Source: Inonotus obliquus (taxonomy: Eukaryota; Basidiomycota; Agaricomycetes; Hymenochaetales; Hymenochaetaceae). Taken from it: a stretch of 64,000 nucleotides of DNA. The notes beneath the pieces are model-generated. The model had not been told where the DNA came from and ran no database searches. It saw only the letters and a program-made list of their open reading frames with translations. Shown here one piece after another: positions 1-64,000 of this stretch. The DNA lies in assembly GCA_032164295.1 (NCBI GenBank), contig JAJHTX010000012.1, positions 62,001 through 126,000 on the forward strand. The letters are read 5' to 3'. The first letter of the stretch is position 1; every line of letters starts with the position of its first letter. A program made the position numbers and the translations under genes.

Positions 1-34
1 GCAACCTCCAACGGCTTGCTATAAATGCAGAAGA

Positions 35-613
35 GTGCGACAGATCATCGAAGACCTACACAAGATAATACTACGGGAGGCAACGGGCATGTTGACATAT
101 CATGTGTCCAGCGAACGAGCAACAGCTTATCGAGAATACCACAATCCCCCGGAGGTCGTTCGAAATCGCACGAGGTCAACAATAGCAATGGATACGGCAA
201 TAGGCATGCAACCAAAGACGCACTGGACAATAGTAGGAATCCACGACATATTAGCACTCGAGTGCCCAAGCACATTCGTGGAGATCAGTGCAGACTACGT
301 TACGAACCGCCGCTCACCGATAACAGCGGCATGGGTTGCAAACACACTCAGGGAACTATGGGCATACTGCAAAGCTATTCGACTACAAGGAGACCTATAC
401 CTAGGCTGGAGAATACCTTCGAACGATACTCAACGAAGTGTACGGCTACTCATCGCCATAGGCACATACGTCAAACCACCTTGGTTTCCCCACGATGATA
501 TCCGATGTCGAATCACACTTGACGGCCCCGAACAAGAGTCCCGAGGCGACAAGCAAATCACAGCCTTCATAGCCCCAGATGCTATACAACGGAACCCCGA
601 CGGAATTCCTTAA
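35..613 (+). CDS. Unassigned open frame at window edge, possibly spurious
   Basis: A 192-codon frame beginning ATG. It overlaps a 157-codon frame (25-498) in another phase, so at most one of the two is real. I recognise no domain, membrane segment or retroelement motif. It is followed by the L-family LTR-like repeat, so it may be the inside of another element that runs off the window. No intron signals or neighbours support it. I would treat it as a hypothetical fragment. Confidence 0.2.
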   Translation: MRQIIEDLHKIILREATGMLTYHVSSERATAYREYHNPPEVVRNRTRSTIAMDTAIGMQPKTHWTIVGIHDILALECPSTFVEISADYVTNRRSPITAAWVANTLRELWAYCKAIRLQGDLYLGWRIPSNDTQRSVRLLIAIGTYVKPPWFPHDDIRCRITLDGPEQESRGDKQITAFIAPDAIQRNPDGIP

Positions 614-780
614 ATGCACGAGCAACTGCGGACGAGCGAACTTTAACTACGGCGCAGCCATGCAAAACCAATGGCATACGAACACGCATTCAATGACTCA
701 CTCACTGACTCACTCTATGCACAGGGCGCAGCACAAGGCCGACCCCGAGCATAGGTTTCAATTCAGTTCAAGTCAAGATG

Positions 781-1344
781 AGTCAACGCCGAGTCATCGC
801 CTTGCACAGGGCGCAGTCGATGAGTCAATCTGCAGCAGAACAATGGGAATACCAGACGAGTTTGGAAGCTAGAATAACGAATCAGATCGAGAGTAGGAAC
901 TACGGAGCGTAGGAAGTGGTCCGTCCACAACATGAGGAAAAGGTATTAATAGTTGTAGACTTAGACCGTAGCTCCCCATCTTTCTTTCGATCGTCTTGTA
1001 CATCGAGTCCTCTTAGGCATCTAGCTTCTAATCTGAAGACCACCTAATCTGCTTAACCTCTCTTACTCTACGGCGTGGAACGATTGATTAGTCGTCCACC
1101 GACTAGGGAAGCTTACGAACGGCAGTCGACACTGTCCTACTAGTCTGTCAACGAGGTTGAGGCCCGACTTGATTAGCTAAACGAAAACGTCTGAGGCAAC
1201 GCTTAGTATACTTGGGAATCTGCCCTGCTTGTGAAAACCGAGTAGGCTCCGGAAACTCTTAGAAAAGCATCGCCGAATCTGTAACACTGAGGCCGTCCTA
1301 TTGTGGTTACTGTATAGTCCCTTTAGGGCGAGCGTTTTCTAACA
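781..1344 (-). repeat. L-family LTR-like repeat, copy L1
   Basis: In reverse orientation this matches 22245-22828 over about 560 bp with moderate divergence. Shared pieces include the start (TGTTAGAAAACG here, TGTTGGAAAACA in the other copy) and the segment containing ACAATAGRACGG. It begins with TG and abuts the Gag frame of G0. The other copy has a TATA-like TTTATACCC. I infer a solo LTR or LTR fragment inserted into G0. I could not find a clear 5-bp duplication, and the left end is approximate. Confidence 0.65.
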
Positions 1345-2270
1345 GCGATGGCATACAACTTCATTTCGTCGTATGTCTTAGGGGAGGTAGGTAGACGAAT
1401 AATCGCCGTTGCAACTTCTTCATGCAGAGCCTTCTTCAGCTGCGGTAACACGACGTTAAGGTCACTCGTCACAATACCCGCTTGACTCATCGTGATTTCA
1501 AAATTTGCAAGGAAGACACCCACGTCGGCATTTCCTTGACGCATTTCCATCCATCGGGTATACGCCCGCTCTTTCTCTCCAGGGTCCTTGAATGACTGGT
1601 CGAGTTTCTCGAGGAACTTGTCGAAAGCATCAACGATCTTAATCGCTCCTTTTGCATCTGTTATTCCGTCATAGTAATTCTGAGCCCATGTCGACGCTGT
1701 TCCTTCCTTCATATATGAGAGGATGAACGAGATCTTCTTCTTGTCTGTGACGAAGATCGAATTAGTGTCATCGGCACTGATGTACGCCAGACATTCTCGA
1801 CAGAATCGGAGGTAGTCCTTTCCTCCAGTGAAGGGCGTCGGCAGTGCGATCCCGAGATCTTTCATCGTTGATGACTTGGTTACTTTGTTTTGAGCAGTCA
1901 TCGCCGTCGCGACTAGGACGGCAAAGTCTTTAAGCTGATCTGCGGTGAACGACGACATTGTTGTTCGAGGATTCGAGGGGGTTCTCTGTAATCCAAACAC
2001 AGTTGATGTCGAAGGTAGCGATGGTGACGAGAGAGCGGGAGATTGAGGAGGCGGTGTGGGGGCAGAAGTTGACTGCGCTGGAGTCTTCGGTTTTGACCAC
2101 CTGAAGATACTTTTATGTTCATCAGTCTCCCATGACACCCAGGCCTTGTTTGTCTCTGACCACCAGGCGGTTACTCTTTCGCCGTTTCTTCGAGTGACAA
2201 GGGCCTTGCCTTCTTCGTCTACGACAGCACCCTGTGGAAGTGCGGCTAATTGTTCCGCTGAGAGAGTCAC
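1323..2270 (-). pseudogene. Ty3/gypsy Gag core of element G0, truncated by L1
   Basis: This is the capsid region of a chromovirus-type Gag. The middle of the 315-codon frame has a segment reading ISFILSYMKEGTASTWAQNY, which corresponds to FILSYMKGGEAATWARSF in element G1 and FVLSYLKSGRASTWAQNY at 32829-33743. The N-terminal part is Pro/Ser-rich and holds WWSETNKAWVSWETDE. The frame leaves Gag at YDEMKLYAIAV and ends with residues encoded by the L1 repeat, so the last codons and the stop are foreign. No zinc knuckle, protease or pol follows. Sequence and synteny both indicate a dead remnant. Identity as Gag is confident; functional status is not. Confidence 0.75.
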
Positions 2271-2274
2271 TTTG

Positions 2275-2768
2275 TCAACGTAGGAGGTCTTCCTCCTTCA
2301 CTTCGATCTTGACGTCTAACTCTTTGAGCTTTATTTCGACTTCTTCCTGTTTTACTTCGACGACTGGACGTTGGGGATGGTATTTGAGCTTAACGGGATG
2401 ACAATGTCCGTATTTGTCGGTCATTACAACGATGTTGTTCGGGTTGTAGTCAAGCCAATTGAACGGGATGATATACAATTTGGGTTTACAATAGTCCTGA
2501 CGACGTCGACGTTGAGGAGCCAGATTGTTTAACGTCGAAGATTAGAGGAATATTCGTTCAACGTTGGCGTCCACAGCTCGTCAATGCAAAACATTGGCGA
2601 CCAGGAGATGAGTACTCGATGGAAGTGACATGGGTCGTCAAAGTATACACTGACGTCAAATGGGACTAGGTGTTTGTCATCGTCGAGGTAATACCTGAAG
2701 ATAGCGTAGGTGGGATGAAGCTCGATTAAACTGATATACTCGCGGAGGGAACGCAGTACACCAGACAT
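2275..2768 (-). pseudogene. G0 Gag N-terminal segments, out of frame
   Basis: Two short frames lie just upstream of the G0 Gag core. The 3' one (2275-2478) contains LDYNPNNIVVMTDKYG and PQRPVVEVKQEEVE. It is clearly homologous to 27678-27920, where the same motif follows an LTR-A copy. The 5' one (2529-2768) contains HPTYAIFRYYLDDDKHL and has no recognised domain. A stop and a frameshift separate them from the core frame. This suggests an N-terminal Gag extension, acidic and Lys-rich at its end, that has decayed. The assignment of the first 79 codons to Gag is inference from position. Confidence 0.5.
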
Positions 2769-3229
2769 GCAATGTTGATCGACTCAACATTCAGATAGCA
2801 TGTGAACTCTCACGTCGTCTCAGGGGGTTCAGCAACACTTCGAAGAATGACTTTCCAACGTTTAGTAACCGCTAGACACTACTGGGCTTTCTTGTCGCAA
2901 GCGACAACTGACGGTAGCGTTGTCAGAGAGAGGTGTCTTGTCTACATCGAACAAGGACGTGGGGCAACACTTCACGACAGTAGGTATATGAACATCTCAG
3001 GGGTTCGATGACTATCCACCGACCGACTTCAACAACGAGAGAAACAGAGGTGGAACGGAGGATGTTTGATACACGTACGAGTTAGTTGTTGTTAACGTCA
3101 ACAACTACGACACGAGTTAAAAGACTCTCTTGTTATGTTACGCCTTGCACAGTCAGAGACGTTGATCACAGGATCAGAGACGTCGACGAGCAAGAAGACG
3201 AGCTACCACTTAATCACAAGAGACCGGAG

Positions 3230-3560
3230 TCTGCGACGTAGGTGATAGTACTAGATTAGCATGTCTAACTAAGGTACAAGTATTTGTATGACTTACCTGC
3301 GACGTAGGTGATAGTACTAGAACAAGAGAGTGGGGAATCCCTAACTCTCTGGTCCAGCCTTATATACACTTTGGTCGCAGGTAAGTTCTACTCTAAATAG
3401 GTGCCGACTAGCAGCAAGTAAATATGAACAAACAAACAATGGGGCCCGATGAGTCAGCAAGAATGAGTAAAGATGAGTAAGCATCGTTGGGTTAAACGGA
3501 AAGAAGAATAATGAATCAGCAAGAATGAGTAATAGTAGAATGGGAAAAGAATGAAAAGGG
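3230..3560 (-). repeat. LTR-A-related sequence, probable 5' LTR part of G0
   Basis: This resembles the minus-oriented LTR-A at 12840-13150: both have AACAAACAAACAAYGGGGCC, GAGTCAGCAAGAATGAGTAA and a TATATACAC box. It also holds a local duplication of CTGCGACGTAGGTGATAGTAC at 3229-3248 and 3298-3317, matching the duplicated GTCGTGGTGGTAAGTAGA in LTR-A. Its place upstream of G0 Gag on the minus strand fits a 5' LTR of a sister family. Both ends are too diverged to set. The stretch 2800-3230 would be leader; I see no gene there. Confidence 0.5.
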
Positions 3561-3599
3561 GTATCAGGATAAGATTGTTATAAATTGTAATTAGCTAAG

Positions 3600-4380
3600 C
3601 CTGTATGTATTAAGTAAGGAATGTGGTTAAAAGGGATGTAAATATGCATTGACGAAAATAAAAGAAAGGCCGTGTAAAGGAAATGGAAAAGGCGTCGTAA
3701 CACAAAAATCATCTTGCAAGATACAGTAAAATTCAATATTTAATAATCCGATTGTATGAACAAAGGTGGTATGTACACTAGTTTCAACAAGTCCAATGTA
3801 TGCTTGTGACGTCATCACTTGATTCCACTACTTATTCAAGTCCGACGTGTCCTCTCGTCCTTCTGCCACCCACCATCTTATCTCTCCTTCACCCTCTTCA
3901 GTATTAGCATCTCTGCGCATATTGCACTTCTGTAGAAAGGTGTGTACTTTATCACTCTCTTTTGGTGAGCTATGGTCATATTTATGCATCAAACATCCCA
4001 CTCAAAGGAGAACGGATCCGAGGGACATACCATTGTTTGATCCATGGATCGAGAGAACGAATTAGGCTCTACTCATTTTTCGGGTTGAATGCTATGGTAG
4101 TCCTTACGATTTGGATATCGCTGTCCATCGTGAAGTGTGATTGGGGTTTTACGTGTTTCAGCGAGTTGAGGAAGCTGTCTACTATACAAATAGGTTACAG
4201 TCGTCCCACGATCAAAGATGAGACAGTAGAACTTAGCTTTCGCGCATGTCCTAGAGGACCTAATGGGAGTGCTATGGCACAACTTTGTAAAGTTGGTTTT
4301 TCCATTTTTGCATCGTGGATTTGTATGGATCTGATACCTTTGTGTAGCTAAAGGAGACGAGATATGTTGGCTACAAGAAT
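3600..4380. other. Gene-free stretch, nothing recognised
   Basis: Two overlapping antisense open frames (3962-4351 plus and 4073-4432 minus) are present. Neither shows a motif, and they cannot both be coding. No repeat shared with the rest of the window was seen. Confidence 0.4.
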
Positions 4381-4382
4381 CA

Positions 4383-4850
4383 GGGTGTGACATGCTACAT
4401 GAACTCATTGTTACAGTCGGACCTATAACCAACCTTCACACACCTTTCACGTCAGGAACAACAGCTTGTCCACCGAGTCTACCTTCAGTAACAACTTTGA
4501 TCGACACGCAAATAACTTCGTTTGCAAGTGACGAAAGTTGGGCAACCATGCTGTTCACGGTTTCCTTTAGGTCTAATGTTTCACCCTGCGCATCTACGTC
4601 AACAACCTTTGATGGACAAGTTTCTGTGCACGACAGCCTCTGTGACATTCAAAATCGAATGCACTTGGTTAGTGAGGTTGCTTGCCATTTCTGCACGACC
4701 CTGGTGAGTGCCATTGTTGCGAATAGGTTCTTCAGATAGAACACTTACGTTCACATTGCAAGTCAAGTCTGCCCAAATGCCCTGAACGTCTTTAACACGA
4801 GCCTGTCCACCGAGGATACTTTGTGTACCAACTTCAAGCGCGACACGTGT
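4383..4850 (-). pseudogene. Fragment of group III hybrid histidine kinase (Nik1/Os-1), HAMP repeats
   Basis: In fungi this kinase is the cytosolic osmosensor upstream of the HOG MAP-kinase pathway, with a characteristic row of HAMP repeats. Read on minus, 4743-4850 gives [20 protein letters not shown] followed by [11 protein letters not shown]. Next comes [20 protein letters not shown]. After a frameshift comes LDLKETVNSMVAQLSSLANE, then TEGRLGGQAVVPDVKGVWK. That is about one and a half HAMP repeats in the correct order. The kinase and receiver domains are absent. The frame is broken at least once, and the fragment stops sharply at 4850 where CCR4 sequence begins on the other strand. Family recognition is strong; this is a truncated copy. 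Confidence 0.85.
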
Positions 4851-5697
4851 GTAGATGGTTGTGCCACGTTTTTCAAGTCAGCCAAGTAAGTAGATTTGTT
4901 TATCACACTAAGCCTTTCTGCTAAGCAGTATCGTGTTGAATACAACCTAGTCAAGAAGCAACTGATAGAGTTCCATTGTATTGCCATGCAAAGAGACAAC
5001 TTAAGAAGACGGGTGATATGTTCAACCAGCAAGACAACATTGCCATTGTGACGCTCTTCGAAAACAAGGTGACCGGAACGTGAATAATCATTGTCAATGT
5101 ACATATCCATTGGGACACTCGGCACCGTGACATCAAGCTTGTACATGCCGCTCTGCTGATTGAAGAGATGGATAAGACTACAGCGTGTTTCGCACATTAT
5201 TCTAAAGCTAGCAAAGAGGACACGCCTTTGAGACCACTGCATGCCTATAGTGATGGTACAAAGATCCCCTTGATCATTTGTGGTGACTTCAATTCCGTGC
5301 CAGAGAGCGGTGTGTACGAATTCCTTGCGAATTGCATGGTACCTTCAGACCATACCTATTTATCATCGCAGATAAATGAAAAAATATGTGTCTGAAGGTC
5401 TGCGCCATTGGCTCGGGTTGTGCAGTGCGTATGCGGGTCTTGGCTGCTATTTGCGAATTGTACGCTGAGCTTCCAGGGTGTTATCGACTACATCTGGTAC
5501 ATGGCGAATAACTCAACTGTCTTGTTGCTTCTTGGCGAGATGGATAAGGAATACCTGCCAAAGGTTGTTGGGTTCCCGGATGCTCATTTCCCGTCCAAGT
5601 AAGTGGTGTCTGCCTTTCGGTCAGAGAGCTGTAGACTTAATATTTGCTTGTTTGCAGCCACATTACATACTGGGCGAATTCAGAGTTGTATAACTTA
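4851..5697 (+). pseudogene. CCR4 deadenylase (EEP nuclease) fragment
   Basis: CCR4 is the 3'-5' poly(A) exonuclease of the CCR4-NOT complex, with an endonuclease/exonuclease/phosphatase fold. Read in order across changing frames, the sequence gives [11 protein letters not shown], a GTAAGT intron donor, LIEFHCIAMQRDN, DNIAIVTLFENKVTGT, then NVHIHWDTRHRDIKLVHAAL. These are followed by IPLIICGDFNSVPES (the GDFN catalytic motif), KYVSEGLRHWLGLCSAYA, GVIDYIWYM, and LPKVVGFPDAHFPS with a second GTAAGT intron. The leucine-rich-repeat N-terminus is missing. At least three frameshifts and an in-frame TGA (TGT.GTGA context near 5083) make it non-functional. It abuts the Nik1 fragment head-on. Confidence 0.88.
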
Positions 5698-6220
5698 GAA
5701 TGAAATACATTATTGTTCTCATACTTACATCGAGATGGCGTGGAATTGAAAACATGAAAGCGATATTATATCTTATACCAACTTACAGTACCTTTAAGTC
5801 ATCATATTTATTCAGAAAGTCATAGGTCTGCTCATCTCTTACGGGATTTTGAGGTTGCTCACATACTCTTTCAGAGACTTGCAAGTGGCGATCAGTCTTA
5901 CCGATCCACACACATCATTCTCCATTTGACAACTCTGATAACGGCTTACAACACCTTTTGATGCCCTGTACGAATTTGAGGTTGCTCACATACTCATCTA
6001 TATATTTCGGCCCTGCTATACCATACATGCACATACATGCTTCATAACTACTGCCAGACTTTTTCCCGATGCTCCTGCTACTTCCACGTGTTCCCTTGGT
6101 TTATACCCTGGATACCGTGTACTGCTTTGCTATCACATTCTGTACTCTACGTTTTATGCATGGTGTTTCAATGGAGAATTGTGTCTCGATTATTTCTATG
6201 CCATTGTTTTTCATCATATT
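5698..6220. other. Gene-free stretch with one short duplication
   Basis: AT-rich, no convincing frame. A piece reading TTTGAGGTTGCTCACATACTC occurs near 5849 and again near 5973, as if a short segment was duplicated. The right end is the 9-bp target duplication of E1. Confidence 0.4.
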
Positions 6221-7052
6221 GGTGCCTGGCACGGCCTAAGAAATTTCCGTGCCACTTTTACCAGAGCGGAGTTTCAACTAATTCCCATGTATAGTAACTT
6301 GCATCGATCTTCTTGTCTCACTTTCCATGCCCCCACTAAATCCTTGAATATGCAGTTCCGCTGAGTTCAAGCAATTTGTCCCTTCCTTTCAACATAAAAA
6401 GGCTTTATATAAATACCCAATATGTAATATACCAAATATGAGTCTACTGTAGGTGATATTCGGGTAGAATATACATCTCTGTTTTCACTTGTATGTCACA
6501 TGATCTTATTTTGAGGTTTTTACATGGCCATATCTTCCTCTGAAAACACTTAAAACAGTCCCTTTAAACTGTCTGGAGATCATGTTTATGTGTACTAGGA
6601 TGGTTCTATCAACAATTAACAGGAGAGATTAAGATATTGGTGGGGATATTAGCAATTTTAAATGAACCAGCAGCATATATGCCCCCTAGCCCAATGAATT
6701 CATGCTCTCTTGCTGTGTGTCTTTCACATATATGAGTCTTAATGAAAATGGAAGATTTTGGAAAGAAAAAATCTTTTAGAAGTATCTTAGTTGTTTCAAT
6801 ATGCATCTAAAATCGCTGTATCTCGACAAATATTGGGAAATTCAAAAATCTGTCTTTCCATTTTGTTCAGAATCTTGAAAAATAATTTTTGGGTATTTTT
6901 TTCAGATTTTTTCATAAAGTTGTGGAAGGCTGGACAAGCCCTCGAATGTCAGAGTAGAAAAGTGAGACAGGTGAATCTGAGTGTCGATCACCACTAGCCA
7001 CGGGAGGGACCGTGGGAATAGCATGGAAATTTGATAGGCCATGCCAGCCAAC
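6221..7052. mobile_element. E1, MULE-like non-autonomous element (832 bp)
   Basis: The left terminus GGTGCCTGGCACGGCCTAAG and the right terminus GGCCATGCCAGCCAAC are inverted copies, best seen by comparison with E3. Flanking 9-mers are CATCATATT (6212-6220) and AATCATATT (7053-7061), 8 of 9 identical. A 9-bp duplication with inverted termini points to the Mutator superfamily. There is no coding sequence, so it would need a transposase from elsewhere. It is homologous along its length to E2 and E3. Confidence 0.8.
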
Positions 7053-7064
7053 AATCATATTTAT

Positions 7065-9635
7065 GGTGCCTGGCACGGCCTATAAAAAATCTGTGACACT
7101 TTTTCCCGAGCGGAGTTTTAAATACTTCCCATTTATAGTAACTTGTGTCGATCTTCATGTCCCACCTTCCGGTCCACCACTAAATCCCTTGAATATGTTG
7201 TGTAGTTCCACAGAATTTGAGTTATTTGTCCCTTCCTTTCAACATGAAAAGGCTTGGAATAACTATCTGATGTGAAATATACCAAATCTGAATCGATTGT
7301 AGGTGATATTCACGCAGAATATACATAACTGTTTTCAATTATGTGTCACGTTGTCGTGCTAGAAGGGTATTGGTTGTTGATTCCAACTACACTTCCACTG
7401 AGTCAACCGGTCTATTTATCTAGACGGGTAGTCTTCCCAGTTGTTCGTTGAAGCTAAGGGCAACTTGTTGTGGCTGGATTGAATCAATTGGTGGGTTAAG
7501 GGATTAGATGTAGAGGGAGAGATGAATCTCTATCCAACTCCTTTCAAACACAAGTGGTGGGTTACTGTGGGTGAGGATCAATAAATTGTCCACACCGAGG
7601 TAGGCAATGACAAACTGTACGAGATAGCTGTTCACTGTCTAAGTAAACTCACACACACTTGATATCTCAAGTGGTTAGATGTTGACTCAAAGAAACAAGA
7701 TACTACCACTGATCACACGATCTAGAGGTAATACAATGACGTGGACTAGTACCAAACTAGTCTGGAGCAACACAGTTACCCAGTCTTCTCTGAGCTGAGG
7801 CCGACTGTCTGCAGAATGATACTTGAACTTAAAGATTGTGTGGTGCCGAGACACACAGTGATGAAACTTGCTAGATTCTGAGGTAAATTAAGGGGCCTGT
7901 CTGAACAGTACAGTGTCTACTGTATCTGTCAGGCAGTACTTAGATGAGTTGGACTTGGAATTCTATGATGACGTTCTCTCAGATGTTATCTGGGATGTTT
8001 TTTTTTTTTCAGAGGGGGTACATGCTGGTCCTTATATACCAATTCCAAGCCTATCTTATGTAATCTTTCACACAAACTAAAAATAGATGAAACACCTTAG
8101 CCACATCAATCATCACATCAAAACATAAAGTAATGTTCTTGGAGCAGTATATGCTGTGCGTGCTGTGCATGCCGAGCACGTCATGCTGTGCAAATCATGT
8201 AGCACAGGCCGAGCAAGTAATATACCTGGGCTGTGCAAGCTGAAACATCACTATTTTTAAAATAATATTGATTAATCAACTCAGCGTGATGTAATAAATG
8301 ATCCTTCTCGGCGGGAATATAGTATCCTTGGCGGAGTTAGTATCCTCGGCAGAGTTAGTATTCTCGGTGGACATAATATTCCCGGCGGAGTTGATTCTTT
8401 ATTTCCAGTATATTGCTTCCTTGTTATTACCAATAGTTTAGGTAACTATGGTGCCTGTTTCTAGCTTCTTCAAATTTAAGACTGGGTTCTTGGTTTCTCT
8501 TGACCAATACATCGGTTGTCTATTGAATAGAGCCAGTAGGCTGGTGCAGCTAGAAGTTCTTTGGTCTTATTTTCCTGCAAATCTTAATCAGTTTAAGAGA
8601 AATAAGTTTCTTATCGCCGCTTTGCTACCTGTTGTGTAGCACTTTATTCTTATGCCCTCATCATGACTTTGTTCACGACTTCGTCACCTACTCTGCCATG
8701 CTTCTGATCTTCTCAGGCTGGCTTTTGTGGATCACTGTGCCTCTTACAACCCAATTTAGTTAGTTTCTGTTCTCAAGATACTAAGTTCTTTTCTTCTGAT
8801 AGCGTGAAGAATATTTGTAGAGACGACAGTAACAATTGAGGAGGAGTGGGTCGAGTGGGTTCCTGTACTTGTATCAAGGTGTATCATGCTTAAAGCTCTT
8901 TGGTAAGCTTATTTCTCTTCCTTGTATATTTCGATATATTGATTCTTGATATAGAACCATGATTTTGCCTTCTGGATTTAATATGACGTTAGACTTCTTT
9001 ATGACTGTATTTCATGTCCTGGCTGGATAATGCGATAGTTGTGCATATTGTGACAACTTATGTTCAGGTTAGAACCTAGCCTGACAACGTGATCTTATTT
9101 AGGCATTTTTGCACGACCATATCTTCCTCTGAAAACACTTATAAAACTCCTTTAAAACTGCTTGGATATCATTTGTGTGTGTATTAGGATAGTTCTGTCA
9201 ACAATGTGTGAACAAAATCGACATACTAGTGGAGAGATTAGCATATACAGTAGACACAGCAGCATATATGCTTCCTAGCTCAATGAATTCAGGCTTTCTT
9301 GTCATATCTCTTTCAGATATATAAATGTTAACGAAAAATAAAGATTTTGTTAAAAACAAATTCTTAAGAAGTGTCTTAGTTATTTATATGTCAAAAATTG
9401 CCGTATCTTGGAATCTGTTGGACATTTTTTAAAATTTTTCTTACCACCTTGTTCAGAGTGTCGAAAAATATTTTTTGGACATTTTTTCAGATTTTTTGTA
9501 AAGTTGTGGAAGGGAGGACAGGCCCTCGAATCTTAAAACAGAAAGTGGAACAGTGAATCCATGCGTCAATCGCCGCTTAGCCATGGAAGGGACCATGGGA
9601 ATGTCATGGAAATTACATAGGCCATGCCAGGTACT
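7065..9635. mobile_element. E2, MULE-like element, split by an LTR-like insert
   Basis: E2 starts GGTGCCTGGCACGGCCTATA and ends GGCCATGCCAGGTACT. Flanking 9-mers are CATATTTAT (7056-7064) and AATATTTAC (9636-9644), 7 of 9 identical. Removing the insert 7352-9090 leaves exactly 832 bp, the same length as E1. The left duplication overlaps E1's right duplication, so E2 jumped into E1's border. No coding capacity is seen. Confidence 0.8.
7352..9086. mobile_element. LTR-like insertion inside E2 (1,735 bp)
   Basis: This is bounded by TG..CA (TGTCGTGCTAG at the left, CTAGCCTGACA at the right) and by ACGT at 7348-7351 and 9087-9090. Excising it restores the E-family sequence TGTGTCAC.TGATCTTATTT seen in E1 and E3. 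Termini and size fit a solo LTR. It contains a poly-T tract and CTTATATACC as a possible TATA box, plus a short GGCGGAGTTAGTAT-type repeat near 8310-8390. No frame encodes retroelement proteins. Only 4 bp of duplication are clear. Confidence 0.6.
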
Positions 9636-9643
9636 AATATTTA

Positions 9644-10722
9644 CAGTCTTTTCAAAAGTCCTAAGACACGTGCCAAATTGCCATTTTTGGCCCCTCCAGT
9701 ACCTCAGAACACAAAATAAATCATATCTCACTCAATTCTTGACCGTTTCGCGTCATCTAGGTTGCTAAATTCATGTCTCGATCGTGCCGTCCCGACCGTA
9801 ACAAACCCGAGCAAAAGCGGTTAATAGTTGACCCCAACATAGCGCAAAACATCGTTTTTTCATGCATTCCTCATGTACAATTTTTCCTGCACTCAATTCT
9901 GGGTCTACAACACCCACAAGTGTCTCAGAGCCCTCAGATAGAATAGATGTAAACTTAGGGCCTGTATTTGAGGTGTGTTTTGAGGTGTATGTGCTGGTCT
10001 GGGGCATGCCTGGAAAGCACAAATCCCCCCTCATCCCCTGAGCCCCCCATGCCCCAGGAAAAAATATCTGAGGATAAATTCATAAATGGGAACTCATTTA
10101 GAGTATATTTGAATGCATCTGAGCCTTTCTCAGAGCAAATGGGTATGTTGGGAAGCTGGGAAAAGGCAGGGAAGTATAGTGCATATACCCTATCTCCTCC
10201 ATCTCAATCAATGCACCAATCCTCATAGCAGACATGAGAAGTACTCAAATCACCTCCAATAGATCTGAAATGAATTTACATGTATGAACTTAGCCTCAGA
10301 CATTTCTTCTTGGGGCATGGGGGGGCTCAGGGGATGAGAGGGGATTTGTGCTTTCCAGGCATGCCCCAGACCAGCACATACACCTCAAAACACACCTCAA
10401 ATACAGGCCCTAAGTTTACATCTATTCTATCTGAGGGCTCTGAGACACTTGTGGGTGTTGTAGACCCAGAATTGAGTGCAGGAAAAATTGTACATGAGGA
10501 ATGCATGAAAAAACGATGTTTTGCGCTATTTTGGGGTCAAATATTAACCGCTTTTGCTCGGGTTTGTTACGGTCGGGACGGCACGATCGAGACATGAATT
10601 TAGCAACCTAGATGACGCGAAACGGTCAAGAATTGAGTGAGATATGATTTATTTTGTGTTCTGAGGTACTGGAGGGGCCAAAAATGGCAATTTGGCACGT
10701 GTCTCAGGACTTTTGAAAAAGA
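9644..10722. mobile_element. Tc1/mariner-like fold-back element with about 415-bp inverted arms
   Basis: The left arm (9644-10057) and right arm (about 10309-10722) are inverted copies differing at only a handful of positions. Weaker pairing continues to a loop of about 150 bp. The left end CAGTCTTTTCAAAAGTCC follows TA (9642-9643). The right end is cut by element K1: its final CTG and the matching TA are at 21829-21833. Tc1/mariner elements have CAGT-type ends and TA duplications. The arms carry an open frame on opposite strands with the same peptide (SEGSETLVGVVDPEL), which I take as a by-product of the palindrome. No transposase is present. Confidence 0.75.
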
Positions 10723-10744
10723 CACAGGGGGCAAAACAACATAT

Positions 10745-11175
10745 CAACGACGTTGATATGACCTTTGATATCCTTATTGATATTTAATATATCAGCTGAG
10801 TCGGAATGTGTATCGGTATTTAAAGTATTAGCGGGGTTGAAATGCAAATCAATATATAAAATATCATCACATGTGATATCCTTATCAATATCTATATTGA
10901 TATTCTTATTGACATTTAAAATATCACAGGAGTTGATACTTTTATCGATATATAAAATATCACCACATGCAATATATAAAATATCATCACGTGTGATATT
11001 TTATATATCATCACGTGTGATATTTTATATATCATCACATGCGATATTTTAAATATCATCATGTGCAATACTTGAAATATAGGCGTTGATATTTTAAATA
11101 TCAACACACTTGATACTTAAAATATCGCAGACATTGATATGCTTACCGATATTTAAAATATCAATGCGATATTGC
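10745..11175. repeat. K1 left subterminal ATATC array
   Basis: Many short units pair AAAATATC with GATATTTTA around CACGTG- or CACATG-like cores. The outer 330 bp is nearly the reverse complement of 21478-21805. In CACTA elements such arrays are transposase-binding sites; that role here is inference. Open frames through it on both strands are low-complexity artefacts. Confidence 0.7.
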
Positions 11176-11500
11176 CATTTTCGGCACCTCAAATCCCTCA
11201 AAATACAAACCTTGCCATATCTCCATGAAACCTTGACCGTTTTGCGTCATCTAAGTTGCTAAATTCATGTCTCAACTATGCCGTCCAAATTGCAACAAAT
11301 CCGAGCGAAATTGGTGAAGAATTGACCCCAAAATGGCGCAAAATGCTATTTTTTCATGCTTTTGTCTTCCACACTTTTTCCTACACTCAATTCTGGGTCT
11401 GCAGCACCCATAACTGTCTCAGAGCCCTCAGATGGAATAACTATGAATTTAGAGAATGAATTTGAGGTGTATTGTGGCACCTCAGGCACCCCCTTAGCCG
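11176..11500. repeat. Diverged left arm of an inner fold-back element
   Basis: This is clearly related to the fold-back arm at 9660-10000: both have CTAAATTCATGTCTCRA and CTCAATTCTGGGTCTRCA and the same order of blocks, at lower identity. Its partner is 21067-21472 on the other side of G1. The terminal 30 bp expected by comparison are missing or replaced by array sequence. Confidence 0.55.
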
Positions 11501-11528
11501 AACTCTATTAGAGTGAACTTTTCCTATG

Positions 11529-11874
11529 TATCAGCGACAGCTAACAGCACTGGTTTACTGCTGGGCTATGCCTTTACTCAGTCGCAGCAAAGAGAGTAGT
11601 AGTAAAGAGAATAGATTGGGCTGCTGCTAACCGGAGGTTAGATCAGGTCAAAGCTAGGGTACAGGGGAGTACTACGAGCTACTTATATACCCTACAGTGT
11701 GGCTGTGCAACAGCTACTATTACTAAGCTAATATTCTAGAAGGTTCTGGATCAGGTGACTAATTACTAAGAGATGATGACAAATAAGGAGTGCATATGAT
11801 TAGAAGATCAGGTGATGGGAAAATAAGGGAAAGGAAAAGAAAAGAAAAGAAAAATTAAATATGAGTTCATGACA
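11529..11874 (-). repeat. G1 3' LTR
   Basis: A 346-bp LTR. On minus it begins TGTCATGAACTCATATTT next to a purine-rich tract TTAGAGGGGAGGG at about 11880-11893, which would be the plus-strand priming site. It holds ACTTATATACCC (TATA-like on plus) and a short AAAAG microsatellite. Only a few substitutions separate it from the 5' LTR. Confidence 0.88.
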
Positions 11875-12706
11875 TAACCCTCCCCTCTAAGGTGGATGTC
11901 CCAGCTGCCTGAAGAACTTGGCATATCTTGACCATGCGTAAGGCCTCTGGATGTCGCTGATAGAACTCCTCAATCTCTTCTTGGGCATTCTCCAAGTTGG
12001 CTTCAGGTTCCCAGGTGCGCTCGGACTCGGGGTATCCCTTCCAGTGTACCAAGTACTCCTTTTCCCTCCGTCATCGCCTGACATCAAGAATCTCTTCAAC
12101 TTCAAATTCTTCCACTCCGTCCTCTAAGTCCGGTGGAGGTGGTGGTTCACGTTGTTGAGAAGGAAACTTTGGTTTGCGATAGGGGGTGAGGAGCACCTCA
12201 TTAAACACAGGATGTACACGACACCATCGAGGAGATAGCTTGAGCTTGTATGCCGCTGGACTGACTTTCTTTTCTATGACAAAAGGACCATATCGCTTGT
12301 CACACAGCTTTTTCATAGGTTGATTAGAGGAAATATTTACTCCTTCCAGCATTACTTGGTCACCTAGTTCGTAAGGATGCGAGTTCCCCTTCTTGCGGTC
12401 ATAGTACAGCTTCATTATGTCAGCAGTCTCTTCAAGCACCATACGAGTCTCCTCATGAACTTGTTGCATCCGATCTGCAAACTGCTTGGCCGTTTTGTTT
12501 AACACTTCCCGTTGTGGATTGGTCCCTTTATACAGATGTCTTCCGTAATTGACGAAGAAGGGAGACTGTTTGGTTGACGAGTGTTTCTTGTCATTGTATG
12601 CAAACTCAGCCAGTGCTAGCCATTCCACCCAATCCGACTGATGGTGATTGATGAAGATGCGCAGGTATTGTTCTACCTTGTTAGGACGGATGAGGTGGCG
12701 GTGCAC
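11867..12706 (-). pseudogene. G1 integrase C-terminus and chromodomain
   Basis: Frame 12071-12706 covers the distal integrase: EQYLRIFINHHQSDWVEWLA, LAEFAYNDKKHSST and the GPFVIEKKVSPAAYKLKL region that precedes chromodomains. After an in-frame TGA at 12071-12073 the reading continues as EYLVHWKGYPESERTWEPEA, NLENAQEEIEEFYQRHP, a clear chromodomain with its aromatic residues. Chromodomains of this class direct integration to heterochromatin marked on histone H3; this is known for the family and inferred here. The first few codons of the open frame come from the solo LTR, not from the integrase. Confidence 0.88.
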
Positions 12707-13239
12707 ACTCGAGGCCTGTTCTCACGAAGGTCGTCTGGAGACAACCTCTACTGCGTCTTGAGGGGAGAGTACACAGTCGTCGGCGACGTACGTCTAAGGT
12801 AGATGACCTTGAGTAATGCACGCGTCTAGGAACAGTATACGACTAAGATGTCGTGGTGGTAAGTAGATTGAATAAACTAAATAAGTACAAGAGAGGAATA
12901 CCTAAGACGTCGTGGTGGTAAGTAGAAGAGTCGAGTGGGGAAGACGAGACAAGATCTATCTACTTATATACACATGAGACGTGGGAAGGTATTACTCTAA
13001 GAAGGTGCTGTGCAGCAGCATAACAATATAAACAAACAAACAACGGGGCCCGACGAGTCAGCAAGAATGAGTAAGCGTGAGTAAGCGTCATCGGGTTGGG
13101 GCAGAATTAGTAATGCAGTATTAGTAATATATCAGGATGGGGCAGAATGAGTCATAAGGTATTAGTAATGAAAGGAACTTAGTAATATAATGGAATATGA
13201 AAAATAAGAAAAGACAAAAAAGGAAGAAATGTTCTTACA
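12679..13239 (-). mobile_element. Solo LTR-A inserted in the G1 integrase
   Basis: A 561-bp TG..CA LTR flanked by a perfect TACCT duplication (12674-12678 and 13240-13244). Removing it and one duplication rejoins the integrase in frame across NQEV and EQYLR. It is homologous to the LTRs at 26916-27464 and 43765-45081. It contains ACTTATATACAC as a promoter box and an internal duplication of GTCGTGGTGGTAAGTAGA. No internal retroelement sequence is left, which indicates LTR-LTR recombination after insertion. Confidence 0.92.
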
Positions 13240-13244
13240 TACCT

Positions 13245-14058
13245 CCTGATTAATGCACTCCGTCTGTCCATCTGTTTGTGGGTGAAATGCCGTGGATGCA
13301 TTAGCTTCGATCCCTAGCAGCTTGTAGAATTCTTTCATGAACTTCGACTCGAACTGAGGCCCTCGATCATGGATGAATTTCTGGGGAATACCATGCAGTC
13401 TGAAGATCTGGTCCCTATATATTTTGGCCATTCCTTCTGCTGTGAGAGACGTGTTGACAGGTGTGAGGTGGATCATTTTGCTGAATTGGTCCACTGTTAT
13501 GCATATCGCATTATGTCCTTGTGATTCTGGTAGTTCGCCAATAAGATCCACTGAGACTATCTCCCATGGTGCAGACGGAACTTCGTTAGGGTTGAGAGGC
13601 ACTTTTGGCTTTGTGCGATGTGCTTTGGTCCGTTGGCAAGTATCGCATCCTGAGACGTATCATCGGACATCGTAATGGATCCCTGGCCACCAATAGTTTC
13701 GAGTGATCAGTTCTGTCGTCTTGTACTGTCCTGGGTGTCCATCAACCCGAGAGTCATGGTGGGCATGCATGATGTCTTCTCGCAGTTTTTGGTCTCTTGG
13801 CACATAGATGTGTCCTTGTTTGAGCATCAGTCCATCTGGTAGAACCTCCCATTGATCATCCTTTTCTGCCAAAGCCAGCTTGACAACTCTATCCACCATA
13901 GATCTTGCCTTCATAATTCGTTTGACGAAATCCTCGTCTAGTGATTCAACTAGAATTTTGTTGATGAACCATTCTGGTTTGAGGATTGTGATGTTTAAAT
14001 TGTCATTCTCCCCCCTCTCATAGTCTGCTCGTCTCGAGAGAAGATCCGCTTTCGTCAT
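13245..14058 (-). pseudogene. G1 integrase zinc-binding and catalytic core
   Basis: The first frame (13660-14058) has the HHCC-type zinc region: HHDSRVDGHPG, YWWPGIHYDV and, past a TGA, GCDTCQRTKAHRTK. The second (13162-13602) has the catalytic core with the first Asp in VSVDLIGELP, the second in FIHDRGPQFESKF and Glu in HPQTDGQTECIN, the standard D,D,E set. The core is then cut by the solo LTR. The stop between the two frames (about 13660) is TGA in a position where relatives have Arg. Confidence 0.88.
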
Positions 14059-15417
14059 CTGAGATCCTGGTTTATGGAAGAGCTTGAAGTCGTATTCTGC
14101 TAGCTCTGTGACCCATCGTGCTTGGCGATAATTTAACTTCTGGGGCTTTTTGAAGTACTGGAGGTTAAGATGATATGTCCAGATTTCAAATGTTTGTCAT
14201 GCTCCCAGAAGGTATTGTCACCAGTCGTCAAGAGAATCCATGATCACTAGCAACTCCTTGTCATAGATTTTGTAGTTGCGCTCTGTTGCATTAAGCGATC
14301 GTGATCTGAAGGCAATAGGTCGCCATTTTTCATTGATTCTCTGTGAGAGTATAGCACCGTTGGCAAAGTTGGACGAGTTGCATTTGATGTGGAACTGATC
14401 ATTGTCTGTAGGAACTGCCAGTACGGGCTGTTCGGATATCTGTTGCTTGAGACGATCAAAGGCTTTGACTTGTTCGGTTCCCCATTGCCATTCCACCTTT
14501 CCTGTTAGCGCATGTAGTGGTTTGGCGACATGGCTGAAGCCTAGGATGAAGCGGCGGTAGTAGTTGCAGAACCCTAAGAATTGTTGTAATTTGTGTTTAT
14601 TCTTGGGTTGCGGCCAATCCTTGATGGCAGCTACCTTTTCTGGGTCCATCCTAACCTCTTCGTTTCCTACAATATGTCCCAAATACTCCACATTTGGTTG
14701 TATGAACGAACATTTTTCTGGCTTTAGACAGAGTTTGTGTGTTTGAAGTACTTCCAGGACTTGTCGCACTAGCTGATCATGATGAGCCTGTGTTTGCGCG
14801 AAGATGAGGATATCGTCTAGGTATACAATAACGTGTCCATCATCAATGAGGTCCTTAAGTATTTCGTTCATGAAGCCTTGGAATGTTGCAGGGGAGTTGG
14901 TTAGACCAAAGAACATCACTGTAGGTTCGAATAGGCCACAGTTGGTACGGAATGCTGCCTTCCACTCATCACCCTCCTTTATCCTGATATTATTGTACCC
15001 CCATCGGACGTTTAGCTTTGTAAAGTATTTTGCCTGCTTTGTTTTATCAATGAGCTCTTGGATAAGAGGCAACGGATATTTGTTTTTGACTGTGCCTTCA
15101 TTGAGCCGTCGATAGTCTTGAACAGGGCGAAGCTTGCCATCCTTTTTCTTGACAAAGAAGAAGGGAGAAGCCATAGGGGATTTGGAGGGGCGAATGCGAC
15201 CGGTACAGAGATTTTCTTTGAGGAAATCGTCTAATGCCTCTTGTTCTTTAAGGCTGAGAGGATAGATCTTGCAATCAGAAGGTTGAAATCCTGGTGTAAG
15301 TTCGATTGTGTGATCCCAGGGGCGACGTTCAGGGAGATGTTCGAACTCCTTTTTGCTGAATACATCTGCATACTCTTTTACGAAGTCAGGTGCTGCCTGT
15401 ACCACAAGTTTGCACAT
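14059..15417 (-). pseudogene. G1 reverse transcriptase and RNase H
   Basis: The 399-codon frame contains MASPFFFVKKKDGKLRPVQD, YPLPLIQELIDK, FGLTNSPATFQGFMNEIL and VIVYLDDILIF, whose YLDD holds two of the three polymerase aspartates. It continues into the RNase H region, with the expected acidic residue replaced in context FHIKCNSSNFANGA (homologues usually have D before the Ser). The frame ends at DDW, followed by TGA, then QYLLGA, another TGA, then FEIWTYHLNLQYFKKPQKLN, which is RNase H running into the tether. Both stops occupy Arg positions. The polymerase core itself is uninterrupted. Confidence 0.9.
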
Positions 15418-15966
15418 TTCTATCTGTTTGCCTAAGGGTTGGTTTGCCTTGATATAGTCATCCCAATTGAAGTAGAAGAGTCATGCCTCATTTTCCCCCA
15501 TCCACTGTTCTCACTCCTCTTCCTCTTCGTCTGGTTCATCTTCCACATTGCCGACCTTTGGTACGTATCCACAGTCTTCAGGACAGCGGGTGAATGCAAT
15601 CTCCCCTGTAGTCCAGTCTATACTGGGATTGTGATGTCATAGCCATTCGTGTTCTATGAAGAGGTGGGTGTCTCCTAGCTCCATAACCGCCAACTCTATT
15701 ACTTCTGAGTGGTCTCGCACTGTCATTTGAAGTTCCACACATTTGGTTACTGCTCTATTCGCAATTGGTGTCCCGTCTGCATTATAAACAGGGAGCGAAA
15801 TGGGTAGTTTCTTGGTGGGGATGTTATTGGCCTCTACGATCGTTTGACTAATGCACAAGCCTGTGCAACCACTGTCTAGTAATGCCGTAACCTTCCATTT
15901 CCATAGGTTATCTAAGCGTTGCAGAGTGACTGGTAATGTGAGTTGCGATGATCCGATCTTGCGCAC
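15418..15966 (-). pseudogene. G1 aspartic protease and linker
   Basis: The retropepsin active site is ALLDSGCTGL (D-S-G-C-T) in frame 15637-15966, followed by PVYNADGTPIANRAVT and ELGDTHLFIEHEWL as in gypsy proteases. The next residues after a TGA (15637-15639) are HHNPSIDWTTGEIAFTRCP, and a further TGA near 15480 separates this from the RT. The layout matches the G2 protease at 40278-40916, which has DSGATGSL. Confidence 0.88.
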
Positions 15967-16140
15967 AAAGCGTTTGGGACCCTTCAGACTTCTTACAGCC
16001 GCAAGAGCTTCTTCTCTTGATAGCTCATTGATAGAGATGATTAGCTCTTCTGTAACTTTAGTCCGTCGGCCAGAAGGGGTCCATCCTCACAATACTGACA
16101 AGGCATGATCGGGTTTGTCTTCCTTCAAGCGCTTTACCAC

Positions 16141-16751
16141 CTATGCTGCGGTGTGAGGGATCGGAAGGTCTCGGAGATTCCTTTTAGGATGAGTTTTGTA
16201 TGTGGGTTTTTTGTTCTCCTCTGGCACCAAGAAGCAAGAAAAAAGAGAAGGAGTTGAAGAAATATAATCAAGAGAAACATTTGCGTTTGAGTGTGGTTTT
16301 TCTTTATAAATATTTTTATTAGAAGAAAGATCAAAAGAGAAATCACAGGAGTATTCTACAAGAGGATGTTTTTCTAATTTTAATTTTGCGATTTTTTGTG
16401 AGTTTTGTGGGAGTTTTTCGTATAAGTTACATGGATCGACTACTGGATCATCATATTCAAAAGAGTCCATAGAAAAGGTGACAGATTCGAAATATTCTTC
16501 ATCCCCAGCGCACACCACATTCATGCCTGAGGGGTAGTAAAATCCTGTTCTTCGGCTTGTTCTTCGGCCAATTCTTCTAATCCAGTCTCCAGTTCTTCTT
16601 CAGCTATGTCTTTGGCCTGACGCATGCGGTTGCACTCCACTGCCCACTCCTGGAATTCTGTAGGCTCCATTTTCTGGAAGATCTCTTGTATCTTCACTAC
16701 CATTTTGGACAGAACCTGGCTATGTGTCCTGGTTGGTGACAGAAATAGCAC
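16141..16751 (-). pseudogene. G1 Gag tail and Gag-protease spacer
   Basis: An acidic segment (16521-16751) has EEELETGLEELAEEQAEEQD, then after a frame change comes a spacer of 127 codons rich in Lys/Ser/Asn (16141-16524). Downstream toward the protease a TAG at 16138-16140 and a TGA near 16088 interrupt LKEDKPDHALSVL and GWTPSGRRTKVTEELI. No domain is recognised. Position between zinc knuckle and protease defines it. Confidence 0.6.
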
Positions 16752-17602
16752 TTGTTGTTGCGGTTGGCCCTGTCCATGGTGATCTCCATTGGTTGGCCTC
16801 TACCTCCATATGTGACACCTGTAGCATCTCTCTTATCTGCTGCTTGTGGAGGTGGACCAGGGGGAGGACCATACTGAGGAGCAGGTGGTGCAGGGTATGT
16901 GCGTTGCTGGGGTTGTGGACGACGGGGAAGAGTTCTAGGTACATTGCTTCGTTCTGCTATATTGTAGCGTATTTGGTGTTCCGTATCGTCAGCTTGGGAG
17001 ATTGCATTTTTCCAGTCTTCATACGTAGTGGGGAACATGCGAGCTGCAGTTCGGTATACTTCTGGAAGGACACCTCATTGCAGGAGATGGATTACTACGG
17101 TGTCATGTGCATTCCCAGCTAGACCAGCATTGGTGCGGAGCATTTCAAAGCGAGAGAAGAAGTTTTGAGCTACTTCATCTTTCTTCTGACGACAGGCTTG
17201 TAGTAGCTCCCAGGCCTTCTTCGATTTGTTCTGGTCTTTGAAGGTAGCATCGAGTAATGCCAGGAACTGTACAAAGGTCTCCCCTATTGCTATTAATCTA
17301 GCCGGGGTCGTTTGTTGTGCCACGAAGCTCCTTGCCCAGGTAGCCGCCTCTCCACCTTTCATATATGACAAGATGAAGAAGATCTTGCTCTCATCATTGG
17401 GGAATTTACTTCGCTCCCCCTGCATGTAGACCGCACAGGAATGACGGAAATCCTCATATTCACTTACCAGCCCTGAAAATTCTATAGGCTTGACAAGAGT
17501 CAACTTGGTGGATGTAGCCGGTTGGTGTGGAGCCTGAGGTTGTGGCATCACTTGTGCTACTCCCATCGCCACCGCCTGCGAGCTTGCTTGAATGACGGTC
17601 AA
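16697..17602 (-). pseudogene. G1 Gag capsid core and zinc knuckle
   Basis: The core frame (17075-17602) has KPIEFSGLVSEYEDFRHSC, IFFILSYMKGGEAATWARSF and FEMLRTNAGLAGNAHDTVVI, a typical gypsy capsid. A TGA at about 17073 (context CAA TGA GGT, Arg expected) separates it from 16697-17038. That frame carries a Pro/Gln-rich linker and the nucleocapsid CCHC motif CYFCHQPGHIARFC. A frameshift follows CPK. The product would coat genomic RNA and form the particle. Confidence 0.88.
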
Positions 17603-18135
17603 GATCGCATTCCATTGATCAGGGGTGAATCTACCAGGAGGGGGTGGTGTTGGTGGTCATGGTGGTGGTGACTGTGGTTAGGGAGTGGGGGGTCTGGATG
17701 GTGGCGCAAGCACCGCAAATTGCGGAATGGGTGACGCTGGTTGTGACATTTCTTCGTCAGTAGACCACTCTTCGTCTGTGGGATCGATGGTAAGGGTTTT
17801 TCGACGTTTGGATACGATTGAGGTGGAGTAGGATCTAGCTCGTCTAAGACCAGCAACACGTGTGACTGGAAGTAAAGTATCGGTGCATGGGCATTTTTGG
17901 GGTTGGTCAGGTGATGAATTTTGTTTCCTTCTACGGATGAGCCTTCGTTTGTACCTCCTGCACCTGCTTGTGTATGATGTAAGCTTGGCCAGTCCTTTAA
18001 TCTTCCTGCATTAGATTGATAATGGGAGGATATGGAGGAGGAGGTTGGACTGGAATGGGTTCCAGAGTTGGTCAGCGGTGAAAGTGACGCGGTGCAAGTT
18101 CTTCCGATATGGCAATAACGATCCGGAAGATCCAC
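17599..18135 (-). pseudogene. G1 Gag N-terminal Pro/His-rich region
   Basis: A 178-codon frame of low-complexity Pro, Ser and His runs (for example NHSHHHHDHQHHP). The capsid core is read in a different phase here: GRFTPDQWNAILTVIQ leads into 17602 on minus, with a TGA upstream in a Pro-Arg-Pro-like context (about 17657). Some of the frame is therefore probably the wrong phase, and the true N-terminus is uncertain. Confidence 0.45.
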
Positions 18136-18627
18136 ACGTAGGCTACAACCGTTAAGACCCGACTAATCCACACACGGTCTGTCTCCTAGTTCCACACACG
18201 CCTTTCGTGAGCCCAGAGGGTGATCTTCAGTACCAGTTTGGCCTAAGGGTGACGGACATTGGCGACTACCAGACTGCAGGTTAACACTACCTGTCGCTGA
18301 GGAACCAGACAGAGTACACTTAGAGCGTCAACGATTCGCCCAGCTTCCCGCAAGACACTGCTGGTCTGTTGGATCTCACAATCCCCGTCAGGCAGCGCTA
18401 ACTGAGAGAGGTGTTTTGTCAACCGGCGAACAAGGCCAGGGGCAACACTTCACAGTAGGATAGGGAAGGCTAGGTAGACGTTGGTAACTACTATGCAAAG
18501 TCTTAACAGCGACAGCAGAGGTGGCAGGGGTAGGAGTCCGTTGTTCGACGAAACGACACGAGGTAAAAATAAAAGTAATGGTAATGACGAGTAAAGGGAT
18601 AGAGCAACAAGAATAGCTTTGACCTTA
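18136..18627 (-). other. G1 leader between 5' LTR and Gag
   Basis: Non-coding by position. On minus it starts AAGGTCAAAGCTATTC right after the LTR, where the primer-binding site should lie; I could not match a tRNA. No frame of note. Confidence 0.55.
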
Positions 18628-19018
18628 TATCAGCGACAGCTAACAGCACTGGTTTACTGCTGGGCTATGCCTTTACTCAGTCGCAGCAAAGAGAGTAGTA
18701 GTAAAGAGAATAGATTGGGCTGCTGCTAACCGGAGGTTAGATCAGGTCAAAGCTAGGGTACAGGGGAGTACTACGAGCTACTTATATACCCTACAGTGTG
18801 GCTGTGCAACAGCTACTATTACTAAGCTAATATTCTAGAAGGTTCTGGATCAGGTGACTAATTACTAAGAGATGATGACAAATAAGGAGTGCATGTGATT
18901 AGAAGATCAGGTGACAGGAAAATAAGGGAAAGAAAAAGAAAAGAAAAGAAAAGAAAAGAAAAGAAAAGAAAAGAAAAGAAAAGAAAAGAAAAGGAAAATT
19001 AAATATGAGTTCATGACA
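18628..19018 (-). repeat. G1 5' LTR with expanded AAAAG microsatellite
   Basis: A 391-bp partner of 11529-11874. The extra length is a pure run of AAAAG-type units at about 18931-18992, longer than in the other LTR. Outside that run only a few positions differ, for example GTGCATGTG here against GTGCATATG. CTATG follows directly (19019-19023). Confidence 0.88.
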
Positions 19019-19023
19019 CTATG

Positions 19024-21066
19024 TATAGTTTATATTTAATAGATATGTATTCCTGGGATTAATCCTCCATCCTAGGATGTAATTGTAGGATTTCCTGGTT
19101 TAATTCAGTCTTGTCATCGACTGGTGTCAGGGGTCCTTTTTTAAGGATATCCTCGATAATTACCTGCCCTCCACAACTTCGTGAAAAATCCCAAAAAATA
19201 TCAGAAAAATGTACTTTAAGTGTAGAACAAATCTGTCAGAAAAACTCAAATTTTTGTCAAATATTGGTTGAGATATTCGCATTTTTTGTGTGTATCTCCA
19301 CAGCAGAGAAAATATTTCAAAATTATTTTTGACAGAAATGTTCAAAATCTCTTAAATATTATGTATGTGGAAGAAGTCTGGAAGAAAATTATGTATTCAA
19401 GAAGCCTGGATGCATATATGCCACTGAAATCACAACAAATTAGGACTTGTGTAGTTTTTTTTGATGAAATTTAGACATTGCATTTGGATGTAGGTTTACA
19501 GGTAAGTTATTACATTCAAGGTGGGGTGTGTTGGGTGTTTACAGTGGGAGGAACACTTCAGAAAATGAGCCCGGCCTGTAATTTCAAGATCACGTGATAC
19601 TTGGATTTCATTCAGAAAATGCATACAATTTGGCACAGTCATCACTAAACAGATTATCTGTTATAATTTTGTGCAATGCAGGCAGTTTATACATCATTCA
19701 CTATATTTATAACCTGTTGGACTTGTTACTGGGTGCTATATACACTCGAGGGGGAGTTTACTGTTCTGAATGAAGCTGAGACACGAAGATCGACACTGCC
19801 TTTCAAATTTGGGTTCGCTTAGCGGAGGAAGCGACTGTGGGAACTCACGAAAATTTGATAGGCCGTGCCAGTCACCATAATATGCAAGCCGCGTGAAATT
19901 GTGTCACGTGACTTTTGAAATTGCATAATCACCGGTGATCGGCAGGCAGAAGTTGTCGAAAATAAGGTTTACACTAAAAATGCTACTAATTTTAGATGCT
20001 CCGGAGTTCCAGACATCTACAGATTCCCACACCACCTCTCCTTCCACATTTGGTAACTCCACCACACATCCTTTCGGCATGCTGATCACATTGTCCAAGA
20101 GCCTTGCTCATTGTCTGACACAGTAAGCACAAAGAACATGAATATCTCAGTCAATTCTCAACCGATTTTTATGATTATTTTTGTAAAAATCATGTAAATT
20201 CAAGTACATCAATCTGGTGCACTTATATGATTTTTACTACTTAAGAGTGATGTGGGAAGTGCAATCCAGCATGTTCTAAAACTGTAACTACCTTCTCTAC
20301 CTAGAACATGGAATAATATTGCAGATCTCTTTATACAGTATTAATAGGCATGTATATAACTACATAATTGCAAAATATCTCCTCGGTAGCATTAGTATAC
20401 TCTGCACTGTAAATTACTCTTTTATGCTATTTTTATTAATCTGTATCTCTATAGCCACTGAGCCGATTCTCATAAATGTTGTCTTGAAATGCTTATATTG
20501 ACTACTGTTACTCCACAAAACAATATCAGGACATTACCTCGAAGGACTATATTTCTACTAAGTGTACATTCTGAGACGGGCAACACTTCAAACTTTACCA
20601 AATCATGTTCATTTTCTATGATTGTTTTTCTCCCTAGGAGTGTATATAGACTACTATCAGATCCTGTATAGCACATGTGCATAAAGTTTATCAGATATGG
20701 CAAAACACATGTACGTGTATTTTATGTATTTAAGCACAAATTCCCGTGCCTCTATTTCTGCTTCCACAGTTGTTGACACGTGTACATAATGTATGCAATC
20801 AAAATATATAATAATCCATTGAACATGTACAAAGTATGGTGTTAATCGGACAAGAATTGACTGAGATATACATGAAACACTATCAAAAAGTGTGTAATTC
20901 ACCGCATTTTTTGAGTATTTTGTTAATAATAATTCAAATTCAAGCTCTCTCAGCCCCAAACTCTATGGATATACTATATTTGAGTATTATTACAAGATGA
21001 AAGCACAAGTGGTGTGAGAGGATGAGGGTAAAGTGTTGGTCTAGAGGTGTAGCAGTGTAAAGTGAA
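19024..21066. other. K1 interior, gene-free
   Basis: AT-rich, no convincing frame. Pieces 19155-19230 (inverse) and 19750-19880 (direct, ending GGCCGTGCCAGTCACC) resemble the 3' third of the E family, so at least one decayed MULE-like copy is buried here. Otherwise I see nothing. Confidence 0.45.
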
Positions 21067-21472
21067 CATAAATTAGAGATGGAGGGGGGATTTCAGTGTT
21101 CCAGGCATGCCTCAGACCAGCACTTTCAGTCCAAACTACACCCCAAATGCAGGCCCTGAGTTCACAGTTATTCTATCTGAGGGCTCTGAGACACTTGTGA
21201 GTGCTGTAGACCCAGAATTGAATGCAGGAAAAAATGTAAATGAGGAACACATGAAAAAACGACATTTTGCACCATTTCTGGATCAATTCTTTACCAATTT
21301 GGCTCGGGTTTGTTACAGAATGGACGGAGCAATTGAGACATGAATTTAGCAACTTAGATGACGCGAAACGTTCAAGAATTGAGTGAGATACGATTTATTT
21401 TGTGTTCTGAGGTACTGGAGGGGCCAAAAATGGCAATTTGGCACGTGTTCTCATTACTTTTGCAAACAGCTG
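21067..21472. repeat. Right arm of an inner fold-back (Tc1-like) element
   Basis: Homologous to the fold-back right arm at about 10310-10722, from GGCATGCCTCAGACCAGC to GGCAATTTGGCACGTGTTCT. It ends GCAAACAGCTG followed by TA (21473-21474) in K1's right ATATC array, so the end looks like a Tc1/mariner terminus (CAGCTGTTTGC on minus). Its left partner is the diverged arm at 11176-11500. Confidence 0.6.
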
Positions 21473-21474
21473 TA

Positions 21475-21805
21475 AAATATCACATGTGATGATATATAAA
21501 ATATCACACATGATGATATTTTAAATTTTGCATGTGGTGATATTTTATATATCGCACGTGATGATATCTTATATATCGCATGTGGTGATATTTTATATAT
21601 CGATAAAAGTATCAACTCCTGTGATATTTTAAATGTCAATAAGAATATCAATATAGATATTGATAAGGATATCACATGTGATGATATTTTATGTATTGAT
21701 TTGCATTTCAACCCCACTAATACTTTAAATACTGATACACATTCCGACTTAGCTGATATATTAAATATTAATAAGGATATCAAAGGTTATATCAACATCA
21801 TTGAT
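21475..21805. repeat. K1 right subterminal ATATC array
   Basis: Inverted counterpart of 10745-11060, with the same order of blocks (for example GGAATGTGTATCRGTATTTA read on minus). It lies directly inside the K1 right terminus. Confidence 0.7.
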
Positions 21806-21833
21806 ATGTTGTTTTGCCCCCTGTGAGACTGTA

Positions 21834-22244
21834 CTTCCCCATCAGCCACATCCATCTCCGCTCGTTTTTGTTTCCTATAGTCCCACTTGATTGTATGATA
21901 ATATTTGTAATCATTACTGTATGGCCTGTTATTTTCAATACAAGACTATGCTGCGATGCAGTACTTTGTTATTTCTTGATTCTATGGTGAGGAGAATGGT
22001 TCAATTATGGTGTTCATCAGTGCAGTAGATAAAGGGGTCCTATTGCCAGGGTCCAGATTCTCTATTATATTTGTTTGATGGGTGGCAGGTCTCAGAGCTC
22101 CGCAGCATATTTTATAAGATATGTGTAGATACTTTGTGGCTGCTATCAGATCTGGATCTATGTGTATCTTATAAGGCATATTCAGCATATTCACAACCAA
22201 GGTTGATATTATACTTACAGAGCAAAAAAATGGCCCAGGACCTT
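21834..22244. other. Gene-free flank between nested cluster and L2
   Basis: Right-hand flank of the E2 insertion chain. No gene or repeat recognised. Confidence 0.4.
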
Positions 22245-22828
22245 TGTTGGAAAACACTCGCCCTAAAGGGACTATACAGTAACCACAATAGAACGGTCCA
22301 ATCAGTTACAGTTTTAGTGATGCTTTTCTAAGAGTTTCCGGAGCCTACTCAGTTTTCACAAGCAGGGCAGATTCTCAAGTATACTAAGTGTTGCCTCAGA
22401 TGCTCACATTTAGTTAACCAAGTCAGGCCTCAACCTCGTTGACAGGCTAGTTGGACAAGTACCCAGCTAAACCGGTAGATTGCTATTCACAAGCTTCCCT
22501 AGTTGGTAGGTGACTAATCAATTTTCTACACCATAGAGTAAGAGAGGTTAAGCAAATTAGGTGGTCTTCGATTAGAAGCTAGATGCCTAAGAGGACTTGG
22601 TAGACAAGAGGATTGAAAGAAAGATGGGGAGCTATGGTCTAAGTCTACAACTATTTATACCCTTTCCTCATGTTGTGGACGGACCACTTTCTACGCTCTA
22701 TAGTTCCTCCTCTCAATCTGATTCGTTGTTCTACCTTCCTAACTTGTCTGGTATTCCTATTGTTCTGCTGTGGTTTGACTCATTGACTGCACACTGTGCA
22801 AGGCGATGACTTGGTGTTGACTATAGTT
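22245..22828 (+). repeat. L-family LTR-like repeat, copy L2
   Basis: Starts TGTTGGAAAACACTCGCCC. Homologous in opposite orientation to 781-1344 along its whole length, ending near GATGACTTGGTGTTGACT. It holds CTATTTATACCC as a TATA-like box and a GAGGTTAAGCAAATTAGGTG block shared with L1. No internal retroelement sequence follows, so a solo LTR is likely. No clear duplication. Confidence 0.65.
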
Positions 22829-22837
22829 GCCGCGGTC

Positions 22838-23010
22838 CTATCCTGGTTTGGTCTAGCAGGTTTTTACGATTTTTTGAACTAGACCAGGACTGTTTTGCCA
22901 GCAAACAGGTGGACCTGGACCGAACTTATGTGGACTGCAAGTGGACTGGACCTGCAGTTCGGTCCAGGTTTGGTTCAGGGTCCAGACCTGGACCACATAT
23001 TTCGAGAGTT
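22838..23010. repeat. Inverted-repeat-rich GGTCCAGG block
   Basis: Contains ACCTGGACCGAACT and its exact inverse AGTTCGGTCCAGGT about 30 bp apart, an outer TCCTGGTTTGGTCTAG / CTAGACCAGGA pair, and a near-palindrome GGTCCAGACCTGGACC. It may be a MITE terminus or the subterminal block of a hAT-like element. No duplication was found. Confidence 0.35.
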
Positions 23011-23345
23011 GTATTTCATTTAATTCATTATGTACTATAGAAATTCATAAGTATAACTATCTATTTAATGTGTTACTATAGTATGTCTTCAGTAATTTGA
23101 TGGATTCAAAAGTTTCAGGAAGCAAACAGTTTCTACGCTTCGTGTCAACAAGACTGGCACCCGAAAACACTTGTTCGCAGGGTACAGATGACCCCTGAAT
23201 TGGAAGATAGTCTCATGCGATACGAGACAGTATAGGATAGTGAGTGCACTCATCTGGAACAATATGAGGTCGAGTTCCATTGATGAGAACAGTCACTCAC
23301 CTTCCACCAAGTAATTAAGTTATAATCTTCACTCTGTTCAAGTGG

Positions 23346-25127
23346 TGAATGTGCAAGAACACGGCCGGTATCAGATGTACCGGACGAGGGGGGTACAATT
23401 TAGGTGTGTTGGGAGGGCCGGTACGTGGTGGTACTAAGTCGTACTGACACAGACAGGTCGTCGAGAGAGATAGTAGGGCCTGGCTAGATAGGTGAGTACA
23501 GAGAGTCTCTAGGTGACCACTCAGGAGAGGGAAATAGCGGGCGGCAGTCGATACTGAGACGAATCCATCGATACCGAGTCGTTTGTCATTCAGTATTGAG
23601 GTAATAAGAACAAAGTAGAGGCGGAGATGAAGTAGAGGCGGAGACGAAGTAGAGGAAGAGTTCTTGATGAGACTAGTCGCAAGACGAGGGATGAGTACTA
23701 CGAAGACGATGCCGACAACTACCGGTATCGATACCGGCAACTACAAGATGAGACGAATGAACGAGGACTTGAATGAGATGAGCAGAACCCGGATCTTCAC
23801 TCTGGAAGCTCCTCTCAGATTAGCTGGTTTGCTACGGTAGAACATGCAGGCTATAAATACCATAATACCGTAGCCACTCAAGATACCAAATGGGAAATTT
23901 TTACAAGTCAAATTGTACCACAATCCGGTACAAGAAGGGGAACATAAGATCAAAATGAATGTAAAAATATAATCAGGGGAAACATAAGATGATGAATGAA
24001 TAAGAAGTTTTATCAGGGGTTAGCTAAGAATAGGGTGGGACAAGACAAGAATCCAATGAAAACTCACAACAAGTGATACCGAGGTAAGGTGGCGGTACCG
24101 ATGTTGACCAGCGCTAAAGTAAGGACGTGTTTCAAGCTACCACATGGGTGCTCCTGATGATGGTCCTGTCGTCTTCTTCTCTGGAGAAGCGCGTCATCTA
24201 GATTTACCTTTGTTCTGGTATCATGATCCGTGCAGCGTCAGTCTGGGCGTTTACCGAGCAATCGAACAGCGTGCGCTGAAGTTGACATGTCAGTATAACC
24301 CAACCTTGGCATAGGAGGACTCTATCGCTCGTAACCAATCAGTATGCTGGGATCGTCCTTGGGCATCAATAAGATCGCTCGTGCCCCTCGATATCTATCG
24401 GTACACATTGCCTGGCCCGACTGGGCATGGCTTGGCTTGGCTTCCAAGTCAGATTGATGGTCTCCTCTGAGATCAAAGCAGCGTATGACAGATCTGATTC
24501 ATTTCCCAACCTTCCTCTCAACATAGATCTTTGAGGGTGCAGTATCAACCTAGCACACATCACGAACTTCGGTACTGGAGTGGGCCACCGGTATCAACAC
24601 CGGTATCGTCGGTATCGATGCATGACGGTTTGGAAGGGCAGACTGTCAGACTTGGAGCTTCAACACTTTTGATGATCCAACTCTTCGCAGCAATGTATGG
24701 CAGACCGATTGTAGCTTGTGACCTTCCTCCTGGTATGGGCCATCGAGAGCGTAGTATCGACTAAACATGGACTATTAAACATTGGTATCAGGATGGGTGG
24801 ACAGTACGGTACGGTATCGGTATCATCGATATCAAAGCCTGGTGATTCAGTACTGTGATGGAAGACGGGCATAAGAATTGGTGATTCAGTATTGGCGCAG
24901 AAGTCTGGCTAAATGCATGCAGGACCAGTTCTCAATTGATCTTAGCCTAGTCTAATTGCAGAAGCCTCGTACTTCATTGGAACTACAGGCGTAGATAGGA
25001 TGGCAGAAGTACCGTGGTCTAAAGAGAAGTAAGAAGCGGTAGAATCACAGAAGTATTGTTAATTGGAAGAAGCGGTAGAATCACAGAATTAAGCCCATAT
25101 TGATCGTAGCCTCCGGTATTACCCTTT
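23346..25127 (+). repeat. B-family dispersed repeat, copy B1
   Basis: Starts TGAATGTGC and ends TATTACCCTTT, flanked by AGTGG (23341-23345) and AGCGG (25128-25132). Homologous end to end to B2 and B3. Contains GATACCGGCAACTAC-type repeats, a palindromic CCGGTATCGATACCGG and GGCTATAAATACC as a TATA-like box near 23850. No coding frame is conserved between copies. Fits a solo LTR with unusual ends or another non-autonomous element. Confidence 0.65.
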
Positions 25128-25399
25128 AGCGGATCGGTAAGGTAGCAAGTCAACTTCTCTCTTAAGACTTTGGGCATGGAACTCTCGTGCTGCAGCCGCT
25201 GATCAGCTGCAGCATGAAGTCATTTCATGCCCAGTATATCTGTTGTTGATGTCAGTTGATTTTTCGCAATCGGTTTTGTAGCCGGTGCATCAGCGAGTGC
25301 CTAAGGCTTATATACAGTATATTTAGTTAGTAGAGTGAGAGTTGTTGATAAGTAAAAATTCACCTGTGTAAGCGAGGCTTGTTGCTGAGCTTCGTATTT

Positions 25400-26860
25400 G
25401 TCGAACTACTTAACAGGAAAATGTCAGTCGAGAAAAAGGTATAAGAAAAGAATACATGCAATTTTGAGCATTACGGACTCCGCCTCCTTATTAACTAATA
25501 CCGCACCAGATGTCAAGTCTTCCGTCTTGAAAAACTCGTCCTTGAACCATGGATTTAGATCTGCAGAACACTCAGTCAACTGCCACAGGATGTATGAGTG
25601 TCATCGCAAAAATTTGCACAAGATTGTAATAATTTTGTGCAAACTTTTGCGATGAGATACTTACAGATGCATACTACCTGGGCTGCTGACCAAAGTGCCT
25701 TGCTGTGATTATTTTCTATGGTCCTTAAGGCAGCATTGATCACAGGAGTCAGCAGTTCGAATCCATCCTTCCTTCTGAGTTCTTCCAGATTCTCTCGAAG
25801 ATCCTCAAAGGCTGGCAGAACTCAAAAGATAGTGGGAGCCGTCTCAGATGAAAATACTTGCTGTATAGAACCTGTAATCTGCACAATATAATGAGTACTT
25901 TCAGATGGATTACTGTGAGACGAGAGAAAGGTAGCTCATTATGACGCACCCGCAATACATTGAGGATCCTAGACATCAATGTCCACTCAAGCTCTGAGAA
26001 CCTGGATGAATCATATCGTCGAGGGTTTTTAGGGACGTCTGGTGTATCATCTGCCGTATTGATGAAAAGGTTGATGGGCTGCACAAATGTCACAAAATAA
26101 TAGTTAGATGAGTGTTCATCTGCATATCCTCAGTGCACCTTCTTTCGAATGAGCATCTGCTCAAGGACTCCTTCCCATGTTTGCCAGCGCATGGCACAAT
26201 ATGCAACTAGTTCCAATTTCTTTGATTGGTCGTCTGCATCTGCATTTAGTCTGGCACACATTTGAAGATATTTCTTTGCCCCTGAAGATTTGCAAACCTT
26301 GAAGTCGAAACATCAGAATTGTTGGAATTGAATTGGTATCATTGTAAGTAGAAGAAATTGGACATACCTTTGCGATAAAAGCATGAACCTTCACTAGTAG
26401 TTTCACAAGCACTTTAGCTTCAGAACCAACCCCTCTGTTACTGTCAATCAATTCTTCAAGGTTTGACAGAAGGGCGATAACATTCTCATCATCGTCATCA
26501 TTTGAATCACTGTCGTTCAAACCTGCAATTCTATAATTCTTCAACTTTCTACCGCTGAGGGCATTGGCAAATGCTCGTATCGCCAAAGTCACAGCGTGGG
26601 AGTAGCAACTGCAGAAAATATGTCAGATGAGGTGCTTTCCGAGATATTTTTCTTGCAGCAGAGTTGATGTAAGATACAGAAATACTTACTGAGAACACAG
26701 CTCCTTTATATCATAATCAACTGCTGATTGCTTTTGACATTGTTCCACAAAAATGCGAATTGTTGTATCATTAACTGACACATTATCAGACATCAAACTC
26801 ATTAACTAATGACTTACAGTGAGATGGATACCGAAATAATATATGCTAGTAACTCACCTT
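25400..26860 (-). pseudogene. hAT-family transposase remnant with introns
   Basis: Read on minus through exons: DIKELCS, intron, CYSHAVTLAIRAFANALSGR, an acidic stretch with DSDSNDDDDENV, KVLVKLLVKVHAFIAK, intron, KVCKSSGAKKYLQMCARLNA, LVAYCAMRWQTWEGVLEQML. Then NLFINTADDTPDVPKNPRRY, FSELEWTLMSRILNVLR, intron, FSSETAPTIF, a TGA, LPAFEDLRENLEELRR and LNPWFKDEFF. The order and the C-x-H, RW and ADD..VP motifs are those of basidiomycete hAT transposases. The N-terminal BED finger is gone (G2's LTR starts at 26916), and the dimerisation region is not visible. It is broken by stops, so it is a fossil. Confidence 0.82.
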
Positions 26861-26915
26861 TGTCTTGATTTTGTATTTTGTCATGACATGGTATAGGTGA
26901 GCTGCTTGATTCTCT

Positions 26916-27464
26916 TGTAAGAACACTTTTCCTTTTTCGTCTTTTCTTATTTTTCATATTCCATTATATTACTAATTTCCTTTCATTACTAATACCTTAT
27001 GACTCCCTCCACCCCATCCTGATATATTACTAATACTGCATTACTAATTCTGCCGACGATGCTTACTCACCCTTACTCATTCTTGCTAACCTGTCGGGCC
27101 CCGTTGTTTGTTTGTTTATATTGTTATACTGCTGCGCAGCACCTTCTTAGAGTAATACCTTCCTATGTCTCATGTGTATATAAGTAGATAGATCTTGTCT
27201 TGTCTTCCCCACTTGACTCTTCTACTTCCCACCACAATGTCTTCTCTTGTACTTACTTAGTTTATTCAATCTACTTACCATCATGACATCTTAGTAGTAT
27301 ACTGTTCCTAGACACGTGCAATATCAAGGTTCACCACCTTAGACATACATCACCGACAACTGTGTATTCCCCCTCAAGACATTGTAAAGGTTGTCTTGGT
27401 TTAACCAGATGATCTTTGTGAGAATAGGCCTCGAGCGTGCACTGCCACCTTGTCCGTCCTAACA
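26916..27464 (+). repeat. LTR-A, 5' LTR of chromovirus G2
   Basis: A 549-bp TG..CA LTR, TGTAAGAACACTTTTCC to CCTAACA, homologous to 12679-13239 and 43765-45081. It has GTGTATATAAGTAGATAG as a promoter box. Gag N-terminal sequence follows on the same strand, so it is a 5' LTR. The left 5-mer TCTCT does not match the sequence after the 3' LTR (GCAAT), so the two may not be from one insertion event. Confidence 0.85.
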
Positions 27465-27489
27465 TAAGAGTCAAGTCTCCCCTCAGGAC

Positions 27490-27920
27490 CGATGTCTGAC
27501 TCATCATCAATGTCTCTCCTTTGCAAGCACCCCCTAGTAGGACGATATCGCATCAACCCAGGTTTACCCGAGCACGACAGAAACCCTCAACCCTGCCTGG
27601 CGACGTTGATCAACATTGTCGTGTATTGGATTCATAACAAGTAACCAACCTTCACTAGTCACCCTGGCTCCTAGTCGTTGTCAACGACAAAGCCCAAGCC
27701 CTACATCATCAAGTTTGATCCTCTCGACTACAATCCAAATGATATTGTCATTGGAACAGACAGAAAAGGACGTGCTCAGTACATCAAGCTTACGTACTGT
27801 CCCCAGCGACCAGTAGTTATTGTTAAGGAAGAAGAGGTAGAAGTGAAGATCGAGGAAGCCGACGTTAAGGTCAAAGAAGAAGACCCTTCCAGTTGGCAGA
27901 AGTCAATTGTACGTTGGTAA
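27490..27920 (+). pseudogene. G2 leader and Gag N-terminus
   Basis: A 50-codon frame from ATG 27490 (starting MSDSSSMSLLCKHP) ends in TAA. It is followed in another phase by YIIKFDPLDYNPNDIVIGTD, PQRPVVIVKEEEVEVKIEEA and VKEEDPSSW, homologous to the G0 segment at 2275-2478. This is the Gag N-terminal extension. After about 27950 homology is lost, where unrelated sequence and the pogo element begin. No functional start for the second frame is visible. Confidence 0.6.
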
Positions 27921-27950
27921 ACACTGGTGTTAACATTGACGTTGCATTTT

Positions 27951-28700
27951 AGAGGCAACCTTATCTGGACGAAGCGGACAGACGAAGTGTACTGCAGTCA
28001 GCGTATCTCTTTCGTCATCCCCCTCTGGATTTTTAAAGTTACTACTGTGTTTGGACCCCCAATGCTCAGGTACCTAGAAGTGCTCACGTTTGCTGTATCT
28101 CCCTTATTTTATCCCCGTTCCTCTTGAAAATTTACACAATGATAGACAGTGACTATGTCTGTACTGTGTCCAATTTTGGTGTTGATCGAGTGAGGTGGAG
28201 CTGAGTTATGAAGACCGCATTCCATGCACTTGAGAAAATTGACCGCTTCGAGTGAACCAAAACTGTTCTCACGCTATGATACATCAATATTAATTCATGC
28301 AGGACATATCTAAGTACAAAACTTGGAATGTGAGCTAATATATATCCACGTAGTGTGCATGCAAGTTTTCTAGAGCCAGAATGAACTTGTTATTATGTAG
28401 CGAAGTTGAGAACAGTACGATCATTTCTAGTAAGTGATCATGTGAGAGAGGAGAAAATGTCGAATTCCTTATTTTTTTGCTCACCTATCACTAAGTATTT
28501 TACAATAATTTTTACATATTCTAAGACATCTAGGCCTGGGCTACTGTCTGTAGAAAGTTCAAGCCATACACTTCAGTATTATCATTATTATTGTAGAAAC
28601 AAGAAAACCTTCGAAATCTAAGGTTTTGAAGATTCTCTTAGCCAAAAAATTGCACAATATGACTGGTGCAGCTGTAAACAGTCCAAGAGTGCTAAGATAT
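27951..28700. other. Gene-free stretch upstream of the pogo transposase
   Basis: AT-rich. It should contain the left end of the pogo element, but I could not find a terminal repeat pairing with the right side. No gene seen. Confidence 0.35.
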
Positions 28701-28812
28701 CACCATGACAACCAAAAATGCGTCACAAAACATTGGACAGAGGCGTCTTCTTACTTATTTTCCTCCCACATTCACTGCTTCTCCTCTGGTGCTTCTGTGC
28801 TTCTATTTTCTC

Positions 28813-31213
28813 ATGCCTCCATCTAGTACTCAGCTTTCTTCTGGACCCATTGGACTAGATCTCCCTAATGATCCTGAGCAAAGGGTACAGCTAGCAATGG
28901 CTGCAGTTTTGGCATCAGGAATCAAGCTACACTCTGGTCACTCTGTTCTCTCTATTCAACAGGCTGCAGCACAGTTTGGTGTTTCTCGTCATACCCTTGG
29001 TAGACGTTTAAAGGGTACTCAAGACCGTCGCACAGCTCACCAACATCAGCAGAGCTTATCACCCTCTCAAGAGATTATTCTCAAAGAGTGGACCAAGTCG
29101 ATTTCAAAGCGAGCACTTCCATTTACAAGTCAAACGATCCAGGAGAAGGCAGAGCAGATTACAGGGCATTCGCTAGGACGGAGATGGATAAAGAAGTATC
29201 TAGAGCGACATCCTGATCTCAAGTTACTCTGGTCAACCACTCTTGATTCAGCACGTGCACAGGCGCTCAATCCTTTTACAGTCAAGAGCTTTTTTGATCT
29301 CCTCTCTGCGACACTCTCTAAATACAAGATCAAGCCATGCAATTTATACAACATGGATGAAAAGGGGGTTCAAATGGGACTGGGCAAGCGTACTCGAGTT
29401 TTGGTTGACCGAATCAGAAGACGGTACATTTAAAGCAGGATGGTAGCAAGGAACTGGTTACTATTATTGAATGCATCTGCGCAGATGGTTCAGCTCTTAA
29501 TCCCCTCATTATTATGAAGGGGATGAGAACCTCCCCTACTTGGGGTGTACATAACCCCATTAAAGCCAGGTGAGTATTATATTAATTAATATATTGCATT
29601 GTCTAATATTTAAGTAAAGTATTGCATCCTCTCCAAATGGGTGGACTGATAGTGAGCTGGGTTCTTTGTGGTTTGAAAGAGATTTCGAGCCTCAGAGCTT
29701 AGCAAAACTGGAGTCACCGGATGAATACAGGATGCTTATTTTGGATGGGCATAATTCTCACTGCAGTCTTCGATTTCTTGCATTGGCGGAACGACATCGA
29801 GTCCTTATCCTATGCCTTCCTCCCCATACAACCCATGCTCTTCAGCCATGCGACGTTGGTGTATTTGGTCCCCTCAGCACCCTATACAAGAAGGAAGTAA
29901 CAGCCATGGGTCGAAAACATGTTGCTATCAAGAAGTACAATGTTATCGGAGTTTACGGACGAGCAAGACAAAATGCCTTCACTAGCGAGACAATACAGGC
30001 TGCATTTCGCAAGTGTGGTATTCACCCTCTAAACCCTGATGTCATCCCAGCTGCTGCTCTTCAGCCTGCAATTGCAACATCAACTCAGCCGTCTCAACCA
30101 CTCTCCGCAGCTGCCCCTCGATTTATTCGTGGGAGGATTACACCAGTTGGTACGTCCATCAGATGTACAGCTCATCATATACTAATGCATCCTCAAGAAA
30201 CTACGATCAATGATAAGGATGGCACAGTCAGTCAAGCGACTAGCACCAGTTCCAGCATCGAGGTTCTTAATGAAGTCACGGTGTCTGCGCAGAGAAAGAA
30301 GTTTACACTGGAGTTACCTGACATGCCTGGCCCTCTTTCAATTGATGCAACGAAGGCCCAGTTGCAGGGGCGGATAGCGTTACTCGAGAAGTTGATAGAT
30401 CAGGCCAAAGACCAGATTGCCGCCGATTATGCGCAGAAGATCCTAATGGATGACGAAAATGGTGAGCTTCGATCACGTATTTTCCGGAAGGAGAAGGACA
30501 GGGACGGAACACGGGCACTCACAGTAAGCGCCCGTCTACTTACCCATGAGGACTCGACCCTATGGAACCAGATCTACGAACATAAGGTCAAATACGCAGC
30601 CCTGCATGTCGAAATGATAAGCAAAGCGCAAGAGTACACAAAACGAGAAGGAGAGAGACAGAAGGATAAGCAGAGGATGGCTAAGGAAGCAGAGAAAGCG
30701 GCAGAAAAGGCAGCTAAGAAGGTACAGCAAGAGGCACAGCAGGCTGAGAAAAAGGCACAGAAAGCGGCAGAGAGGGAGGCGGAGGCTGCGGTCAAAGCTG
30801 CAAAGAAGGCAGCCGAGATGGAGGAGAGAGCTGCAAAGAAGGCAGCGGAGGTGGAAGAGAAGGCCGTAAAGGCCGCAAAGAAGGCGGCTGATGCTGCAGC
30901 TAAAAGGGAGGCAAAAGAGGCAGAACGTGCTGCAAAGGCTGCTGAAAAAGCGGCAGCAGTGCAAGTTGTCCCGAGGTGTGAGATAACTGTCAGCACATCG
31001 CAGTCGGTGGTAGAGAAGGAGAATGCAGACATTCCAGCTCCGGTTCGACCGAAACCACGTCCTCGACCTGTAAACCGTGCCGCTTTAGCACGTATCAACA
31101 TTCCAAATCCACAGATACATGCACCTGTCATTGATCCACAACTCCTATCTGCCGGACTATCCACCCCTCACAACCACCCCGCCACAGAGATTCATAGAGT
31201 CGACTCTTTCTGA
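28813..31213 (+). pseudogene. Pogo-type (Tc1/mariner superfamily) DDE transposase, one frameshift
   Basis: I chose ATG 28813 (MPPSSTQLSS), 36 codons inside the longer frame from 28705. Order: helix-turn-helix (SIQQAAAQFGVSRHTLGRRL), CENP-B/Tc5-type HTH (FTSQTIQEKAEQITGHSLGR), then the DDE_1 domain with Asp in LYNMDEKGVQMG. A 1-bp frameshift near 29411 precedes NQKTVHLKQDGSKELVTIIE. A 50-bp intron (29570-29619) follows. The second Asp is in LILDGHNSH and the third in QPCDVGVFGPLSTLYKKEV. The C-terminus has about 100 residues of Ala/Lys/Glu coiled coil. The second-exon frame is fully open for 515 codons. Only the frameshift blocks an otherwise full-length transposase, so a recent death or sequencing error is possible. 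Confidence 0.88.
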
Positions 31214-31454
31214 ATATTGTCGTCTGACAGAGTTGACAATTCTCATTTGGATGGAAGATACCCTGTAGATAATTAGAATAATGGTCAGCCAGGCTTAACT
31301 AGAGTAAATAGAGCAAAATAATCTCTGTACATACCAGCTTTAAATACAGCGTGCACGGATTGCAGCTGGACCTGAGCAGATGTGCATATTGTCTGAGCCA
31401 AGCAAGCACGCCTTTGCTATCTCGAGTTGTAGTCCAGAGCTCTAGAATTAGAAT

Positions 31455-32390
31455 CTATGACGCGCGGAGGGTAAGTGTTGAATCCTGAGGTAGATTGGTC
31501 GACGGTTGGTGAAATGGGAGACGTGATAAGCGAGCGGGATTCTCGTCATGAAAATACAATGTAGGAAGGGTCGAGCTGCTAATTAGGTTGATAGCAATAG
31601 ATCCATCTGAAAAAGTAAAGTCATAGTGTGAGTAGTGAATAGTATGATAGCTTAGCAAACGTACGCCAGGAGGTCAGAGTAGGAGGGTGAACAATGAGCG
31701 AGTGCACCGACATCAACAGAACTGAGAATGCATAAGTCTCGGGATGTCTGATCGGCAAATCAATCAGAACAACATCTGTGTAAGCATAGAAATGAGATCA
31801 ATGTCCTTAATATCAAGCATAGCAAAGACGAACTGTCGTCTTCATCGTCCAAACCCTGTCCTTTTCTCCATCCTAACAAACTTCTCCCATTCCTCCTTAC
31901 CCTTCTCGTTTAACAGCGACTCTGGAATCCACGCGGCCATGTAGATATATAGCATTCACAGCGTCCTATCATTTCACGAGGATCGAATTACAATCAAGAA
32001 CGATAAAAGGTTGATAGAACTCACACGTCTGACAAGAGTGACGAAACCTGGGATGTTATCCTTCGTATAAGCCGTCGGGTGAACATACACCTTCGACTTG
32101 CTATACGATAACCTGTACTCCCAATTCTCCTCATCCGATGCACCGAGATGACAGGAGAATGCGGGGCTGGCAAATATTCCCTTGCGCTCGACAACCAGGT
32201 CAAATTCAACACGTTCTATCTCATGGACTGTTGATCAAATGTCAGACGGTAAGCCATGTAGTACAGTCAAAACGGCTTACCATTGAGCAAAGATGGCGTT
32301 GGCTGTCATATCTGGTCAGAGTGCGACCATCTTCGAGCTGCTTTCCCGTGAAGATGAGGGGAAGATGGAGGAAAGATAAGAGATGGAGGT
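31455..32390 (-). pseudogene. GYP7-like RabGAP N-terminal fragment preceded by a ubiquitin fragment
   Basis: On minus, about 32310-32390 reads LIFTGKQLEDGRTLTRYDSQ, a plain ubiquitin match. After an intron, about 32040-32220 reads IERVEFDLVVERKG, ENWEYRLSYSKSKVYVHPTA and YTKDNIPGFVTLVRR. A further exon near 31870-31940 reads AAWIPESLLNEKGKEEWEKF. The frame at 31455-31658 reads INLISSSTLPTLYFHDENPA. The last three are, in order, parts of the N-terminal region of fungal GYP7-type TBC proteins, as I recall the family. The TBC catalytic domain is missing. The joint of ubiquitin and GYP7 next to a pogo transposase suggests captured pieces. The ubiquitin match is short. Confidence 0.65.
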
Positions 32391-32400
32391 AACTGATGGG

Positions 32401-32429
32401 ACGACGCGTCAATTAAGTTGACGCGTCGT
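32401..32429. repeat. Perfect hairpin, 12-bp arms
   Basis: ACGACGCGTCAA and its exact inverse, separated by TTAAG. It lies directly upstream (minus sense) of the ubiquitin/GYP7 fragment. MluI-like ACGCGT occurs in both arms; in fungi ACGCGT is also the MCB cell-cycle box, but there is no gene here to regulate. Confidence 0.6.
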
Positions 32430-32828
32430 TCTTTTTCCCACGACCTGAGCACTTCTAGGTTCCTCGCACAGATGCTCACTTTTTGACCTGTTGACTTGTA
32501 AATTCACGAAAATAATTACACATCAGTGTTCTGCCATTATAGACACTTAAATCGATGTATTATATGCACAATTGGTCTGCTAACTAATTTTTGAGGGCCA
32601 GAAATTCGCGCAAAAGATATTATTATCTGAAGAACCTTAAACGGAGCGTTTCCGGGTTAAGCACAGTATCTCCTTCGATGATACAATCTCTGCTCGTCGA
32701 CAACAACAACAAGCTCACCCTCTCCCCGTCAGACCGCCACAATAGATACTGTATCGGAACGTGCACATCAGCGTCTCAGTCAGGTCAGACAAGGGAAGTA
32801 CAGTGCAAGTTGTCAAGGTTTTTACTAT

Positions 32829-33743
32829 ATGACATCCACTGGAACCAAACAGCGTATAGTTTGGGACCAAGCCAAGGACAATTGGGTACATGCACCAACA
32901 AGCATCCCAGCTCCCATCTCATCCTTCGCCCCAACCTCGTTGACAGCTGCAAGATTCTCAGCCCATGAAGAACCTGAGGAATCATCAGTAGGAGCATTCG
33001 ATCCTCCTCAAAGTATCATATCTAGACCACCATCGACACACGAACCTGTTCTACCCCCTGAGGACCCTATTGACGTTGAACCTCCTGAAGACGAAATGTC
33101 ACATCTCACAGCAGACATAATTGCAGCAATCATCGCTCAGGCCCTGGCACAGGCAGGAGTCGGACAGCCAAGGACGCTGATGAACACACCAGCAACAGTG
33201 TCAACAGACAACCCATCTGTTGATAAGCCAAGACAGTATCATAGAGGCAACAAATACGAGGACTTCTGTCGGGAGTTCATATTGTACATCTCGGAGAATC
33301 CAGGGAGGTTTGGAACGGACGTCAACCGAATCAAATTCGTGTTATCGTATCTAAAGTCAGGACGAGCTTCGACGTGGGCGCAAAACTACGTCGACCAAAA
33401 CACTGCAGCAGATGGAAGTTTAACCATCCCTAATGATTTCGGGAAGTTTATCGAAGCCCTTGACGCATCTTTTAGAGACCCCCACAGAGCATCTAAGGCA
33501 CTAGCACAAATCTACACGGAAGTACAAGGACATCGTACGGCTGACGAATTCTTCAACGTCTTTGAGCAACTAAGGATCTCGGCGGGACTTGTCAAGGAAG
33601 AACACGATGCTGTCCTTATCCATCATGTGGAACAGGCAGTCAACCCTGACGTTCTTCGAGGAGTGATGCGAACAGAGAAAGTACCAGTAAAATATGATGA
33701 ATGGAAAGCAAAAGCACTAGCCGTCGACACAGTAGAACAATAG
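32829..33743 (+). pseudogene. Ty3/gypsy Gag capsid, assigned to G2
   Basis: A 304-codon frame from ATG. The N-terminal part is Pro/Ser-rich (WDQAKDNWVHAPTSIPAP), followed by an acidic stretch and the capsid core: KYEDFCREFILYISENPGRF, IKFVLSYLKSGRASTWAQNY, FIEALDASFRDPHRASKALA and VFEQLRISAGLVKEEHDAVL. The last residues KYDEWKAKALAVD align with the place where G0 Gag is cut. It is on the same strand as, and lies between, LTR-A at 26916 and pol at 40278, so it probably belongs to G2. The frame is open but runs into a stop before the zinc knuckle. Confidence 0.8.
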
Positions 33744-34510
33744 CTCCGAACCCAACTACGTCTGAGTCAACCTCCAGTAAGGAACTTCCCCCCTCTTCCC
33801 CAAACTCAATATCGTCGACCTCCAGGACCTCCACCCCAACAACAACAGTCGTCACAACCACAATGTCCCCCGTTGCAGGCACAAGGAGCAAGACTGGGTA
33901 CACACCCTGGAATGGGAGTTCCCATGGAAGTTGACGCAGCTCATTGCTGACTACTTTGATGGGCGTGCAGGAAGCCTGGACACTTTGTGAACCAATGTCC
34001 AGACCGAGTGCAGGTAGTGCAACAGATCATCGTGGGAATGGACCCAACGATTTGTAGGGAGATGGCAGAGCAACTTGGCGAACTGCCGGAGTCAGTCTTT
34101 GTTGAAGAAGAGTACAGTGAGGAAGCAGTAGAAGTTAGGGCTATGACCGAGACCGAAGGAGTCAACGTCGAGCAGGATTTTTCGGAAGACCAGCAGTAGA
34201 TGTTGTAACTACTGGTCAACACTCTCAAGGACTCTCGTCTTCGCTAATTTATAACTTGCGTGCTGTACAATATTTAAATGCGTCTCAATATACCAAGTTA
34301 AAAAAAATCACGAGATCCTGAACAATGTAATACCCACCCCCGAAAAAGAAGACAACCTAGACATTGACGACTATGATGATGCATGGATGTGCGACAGAGG
34401 TGTACAACCTAAGGAGGAAGAGCCGGAAGCTGTTTTTGTGCAACGACCAAATGGATACCAACTGGACGTCATTGTAATCATTATTCATCCCTTCGATCAG
34501 AAACTGACCC
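33744..34510 (+). pseudogene. G2 Gag zinc knuckle and Gag-pol spacer
   Basis: In shifting frames the sequence gives a Pro/Gln/Ser linker, then CRKPGHFVNQCP with the upstream Cys pair spoiled (about 33949-34000). Next comes QQIIVGMDPTICREMAEQLG and an acidic tail (33987-34199), then DNLDIDDYDDAWMCDRGVQP (about 34350-34480). Homology to chromovirus sequence ends near 34510, where other repeats begin. Protease sequence resumes only at 40278. Confidence 0.6.
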
Positions 34511-34579
34511 TGTTACGACATACTTTTCCTAGGCATTATCCGATCCCTTCTTTTCCTTTTTCGTCATCCATTCTTTAAT

Positions 34580-34660
34580 CTTCCGACGTCGTGACTCGAA
34601 CCCACGACCTCTCACTCCTTTATTTCCCTTATGTAAAAGACTGACCCGCCTACTGACACT
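34580..34660 (-). repeat. tRNA-related (SINE-like) segment
   Basis: On minus, GGTCGTGGGTTCGAGTCACG forms a T-arm: GTCGTG pairs with CACGAC around a loop containing GTTCGAG, a good pol III B box. Upstream there is a loose A-box candidate (TAGGCGGGTCAGTC), but no cloverleaf can be completed. So it is a tRNA-derived repeat or relic, not a tRNA gene. Confidence 0.35.
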
Positions 34661-34679
34661 AGTTGGTCTGTGCACCATC

Positions 34680-35129
34680 TTTGATGTTGGTCCGTGCACA
34701 CTCAATGTTGTAGATAGTCCCACAGTTCCAAATAGTATAAAAGGAGTGAGGAGTGCACCATAGCCACCTTAGCTTTGGTATTCTCTCCATCTCCCGGTGT
34801 TAAGTCATCTGATGTGTGCTGTCCTTCTAAGGGGGCAAAGCCCATCTTGACGCTGTGCATTGTAAGTGCAGTAAAGCCGTGGAGACAGGGTTAATTGCCT
34901 GGCTCACCTCTACCAGTGGCAGCTTATGCTGCATCTAGTGTTTGTCGTGCGTTCCTCGTGCCTACGACTGCGCTAGATCTTGTAGCCTCTGGGCATTTGT
35001 CATCAGGTTCTCTCATGCTCACTCTTGCATAGATCTAGTTGTGAACGACGAGACTCCGTCGCCCCCCGTTGCTAGCTTCGACAATCTCTTATGCATATCC
35101 TCTGATCATCCTCTAGTCTAGTTTCCTAG
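34680..35129 (+). other. LTR-like promoter-bearing stretch, unassigned
   Basis: GC-richer than its surroundings, with AGTATAAAAGGAGTGAG near 34733, a good TATA box. The piece TTCCTCGTGCCTACGACTG (about 34955) resembles GTTCCTCGTGCCCAAGACTA just after C1. It may be part of an LTR into which the MITE and C1 inserted. No ends could be set. Confidence 0.35.
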
Positions 35130-35131
35130 TA

Positions 35132-35783
35132 AGGTAGGGGAAGTATAAACTTGACTAGGTGTGATGCGCGTCATGCAACCCTGACTTGGCCTGACTTGTC
35201 TCATCCGGTGACTCTGGACCCTTTCTTAACTGCAACTTCCACACAACACAAACTCGATATTGGCTCCCATAGATATCTTCTAATAGAAATTACAAGCAGA
35301 TGTATGTTTTTAAAATTAAAAAATATGGATCCCTGACCTTCCGATTAAGGGATGAACCTTTTTTGTGTCAAATGGCTCAGAATTCATTTTCCAGCATTCT
35401 GGTAAGCTTTTCGTAAATTTTGAAAATTTTGACCGCAGAATTTTTGCTGCTCTTGGCGGGCACCGGATGACAAATACGGTCCAAATATAGTAATTTACTT
35501 ATGACTCATATCCATTACTAATATCTGACTAATACACATTTCTAATATGTATCCTGACGGCTGAGGGAGGTTCAGGAGAGCTGGCTATTGGTGAAACAAG
35601 CTTTGTTTTGATGTTTTGTTGAAGTACAAATGGGATTCTGGCTGCTCTTCTGCTGGCTACCACTGTCCTGAAATCCGACCTCGAGATTTTTGCCTCAGGG
35701 TCCTTCCAAATTGGGTAAGCCCAGGGTGCTCAGGGTCATCAGTCACATTGTGACACCTAGTCGAGTTTATACTTCCCCTACCT
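35132..35783. mobile_element. TA-flanked MITE with about 32-bp inverted ends (652 bp)
   Basis: The left end AGGTAGGGGAAGTATAAACT (continuing TGACTAGGTGT) and the right end are inverted copies with one or two differences. TA lies on both sides (35130-35131 and 35784-35785). No coding capacity. The TA duplication suggests the Tc1/mariner/pogo superfamily, although the CAGT-type start seen in the other TA elements here is absent. Confidence 0.8.
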
Positions 35784-35917
35784 TACAACGATGCCCCTCT
35801 GATTAACCTCGTGGGAGAAGTGCTCAAGTGCCGACTGTGAGTACAATCCTGTTGATGAGTTGTCCTAGGTGTTGCAGTGCGCTCCTTCCTTCTTCACCCT
35901 CTGGTATCTGTCTCGCT

Positions 35918-37222
35918 GAAGAGAACTATGTGCGGCTGAGCTCGGTATCGAGCCCGGTATCCCATTCTATGCTTACCCCATGCTACGGTACGGTCCCATC
36001 TACACCTTCCAGTATCCACCAGCACACCTAGAGAAACTGTCGGTCCCATTTCTCAAGATACCGAACACCGAGAGTACTGGTACCGAGCGCCAAGAAACCC
36101 GGTACCAAGAATACCAAGAGTGCCGAGTGCCGAGAAACCCGGTACCGAGACAAATTGACAATTCGACATGCTCTCATGACATGGATCGGACGTCTCCCTC
36201 TCTGGTATTCATTCCTGATGGGTGGACTATGCATGCCGGTTCTTTGGGGAAGCTCAGGGTTGGTATCCGTTAAGGTTTTCAGGTCCAGTACCACCAGGAA
36301 CGTGTCGGTATCAATTGGCAGGGGCTCAAATCTCTTGTCCTGAGGACTTTTCATCCAGGGGTACTATATGCTGCGTTTTCATTGGTATCTTGTCCTACCT
36401 AACCCTTTCTTGTTGTCCCCCTGAAGGCTCTACTGTATTCATTCTTCTTATGACATTTTTCTTTGTTTTGATCTTCCTTTTTACTTTCTCCTTTTGGACT
36501 TATGAGCTAACTACAGTACAGTAGTATAAATATCTCCTCCTGTACGTAGTAGCTCTCCAGGTAATCTTAGGAGCTAGCCTCTAACGTGAGGGCTCGGGTT
36601 TCCTCACCCCCTTCTCAGTTCCGTCTCAGTCTCCTCTCAAGCTTCGTCCCAGTCCCATCCCAGTTCCGTCTCAAGTGAATCTCAGGAGTTAGCCTCCCGT
36701 GTGAGGGCTCAGGTTTGCTTCCCAGTCCAGTCGACACCTTCAGCCACCAGTCAACCTCATTCAGTCCCTTGCTATACCATCCCGTGCTAGCTGTTTTCCT
36801 GCAGTACCGACCTGTACCGACGTTTTTCCCACGGTACCGACCTTTTGTTATCCTTTGTATTTGCACATCATCCTTTAGTTTCTGTACTGATCTTCTTGTT
36901 TGACAACATACCTTCACGTACCGACCCCTTTCTTTCTGTACCGACCTGTACCGAGGTTTTTCCCACGGTATTAGACTCTTGTTTTGCTACATTCTCTTTC
37001 ATACCGACCTGTACCGAAGTTTTTCCCACATTCTGACCTGTCCTTTTCATACCAGAATCACATACTCTTCGCTTCCAGCCCATCTATTAACTCCCCCTTT
37101 TCATAGACAACAAGTACCGTGACCGTACTGGTTAAGTACCGGCACGTATTAGCCCTCCCCCACTTAAAACCATACACGCCTCGTCTCGGTATTTCGGTAC
37201 CGGACGTGATCTTGCACATTTA
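35918..37222 (-). repeat. C-family dispersed repeat, copy C1
   Basis: Inverse orientation to C2 and C3 and homologous throughout. On plus it begins GAAGAGAACTATGTG and ends CTTGCACATTTA. Flanking 5-mers are TCGCT and TCGTG, partly alike. It contains AGTATAAATATCTCC (TATA-like) and three copies of a GTACCGA.GTTTTTCCCACGG motif near 36800-37030. Peptides shared with C2 and C3 by open frames reflect DNA homology, not coding. Confidence 0.65.
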
Positions 37223-37745
37223 TCGTGTTCCTCGTGCCCAAGACTATGTCGGGTGTTGCTCGGGAGTTCTTGCAAGCTGCTTTGCCGACGATGGCGAACG
37301 ACAAATGTCTCGGCCTTCGGACCGAGTGTGTAGGCTTCCCCTTATGTTGGAGACGTAGTTCAGCATTAAGGTTTATTACCCAGGCCCGGCGGCAGTAATG
37401 TCGACCATGTAAACCCAATAAGTCCCCCTCCTTTTGCCTTCCTCCCCTTCCGATCTCGACGTTGTAAGTGACCTAGGGAGTGGTGCCAAGCCTTCACGGG
37501 TGAGGACTATTTCTTGGTGATATGATATTGGGGTCGCCCCTATACTGACATCTGGTTCCTCACCAGATGTCATCCTCAATGCAGAGCTGTTACTGTACCA
37601 CAAACAGAGTTTGACGAGGAGTGCCTTACTCGTCATTGGAGTGCTCGCCGATGAGGCTCTAGTATGTGTGTTGACGCGCTAGGTGTACAGGCGCAGGGAG
37701 CAGAGACGTACTGCATTACAAACATCGGTGTGAGGGCATTACCGC
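37223..37745. other. Gene-free stretch between C1 and B2
   Basis: GC-rich spacer, no gene or clear repeat. It ends with ACCGC, the left duplication of B2. Confidence 0.4.
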
Positions 37746-39465
37746 TGAATGTGCGAGAACGCGGCCGATATTAGAAATACCGGATGAGGGGGGTACGATT
37801 TAGATGCGTTGGGAGGGCCGGTACGTGGCGGTACTAAGTCGTACAGTCACAGACAAGTCGTCAAGAGAGAATAGTAGGGCCTGGCTGGATTGATGAGTAC
37901 AGGAGACTATAGGTGACCGCTCAAGAGGAGAGGTATCAGGAGACGATCAATACCGAGACGAATCCGTCGATACCGAGTCGTCTGGTGTCCGGTATTACGG
38001 TAGAGAGAACGAAGCAGTAGAGGAAGCAAGCTGAGGAGGTGTTTCTGATGGGACTGATCGTGAGACGAGAGACGAGGGCGACGAAGACGAGAACGACGAC
38101 TACCGGTATCGATACCGGTGACTACGAGACGAGACGAACGAACGGGGACTTGAACGGGATGAGCAAAACCCGGACCTTCACTCTGGAAGTTCCTCTCAGA
38201 TTAGCTGGTTTGCTACAGTAGAACATGCAGGCTATAAATACCATAATACCGTAGCCATTCAAGATACCAAATGGAGGGTTTTTACAAGTCGAATCGTACC
38301 GTAATCCGGTACAAGAAATGGAACATAAAGTCGAATTGAATGTAAAATTACAATCAGGGGAAACATAAGATGATGAATGAATAAGAAGTTTTATCAGGGG
38401 GTAGCTAAGAATAGGGTGGGACGAGACAAGAACCCAATGAAAACTTACGACGAGTGATACCGAGGTAGGGCGGCGATACCGACGTCGACCAGCGCTAAAT
38501 TAAGGACGTGTCTCAAGCTACCGCATGGGCGCTCCTGGCGATGTCCCTGTCGTAGGAGAAGCACGTCATCCTGATTTACCTTTGTTCCGGTATCATGATC
38601 CGTGCGGCGTCAGTCTGGGCGTCTACCGGTCGATCGGACGGCGTGCTCCGATGTTGACGTGTCGGTACAACCCAACCTTGGCAATGGGGTACTCTACCGT
38701 TCGGTACCAATCAGTACCCTGGGATCGTCCCTGAGCATCGCTCTAGCCCCTCGATATCGACCGGTACGCGTCGCCTGACTCGACTGGGCATTGCTTGGCT
38801 TCCCCTCCGAGTCGGATCGATGGCCTTCTCCGAGATCGAAGCAGCGTACGGCGGACTTGATTCATTTCCCAACCTTCCTCTCAATGTAGATCTCCGAGGG
38901 CGTGGTCTCGTCCTAGCACACATTACGAACTCCAGTACCGGAGCGGACCATCGGTATCAACACTGGTATCGTCGGTATCGGTGCTTGGCGGTTCGGAAGG
39001 GCATACCGTCGGACTTGGAGCTTCGATCATGATCCAACTCTTCGCAGCAACGTACGACAGACCGATTGCTGCTTTGTGAGCCTTTTCCTCTGGTATGGGC
39101 TGTCGAGGGCGTAGTATCGACTAGACGTGGACTATTAATCGTCGGTATCAGGATGGGTGGACGGTACGGTATCGGTATCATCGGTATCGAAGTCTGGTGG
39201 TTCGGTACTGTGATGGAAGACAGGCGTAGGGATTGGTGATTCGGTATTGGCGCAGAAGTGGACCAGTTCTCAATCGTTCTTAGCCTTGTCGAATCGCAGA
39301 AGCCTCGTACTTTGTTGGAACCGCAGGCGTAGATAGGACGGCAGAAGTACCGTGGTCCGAAGAGAAGTAAGAAGCGGTAGAATCGCAGAAGTATTGTTAA
39401 TTGGAAGAAGCGGTAGAATCGCAGAATTAAGCCCATATCGATCGTAGCCTCCGGTATTACTCTTT
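37746..39465 (+). repeat. B-family dispersed repeat, copy B2
   Basis: Starts TGAATGTGC and ends TTACTCTTT, flanked by ACCGC (37741-37745) and ACCAC (39466-39470). About 1,720 bp, same order of blocks as B1, including CCGGTATCGATACCGG and GGCTATAAATACC. No coding. Confidence 0.68.
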
Positions 39466-39470
39466 ACCAC

Positions 39471-40255
39471 TAGCTCTCAATGTAGTCAGCAGGGGAGTGT
39501 TGCGAAGTAGACGTACCAGTGGCGCTCTGGGATATTAAAGCGTATACACCTCCATCTACGACATTGGTGCCAGCCTCGTGGTTGGGTGGTTTAACCATCT
39601 GGTCCCATGGCTGAGGGACGTGCCTGAGATAGGACGTCATGGTGTATTGTGGATGACGGGATGTAGTTCCTCGTCTGAGGTCGCAGAGTCGCACTGCTTA
39701 ATAAATGATGTCGTGACACATGGACGTTAGCGTGTCTCTTTGATGTCCTCTCGGTAGGATAGACTGGTGGGTGGTTGTGTAGCAGACGTACCTGAGTCGT
39801 ACAGGGATATTAAATGAGGTTACCGCGGGTGTGCCTTACCGTGCGCGTCGTCTTCCTTCGACGGCGTATCTCCTTGGTTTAGGGATTATATCTCTAGGCC
39901 TTGTACCATGGGATATACGAGCCAAGGGTGTGGGAACCCCTGGGCCGTAGTCATCATCCCTCCAACGTATTACGTGGCTCCTGTCCCTTCCTAAACACCG
40001 ACACCCTTTAGGTTAGTAGTAGTGGTTCGACTGCTGCTCACTCTCTCCTCTCGTCTCCCCTGGTGACCGTACCGTTAACCTCCCTTCTTCCTCCTTCGAC
40101 ATCGTCCCTCCTCCGTCGTCTTTGGAAACTCATCCTACCCCCTGGATGAGGTTATGTGGTTAGTTATCATGTGACCTCGTCCATCCTCCCCACGTGATGC
40201 GACTCGACCCCCTGTGCCGAGGTACGTTAAGGCTCATCCAGTTTACGCCTTAACA
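39471..40255 (+). repeat. LTR-like repeats, one complete candidate at 39709-40255
   Basis: 39709-40255 runs from TGTCGTGACACATGG to GCCTTAACA (TG..CA, 547 bp). The piece GTAGCAGACGTACC..GGGATATTAAA near 39778 matches GAAGTAGACGTACC..GGGATATTAAA near 39508, so 39471-39708 is a fragment of a related repeat. G2 protease sequence starts 22 bp after the end, so this may be an insertion or deletion junction. No target duplication. Confidence 0.45.
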
Positions 40256-40277
40256 GACCCCAGAAGATAAACAAGAG

Positions 40278-40916
40278 ATGGAGCAGCTAGATGGAGAAAA
40301 ATACGATACGGACAGACAGGAGCTGGATGCACATGCGCTTATTGACTCTGGAGCAACTGGTTCTCTCATCGACAAAGGATTTGTCAAAAGGTACAAGATC
40401 CCCACCAAACACTATATTTGCCCTATACCACTCTTTAATGCTGATGGAACTGGCAACAAGGAGGGTTCAATGACGGAGTATGTAGAGGTACGGATGATCT
40501 TCGACGGGATACATGAAGAGACTATTCATCTAGCGGTGACATCCCTAGCGTCAACTAACATCTTTCTTGGATATGACTGGCTACGCAAGCACAATCCGGA
40601 AGTTGACTGGAAGACGGGTGTCATCTCATTTACTCGTTGCCCGGAGACATGTTGGTCCTTGGAAAGGGAGGCAGATGAGTATCGTAAGAAGCAGGTCAGA
40701 GGAACTACGAAGTGGCCAGAGTATCTCGACAAATTTGCGGACGTCTTCAGTGAGGAGAACTTTGAAAAGTTACCGGAGCATCGAGTTTGGGACCACGCCA
40801 TAGAGCTAAAGGCAGATTTCAAGCCAAGCAACTGCAAGGTGTACCCTCTTAACCCGAAGGAACAACAGGTGCTACAAGAATTCATCGACGAGAACCTCGC
40901 TTCAGGATGCATTTGA
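40278..40916 (+). pseudogene. G2 protease and start of reverse transcriptase
   Basis: The retropepsin site is ALIDSGATGSLIDKGFVKRY, followed by PLFNADGTGNKEGS and STNIFLGYDWLRKHNPEVDW. After a linker comes FEKLPEHRVWDHAIELKADF, CKVYPLNPKEQQVLQEF, the usual lead-in to gypsy RT. It stops at TGA 40914 in the context GCI-stop, where G1 has GRIRPSKSPMASPFF, that is at an Arg position. The reading continues directly in the same frame after the stop. Confidence 0.88.
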
Positions 40917-41646
40917 CACTCGAAATCTCCAATGGCATCGCCATTCTTTTTCATCAAAAAGGAAGACAGGTCTCTTCAAGCGATTCAGAATTATAGGAAA
41001 CTGAACGAAGGTACTATCAAGAACAAGTACCCACTTCCTTTGATTCAAGAACTTGTCGACAAGGTCAGGAACTCTTGCTATATCACAAAGCTCGATGTTT
41101 GTTGGGGATACTACAACATTTGTATTCGAGAAGGTGACAAGTGGAAGGCAGTGTTTAGGACTAACCTGGGATTCTTTGAACCTATGGTTATGTTTTTCGG
41201 TTTAACTAATGCGCCAGCTACGTTCCAAGGATTCATGAATGACATCTTCAAAGAACTCATACACAAAGGACACATCATCATCTACCTTGACGACATACTT
41301 ATCTTCTCCGAAGGGCAAGACAAACACCAACAGCTAGTTAAATGAGTATTTGATATCTTACAAAAGAACAACCTGTACCTCAAACCTCAGAAATGCGAAT
41401 TCAAAACAGACCATGTTAAGTACCTCGGTCACATCATCGGTAATGGGGTAGTGAAGGTAGATCCGAAAAAATCAAAGGCGATTCAGGAGTGGCCGGTGCT
41501 GAAGAACCTAAAGACATTACAAGAGTTCCTAGGGTTTGGAAACTGGCTACAATGATTCGTCAAAGACTACAGCGAGATTGTCAAACCACTTACGAAGCTG
41601 ACAGAAAAAGTAGAATGGAGGTGGGAGAAAGAGGAACAAGCCGCCT
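40917..41646 (+). pseudogene. G2 reverse transcriptase
   Basis: Contains MASPFFFIKKEDRSLQAIQN (here ..SLQAIQ replaces the usual KLRPVQ), YPLPLIQELVDKVRN, FGLTNAPATFQGFMNDIFKE and IIIYLDDILIFSE. A TGA at 41343 splits VK from VFDILQKNNLYLKPQKCEF, and another at 41553 splits WLQ from FVKDYSEIVKPL. Both occupy Arg positions in relatives. Otherwise the frame is continuous. Confidence 0.88.
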
Positions 41647-42080
41647 ATGAGGAGCTCAAGAAATGTCTATGCGAACCACCCATACTTGTTATTCCAAACG
41701 ACAAAGGAGCATTTAGAGTTGAAGCTAATGCATCGAACTATGCAACTGGAGGAATATTACTACAGGAGCAAGGAGGCAAGTGGAAACCAGTGGCATACAG
41801 GTCAAAGACATTGTCGGATGCTGAACGAAATTACAAGATCTACGACAAAGAGATGCTCGCAATCGTGCAAGCTCTTAGAGAATGGTGACAATATCTGCTA
41901 GAAGCTCGGCAACATTTTGAAGTCTGGTCGGATCATGCTAATCTTCTCTATTTCAAGTCACCACAAAAGCTGAACTACCGTCAGGCGAGGTGACAACTTG
42001 AACTAGCTGACTGCGACTTCACCCTGGTTCATAAGGCAGGAACATCGATGGGCAAAGCGGACCTTCTGTCATGACAAGTA
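41647..42080 (+). pseudogene. G2 RNase H domain
   Basis: The continuing frame reads CEPPILVIPNDKGAFRVEAN, NYATGGILLQEQGGKWKPVA and YDKEMLAIVQALREW, then TGA (41886-41888), QYLLEARQHFEVWSDHANLL. Stops at about 41990 (AGG TGA CAA, Trp expected from QARWQLELA) and 42072 (TCA TGA CAA, Arg expected) follow. The D.N position in FRVEAN is altered from the usual Asp. Confidence 0.8.
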
Positions 42081-43436
42081 GATTACGATAAAGGCAAACA
42101 CAATAATGAAAACGTCACTTTCATCAAGGAAGACTGGTTAGTACAAGGAGTGGTGTGGACATTGCAGGGGGATGTGTTGGAAAAGGTACGGAAGGCGCAG
42201 CAGGAGGTAAAGAAGAGACCAAAAGGAGTAGTACCAAAGGATGGATGGTTAAAGCTAGGAAACATCATCTTTGTGCCGAATGACATGAAAGAGCTTGCGT
42301 TGAAGGAGTACCATGACTCACCGATGGCTGGGCATCCTGGGATGACAAAAACCATTAACCTCATATGGCAAAAGTTCTGGTGGCCTACGATGTTCTATGA
42401 CATCCATACTTACGTCAAGGGATGCGACAAGTGTCAAAGGATGAAGGCTACAAGGACAACAAGAGCTAGGAGTCTACACCTGAACGAAGTACCTGACAAG
42501 CCATGGGAAATTGTCACTATCGATTTGATTGGAGGATTACCAGAATCAGAGGGATACAACACTATCTGCGTAGTTGTCGATCGCTTCAGCAAACAGATAC
42601 ATGCAGTACCAACTATGACAAAGTTAACAGCTGAAGGAATGGCTAGGATTTACTAGGATCATGTCTTTCGTCATTATGGACTACCGTGCAAGATTATCCA
42701 CGATAGAGGGACCCAGTTCGATGCCAAGATGATGAAGGAATTGTACAAGCTCCTACACATCGAAGGGAATCTGTCGACGGTCAATCACCCACAGACAGAT
42801 GGACAGACTGAACAAGTTAATCAGGAACTGGAACAGTACCTCTGCCTCTATGTGGATCATTGACAATTGGATTGGGCAAACTGGTTGGCTATGGCTGAAT
42901 TCGCATACAACAACCGGGAACACTCAATGACGAAGATGTCTCCTTTTTTTGCAAATCTTGGCAGGAATCTAGGTGACTTCTCAGACATTGCAACGTCATC
43001 CTCAAACATGGTTGCCGAAGATTTTGCGAAACAGATCAAGGAGACTCATGAGCTAGCCAAAGAAAACCTTTAGAAGGCTGCTGACGACATGAAGAAGTAC
43101 CACAACCGTCATGTAGGAAAGTCAATAGAGTTTGCACCAGAAGATAAGGTATTTCTGGACGGACAGAATATCAAAACGACGAGGCCTACGAAGAAGTTGG
43201 AGGATAAGTGGTACGGACCTTACAAAATTGTTGAGAAGGTTGGAGCCAGCGCATATAGACTCAAGTTGCCAAAGACGTGGAAGAAGATTCACCCCATCTT
43301 CAATGAAGTCCTACTAAAACCTGCAGTTGAGCCCTTGTTCGAATCTCAGAAGAAAGCACCTCCACCACCACCTGTTCTTGTCGATGAAGAAGAAGAATAT
43401 GAGGTTGAAGGAATACTTGATTCACGACTGCATTGA
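42081..43436 (+). pseudogene. G2 integrase
   Basis: Zinc-binding region with YHDSPMAGHPGMTKT, FWWPTMFYDIHTYVKGCDKC. Catalytic core with Asp in VTIDLIGGLPES, Asp in IIHDRGTQFDAKM and Glu in HPQTDGQTEQVNQELEQYL. A TAG at 42654 interrupts ARIY and DHVFRHYGLP, a TGA at 42861 interrupts VDH and QLDWANWLAMAEF, and a TAG at 43071 interrupts KENL and KAADDMKKYH. The distal part holds GPYKIVEKVGASAYRLKLPK and HPIFNEVLLKP, the usual link to the chromodomain. Confidence 0.88.
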
Positions 43437-43724
43437 CGGAGCCTACAATGCCTGGTAAAGTGGGTAGGATATGAGGAAGCAACCTGGCAACCAGAGTCGG
43501 ACTTAGAAGACAATGTGAAGGAAGCTGTCAATGAGTCCTACCAAAAACACCCAGGAGCCCCTCATAAACTCATGATACCTCAATGGTCATTACGTCAGAT
43601 CTTCGCATACACAGAACCTCCGGACCCAGTGAATGGTTGGAAGGGAAAACCCATGGTCGCAATCAATGTGGAAGATCTACCTCTCTATGTAGACCCACTG
43701 GATCAACTAGAACTGCTGGCATAA
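43437..43724 (+). pseudogene. G2 chromodomain and C-terminal tail
   Basis: After a TGA at 43434-43436 (LDSRLH-stop-RSLQ, Arg expected) the frame reads LVKWVGYEEATWQPESDLED and NVKEAVNESYQKHPGAP, a chromodomain aligned with the one in G1. The tail PQWSLRQIFAYTEPP and beyond has no recognised domain and ends in TAA before the polypurine tract. Confidence 0.85.
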
Positions 43725-43748
43725 ACGTTGGTCGGGATGCCCAACCTT

Positions 43749-43764
43749 GAAGGGGGGGGGGTGA
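43749..43764 (+). promoter_or_regulatory. G2 polypurine tract
   Basis: GAAGGGGGGGGGGTGA directly abuts the 3' LTR, the standard place for plus-strand DNA priming in LTR retroelements. Confidence 0.85.
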
Positions 43765-45081
43765 TGTAAGAACACTTTTCCTTTTTCATCTTTTCTTATT
43801 TTTCGTATTCCATTATATTACTAATTTCCTTTCATTACTAATACCTTATGGCTCCCTCCGCCCCATCCCAATATATTACTAATACTGCATTACTAATTCT
43901 GCCCCAACCCGATGACGCTTATTCACACTTACTCATTCTTGTTGACTTGTCGGGCCCCGTTGTTTGTTTGTTTATATTGCTATGCTGCTACGCAGCACCT
44001 TCTTAGAGTAGTACCTTCCTACGATCAAAGTGTATATAAGTAGATAGATCTTGTCTTGTCTTCCCCACTTGACTCTTCTACTTACCACCACAACGTCTTA
44101 GGTATTCCTCTCTTGTACTTACTTAGTTTATTCAATCTACTTACCACCATGATGTCTTAGTCGTATACTGTTCCTAGACATGTGCATTACTCAAGACTCA
44201 TCACCTTAGACGTACGTCGCCGACGACTGTGTACTATCCCCAAGATGCAGTAGAGGTTGTCACTACAGTGTGGAGCGTCACGTGTCGACACCTCTGTAGA
44301 GGCCGCAATTTTGAGTTTCAGACTGAGTCAATTTTTTTTCAGTAGTACAAGTAACAAAAATATACGTGAATCCGATGTTTTTGATGGGCCATCAAAATTT
44401 TCAATTTTTTTGGGAAAAAAAAATAGTGAAAAAATTGAATAAAATTATAGGGGCTATCCTGACCCCTTTCTCTTCATTCCACGTTGTTTCCACACATTTC
44501 CGCCCACCCAGAATGCCCCCAGGCAATGCAAAGTCAAAGAAGGCCAAGTCCCAGTGGAAGACACTGAGGGTCAAGGTCTCTCCTTACAATATCCAGAAAG
44601 AGTCCACTTACCCACCACCGATTTGTGTACTTTCTTGATGCCTTCAGTCTTGACATTTCTTGCTACTTTTCTTGATAACTCGCTTGATATTTTGCTTGGT
44701 GCCATGCATAGTAAATGGATAGGATAGTACTCTTTTTGGAATAGATCGATGCAATTGTATTATATAACCATTCCGTTTTGGTCATATTTGATGGTATTAC
44801 TAATATTTAAAATGATTTTTTAATCATTTAAATATTCATTTCAATTTTCGATGGAAAAAATTTTCAACCTCGAGATAAAATTCCTAAAAAATGTAAGTTC
44901 TATTCCTACGACATCTAGCTACTCATATATATACTTTACAAGTCAATCGAAGGTGTTGTGGAGGAGAAGTTACAGTCACAAATTTACGCATTTGAGATGT
45001 CAGTTTTAGCCGCTCCACACTGTAGATGACCTTCATGAGAACAGGCCTTGAGCGTGCACTGCCACCTTGTCTGTCCTAACA
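43765..45081 (+). repeat. LTR-A, 3' LTR of G2, split by a MITE
   Basis: TGTAAGAACACTTTTCC to CCTAACA. Without the insert at 44266-45022 and one TA it is about 558 bp, like the other LTR-A copies. It carries GTGTATATAAGTAGATAG. The sequence right after (GCAAT) does not match the 5' LTR flank TCTCT. Confidence 0.9.
44266..45022. mobile_element. Tc1/mariner-type MITE in the 3' LTR (757 bp)
   Basis: The inverted ends CAGTGTGGAGCG and CGCTCCACACTG are flanked by TA (44264-44265 and 45023-45024). The insertion splits LTR sequence that is continuous in the copy at 12679-13239. Beyond 12 bp the ends diverge. A small frame with ATG at 44512 (MPPGNAKSKKAKSQWKTLRV, about 41 codons) is of unknown nature. 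Confidence 0.85.
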
Positions 45082-45082
45082 G

Positions 45083-45210
45083 CAATACATAATTGAGTCA
45101 AGTAAATGCCTCGGTGTTACACCGAGTTTTTGAACAATACAAAGTCAAGTCAAGCAAACACCTTGGCAACACACTGAGTTTTTGAACAATACATAATCGA
45201 GTCAAAGAGA
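45083..45210. repeat. About 53-bp tandem repeat with a CTCGGTGT hairpin
   Basis: CAATACATAATTGAGTCAAG recurs with small changes near 45083, 45136 and 45189. Between copies lie CTCGGTGTTACACCGAG (perfect hairpin, 45110s) and the decayed CTTGGCAACACACTGAG, each followed by TTTTTGAACAATAC. Confidence 0.65.
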
Positions 45211-45377
45211 TATTAGAAATTGTAAATCAAATACTAGTTCTAATCAGTATAGAATCTCAGTGCTAGTCCAAGGTTTTGTATTGCCTACTATCTTTCTCTG
45301 TTCTGCAGTTCTAACAAGATATTTGATCTTATATATATCTGTTCTACTTATTTGTTCTACTTTCTGCTCTAATCTTC

Positions 45378-45452
45378 TACTCTGCTCTGCTCTGCTCTGC
45401 CCTGCCCTGCCCTGCCCTGCCCTGCCCTGCCCTACCCTACCCTGCCCTGCTA
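45378..45452. repeat. CTGCC / CTGCT microsatellite
   Basis: Pentanucleotide run CTGCT then CTGCC, about 13-15 units, with two CTACC variants. The open frame across it (CSALLCPALPCPALPCPTL) is an artefact. Confidence 0.85.
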
Positions 45453-45501
45453 TTCTGACCTATGGTTCAGCTCTAGTCTTGTCCTACAAAATCTCCTTCT
45501 A

Positions 45502-45895
45502 CACAGTGGGCAAAATAGGATATCAGCGGGGATTGTATTTAAAGTATTTTTCGAGCATTTATTTTAAGTATCAATAAGCATACCGACTGAGCTGATATTT
45601 AAAATATTTTTCACATGACAAAGTTTTAAATATCGGTCGGATTATAATATGTAAATCGATATTTTAAATATCGCTTTACTGATATTTTTAATATAGGTCA
45701 AGATATCTAATTTGCCGAAATTTCAAATATAGATAAGAATATTGTCAAAGTCAATATTCTAAATTTCATTTGCAGGGATATTGAGCAGGCGACAATAGGC
45801 AGGCAATGAGAGGGCAACAGGCGGGTGACAAGAGGGCGACGGGAGGATGATGGGAGGGCGATGGATGGGCGACGAGCAGAGACATCTTCACCACC
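45502..45895. repeat. Left terminal block of the Pack element
   Basis: Terminal GGGCAAAATAGGATATC, then ATATC/GATAT units such as AATATCGCTTTACTGATATT, then GGGCAACAGGCGGGTGACAA-like minisatellite units up to about 45895. Inverse counterpart of 48141-48553. Confidence 0.75.
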
Positions 45896-46263
45896 ACGCT
45901 GTTCATTCCATTTCATAGGTCCCCCCAGGAAGGGCTGCATTCTGATTGCTCATGGCAAACTCCCGTCTAACGAGATAGATTGTCCTTCTTTCCAGAAATG
46001 ATCAAAGCACCGTACACGATAATTCTCTTCTGACTCCACAAAGGGTTTATCCTTGATCCAGACTTCCTATATGTTTGGAAGAACGGCCAGCCATCCAACT
46101 TCGCAGTTCTCGTCGATACATTCCAATGCCATGAGTCTCTCGAGCCCGCATAGCAAGTCTATCGATTGCGTGCAAAATTAAGGAAGAGTGTCCATCCCAA
46201 CTTGGTATAAATACCCAGGACGGAGTCAATCATGTCGGGCTCATAGTAAATCTGTTGGGGTTC

Positions 46264-46767
46264 CTAGCTGTGACGTACAAGTGTGAGCAATGCGAGAGCA
46301 ATAGCCAAAGGTGAGAATTTGACAAAGTCGCGATAGAAAAAGGTAACTTCCATGAGAAATCTTGCGACATGCTGAACCTTTGTATTCTTCAAACGAGCCA
46401 CAGCAATAGAATAGAGGCAAGCTTCTGCGATTGGATGACCCAACGTCCACTGAATGGTAGCAAGAACATGTCCTTCCATCTGGATGAAGGCAGATTCGTC
46501 ATAGGTATCACAGCAGATCCCAACCAGGTCGGTTAGAGTTGGCACGCGTTCTTTCGCATCCTCGAGTTTTGCTGCTATCCACAACACCGCACAACCAACT
46601 AATCAGAAATGCTTCGTGTATACAATGCGACACGAAACATATTAGTCGACAATATTCATGGTAAGGTAAAGAGTCTCAGGACGAAGTTGGAAAGTAAAGT
46701 GAATCTCGATAAGAAAGTTGACGAGACAAGGCTGCACAGCCCATTTGATTTCCGGTTGCTGATCCAT
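46264..46767 (-). pseudogene. B-type (mitotic) cyclin fragment
   Basis: Mitotic cyclins bind and activate CDK1. From ATG 46767 on minus: MDQQPEIKWAVQPCLVNFLI, EIHFTFQLRPETLYLTMNIV, an in-frame TAA (46642-46644) where Arg is expected, YVSCRIVYTKHF, an in-frame TGA (46603-46605), LVGCAVLWIAAKLEDAKERV and QWTLGHPIAEACLYSIAVAR. It ends at TAG after ALALLTLVRHS. This covers the cyclin box N-fold and part of the second fold. The destruction box and N-terminus are absent. Two stops inactivate it. It sits inside the Pack element, reading opposite to RAD23. Conserved cyclin-box residues make the family clear. Confidence 0.88.
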
Positions 46768-47090
46768 GGCTGAAGTAGAGCCCATTGTTTAGTCCTTATG
46801 CATTGACGCTCGACACTTAGAACGGGAGCCACTCGCGTAAATAAGTCACTTTTCAATGACTGACCTCCATTTCTTGCATATAACAGCATAACTCTTCACA
46901 GTGTTCTTCCTCAACGTAAATGTCTTCTCTCCTGAAGGCAGCTAGTTGAGCCTCCGGTGTCGTATCTGCTGTAGCTCGGCTTTCAAGATAGCCGGAGTCT
47001 TGCAAGAAGGGGCTGGAGAGTCCTTGCAGTGGGATTTCTTAACACTGTTCCCAGTGAGGAGATGGTCATTTCTTGGAATAGAATTGGTTC

Positions 47091-47528
47091 CTAGCAGGGC
47101 AAGTGGAGATAGAAGATACGTCCTTCATGCTGAGAGAGGATGGTTTCGAAACTGCGGAAAATGAGGAACAAAATAACTCTGCAATGGATAATAGTGCCAG
47201 ACTTGTCCTTGCCAGAGCCCAAATCAATATAACTAAGGGGACGTGAAAGATTATCCAGTCGGATATCGAGAGTACCGACAATGTTGAGTGCTTCAGATCG
47301 CATCAGAAGATAGAATAAGTGGTGGGTATCAGTTGAGAGGACGAACAGATTTACGAGACCCAACCAAGCGAATTGAGCACGCCAGGAGAACTTGGGCTTT
47401 GCATCTTCGGCTAACGCCTGCCTGAGCCTCGATCTATTATACCTGATGAACGTCGCTATCTGTCTAATATGGCCATTACTTGCCCCACAAATGGTAGGAA
47501 CGAGAGAGAGGTATTTGAGGTTCTGCAC
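47091..47528 (-). CDS. Unidentified frame inside the Pack element
   Basis: A 145-codon frame containing GHIRQIATFIRYNRSRLRQA and LVNLFVLSTDTHHLFYLLMR. The composition is like that of an ordinary globular protein, unlike the shadow frames around it. I recognise no domain. It lies upstream of the cyclin fragment on the same strand, but the cyclin's own start is at 46767, so it may be a third captured gene fragment. The last 30 codons (FETILSQHEGRIFYLHLPC) may be out of the true frame. Whether it is expressed is unknown. Confidence 0.4.
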   Translation of the reverse strand: MQNLKYLSLVPTICGASNGHIRQIATFIRYNRSRLRQALAEDAKPKFSWRAQFAWLGLVNLFVLSTDTHHLFYLLMRSEALNIVGTLDIRLDNLSRPLSYIDLGSGKDKSGTIIHCRVILFLIFRSFETILSQHEGRIFYLHLPC

Positions 47529-47671
47529 TTCTGCATATCATAGCCATTGGGTGTGGCATTACCAAATATAGATGCTTAGTCAAACATAATGGCACTTCTG
47601 ACTCTTAGGTAAGCTTCTTCTTCTGTCCCTTCCCTTTATCACAGGTATGTTCTCCACACTCTGATCACGAC

Positions 47672-48140
47672 ATGATCAAACTCACAATCAAAACTTTGCA
47701 AGGAAAGGTCTTCGAGGTCAACTGTCTCAGTTGTACTAATGGTTGATCCCTTAAGGACTGGTCCCATAGATCAATGCGGATGAGGAGATTGTATTGCGGT
47801 GGCGGATGTTAAACAAAGAATATTTAAAGACCAATTGGAATACCACGCAGTCGACCTGCAGAAATTGATCCACTCCGGTGAGTCTCAAGGACTTGGTATG
47901 TAACATTATTTAATGCACACACAGGCAAGATACTCCAGGACAGGAAGTCCATCAAGTCTTACAATATCAAGAAAGCAGACTTCATCGTCCTCGTGGTACT
48001 GGTCCATTGCTGCAACATTTTCTTACCTGTTAGTAGCTCAAGCCGACACCAAAAGCTGCCCCTGCAATAGCAGAATGGATGCCCGCTGTAGCTGCCACAG
48101 TTGCGCCTTCTATCATGACTGCTCCTGTACCCACTCGTAG
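47672..48140 (+). pseudogene. RAD23 ubiquitin-like domain fragment with introns
   Basis: RAD23 links nucleotide excision repair to the proteasome, with its N-terminal UBL docking to the proteasome. ATG 47672 starts MIKLTIKTLQGKVFEVNC. After a gap with an intron, IAVADVKQRIFKDQLEYHAV, DLQKLIHSG; then a 47-bp GT..AG intron (47878-47924), GKILQDRKSIKSYNIKKADF, IVLVV; then, out of frame, KPTPKAAPAIAEWMPAVAAT, the Ala/Pro linker after the UBL. The XPC-binding and UBA domains are missing. The fragment ends where the right terminal block starts. The spliced UBL is well kept; the first intron is unclear and the linker is shifted. Confidence 0.88.
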
Positions 48141-48553
48141 CCTGCCCATCGCCAGTCCATCGCCCACCTGTCGCCCTCTCATTGCCCTCTCATTGCCCGC
48201 CTATTGCCCGCCCGTTGCCCGTTCATCGCCCACTTAATATCTACCTGACCAATATTTATAATATCCAGTCTGACGATACCCTTATTGATTCTTAAAATAT
48301 CACCCAAGTAGATATCTTGATTGATATTTAAAATATATGCCAAGTCGATATTCTAAATATCAATAAAAATATCAGTAAGAGGATTTTTTAAATATCTCAC
48401 GGATGAGGATATCCATATTTATATTTAAAATATCGACACGTGAAATATATTATAAGTATCGGCACAGCCGGGACACTTATCGATATTTAAAATATCGGCA
48501 AAAAAAACAATTTAAAATAGCGCCCCCTCCGATATTCTATTTTGCCCGCCATG
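48141..48553. repeat. Right terminal block of the Pack element
   Basis: Starts with minisatellite units (CATCGCCCACCTGTCGCCC, CCTCTCATTGCCC), continues with ATATC/GATAT subterminal units and ends ATTTTGCCCGCCATG. Inverse of 45502-45895 in layer order, but only moderately alike in sequence. Confidence 0.75.
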
Positions 48554-48804
48554 CTAACCCATCCCCAGATGAGTCACGTGATGGTCAACTTCCAATGGTC
48601 CACAGGGATTTTCCTGCCACATACACATAATATTTTCTCAATATTTTTACATGGGTAGATGCACATTATCAAATACTTAATTTACATATCTATATCATAA
48701 TTTTACGTGCAGAATTGACCGAGAAATTGGGCATTTAGTGAGTTTTTGACCTCTGAGGACACATTGCACATCAAAAAAATCACGTGAATTTGCCTAATTT
48801 AGAG

Positions 48805-49063
48805 CCCTCTGTCCAGAAAATCTGGACAACTAATACTCAACAATCCGATCTGCATTAAAATTATTCTTATTTTTAAGCTTTCCACCACTGTCTGGAAAAT
48901 CTGGACAGTTTGTATGCAATGATTTGTTTTAATATTCCTCTTGTTTTTGAGCCCTCTGCCACTGTCCGGAAAATCCAGATAACTTATACTCAACAATCCC
49001 ATCCGCATTAAAATTCTTTCTATTTTTGAGCTTTCACCTACTGTCCGGAAGATCCTGACAGTT
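48805..49063. repeat. Tandem hairpin array 1
   Basis: Four units starting at about 48809, 48888, 48962 and 49041, spaced 79, 74 and 79 bp, so the real period is a 153-bp pair. Each carries a palindrome of the type TGTCCAGAAAATCTGGACA. No gene frame crosses it convincingly. Confidence 0.75.
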
Positions 49064-49087
49064 TGTATGTAATGATTTATTTTCTCT

Positions 49088-49363
49088 CAGCTTCATTCCA
49101 AATAGTATACTGACTGCCTCACAGAAGTGTCCCAAGATTCGGGACATGCTCTGCTCTCAACTGTATTGCAGACAATATAATGACTGCCTCACAGCAGTGT
49201 CCCGAGATTCGGGACATTCTCTACTCTCAACTTCATTCCAAATTATAGATTGACTGCCTCACAGGAGTGTCCCGAGATTTGAGACATTCTCTGCTCTCAG
49301 CTGTATTGCAGACAATATATTGACTGCCTCATAGTAGTGTCCTGAATCTCAGGACATTCTCTG
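49088..49363. repeat. Tandem hairpin array 2
   Basis: Four units with GACTGCCTCA at 49112, 49182, 49252 and 49322, an exact 70-bp period. Units alternate between CTTCATTCCAAAT and CTGTATTGCAGAC versions, giving a 140-bp higher-order repeat. Each unit holds TGTCCCGAGATTCGGGACA or a variant, related to the palindrome of array 1. Confidence 0.8.
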
Positions 49364-50105
49364 TGGTCAACTCTCTCTCTCTACAGTCTGAGTCAACTCC
49401 AACCTCCCTCTGGTCACTCAAGCACCTCAAATCCTACTCAAAAATGTTCAAAGCCTACTTCAATCATTCCACATTTCCCTTTAACAGTGCAGCAGTGCAG
49501 AAATGAGACTGTTGATGTGCATAGAAAGAGATTGACTGTTTATCAGTGTGAAGATGAGAGTTAAAGGGAAGTGTTTAACATAGCGATTAAGACACAATTG
49601 CAGCATTGCAGCACAAAAGCCTGGCAGATATGGTGATGTACAGAGGAATCTTTGTCTGATGTACACTTAAATAGTGCAGCAATAAGACTTTTAATGTGCA
49701 CTGAAAGGGATTGGCTGTTTATTGGCGAGTTAAGTAGAGGAAGTGTAGGATGAGACACAGTATTAGCACTGTTCTACATTCATCAGTCTCTTATAGAAAT
49801 CATGATTTGTATTCTTAGGATGTCAGGCCGTATGATAGTGTATTTGGTTTTGTATAAATTGCTTATGTTGAATTTGTATTGAGCAAAAAGCCTTAAACTG
49901 TACGTTAATGGATGATGCATAGTATCTTCTTCTTGAACCGTAGGATGTTGGATAAATAAATTTAATAAAAAGTGAAACACTAAACAAGACTTTGCCTTTG
50001 AATTGGGGACTAGCAATTCTCATATGTGATGTGGCCAAGTTTTTTCCTGACAGAGATTCAATACCTTCTAAATATAGTAGTTGTATATCGATCATAGTGT
50101 CCCTA
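49364..50105. other. Gene-free stretch with one duplicated segment
   Basis: About 75 bp near 49487 (GCAGCAGTGCAGAAATGAGA) recurs with changes near 49675 (GCAGCAATAAGACTTTTAA). Small open frames here repeat the same peptide for that reason. No gene recognised. Confidence 0.4.
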
Positions 50106-50110
50106 CCGCT

Positions 50111-51808
50111 AAAGGGTAATACCGGAGGCTACGATTGATATGGACTTAATTCTGCGATTCTACCACTTCTTACTTCTCTCTGAACCATGGTACTTCTGCC
50201 GTCCTATCTACGCCTACAGTTCCAACAAAGTACGAGGCTTCTGCAATTCGACAAGGCTAAGAACGATTGAGAACTGGTCCTGCATGCATTTAGCCAGACT
50301 TCTGTGCCAATACCGAATCACCAATCCCTACGCCCGTCTTCCCTCACAGTACCGGACCACCAGACTTTAATACCGATGATACCGATACAGTACCGTCCAC
50401 CCATCCTGATACTGATGCTTAATAGTCCACGTCTAGTCGATCCTACACCCTCGACGGCCCGTACCAGAGGGAAAGGCTCACAAGATACGATCGGTCTGCC
50501 ATACGTTGCTGCGAAGAGTTGGATCATTGTTGAAGCTCCTAGTCCGACGGTATGCCCTTCTGAACCGCCATGCATTGATACCGACAATACCGGTGTTGAT
50601 ACTGATGGTCCACTCTGGTACCGAAGTTCGTAACGTGAGCTAGGTCGAGACCATGCCCTCGGAGATCTACGTTGAGAGGAAGGTTGGGAAATGAATCAGG
50701 TCCGCCGTATGCTGCTTCGATATCGGAGGAGGCCATCGATCTGACTCGGAGGGGAAGCCAAGCAATGCCCAGTCGAGTCAGGCCACGCATACCGATCAAT
50801 ATCGAGGGGCTCGAGCGATCTCATTGATGCCCAGGGACGATCACCAGTGTACTGATTGGTACCGAGCGATAGAGTACTCCATTGCCAAGGTTAGGTTGTA
50901 CCGACATGTCAACATCGGAGCACACCGTCCGATCGATCGGTAGATGCCCAGACTGACACCACACGGATTATGATACCAGAACAAAGGTAAATCAGGATGA
51001 CGTGCTTCTCCGGAGAAGGGGACGACAGGGCCATCGCCAGGAGCGCCCATGCGGTAGCTTGAGACATGTCCTTATTTTAGCGCTGGCCGACGTCGGTACC
51101 GCCACCCTACCTCGGTATCACTCGTCATGAGTTTTCATTGGGTTCTTGTTTTGTCCCACCCTATTCTTAGCCATCCCCTGATAAAGCTTCTTATTCATTC
51201 ATCATCTTATGTTTCCCCTGATTTTATTTTTACATTCATTTCGATCTTATGTTCCCCTTCTTGTACCGGATTGTGGTACGATTCGACTTGTAAAACTCCC
51301 CATTTGGTATCTTGAATGGCTACGGTATTATGGTATTTATAGCCCGCATGTTCTACTGTAGCAAACCAGCTAATCTGAGAGGAACTTCCAGAGTGAAGGT
51401 CTGGGTTTTGCTCATCTCGTTCAAGCCCCCGTTCGTTCGTCTCGTCTCGTAGTCGCCGGTATTGATACCGGTAGTCATTGTTATCGTCTTTGTTGCCCTC
51501 GCCTCTCGTCTCACAACTAGTCCCATCAGAAACACCCCCTCTGCTTGTCTTCTCTACTGCTTCGTTCTCTCTACCGCGATACTAGACACCAAACGACTCG
51601 GTATCGATCATCTCCTGATACTTCACCTCTTGAGCGGTCACCTATAGCCTCCTGTACTCATCAATCCAGCCAGGCCCTACTATTCTCTCTTGACGACTTG
51701 TCTGTGACTGTACGACTTAGTACCGCCATGTACTGGCCCTCCCAACACATCTAAATTGTACCCCCCTCGTCCGGTACTTCTGATACCGGCCACGTTCTCG
51801 CACATTCA
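50111..51808 (-). repeat. B-family dispersed repeat, copy B3
   Basis: Inverse orientation to B1 and B2, 1,698 bp, flanked by a perfect CCGCT duplication (50106-50110 and 51809-51813). It defines the ends of the family best: AAAGGGTAATACC at the left and CTCGCACATTCA at the right on plus. No coding. Confidence 0.75.
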
Positions 51809-51984
51809 CCGCTACATGATAACTCAAGTTAAGATACTCATTTTTACAAGTATCCACAGACAAATTAATGTAAATAAGATATTACATAAAATCACCAGTG
51901 TCTAACAAGGAGAAATGCGTCTTTCAGACACATTTTACTGAATCTTTCATAGACTCTATGTGGTCACATGATATGAAACTCTCA

Positions 51985-52432
51985 GGCTCTGTTCGGCTGT
52001 ACCATGATTTGAGATTGACCTGCCATAAGAGGAAGGTATGATGTCGCCGAAGTCACGAGAGATTACAGTCAAATTAAGAGATGTTCAGCTGCACAATCTG
52101 GGATCATGATCTCACATTATGATCTCATGTCTCCCTGCCAAACTTGAGATCACACTTTTTCTCTCTAGTATCTCTGCCACACAACACAACACAACCACAA
52201 AAAAATAAAATAAAAATTGCAAAAATAATCTATTCATAGGGGCCGATTGTTGTGCAGTTAAAATTATTTTTCTACAGGCATGCAATGCAGTGCTGTAGGC
52301 TCCCAGAAAAAGTAAGGGCTTTTGACCTCAATGCGAGCTGAGGTTGAGGAAAATATTCTCATGATTTGCACACTTGTCATATTGAGATAGAGCAAGATGT
52401 GATCTCGTGAAATCGTGCAGCTGAACAGGGTC
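51985..52432. mobile_element. PIF/Harbinger-like MITE candidate (448 bp)
   Basis: The left end GGCTCTGTTCGGCTGTACCA and the right end on minus GACCCTGTTCAGCTG are similar inverted ends of the GGxCCTGTTCGGCTG type known for PIF/Harbinger MITEs. The flanks are TCA and TTA, one change from the expected TTA/TAA. The interior is non-coding. Confidence 0.55.
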
Positions 52433-54040
52433 TTAATTTTTTGTGCTTGTTCTACTACTCTCCTCTTACTCTATAAATTTGAAAAAAAACACTTGTATTA
52501 TCAACCATATGTCAATATAAAGCCTGATATGTATTTGTATTATAGAAAATGCTCAGATTACAATTAAATAATGAAGATACTTTTTATATGCTAAGCATAT
52601 ACTTCTTAATGACTTCTCAGCTGGACCAATTTTGACCTGTCTCAATTAAATTGTAGGTTTTGGGTCCAATTTCTTCATTTTCGCCAAAAAAATGGAGAAC
52701 TTGCTTTGTTTTTGAGATATGACATAAAATTGTGCATATATCAATTGATTTTGGGCCAAATTCTTATTTTTTAAATGATTCACATTTTTTTGAATTAGAT
52801 ACCATAATAAATACATTTGCAAGGTAAAATTTGAGTTGCATTAAGTATTTCACCTTGTCAAAAGTTGAATCTGCAGGTGGGACAGGATTTGTGTGAGCAT
52901 TGATCACTGGGAAAGCTAAGCAAGACCATGGGAATGGCCAAATTTTTAGTTCGGGTTACCAGTCCCCATTTGAATGACAAGGGAGAAAGTGAGACAAGTG
53001 AATCAGGCATTGATCTGCTTACAGTAAAGAGACAATGGGAACATCACAGAAAGTACGTGAGCTGTGCATGAGTCTATGCATACAGTTACTCACGTGTCCT
53101 TTAAACACCTATTCAATCCTTCAAAATAACACTCATTACACAATTGTTTTTCTTACTTTAAGTACATGTATGTATAGCTCCCAGCAGGATACACCTTGTG
53201 TAATTTTTTAGTGGCAAAAAATTGAGTGAAAAAATAAATATGAGAATGTGAAGAAATGGTGTCCCTGTCATGCAAAACCAACTCCTTTGAACACTCGTGA
53301 CACTTTGTCACACTAGCTTGAATACTGCCTTCCCACTCCTCCCTTATCCTAGATATACAATCTGCCATTTTTATACTTGGTACTAATGTCCTATGTATCA
53401 TTTTTATGTGTAGATGGAGGGAAGCATAGCCTTCATTGCTCATTTGTTTACAACAAGTGACATTATGCACATGCTAATACAAATTATGTAATTGTGTTGA
53501 TCACTCGATTTGTCACATTTTCTTGAGGTTTTTCACTTGTCTGCTTGATATAAATGTAACCCCTGCTTCAAATCTCGTGAAATTTGTCCAGGGCATTGCT
53601 AGTACAGTGTAAAAGCTATATCATAAGTTAAACCATGATTATATAGGAAATAATTGGTGCAGGAAAACTTGCCCTCTGCATGAATGTCAGAATTTGCTCA
53701 TTTTTCGAGATAAATAGCTATCAGAGAAAGAACCACTTGATGGATTTTTCTCAAAAGTTGCACATATATTAATATATATGCTGTGAGCGTGTGTACCAAT
53801 TTTCGAGGAGATAGAAAAAGAATTGAGCGAAAAATGGCTTGTGTTCAAAGGAACGGGGTATGTTTAAAGGATGCATGAATGACTGTAGTATACGTAGCAG
53901 CAAGACTTGCCTCAGTTGACAGTGCCTTGTAGCTGCCTTGGCGTGAGACCGAGCTTTGAGTTGCATTATAACAAATTGTTAGATTCTTGTACGAGAGTAC
54001 AGCTCATGATTTTCATAAGGGAGTAAAGATGGAGGGTGAT
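52433..54040. other. Gene-free AT-rich stretch
   Basis: A weak echo of the E family occurs near 52890-53040 (AAAGTGAGACAAGTGAATC, GACAATGGGA). A short frame at 53153-53470 (minus) has no recognisable domain. Otherwise nothing. Confidence 0.4.
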
Positions 54041-54044
54041 CAAT

Positions 54045-54560
54045 ACATCTCAGTGTAGCACCGAGTTTCCGGTCCTTGCGGATGTGAATGATTCACCTCT
54101 TTGTATCTCTGCTGATTTCAAATGCTCTTTCAGTCCTTTTGCTATTGTTACCGCAGGCCACCACAAATGGCACCTCGGTGTTGCAAAGAGCTTCGCATGT
54201 TCATTGGAGCTTGCTTCATTTTTGTGACTTAACCTCAGACTCAATCATGACATTCGGTCTAACACCAAGTGTCTGATCTTGTTTGCTCCTGGGTGATTAT
54301 GCATCTAACGGTCTTGAACTTAAGAGACTGATATGCATTTGCAGTCGGTGTAGCACCGAGTTTCCGGTCTTCAGGATACTAATGACTCTCTTTGTGTCTC
54401 CAACTATTGCAAATGCTCATTCAGTTCTTTTGCTATCACAAGTGAACTCGGTGTTACACCGAGCTTCGCAAGATCAGTGGAATGGAACTTGTTCCTTTTT
54501 TCGTAAATTAACCCAGACTCAATCTTGACACTCGGACTTACACCGAGTGTCTGATCTACA
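54045..54560. repeat. Direct duplication built on CTCGGTGT hairpins
   Basis: 54049-54283 and 54351-54556 are diverged copies: both run GTGTAGCACCGAGTTTCCGG, then AAATGCT.TTCAGT, then a CTCGGTGTT hairpin, then CAGACTCAAT and ACACCAAGTGTCTGAT or ACACCGAGTGTCTGAT. Each copy carries three hairpin motifs. Confidence 0.7.
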
Positions 54561-54681
54561 GTCATTTAACCCTTGCTATCTTGAATTTTATAAATAACTT
54601 TTATTACTATTTGATAGACTTCGCATACACGGACTTTGCATATTTAGTAAATTCCCTCGTTGCCTTTCGTCAATTAGATCC

Positions 54682-56032
54682 TCAATTTGGGAGTTCTGTG
54701 AATAATGTTTGTATCAAGCGACAGTTTTGAAAGGAATTGAATGTTGCTGCTGGGCAGTCGCTGGATGGACATATTAAGTCGGTCAAGAGACATGTTCTGC
54801 AGTTATCTTCCTTCTTTTGGAATGCTCCTGCAACAATGCTCGTCTCCCAATCAAGAGGTTCAGAACCCGATAGTTCCCTGGCCATGTAGACTAGGACTGC
54901 TGCAAGTGCTAAGGTGTTATCGATCAAGGTGTTCGTCATTACGGGCTTCCATCGCAGTATATTCTCAAGTGCCATTTTGATGACCATCAGACGAATTTTC
55001 TCAAATGTCCTATAATGGGTTGGTTAGAGATGATTGAAACCAGAATATCTGCACCTACCACCATTCCTCATTCGGGATGAGATACATGGAGCTCTTGGCG
55101 AATTGTTGGTTGACAGTATATCCATCTACCGAGTGAATGGGAACACGAGCTTCAAGATGTGCGGGAAATGCAGTATCCATCTTGGAATAGTCGTTAAACC
55201 TGTTGATGATGTTGTCCATATCATCAATAACCGAAATACGGTTATTGTAGAGTTCTCTAAAGTGCTCGTATGAAATGACTTTGAAATTGCCCTCTTTGGA
55301 CTTGCTCACCTCTGTGTTCAAAGCACGGATTGTTTCGCAGTCAGCGTCGTTGAACCCAGGGGCGAAGTCAAAGACTTGAGCATTCGCTAACATAGTTGAT
55401 TGAGATGTATGGAAGTGCTTCGAGTCCATAAGATGAAGTGATTGACTATCCGACAACATCGACTCCCCGTCTGGAGGACTGAGAAACTTGCTGACGATAC
55501 GGACGTGTGCACTTTCATGGATAATAGAGATGTAACGTTCTTTGCCAATGTCGAAGCCAATGTTGACAGATTTGTAAGCTAATTTCTTTGCTTCAAACTG
55601 CTCAAAGTCGAAATCTGCCAACATATCATGAAGAGGATTTGATGTATCGTCCTGGCCAAGGTGCTGAGAGACGACCGAGTGAACTTCATGGTGAAGAAAA
55701 GCAAAATCTCCATAAACTGTCATGCGAAGTTGACTAAGAAAGTTCTGCATAAACGGGTTCAGCAGTGCTGTCGGGATTTGAAACCGTGATTCTACATCCT
55801 CAGTAATTGTCGTGCCAAAGAACTCAGGGTCCTTGTAAGTCGAAGGAAATAGACTGAAGTCAATGCCTGACGTACCTTCGAGTGCCGGATGGGTGCAATC
55901 ATTATAAACCATTTCAGCCAGGATGTCAAGGGAAGTCGATTGCTTGGCATACAATAGATAGATACGAACGAATGTTTTGAGGCATCGAGCGAAGTTGAGG
56001 CTCGGGATTGAATCAAGGGAGATCTGGCTGGT
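54682..56032 (-). pseudogene. EWWTF-family gene 1, distal exons
   Basis: No known domain. Exon from an AG acceptor at about 56033 (SQISLDSIPSLNFARCLKTF) through a 299-codon open stretch including LNPFMQNFLSQLRMTVYGDF and IGFDIGKERYISIIHESAHV, to LIPNEEW. A 49-bp intron (55010-55058) with GTAGGT donor and TATAG acceptor splits the second Trp codon. The next exon reads TFEKIRLMVIKMALENIL, LAAVLVYMARELSGSEPLDW and runs to a stop at 54682. The paralogue at 62399-63795 has the same intron phase and a matching alignment around EWWTF. The last about 50 codons do not align with the paralogue and may be a shifted frame. An earlier exon probably lies beyond C2 (57695-58062). Confidence 0.6.
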
Positions 56033-56109
56033 CTAGATATGATTTGAGATCAGCAAGCATATTGTACGAGACCTCGATGTTAGACCGAGGTAATGGAATG
56101 GGCAGTCAA

Positions 56110-56201
56110 ATCAATGGGCTGCAACACAATGTCTACGCAAAGTGTATGTTTGGTGTAGCACCGAGGTGTCGCCCTTGCGATGCAGAGCAGTCCACACACG
56201 T
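56110..56201. repeat. Left part of a tandem unit split by C2
   Basis: CAATGGGCTGCAACACAATG through GGTGTAGCACCGAGGTGTCG and AGTCCACACACGT. The same unit recurs at about 57500-57595 (CAATGGGCTGCAACACGATG, GGTGTAGCACCGAGGTGTCG, AGTCCACACGTG) on the other side of C2. Confidence 0.7.
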
Positions 56202-57468
56202 TAAATGTGCGAGATCGCGGCCGGTACCGGAGGTACCGGTCGAGGGGTGTATGGTATAAGAATATGGGGAGGGCCAAATGAGGCTGTACTTATCCAGTAC
56301 GCTCACGGTACTTGTTGTCTGTAGAAGGGGGACGTAAAGAGAGCCAAAGGAATAATAGAAAGGGGTGCTGGATCAGCTAGATGTTGGGGGGAATGTGTTC
56401 TTGTCTGGAATCGAGAGGGTCGGTACCGTGGGAAAAACGTCGGTACAGGTCGGTACTTGAACGAACGGGATCAGTATGTGCAGAAACGTTGTAAAACAAA
56501 AGCTCAGTACAGAAACGAAAGGTGGATGTGCAAAATACAAAGAATAACAAAATGTCGGTACCGTGGGAAAAACGTCGGTACAGGTCGGTACTGCAAGGAA
56601 ACAGCTAGCACGGGGTGGTATAGCGAGAAACAGAATGAGGGAGACTGGTAGATGAAGGTGTCGACTGGACTGGGAAGCAAACCTGAGCCCTCGCACGGGA
56701 GGCTAACTCCTGAGGTTCACTTGAGACGGAACTGGGATGGAACTGGGATGGAACTCGAGATGAGACTGAGACGGAACTGGGAAGGGGGTGAGGAAACCTG
56801 AGCCCTCACGTTAGAGGCTAGCTCCTAAGATTACCTGGAGAGCTACTACGTACAGGAGGAGATATTTATACTACTGTACTGTAGTTAGCTCATAAATCCA
56901 AAAGGAGAAAGTAGAAAGGAAGATCAAAACAAAGAAAAGTCTGAAGAAAATGTAACAAGGATCAGGGGGACAACAAGAAAGGGTTAGGGAGGACAAGATA
57001 CCAATGAAAACGTAGCATATAGTACCCCTGGATGAAAAGTCCTCAGGACAAGATATATGCGCCCCTGCTGATTGATACCGACACGTTCCTGGTGGTACCG
57101 GACCTGAAAACCTTAATGGATACTGACCCTGAGCTTCCCCAAAGAACCGGCATGCATAGTCCAACCATCAGGAATGAATACCAGAGAGGGAGACGTCCGA
57201 TCCATGTCATGAGAGCATGTCGAATTGTCAATTTGTCTCGGTACCGGGTTTCTCGGCACTCGGTACTCTCGGTATTCTCGGTACCGGGTTTCTTGGCGCT
57301 CGGTACCGGTACTCTCGGCGTTCGGTACTTTGAGAAATGGGACCAACGGTTTCTCTAGGTGTGCTGGTGGATACTGTAAGGTGTAGATGGGACCGTACCA
57401 TAGCATGGGGTAAGCGTAGAATGGGATACCGGGGTTGATACCGAGCTCAGCCGCACGTAGTTCTCTTC
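56202..57468 (+). repeat. C-family dispersed repeat, copy C2
   Basis: Starts TAAATGTGCGAGATCGCGG and ends GTAGTTCTCTTC. Flanks are CACGT and AACGT (4 of 5 alike). Homologous to C1 (inverse) and C3. Two copies of TCGGTACCGTGGGAAAAACG lie near 56420 and 56555, and a short CTCGGTACCGGGTTTCT repeat near 57237-57320. No coding. Confidence 0.68.
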
Positions 57469-57694
57469 AACGTGCCTCGGACTTACACCAAGTCGCGCCA
57501 ATGGGCTGCAACACGATGTCTACGCAAAGCTCATGTTCGGTGTAGCACCGAGGTGTCGCCCTCGCAGCACAGAGAGTCCACACGTGTGCCTCGGACTCAC
57601 ACCGAGCCTCCACAGGATGCATACTCGACGTATCGGAGAAACACTCACTTTGTTTCGCTCACGATAATCAAAGGTTAGGTGATGTGCCTGGTTT

Positions 57695-58062
57695 CTATAT
57701 AGACTCAAGCCACCATGCCTAACGAAAAGATGAATCAGGTGTCGATACGGCAATGCTGTCTTCTTTACTATGATGAAGCTGAAATCCCTTCGGAGATTGA
57801 GGTTGAAATCACTCCCCGTATATCGATCATAGGCAATGTGAGGTACCACCTTCTGGTTCGGATGATTATCAGGGTGCACACCAGTCAGGACAAACTTCAC
57901 GAAATGCTGCTGGGCAATGGAGGAATCGTAGATGTTTCTCGTCACCGTCACATCTTCAGAGTAATCGGTGGGTATCTCGTAAAGGTCGCCTGTGCGCAGG
58001 CTGCTCGCCATCTCGATGAAGCCCTTCAGAGTCATAGCAGAGTTATTGAAGTGCATATTCAA
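57695..58062 (-). pseudogene. Probable upstream exon of EWWTF-family gene 1
   Basis: From ATG 58062 on minus: MNMHFNNSAMTLKGFIEMAS, DLYEIPTDYSEDVTVTRNIY, FVKFVLTGVHPDNHPNQKVV and FNLNLRRDFSFIIVKKTALP, then YRHLIHLFV. The composition is that of a real protein. The open frame continues to 57520, but the last part is hairpin-repeat sequence, so the exon probably ends near 57695-57720. Assignment to gene 1 rests on strand and proximity; C2 and the tandem unit lie between. No domain recognised. Confidence 0.4.
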
Positions 58063-59388
58063 AACTGCGGAAATATCGTTGTGAGTGTACTAAGTGGAAC
58101 CCGTCTTTTTATTATTCTACAAGGAGGACTAATCCTAATGGAAGTAAATTGTTTATCATACATGAGGCAAGTTGCGTTTTTGCTCGTCCGATTTTAGCTT
58201 CAAAATACGAAAGCGGGGAAATGATTGGCTGGAAAGATGTAAGTTCCAGGCTCAAATAACGTAATACTGCCTCATGTATTGTTGATCTATTACCAAAATA
58301 TGTTTTCGACCGTATCTGTGTCAATCCATCGGAAGGATATCTCCTTGGGGAAATCCACTATCAGGGAGAACAATCACTGCATTCAAGGACCTTCTTAATC
58401 GGGCTAAATCAGATGATGATATATACACTAACCAGTCTCAAGATACAAAATGGTAGCCTTCCTAGTATCTTGCTTTGTAAGGTCAAGTCGATCTCGAACG
58501 AGATGCAGATGCTACCAGCGGAGAAGCCAACCGTAGCGTGCATGATGAGAACAAAGAAATATAAGTTCCTAGGGAAGGAATTAGTTCAGATGAAAAGGGA
58601 CAAGATAGAGATAGGGAGATATGACAGGCTCAATGCTCAGACAGAATATTAAGACATCAGAATCCCTTTCGAGATACCTCGCTTGTTCTTAATAGTATTT
58701 ACATTCATCATCGCAAATCATAGCCAACGGTACTCACAAGGGGAAGGTGAACTGAGGCATTGCTTCAAGGATGAACTGTCAATAACAGATAATGTTCAGG
58801 TCTCCTGCAGTACACGCTTTTTATTACATCCAGAACGACTGACGTGTCTGTAAGTGATTGAAGTGAAGGGAATCGCAGCAGAGGGCGGGACCGAAGTAGG
58901 CGTTGAACGCCAGGAAAGAAGGGCTTGGTGTAGCACCAAGACTGAGAAGCATGGTTTGGAATGTGGCGCGAAAATGAGAAAGCACGCAGTACACATGTAC
59001 ATGTGGTGAGACACACAATGTAGAATGTGAAATAGCACGCAGCACGTACGCTCGGTGTGACACCGAGGAGTACTATGACTCGAATGTGAAGTATTACTAC
59101 TCTCATTTGCATACAAAATTCACGGAAAATGCTTCGAATTGCCCTTTTTACCGACTCGGTGTTACACCGAGCTTACTCTTGGCTAATAATTGGTCACGTG
59201 CTCAGTGGAAAGGCTTAACCCGCACCTTGGTCCTACACCGAGGGAACGGAATGGATGGAATGTGAAGGGGTTCTATTTTTACTCTTACTTCACCTTGTCC
59301 ATTAATGATTGGAATAATTGTTCTCATATGTTCTACTCCATTCTGATATGCTCCGCTTCTTTAATTTTCCAAGTCATCTCGTTACCGC
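58063..59388. other. Gene-free stretch with scattered CTCGGTGT hairpins
   Basis: Hairpins at about 58926 (CTTGGTGTAGCACCAAG), 59050 (CTCGGTGTGACACCGAG), 59156 (CTCGGTGTTACACCGAG) and a half motif at 59233. Around 58140-58290 the pieces ATACATGAGGCAAGTTG and TACTGCCTCATGTAT form an inverted pair. The frame at 58413-58652 (plus) has no recognised domain. Confidence 0.45.
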
Positions 59389-60695
59389 TAAATGTGCGAG
59401 ATCGCGTCCGGTACCAGAGGTACCGAGACGAGGGGTGTATGGTTTTAAGTGGGGGAGGGCTAATATGTGCCGGTACTTAACCAGTACGGTCACGGTACTT
59501 GTTGTCTATGAAAAGGGGGAGTGAATGGATGGGCCAGAAGCAAAGAGTATATGATTCTGGTATGAAAAGGACAGTTTTGAACGTGGGAAAAACTTCGGTA
59601 TAGGTCGGTATGAGAGAGAACGTAGCAAAACAAGAGTCTAATACCGTGGGAAAAACCTCGGTACAGGTCGGTACAGAAAGAAAGGGGTCGGTACGTGAAG
59701 GTATGTTGTCAAACAAGAAGATCAGTACAGAAACTAAAGGATGATGTGCAGAATACAAAGGATAACAAAATGTCGGTACCGTGGGAAAAACATCGGTATA
59801 GGTCGGTACTGCAGGAAAACAACTGGCACGGGGTGGTATAGCAAGGGACTGAATGAGGTTGACTGGTGGCTGAAGGTGTCGACTGGACTGGGAAGCAAAC
59901 CTGAGCCCTCACACGGGAGGCTAACTCTGAAGGTTCACTTGAGACGGAACTGGGATGGGACTGGGACGAAGCTTGAGATGAGACTGAGACGGAACTGAGA
60001 AGGGGGTGAGGAAACCCAAGCCCTCACGTTAGAGGCTAGCTCCTAAGATTACCTGGAGAGCTACTATGTACAGGAGGAGATATTTATACTACTGTACCGT
60101 AGGTAGCTCATAAGTCCAAAAGGAGAAAGTAAAAAGGAAGATCAAAACAAAGAAAAATGTCATAAGAAGAATGATTACAGTAGAGCCATCAGGGGGACAA
60201 CAAGAAAGGGTTAGGGAGGACAAGATACCAATGAAAACGTAGCATATAGTACCCCTGGATGAAAAGTCCTCAGGACAAGAGATTTGAACCCCTGCCAAAT
60301 GATACCGACGCGTTCCTGGTGGTACCGGACCTGAAAACCTTAATGGATACTGACCCTGAGCTTCCCCAAAGAACCGGCATGCATAGTCCAACCATCAGGA
60401 ATGAATACCAGAGAGGGAGACGTCTGATCCATGTCATGAGAGCATGTCGAATTGTCAATTTGTCTCGGTACCGGGTTTCTCGGCACTCGGTACTCTCGGT
60501 ATTCTCGGTACCGGGTTTCTTGGCGCTCGGTACCGGTACTCTCGGCATTCAGTACTTTGAGAAATGGGACCAACGGTTTCTCTAGGTGTGCTGGTGGATA
60601 CTGTAAGGTGTAGATGGGACCATACCGTAGCATGGGGTAAGCGTAGAATGGGATACCGGGGTTGATACCGAGCTCAGCTGCACGTAGTTCTCTTC
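59389..60695 (+). repeat. C-family dispersed repeat, copy C3
   Basis: TAAATGTGCGAGATCGCG to GTAGTTCTCTTC, 1,307 bp, flanked by a perfect ACCGC duplication (59384-59388 and 60696-60700). It defines the family ends. CGTGGGAAAAAC motifs occur near 59580, 59645 and 59778. No coding. Confidence 0.78.
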
Positions 60696-60701
60696 ACCGC
60701 A

Positions 60702-60790
60702 CTTCTATTATTGACTAGAGGCTCTCGGAAATTGTTCTGTTCCATTCCAATAACATATTCTCGAGTGCCTCCAGTCAATAATAGAAGTCT
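60702..60790. repeat. Short inverted repeat, about 88 bp
   Basis: ACTTCTATTATTGACTAGAG and its inverse CTCCAGTCAATAATAGAAGT bracket about 45 bp. A diverged echo of one arm is at about 60890 (CTTCTGCTATTAACCGGAGG). Confidence 0.6.
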
Positions 60791-60996
60791 CGGGAGCAAG
60801 ATGACTTTGAAATTAAAGAAGCTCAGCATCTGTTCCATTCCGATATGCTACACTTCAATTAAGAAGCCATCTCGTTACTGAGCCTTCTGCTATTAACCGG
60901 AGGCGCTTGGGATTGAGAGATCTCGCCGACGCGAGAAATACCGATGGGATAGGAAAGCCCCAAGTCTTTGTGTGATTAGTGGATTATATTATTAAT

Positions 60997-61804
60997 GGTG
61001 CCTGGCACGGCCTGTGAAAAATCCGTGACACTTTTACCCGATCGGAGTTTTACATAATTTCCATTTATGGTAACTTGCATCGATCTTCATGGACCACTTT
61101 CCGTCCCCCACTAAATCCCTTGAATATGTAGTTCCACAGAGTTCGAGTTATTTGTCCCTTTCTTTCAATGCAAAAAGGCTTAGAATAGCTATCCAATGTG
61201 AAATATATCAAGTACAAGTCTATTGTAGGTGATGTTCAAGCAGAATACACATGTCTGTTTTCATTTATGTGTCACCTGATCTTATTTTGGCTTTTTTGCA
61301 CGACCATATCTTCCTCTGAAAACACTTATAAAACACCTTTAAAACTGCTTGTGCACTATGTATGAGTGTATTAGGGTAGTCCTGTCAACAATTTGCGAAA
61401 CAAATCGACTTACTGGTGTGGAGATTAGCATATACAATAGACACAGCAGCATATATACTTAATAGCTCAACGAATTCGTGCTCTTTCATTGTGTTTCTTT
61501 CACATATCTGAATCTTAAGGAATTTTGTAGAAATGTCTTAGTTATTTATATATGCGTCTAAAATCGCCATATCTTAACATTTGGTAGGTACTTTTTTTGA
61601 TTTTTTTTGACAGTCTTGCTCAGAATTTCAAAAAATAATTTTTGGATATTTTTTTTGGATTTTATTTAGTGTGGTGGAGGACAGGACGAGCCATCGAATC
61701 TCAAAACAAAAAGTGAAACAGGTGAATCTGTGTGTCGATCGCCGCTTAGCCATGGGAGGGACTGTGGGAATGTCACAGAAATTACATAGGCCGTGCCAGG
61801 TACC
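60997..61804. mobile_element. E3, MULE-like non-autonomous element (808 bp)
   Basis: GGTGCCTGGCACGGCCTGTG to ATAGGCCGTGCCAGGTACC, inverted ends with few differences, flanked by a perfect 9-bp duplication ATTATTAAT (60988-60996 and 61805-61813). Homologous along its length to E1 and E2. This copy sets the family ends. Confidence 0.88.
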
Positions 61805-61813
61805 ATTATTAAT

Positions 61814-62398
61814 GAGTATTTCGACTCTCGTGAGATGTTCTTGAACACTTTATGTAATATGTCTTCCGTTGTCATTTGTTGTACTCAATAGTACTTCTTA
61901 CTGAGATCTGATTTATTATTGACTCGCCTTGACTCTACTGACTTCCATAGCATGTGCCCAAGTCGTTGAAGTTCCGCTAATTTAGCACTTCATACCTTGG
62001 GCTAGACCTTCTAGACTATGGACTTAACATAATGTGACCCATTGGAGAGCCTTCGAAGTCAATTCTCAGAGTGCCAAGATGATCTATCCATCGTGGGATA
62101 AATTAAAAGTTGTGTGAGAGGATCGGCTCAATCATCATTGTTCCTGCAGAAATTGACTCTCAATACAGATGGCATGTATTGACAAAACTTGATCCATAAT
62201 CTCGAGCTGTTATTTTGGTATCAAGCAGCATCACGTCCCCTCGAGTGGCTCGGTGTTACAACGAGCCTCACCCTTCACCTTTCAACTCTGGGTTGTTATT
62301 TCATGGGCTCGCATATCATGAATAAATATATAAATATATTCCACAAAGCATGCCAATAGATATTTAAATAGACTAAGATCAATAGCCAGCCACTCTTG
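61814..62398. other. Gene-free stretch 3' of EWWTF gene 2
   Basis: No gene seen. One decayed hairpin motif CTCGGTGTTACAACGAG at about 62250. Confidence 0.4.
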
Positions 62399-63795
62399 TC
62401 AGTCTCTGATGCTCAGATTACCGACAGCTTGAAGTTCATCCACCTCACTATTTGATTCGCTTTCTTCCTTCAGCATCTCCTTGATCTGCTTTGCCTTTCT
62501 TGGGTTCAGAACGACAACCGGACACTTTCCTCCCTCACGATCGGCTGGGTACACCCAATCAGCTCGATCTCCTCGACCTTCGAAGAATCTGTCCTTTTGG
62601 CAGTAAGGCATGAATGCCAGTTCGTTATATCGCTCGAATAGACCTTCCCGGAATGTTTCCAGCCATTCTTGCCCCTTTTGTCCTTGATTAAGGCACATTG
62701 CTCGAACTTTGAGATAAAAATCATAGTACTTCATCGTTCCGTATCCCTGACTCTTGCTGAATGTCCAGTTCGTGGGAGGAAAAATGCAATTGAAAGTCTT
62801 CCACCATTCGCAATTAGTTCCTGTCTCGGAATGCTTCCAGAAGCCGACACATTTGAAACGTTTTTTGAGGTCTGTCCCTCTAAAGAACTTCTCCATGTTC
62901 TTCATCTCAGGTTTTGTTGGCCTGATGCACATGACGCCTCCCAACCGCCACGATTTAACCCCAATGTCACTAAACAATTGTCGCCATATCTTCGTCGCAA
63001 GAAGGCTAGGATCGGTTATCGATTCACCTGCAGAGTTGTAAATATCTAGCGGTGTCTCAATTTCTCCCTTGACAAGATTGATTTGAAGCTCAGGATCCTC
63101 CTCTTCGTCCAGCTCAATCTTCTGTGTTTTGGCCTGCTTGTTATGTGTCGCCTGCTTAGTATAGAATTTTCGTGGCTTTGGTATAAGGACTTCGTTCGGA
63201 GTTGTTGCATCAAGAAGCTGATGAGGATTCTCGAATCCAAATAACAAGTGAATATCCTCCTGCGCATTGCGCATGTCGCAAATGGCTGGGCAGCCATCTT
63301 CGAGAAAGTCGATTGTTCGAAAGAAGAATAGGCCGCATGGCATGATAGGTAGTCCATTGAGGTGCGGGAGAGTGGCAAATTTTATGATTTCCATTCTCCT
63401 CCCTGGAAGAGGACGAGAGCAGAGTGCGTTTGAGAGGTATATCAATGATGTGGAGAACATCTGTACATCCAGATGAAGCATGTTTCTCGGATTTGTTGTC
63501 AGTATCAATTCAAGAGCAATGGTGATTGCCCGTTGGCAAATATATTTGAACGTCCTAGAATTCGTCAGAATTCATTGCATAGAGTTGAGAAACACTGGAG
63601 AACCTACCACCATTCCACATTTGGAACAATGAATACAACATCTTTTGCCATCCCCTGGCTCACGGAGAAGTCGAGAGCAGAGAGTAGCTGAATCCTTGAT
63701 TCGATGCAGGCAGGAAAGGAGATATGGTTCTCTGTGCAAGATTCGAAAATCTCACTCATCTGGCGCATATGAGTGACTCTCTTCACTTTCTTCAC
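62399..63795 (-). CDS. EWWTF-family gene 2
   Basis: Function unknown. Exon 63608-63795 or longer (MSEIFESCTENHISFPACIE, SALDFSVSQGMAKDVVFIVP, NVEW) is spliced through a 53-bp intron (63555-63607, GTAGGT donor, TTCTAG acceptor) to a long open exon ending at 62399. That exon has TFKYICQRAITIALELIL, LPIMPCGLFFFRTIDFLEDG, a Lys/Glu-rich linker with IELDEEEDPELQ, TKIWRQLFSDIGVKSWRLGG and TMKYYDFYLKVRAMCLNQGQ. It ends in VDELQAVGNLSIRD. The frame is intact over 370 codons. A possible acceptor (GGTACAG) lies at about 63796, so more exons may run off the window. Gene 1 at 54682 is its paralogue. Confidence 0.65.
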
Positions 63796-63806
63796 CTGTA
63801 CCCCTA

Positions 63807-63871
63807 GCTCAACCGGCCAAGTTAGGCCAGGTCAATGACCTATTGACCGGGCCTAACTTGGTCGTTTGAGC
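63807..63871. repeat. Long hairpin, 29-bp arms
   Basis: CCAAGTTAGGCCAGGTCAA and TTGACCGGGCCTAACTTGG are inverted with one mismatch. The arms extend outward to GCTCAA / TTGAGC (26 of 29 paired overall), with a 7-base loop. It lies just outside EWWTF gene 2. Confidence 0.75.
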
Positions 63872-64000
63872 CTTGCCGACGTACCGCCGTTTGACTGCCC
63901 TATTATGGTGAAAACCTACGTCATCGACAACGCATGACCTGTTACCATCATTGGCTACTGTTGTCCCTCACTAGCACAAGTCCGTCACTCCCCGACGTCC

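Follow-up and report, generated by a model that had tools for sequence, protein, structure and literature searches.

Captured fragments of RAD23, its LRR-like neighbour and a cyclin gene in a probably EnSpm/CACTA-like Pack-TYPE transposon family of Inonotus obliquus

Gene capture by transposable elements is well known in plants and little described in fungi, where hAT, Tc1 and Helitron elements are known to transduplicate. In the accessible parts of PMC8903248, plant Pack-TYPE elements, including Pack-CACTA, are non-autonomous, have inverted ends and target duplications, and carry captured coding DNA, sometimes from several loci per element, which transposition multiplies. The CACTA elements of rice and maize described there duplicate 5 nt and end in CACTACAA. 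Host gene fragments are also carried by Tgm-Express, a soybean CACTA element (PMC1947982, available portion). In ascomycetes, the sections at hand of PMC3538342 and PMC6710886 describe DNA transposons that multiply non-transposon coding DNA, either histone H3 in hAT (one captured transcript) or an open reading frame in Tc1/mariner. The Helitrons of Pleurotus are basidiomycete transposons with captured genes; they lack target duplications, and the available part of PMC4289320 reports no host gene fragments in their intact copies. Animal Pack-TIRs, for which an origin by template switching with short microhomology has been proposed, are mostly single-copy, and CACTA is named once in the accessible text of PMC8277862. 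In full-text literature, with subscription journals mostly outside its scope, no Pack-CACTA-like element in a fungus was found.

Like the plant Pack-TYPE elements, the element described here is non-autonomous, has inverted ends and target duplications, and carries coding DNA captured from more than one locus and multiplied by transposition; like Tgm-Express, it carries host gene fragments. It differs from plant Pack-CACTA and from Tgm-Express in its fungal host, and from the former also in its 3-bp duplications and its ends, mostly CACGGCGGG; an autonomous partner was not found here. Like the ascomycete hAT and Tc1/mariner elements it multiplies non-transposon coding DNA, but as a two-locus host mosaic with introns, between EnSpm-like ends and in a basidiomycete.

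The window, a 64,000-nucleotide stretch of contig C12, belongs to a 36-Mb assembly of 30 contigs. The element is 3052 bp long and is flanked on both sides by a CTA target site duplication (Table 1). Its inverted arms are 70–76% complementary, and the terminal blocks within one copy are alike at just about 65–75%. The ends of the family are of the type CAC/CAT..GTG, the right end of the window copy being among those that read CAT. The palindromic motif GATATTTWAAATATC, at up to three mismatches, has 38 matches in the window, where 2.7 would be expected. Of these, 15 are in the two ends of the element with none between, 20 are in the ends of a related element at 10723–21825, and only 3 are elsewhere. 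Captured host pieces explain 45954–48119 and the terminal blocks the remainder, 45880–45953 excepted, and a transposase of its own is absent from the element. The related element has ends CACAGGGGGCAAAACAACATATC, an AGA duplication and inverted ends of about 750 bp (79%), and is interrupted by an LTR retrotransposon whose LTRs (11529–11853 and 18628–18952) are 98.8% identical.

Table 1. Layout of the element at 45502–48553 (window coordinates).
Feature	Position	Strand	Remarks
Target site duplication CTA, left	45499..45501	.	
Left terminal inverted block	45502..45792	+	End CACAGTGGGCAAAATAGGATATC; subterminal stretch AT-rich, 7 GATATTTWAAATATC matches
11-bp GC-rich subterminal repeats, left	45793..45879	+	
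Captured later part of host LRR-like gene	45954..46235	-	Host C6:1338755-1339058; 82% over 304 columns
Captured mitotic-type cyclin gene fragment	46235..47135	-	Host C1:2521759-2522664; 90% over 908 columns, with intron
Captured LRR-like N-terminal exon and start of LRR/RAD23 intergenic region	47139..47576	-	Right border approximate
Remainder of captured intergenic region, up to RAD23 start codon	47577..47671	.	From alignment
Captured RAD23 ubiquitin-like domain and start of Ala/Pro linker	47672..48119	+	blastn match stops at 48067; alignment continues to about 48119
RAD23 exon pieces in element	47672-47719, about 47790-47880, 47924-47999	+	
11-bp GC-rich subterminal repeats, right	48134..48233	-	
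Right terminal inverted block	48234..48553	-	8 GATATTTWAAATATC matches; outermost bases (reverse complement) CATGGCGGGCAAAATAGAATATC
Target site duplication CTA, right	48554..48556	.	

At up to two mismatches the end pattern had 170 matches in the genome, and its reversed control none. The right terminal block had at least 74 matches (40 of 170 candidates scored), and the left block, 45502–45895, at least 61 in its own genome (40 of 142 candidates scored). Among the end matches listed (100 of 170), 17 pairs were spaced by 354–359 bp, and thus mark elements too short for cargo of cyclin/RAD23 size. Complete copies were obtained by pairing ends by orientation and distance, with both flanks needed and unpartnered ends left out. 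There were 25, from 2.0 to 24.5 kb long, and 23 of them had identical 3-bp target duplications, compared to 13 of 600 mismatched left/right pairs taken as a control; one of the two exceptions matches at 4 bp. The CTA duplication, CAC-type inverted ends and inverted terminal blocks that an earlier note had read from the window alone are present. According to match lists with 40 candidates scored in each, cyclin/RAD23 cargo is present in 12 complete copies (at C4:2622325 the RAD23 part only), a USP7-like MATH fragment in nine, and neither in four, the related element in the window being one of these four. The window element is a member of a multi-copy family and not a one-off, and copies with the same ends and different cargo, which the note had proposed to look for, do exist.

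Two copies, C10:1838442 and C12:791080, have the identical outer flank ttaccaaatctc, perhaps because both inserted at one position within another repeat. C6:80084 and C6:97529 are right-type and left-type ends in a non-pairing orientation, which may reflect an inversion or a pair of broken copies. At L075 and L076 the same cyclin/RAD23 cargo lies next to more diverged terminal blocks, with the end CATGGCGGGCAAATCAGGATGG at L076, so that the cargo seems to be common to a second end subtype.

The plus-strand fragment had been recognised as the ubiquitin-like part of RAD23, and its stitched peptide indeed matched the Pfam ubiquitin family (E 5.1e-10). Against the PDB, 5 of 60 listed rows (296 matched) were RAD23A/B, with poly-ubiquitins scoring higher. 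The host RAD23 gene, located via its XPC-binding domain (a single match in the genome), is on contig C6 at about 1336–1338 kb and adjoins the place matched by the right part of the cargo. Window positions 47139–48067 align to that place (L077) as one continuous stretch, 70% identical over 1032 columns, which in the host runs from the N-terminal exon of a divergent LRR-like gene, across the intergenic region, into the RAD23 ubiquitin-like exons and on to the linker. The leftmost cargo piece matches a later part of the same LRR-like gene (L079), a match for which a 13-row copy consensus gives further evidence. The name LRR-like was given from sequence, the Pfam match being weak for the later part (E 0.013) and none being obtained for the N-terminal exon.

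The element is without 683 bp of the LRR-like gene, and holds there about 0.9 kb of cyclin sequence on the same strand. This minus-strand fragment, noted before as a B-type cyclin, matched Cyclin_N (E 3.5e-10) and Cyclin_C (E 4.3e-4). Its parent gene (L072) is on contig C1 at about 2521–2523 kb, where, within 3.8 kb read, the cyclin piece is the sole part matching the element. The parent has a 356-aa open frame containing both domains, its best PDB scores are with cyclin A and B chains, and the closest named protein is a 483-aa protein of Sanghuangporus sanghuang (92%), which puts the host within or close to Hymenochaetaceae. When proteins were searched with the cyclin frame of one copy, nothing above 77% identity appeared among the best 120 of 125 matches, which hints weakly, at the protein level, that other species have no copy of the cargo. 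A search of a plasmid collection gave no match.

A third frame (47091–47537, minus), which the note had reported without identification, is real: cyclin sequence makes up its left-hand part, and the N-terminal exon of RAD23's divergent neighbour the remainder. It had no PDB match. A separate third source locus is ruled out for it, because this exon is continuous with RAD23 in the host. Of the two or three host loci formerly proposed, capture from the host and two loci hold, namely the divergent RAD23/LRR-like pair on C6 and the cyclin gene on C1. The parents thus lie elsewhere, as predicted, and on separate contigs; a RAD23 gene adjacent to the cyclin in host DNA, which would have spoken against capture, was not seen in this genome. 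The cyclin stretch aligns to the host gene straight through its intron and the RAD23 exon-intron layout is also preserved, which supports the DNA-based route suggested earlier. In contrast, RAD23 and cyclin do not face each other as had been stated. The cyclin and LRR-like pieces point leftward (minus) and RAD23 rightward (plus), away from the native intergenic region, so that transcription from any promoter retained there would run in the sense direction and not in the antisense one that the note had envisaged.

Given the inverted ends and target duplications in multiple copies, the like ends with unlike cargo, the absence of an own transposase and the host gene fragments with parents elsewhere, the element is very probably a Pack-TYPE element, a non-autonomous DNA transposon with terminal inverted repeats, whichever superfamily moves it.

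CACTA elements have arrays of short subterminal motifs, and such arrays are present at both ends here. Helitrons are not known to have inverted ends, whereas the element has both these and a target duplication. In the available part of PMC12730594 (2025), fungal EnSpm elements have CAC..GTG ends and 3-bp duplications, PlavakaA has TGT..ACA and 2 bp, and PlavakaB has CATCA..TGATG and 2–3 bp; these lineages and others form one clade, mostly with CA..TG ends and duplications of 2–5 bp. The copies, with fungal-EnSpm-like CAC..GTG ends (some CAT) and 3-bp duplications, have neither kind of Plavaka end, and EnSpm/CACTA is the best fit under that description. A genome-wide search for Transposase_21 (PF02992) gave no match, its control being likewise silent. 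No transposase was recognised in the seven long copies read through, nor at one end of another, and most of their extra length consists of LTR and other nested repeats. Of the open frames in or next to long copies, 10 were compared with Pfam and matched no transposase, the others being judged by eye. With no transposase recognised, we judge from its ends, duplications and subterminal arrays that the element is probably EnSpm/CACTA-like. The earlier description of a CACTA-type element that had replaced its transposase stands as to ends and duplications; transposase proof was not found, and replacement is something we can only infer.

The same Pack-type element might instead be moved by Plavaka, by another lineage of the clade or by an undescribed one, an alternative that overlaps with the main explanation and that we consider rather unlikely. 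It would agree with the EnSpm transposase search without match (and its silent control), with the 17 Plavaka-family matches in the genome and with the common clade of PMC12730594, as far as the text at hand goes. However, ends of mostly CACGGCGGG with 3 bp are unlike those given there for PlavakaA and PlavakaB, and among the matches listed (100/170 and 100/122), compared by eye, the end nearest to a Plavaka match was about 17 kb away.

Used as a DNA query, the cargo matched at least 29 clusters (40 of 71 candidates scored), one of which is the host cyclin gene. Among the at least 28 others the LRR/cyclin junction was spanned in 24 and the cyclin/LRR junction in 25, a recurrence that points to a single fusion and its later spread. 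Read from the junction letters, the donor sequence common to both sides is 1 bp and about 3–4 bp. One locus, L073, holds a cargo copy (777–2078) with the cyclin/LRR junction and without either end. It differs unusually little from the host cyclin gene (3, 4 and 15 changes by codon position), which suggests slower decay or gene conversion; it is ruled out as the cyclin parent because the junction is already in it.

A tree of the cyclin part (12 copies, L073 and the host gene) was star-like, and the branch of the host gene was short. Changes between copies were near-even across codon positions (1385:1491:1583; 66 copy pairs, 11112 codons), and on these counts the cyclin part of the cargo evolves neutrally. 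Between host and copies they were 165:180:262, and we read the third-position excess as the host gene's own branch. In the host cyclin frame, 13 of 15 copies had at least one stop, and 13 of the 29 Cyclin_N matches located in elements were stop-free across the matched stretch. In 14 copies compared to the host gene, with direction assumed and shared changes counted repeatedly, C>T and G>A made up 402 of 679 changes; 232 of these 402 were at CpG, which accounts for 84 of 276 C/G sites. Such a bias would be as expected for methylated DNA. The cyclin cargo is thus probably a silenced passenger, and a selfish passenger is the most defensible reading of the element.

It is very unlikely that the cargo functions as an accessory gene, encoding an LRR-cyclin fusion protein that aids the transposon and is kept by selection. 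Several copies have open cyclin frames of 170–200 aa, and both junctions are in frame (LRR/cyclin in copy L061, cyclin/LRR in the 13-row consensus), for which the joint chance is 1 in 9; yet the codon-position counts disfavour a selected gene, as do the stops. A host segmental duplication or pseudogene island lying between repeats by chance is hardly credible, for although introns and divergent order are retained in the host pieces, the borders fall at element ends and target duplications at many scattered loci, and the LRR-like and cyclin genes, separate in the host, have a common fusion in the repeated copies.

How the Pack-TYPE element came about may be proposed as follows. Two neighbouring insertions of a short element would have been mobilised jointly with the RAD23/LRR-like pair between them; alternatively, a break inside a short element with such ends would have been repaired by copying in that pair. 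The gap in the LRR-like gene would then have been filled by copying in about 0.9 kb of the cyclin gene, with 1 bp and about 3–4 bp of common sequence at the joins. Mobilisation of DNA between adjacent insertions is a proposal found in the accessible part of PMC8903248, and template switching at microhomology in that of PMC8277862; the RAD23/LRR segment would fit the former and the cyclin patch the latter, both steps being inferred. A transposase supplied in trans would have spread the single fusion to at least 28 loci, after which copies would decay at CpG sites and receive hits from other transposons. The cyclin part is 90% identical to its parent and the RAD23/LRR part less so, at 70% as a whole and 82% for its later LRR stretch; capture may thus have happened at different times.

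In the second cargo, that of the nine copies, stitched exons matched MATH_2 (E 7.6e-12), and 11 PDB matches, all USP7, were weak (best E 0.03). No direct parent of this cargo was located. The USP7-like fragment, as query of a DNA search (118 first-look candidates, 40 scored), had many listed matches on many contigs with common borders (413–1383 of the query) and, compared by eye, no listed element end adjacent, so that another repeat family seems to carry this fragment too. The window contains another mosaic at about 3908–5700, in which a USP7-like fragment at 4134–4792, matching the second cargo at 84.5%, precedes a CCR4-like piece (about 5260–5690; Exo_endo_phos E 8.5e-6, stitched frames). 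A repeat of about 1.7 kb, at window 23341–25128, 37740–39466 and 50147–51814 and at L061 3584–5964, is nested in several element copies; its L061 version has 33-bp perfect inverted ends.

A broader proposal, which we regard as improbable, is that a short EnSpm-like element takes up host genes time after time, as with RAD23 and its LRR-like neighbour, a cyclin and a fragment of a USP7-like deubiquitinase, and that its CpG-decayed, presumably methylated copies, keeping the native RAD23/LRR intergenic region, would act in trans on the parent genes by small RNA or methylation. With this family, gene shuffling of the Pack-CACTA-like sort, which has been studied mostly in plants, is extended to a basidiomycete. 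The two source loci, the two fusion junctions and dozens of copies are all in one 30-contig assembly, and the capture mechanism and trans-silencing of the parent genes become testable within a single genome.
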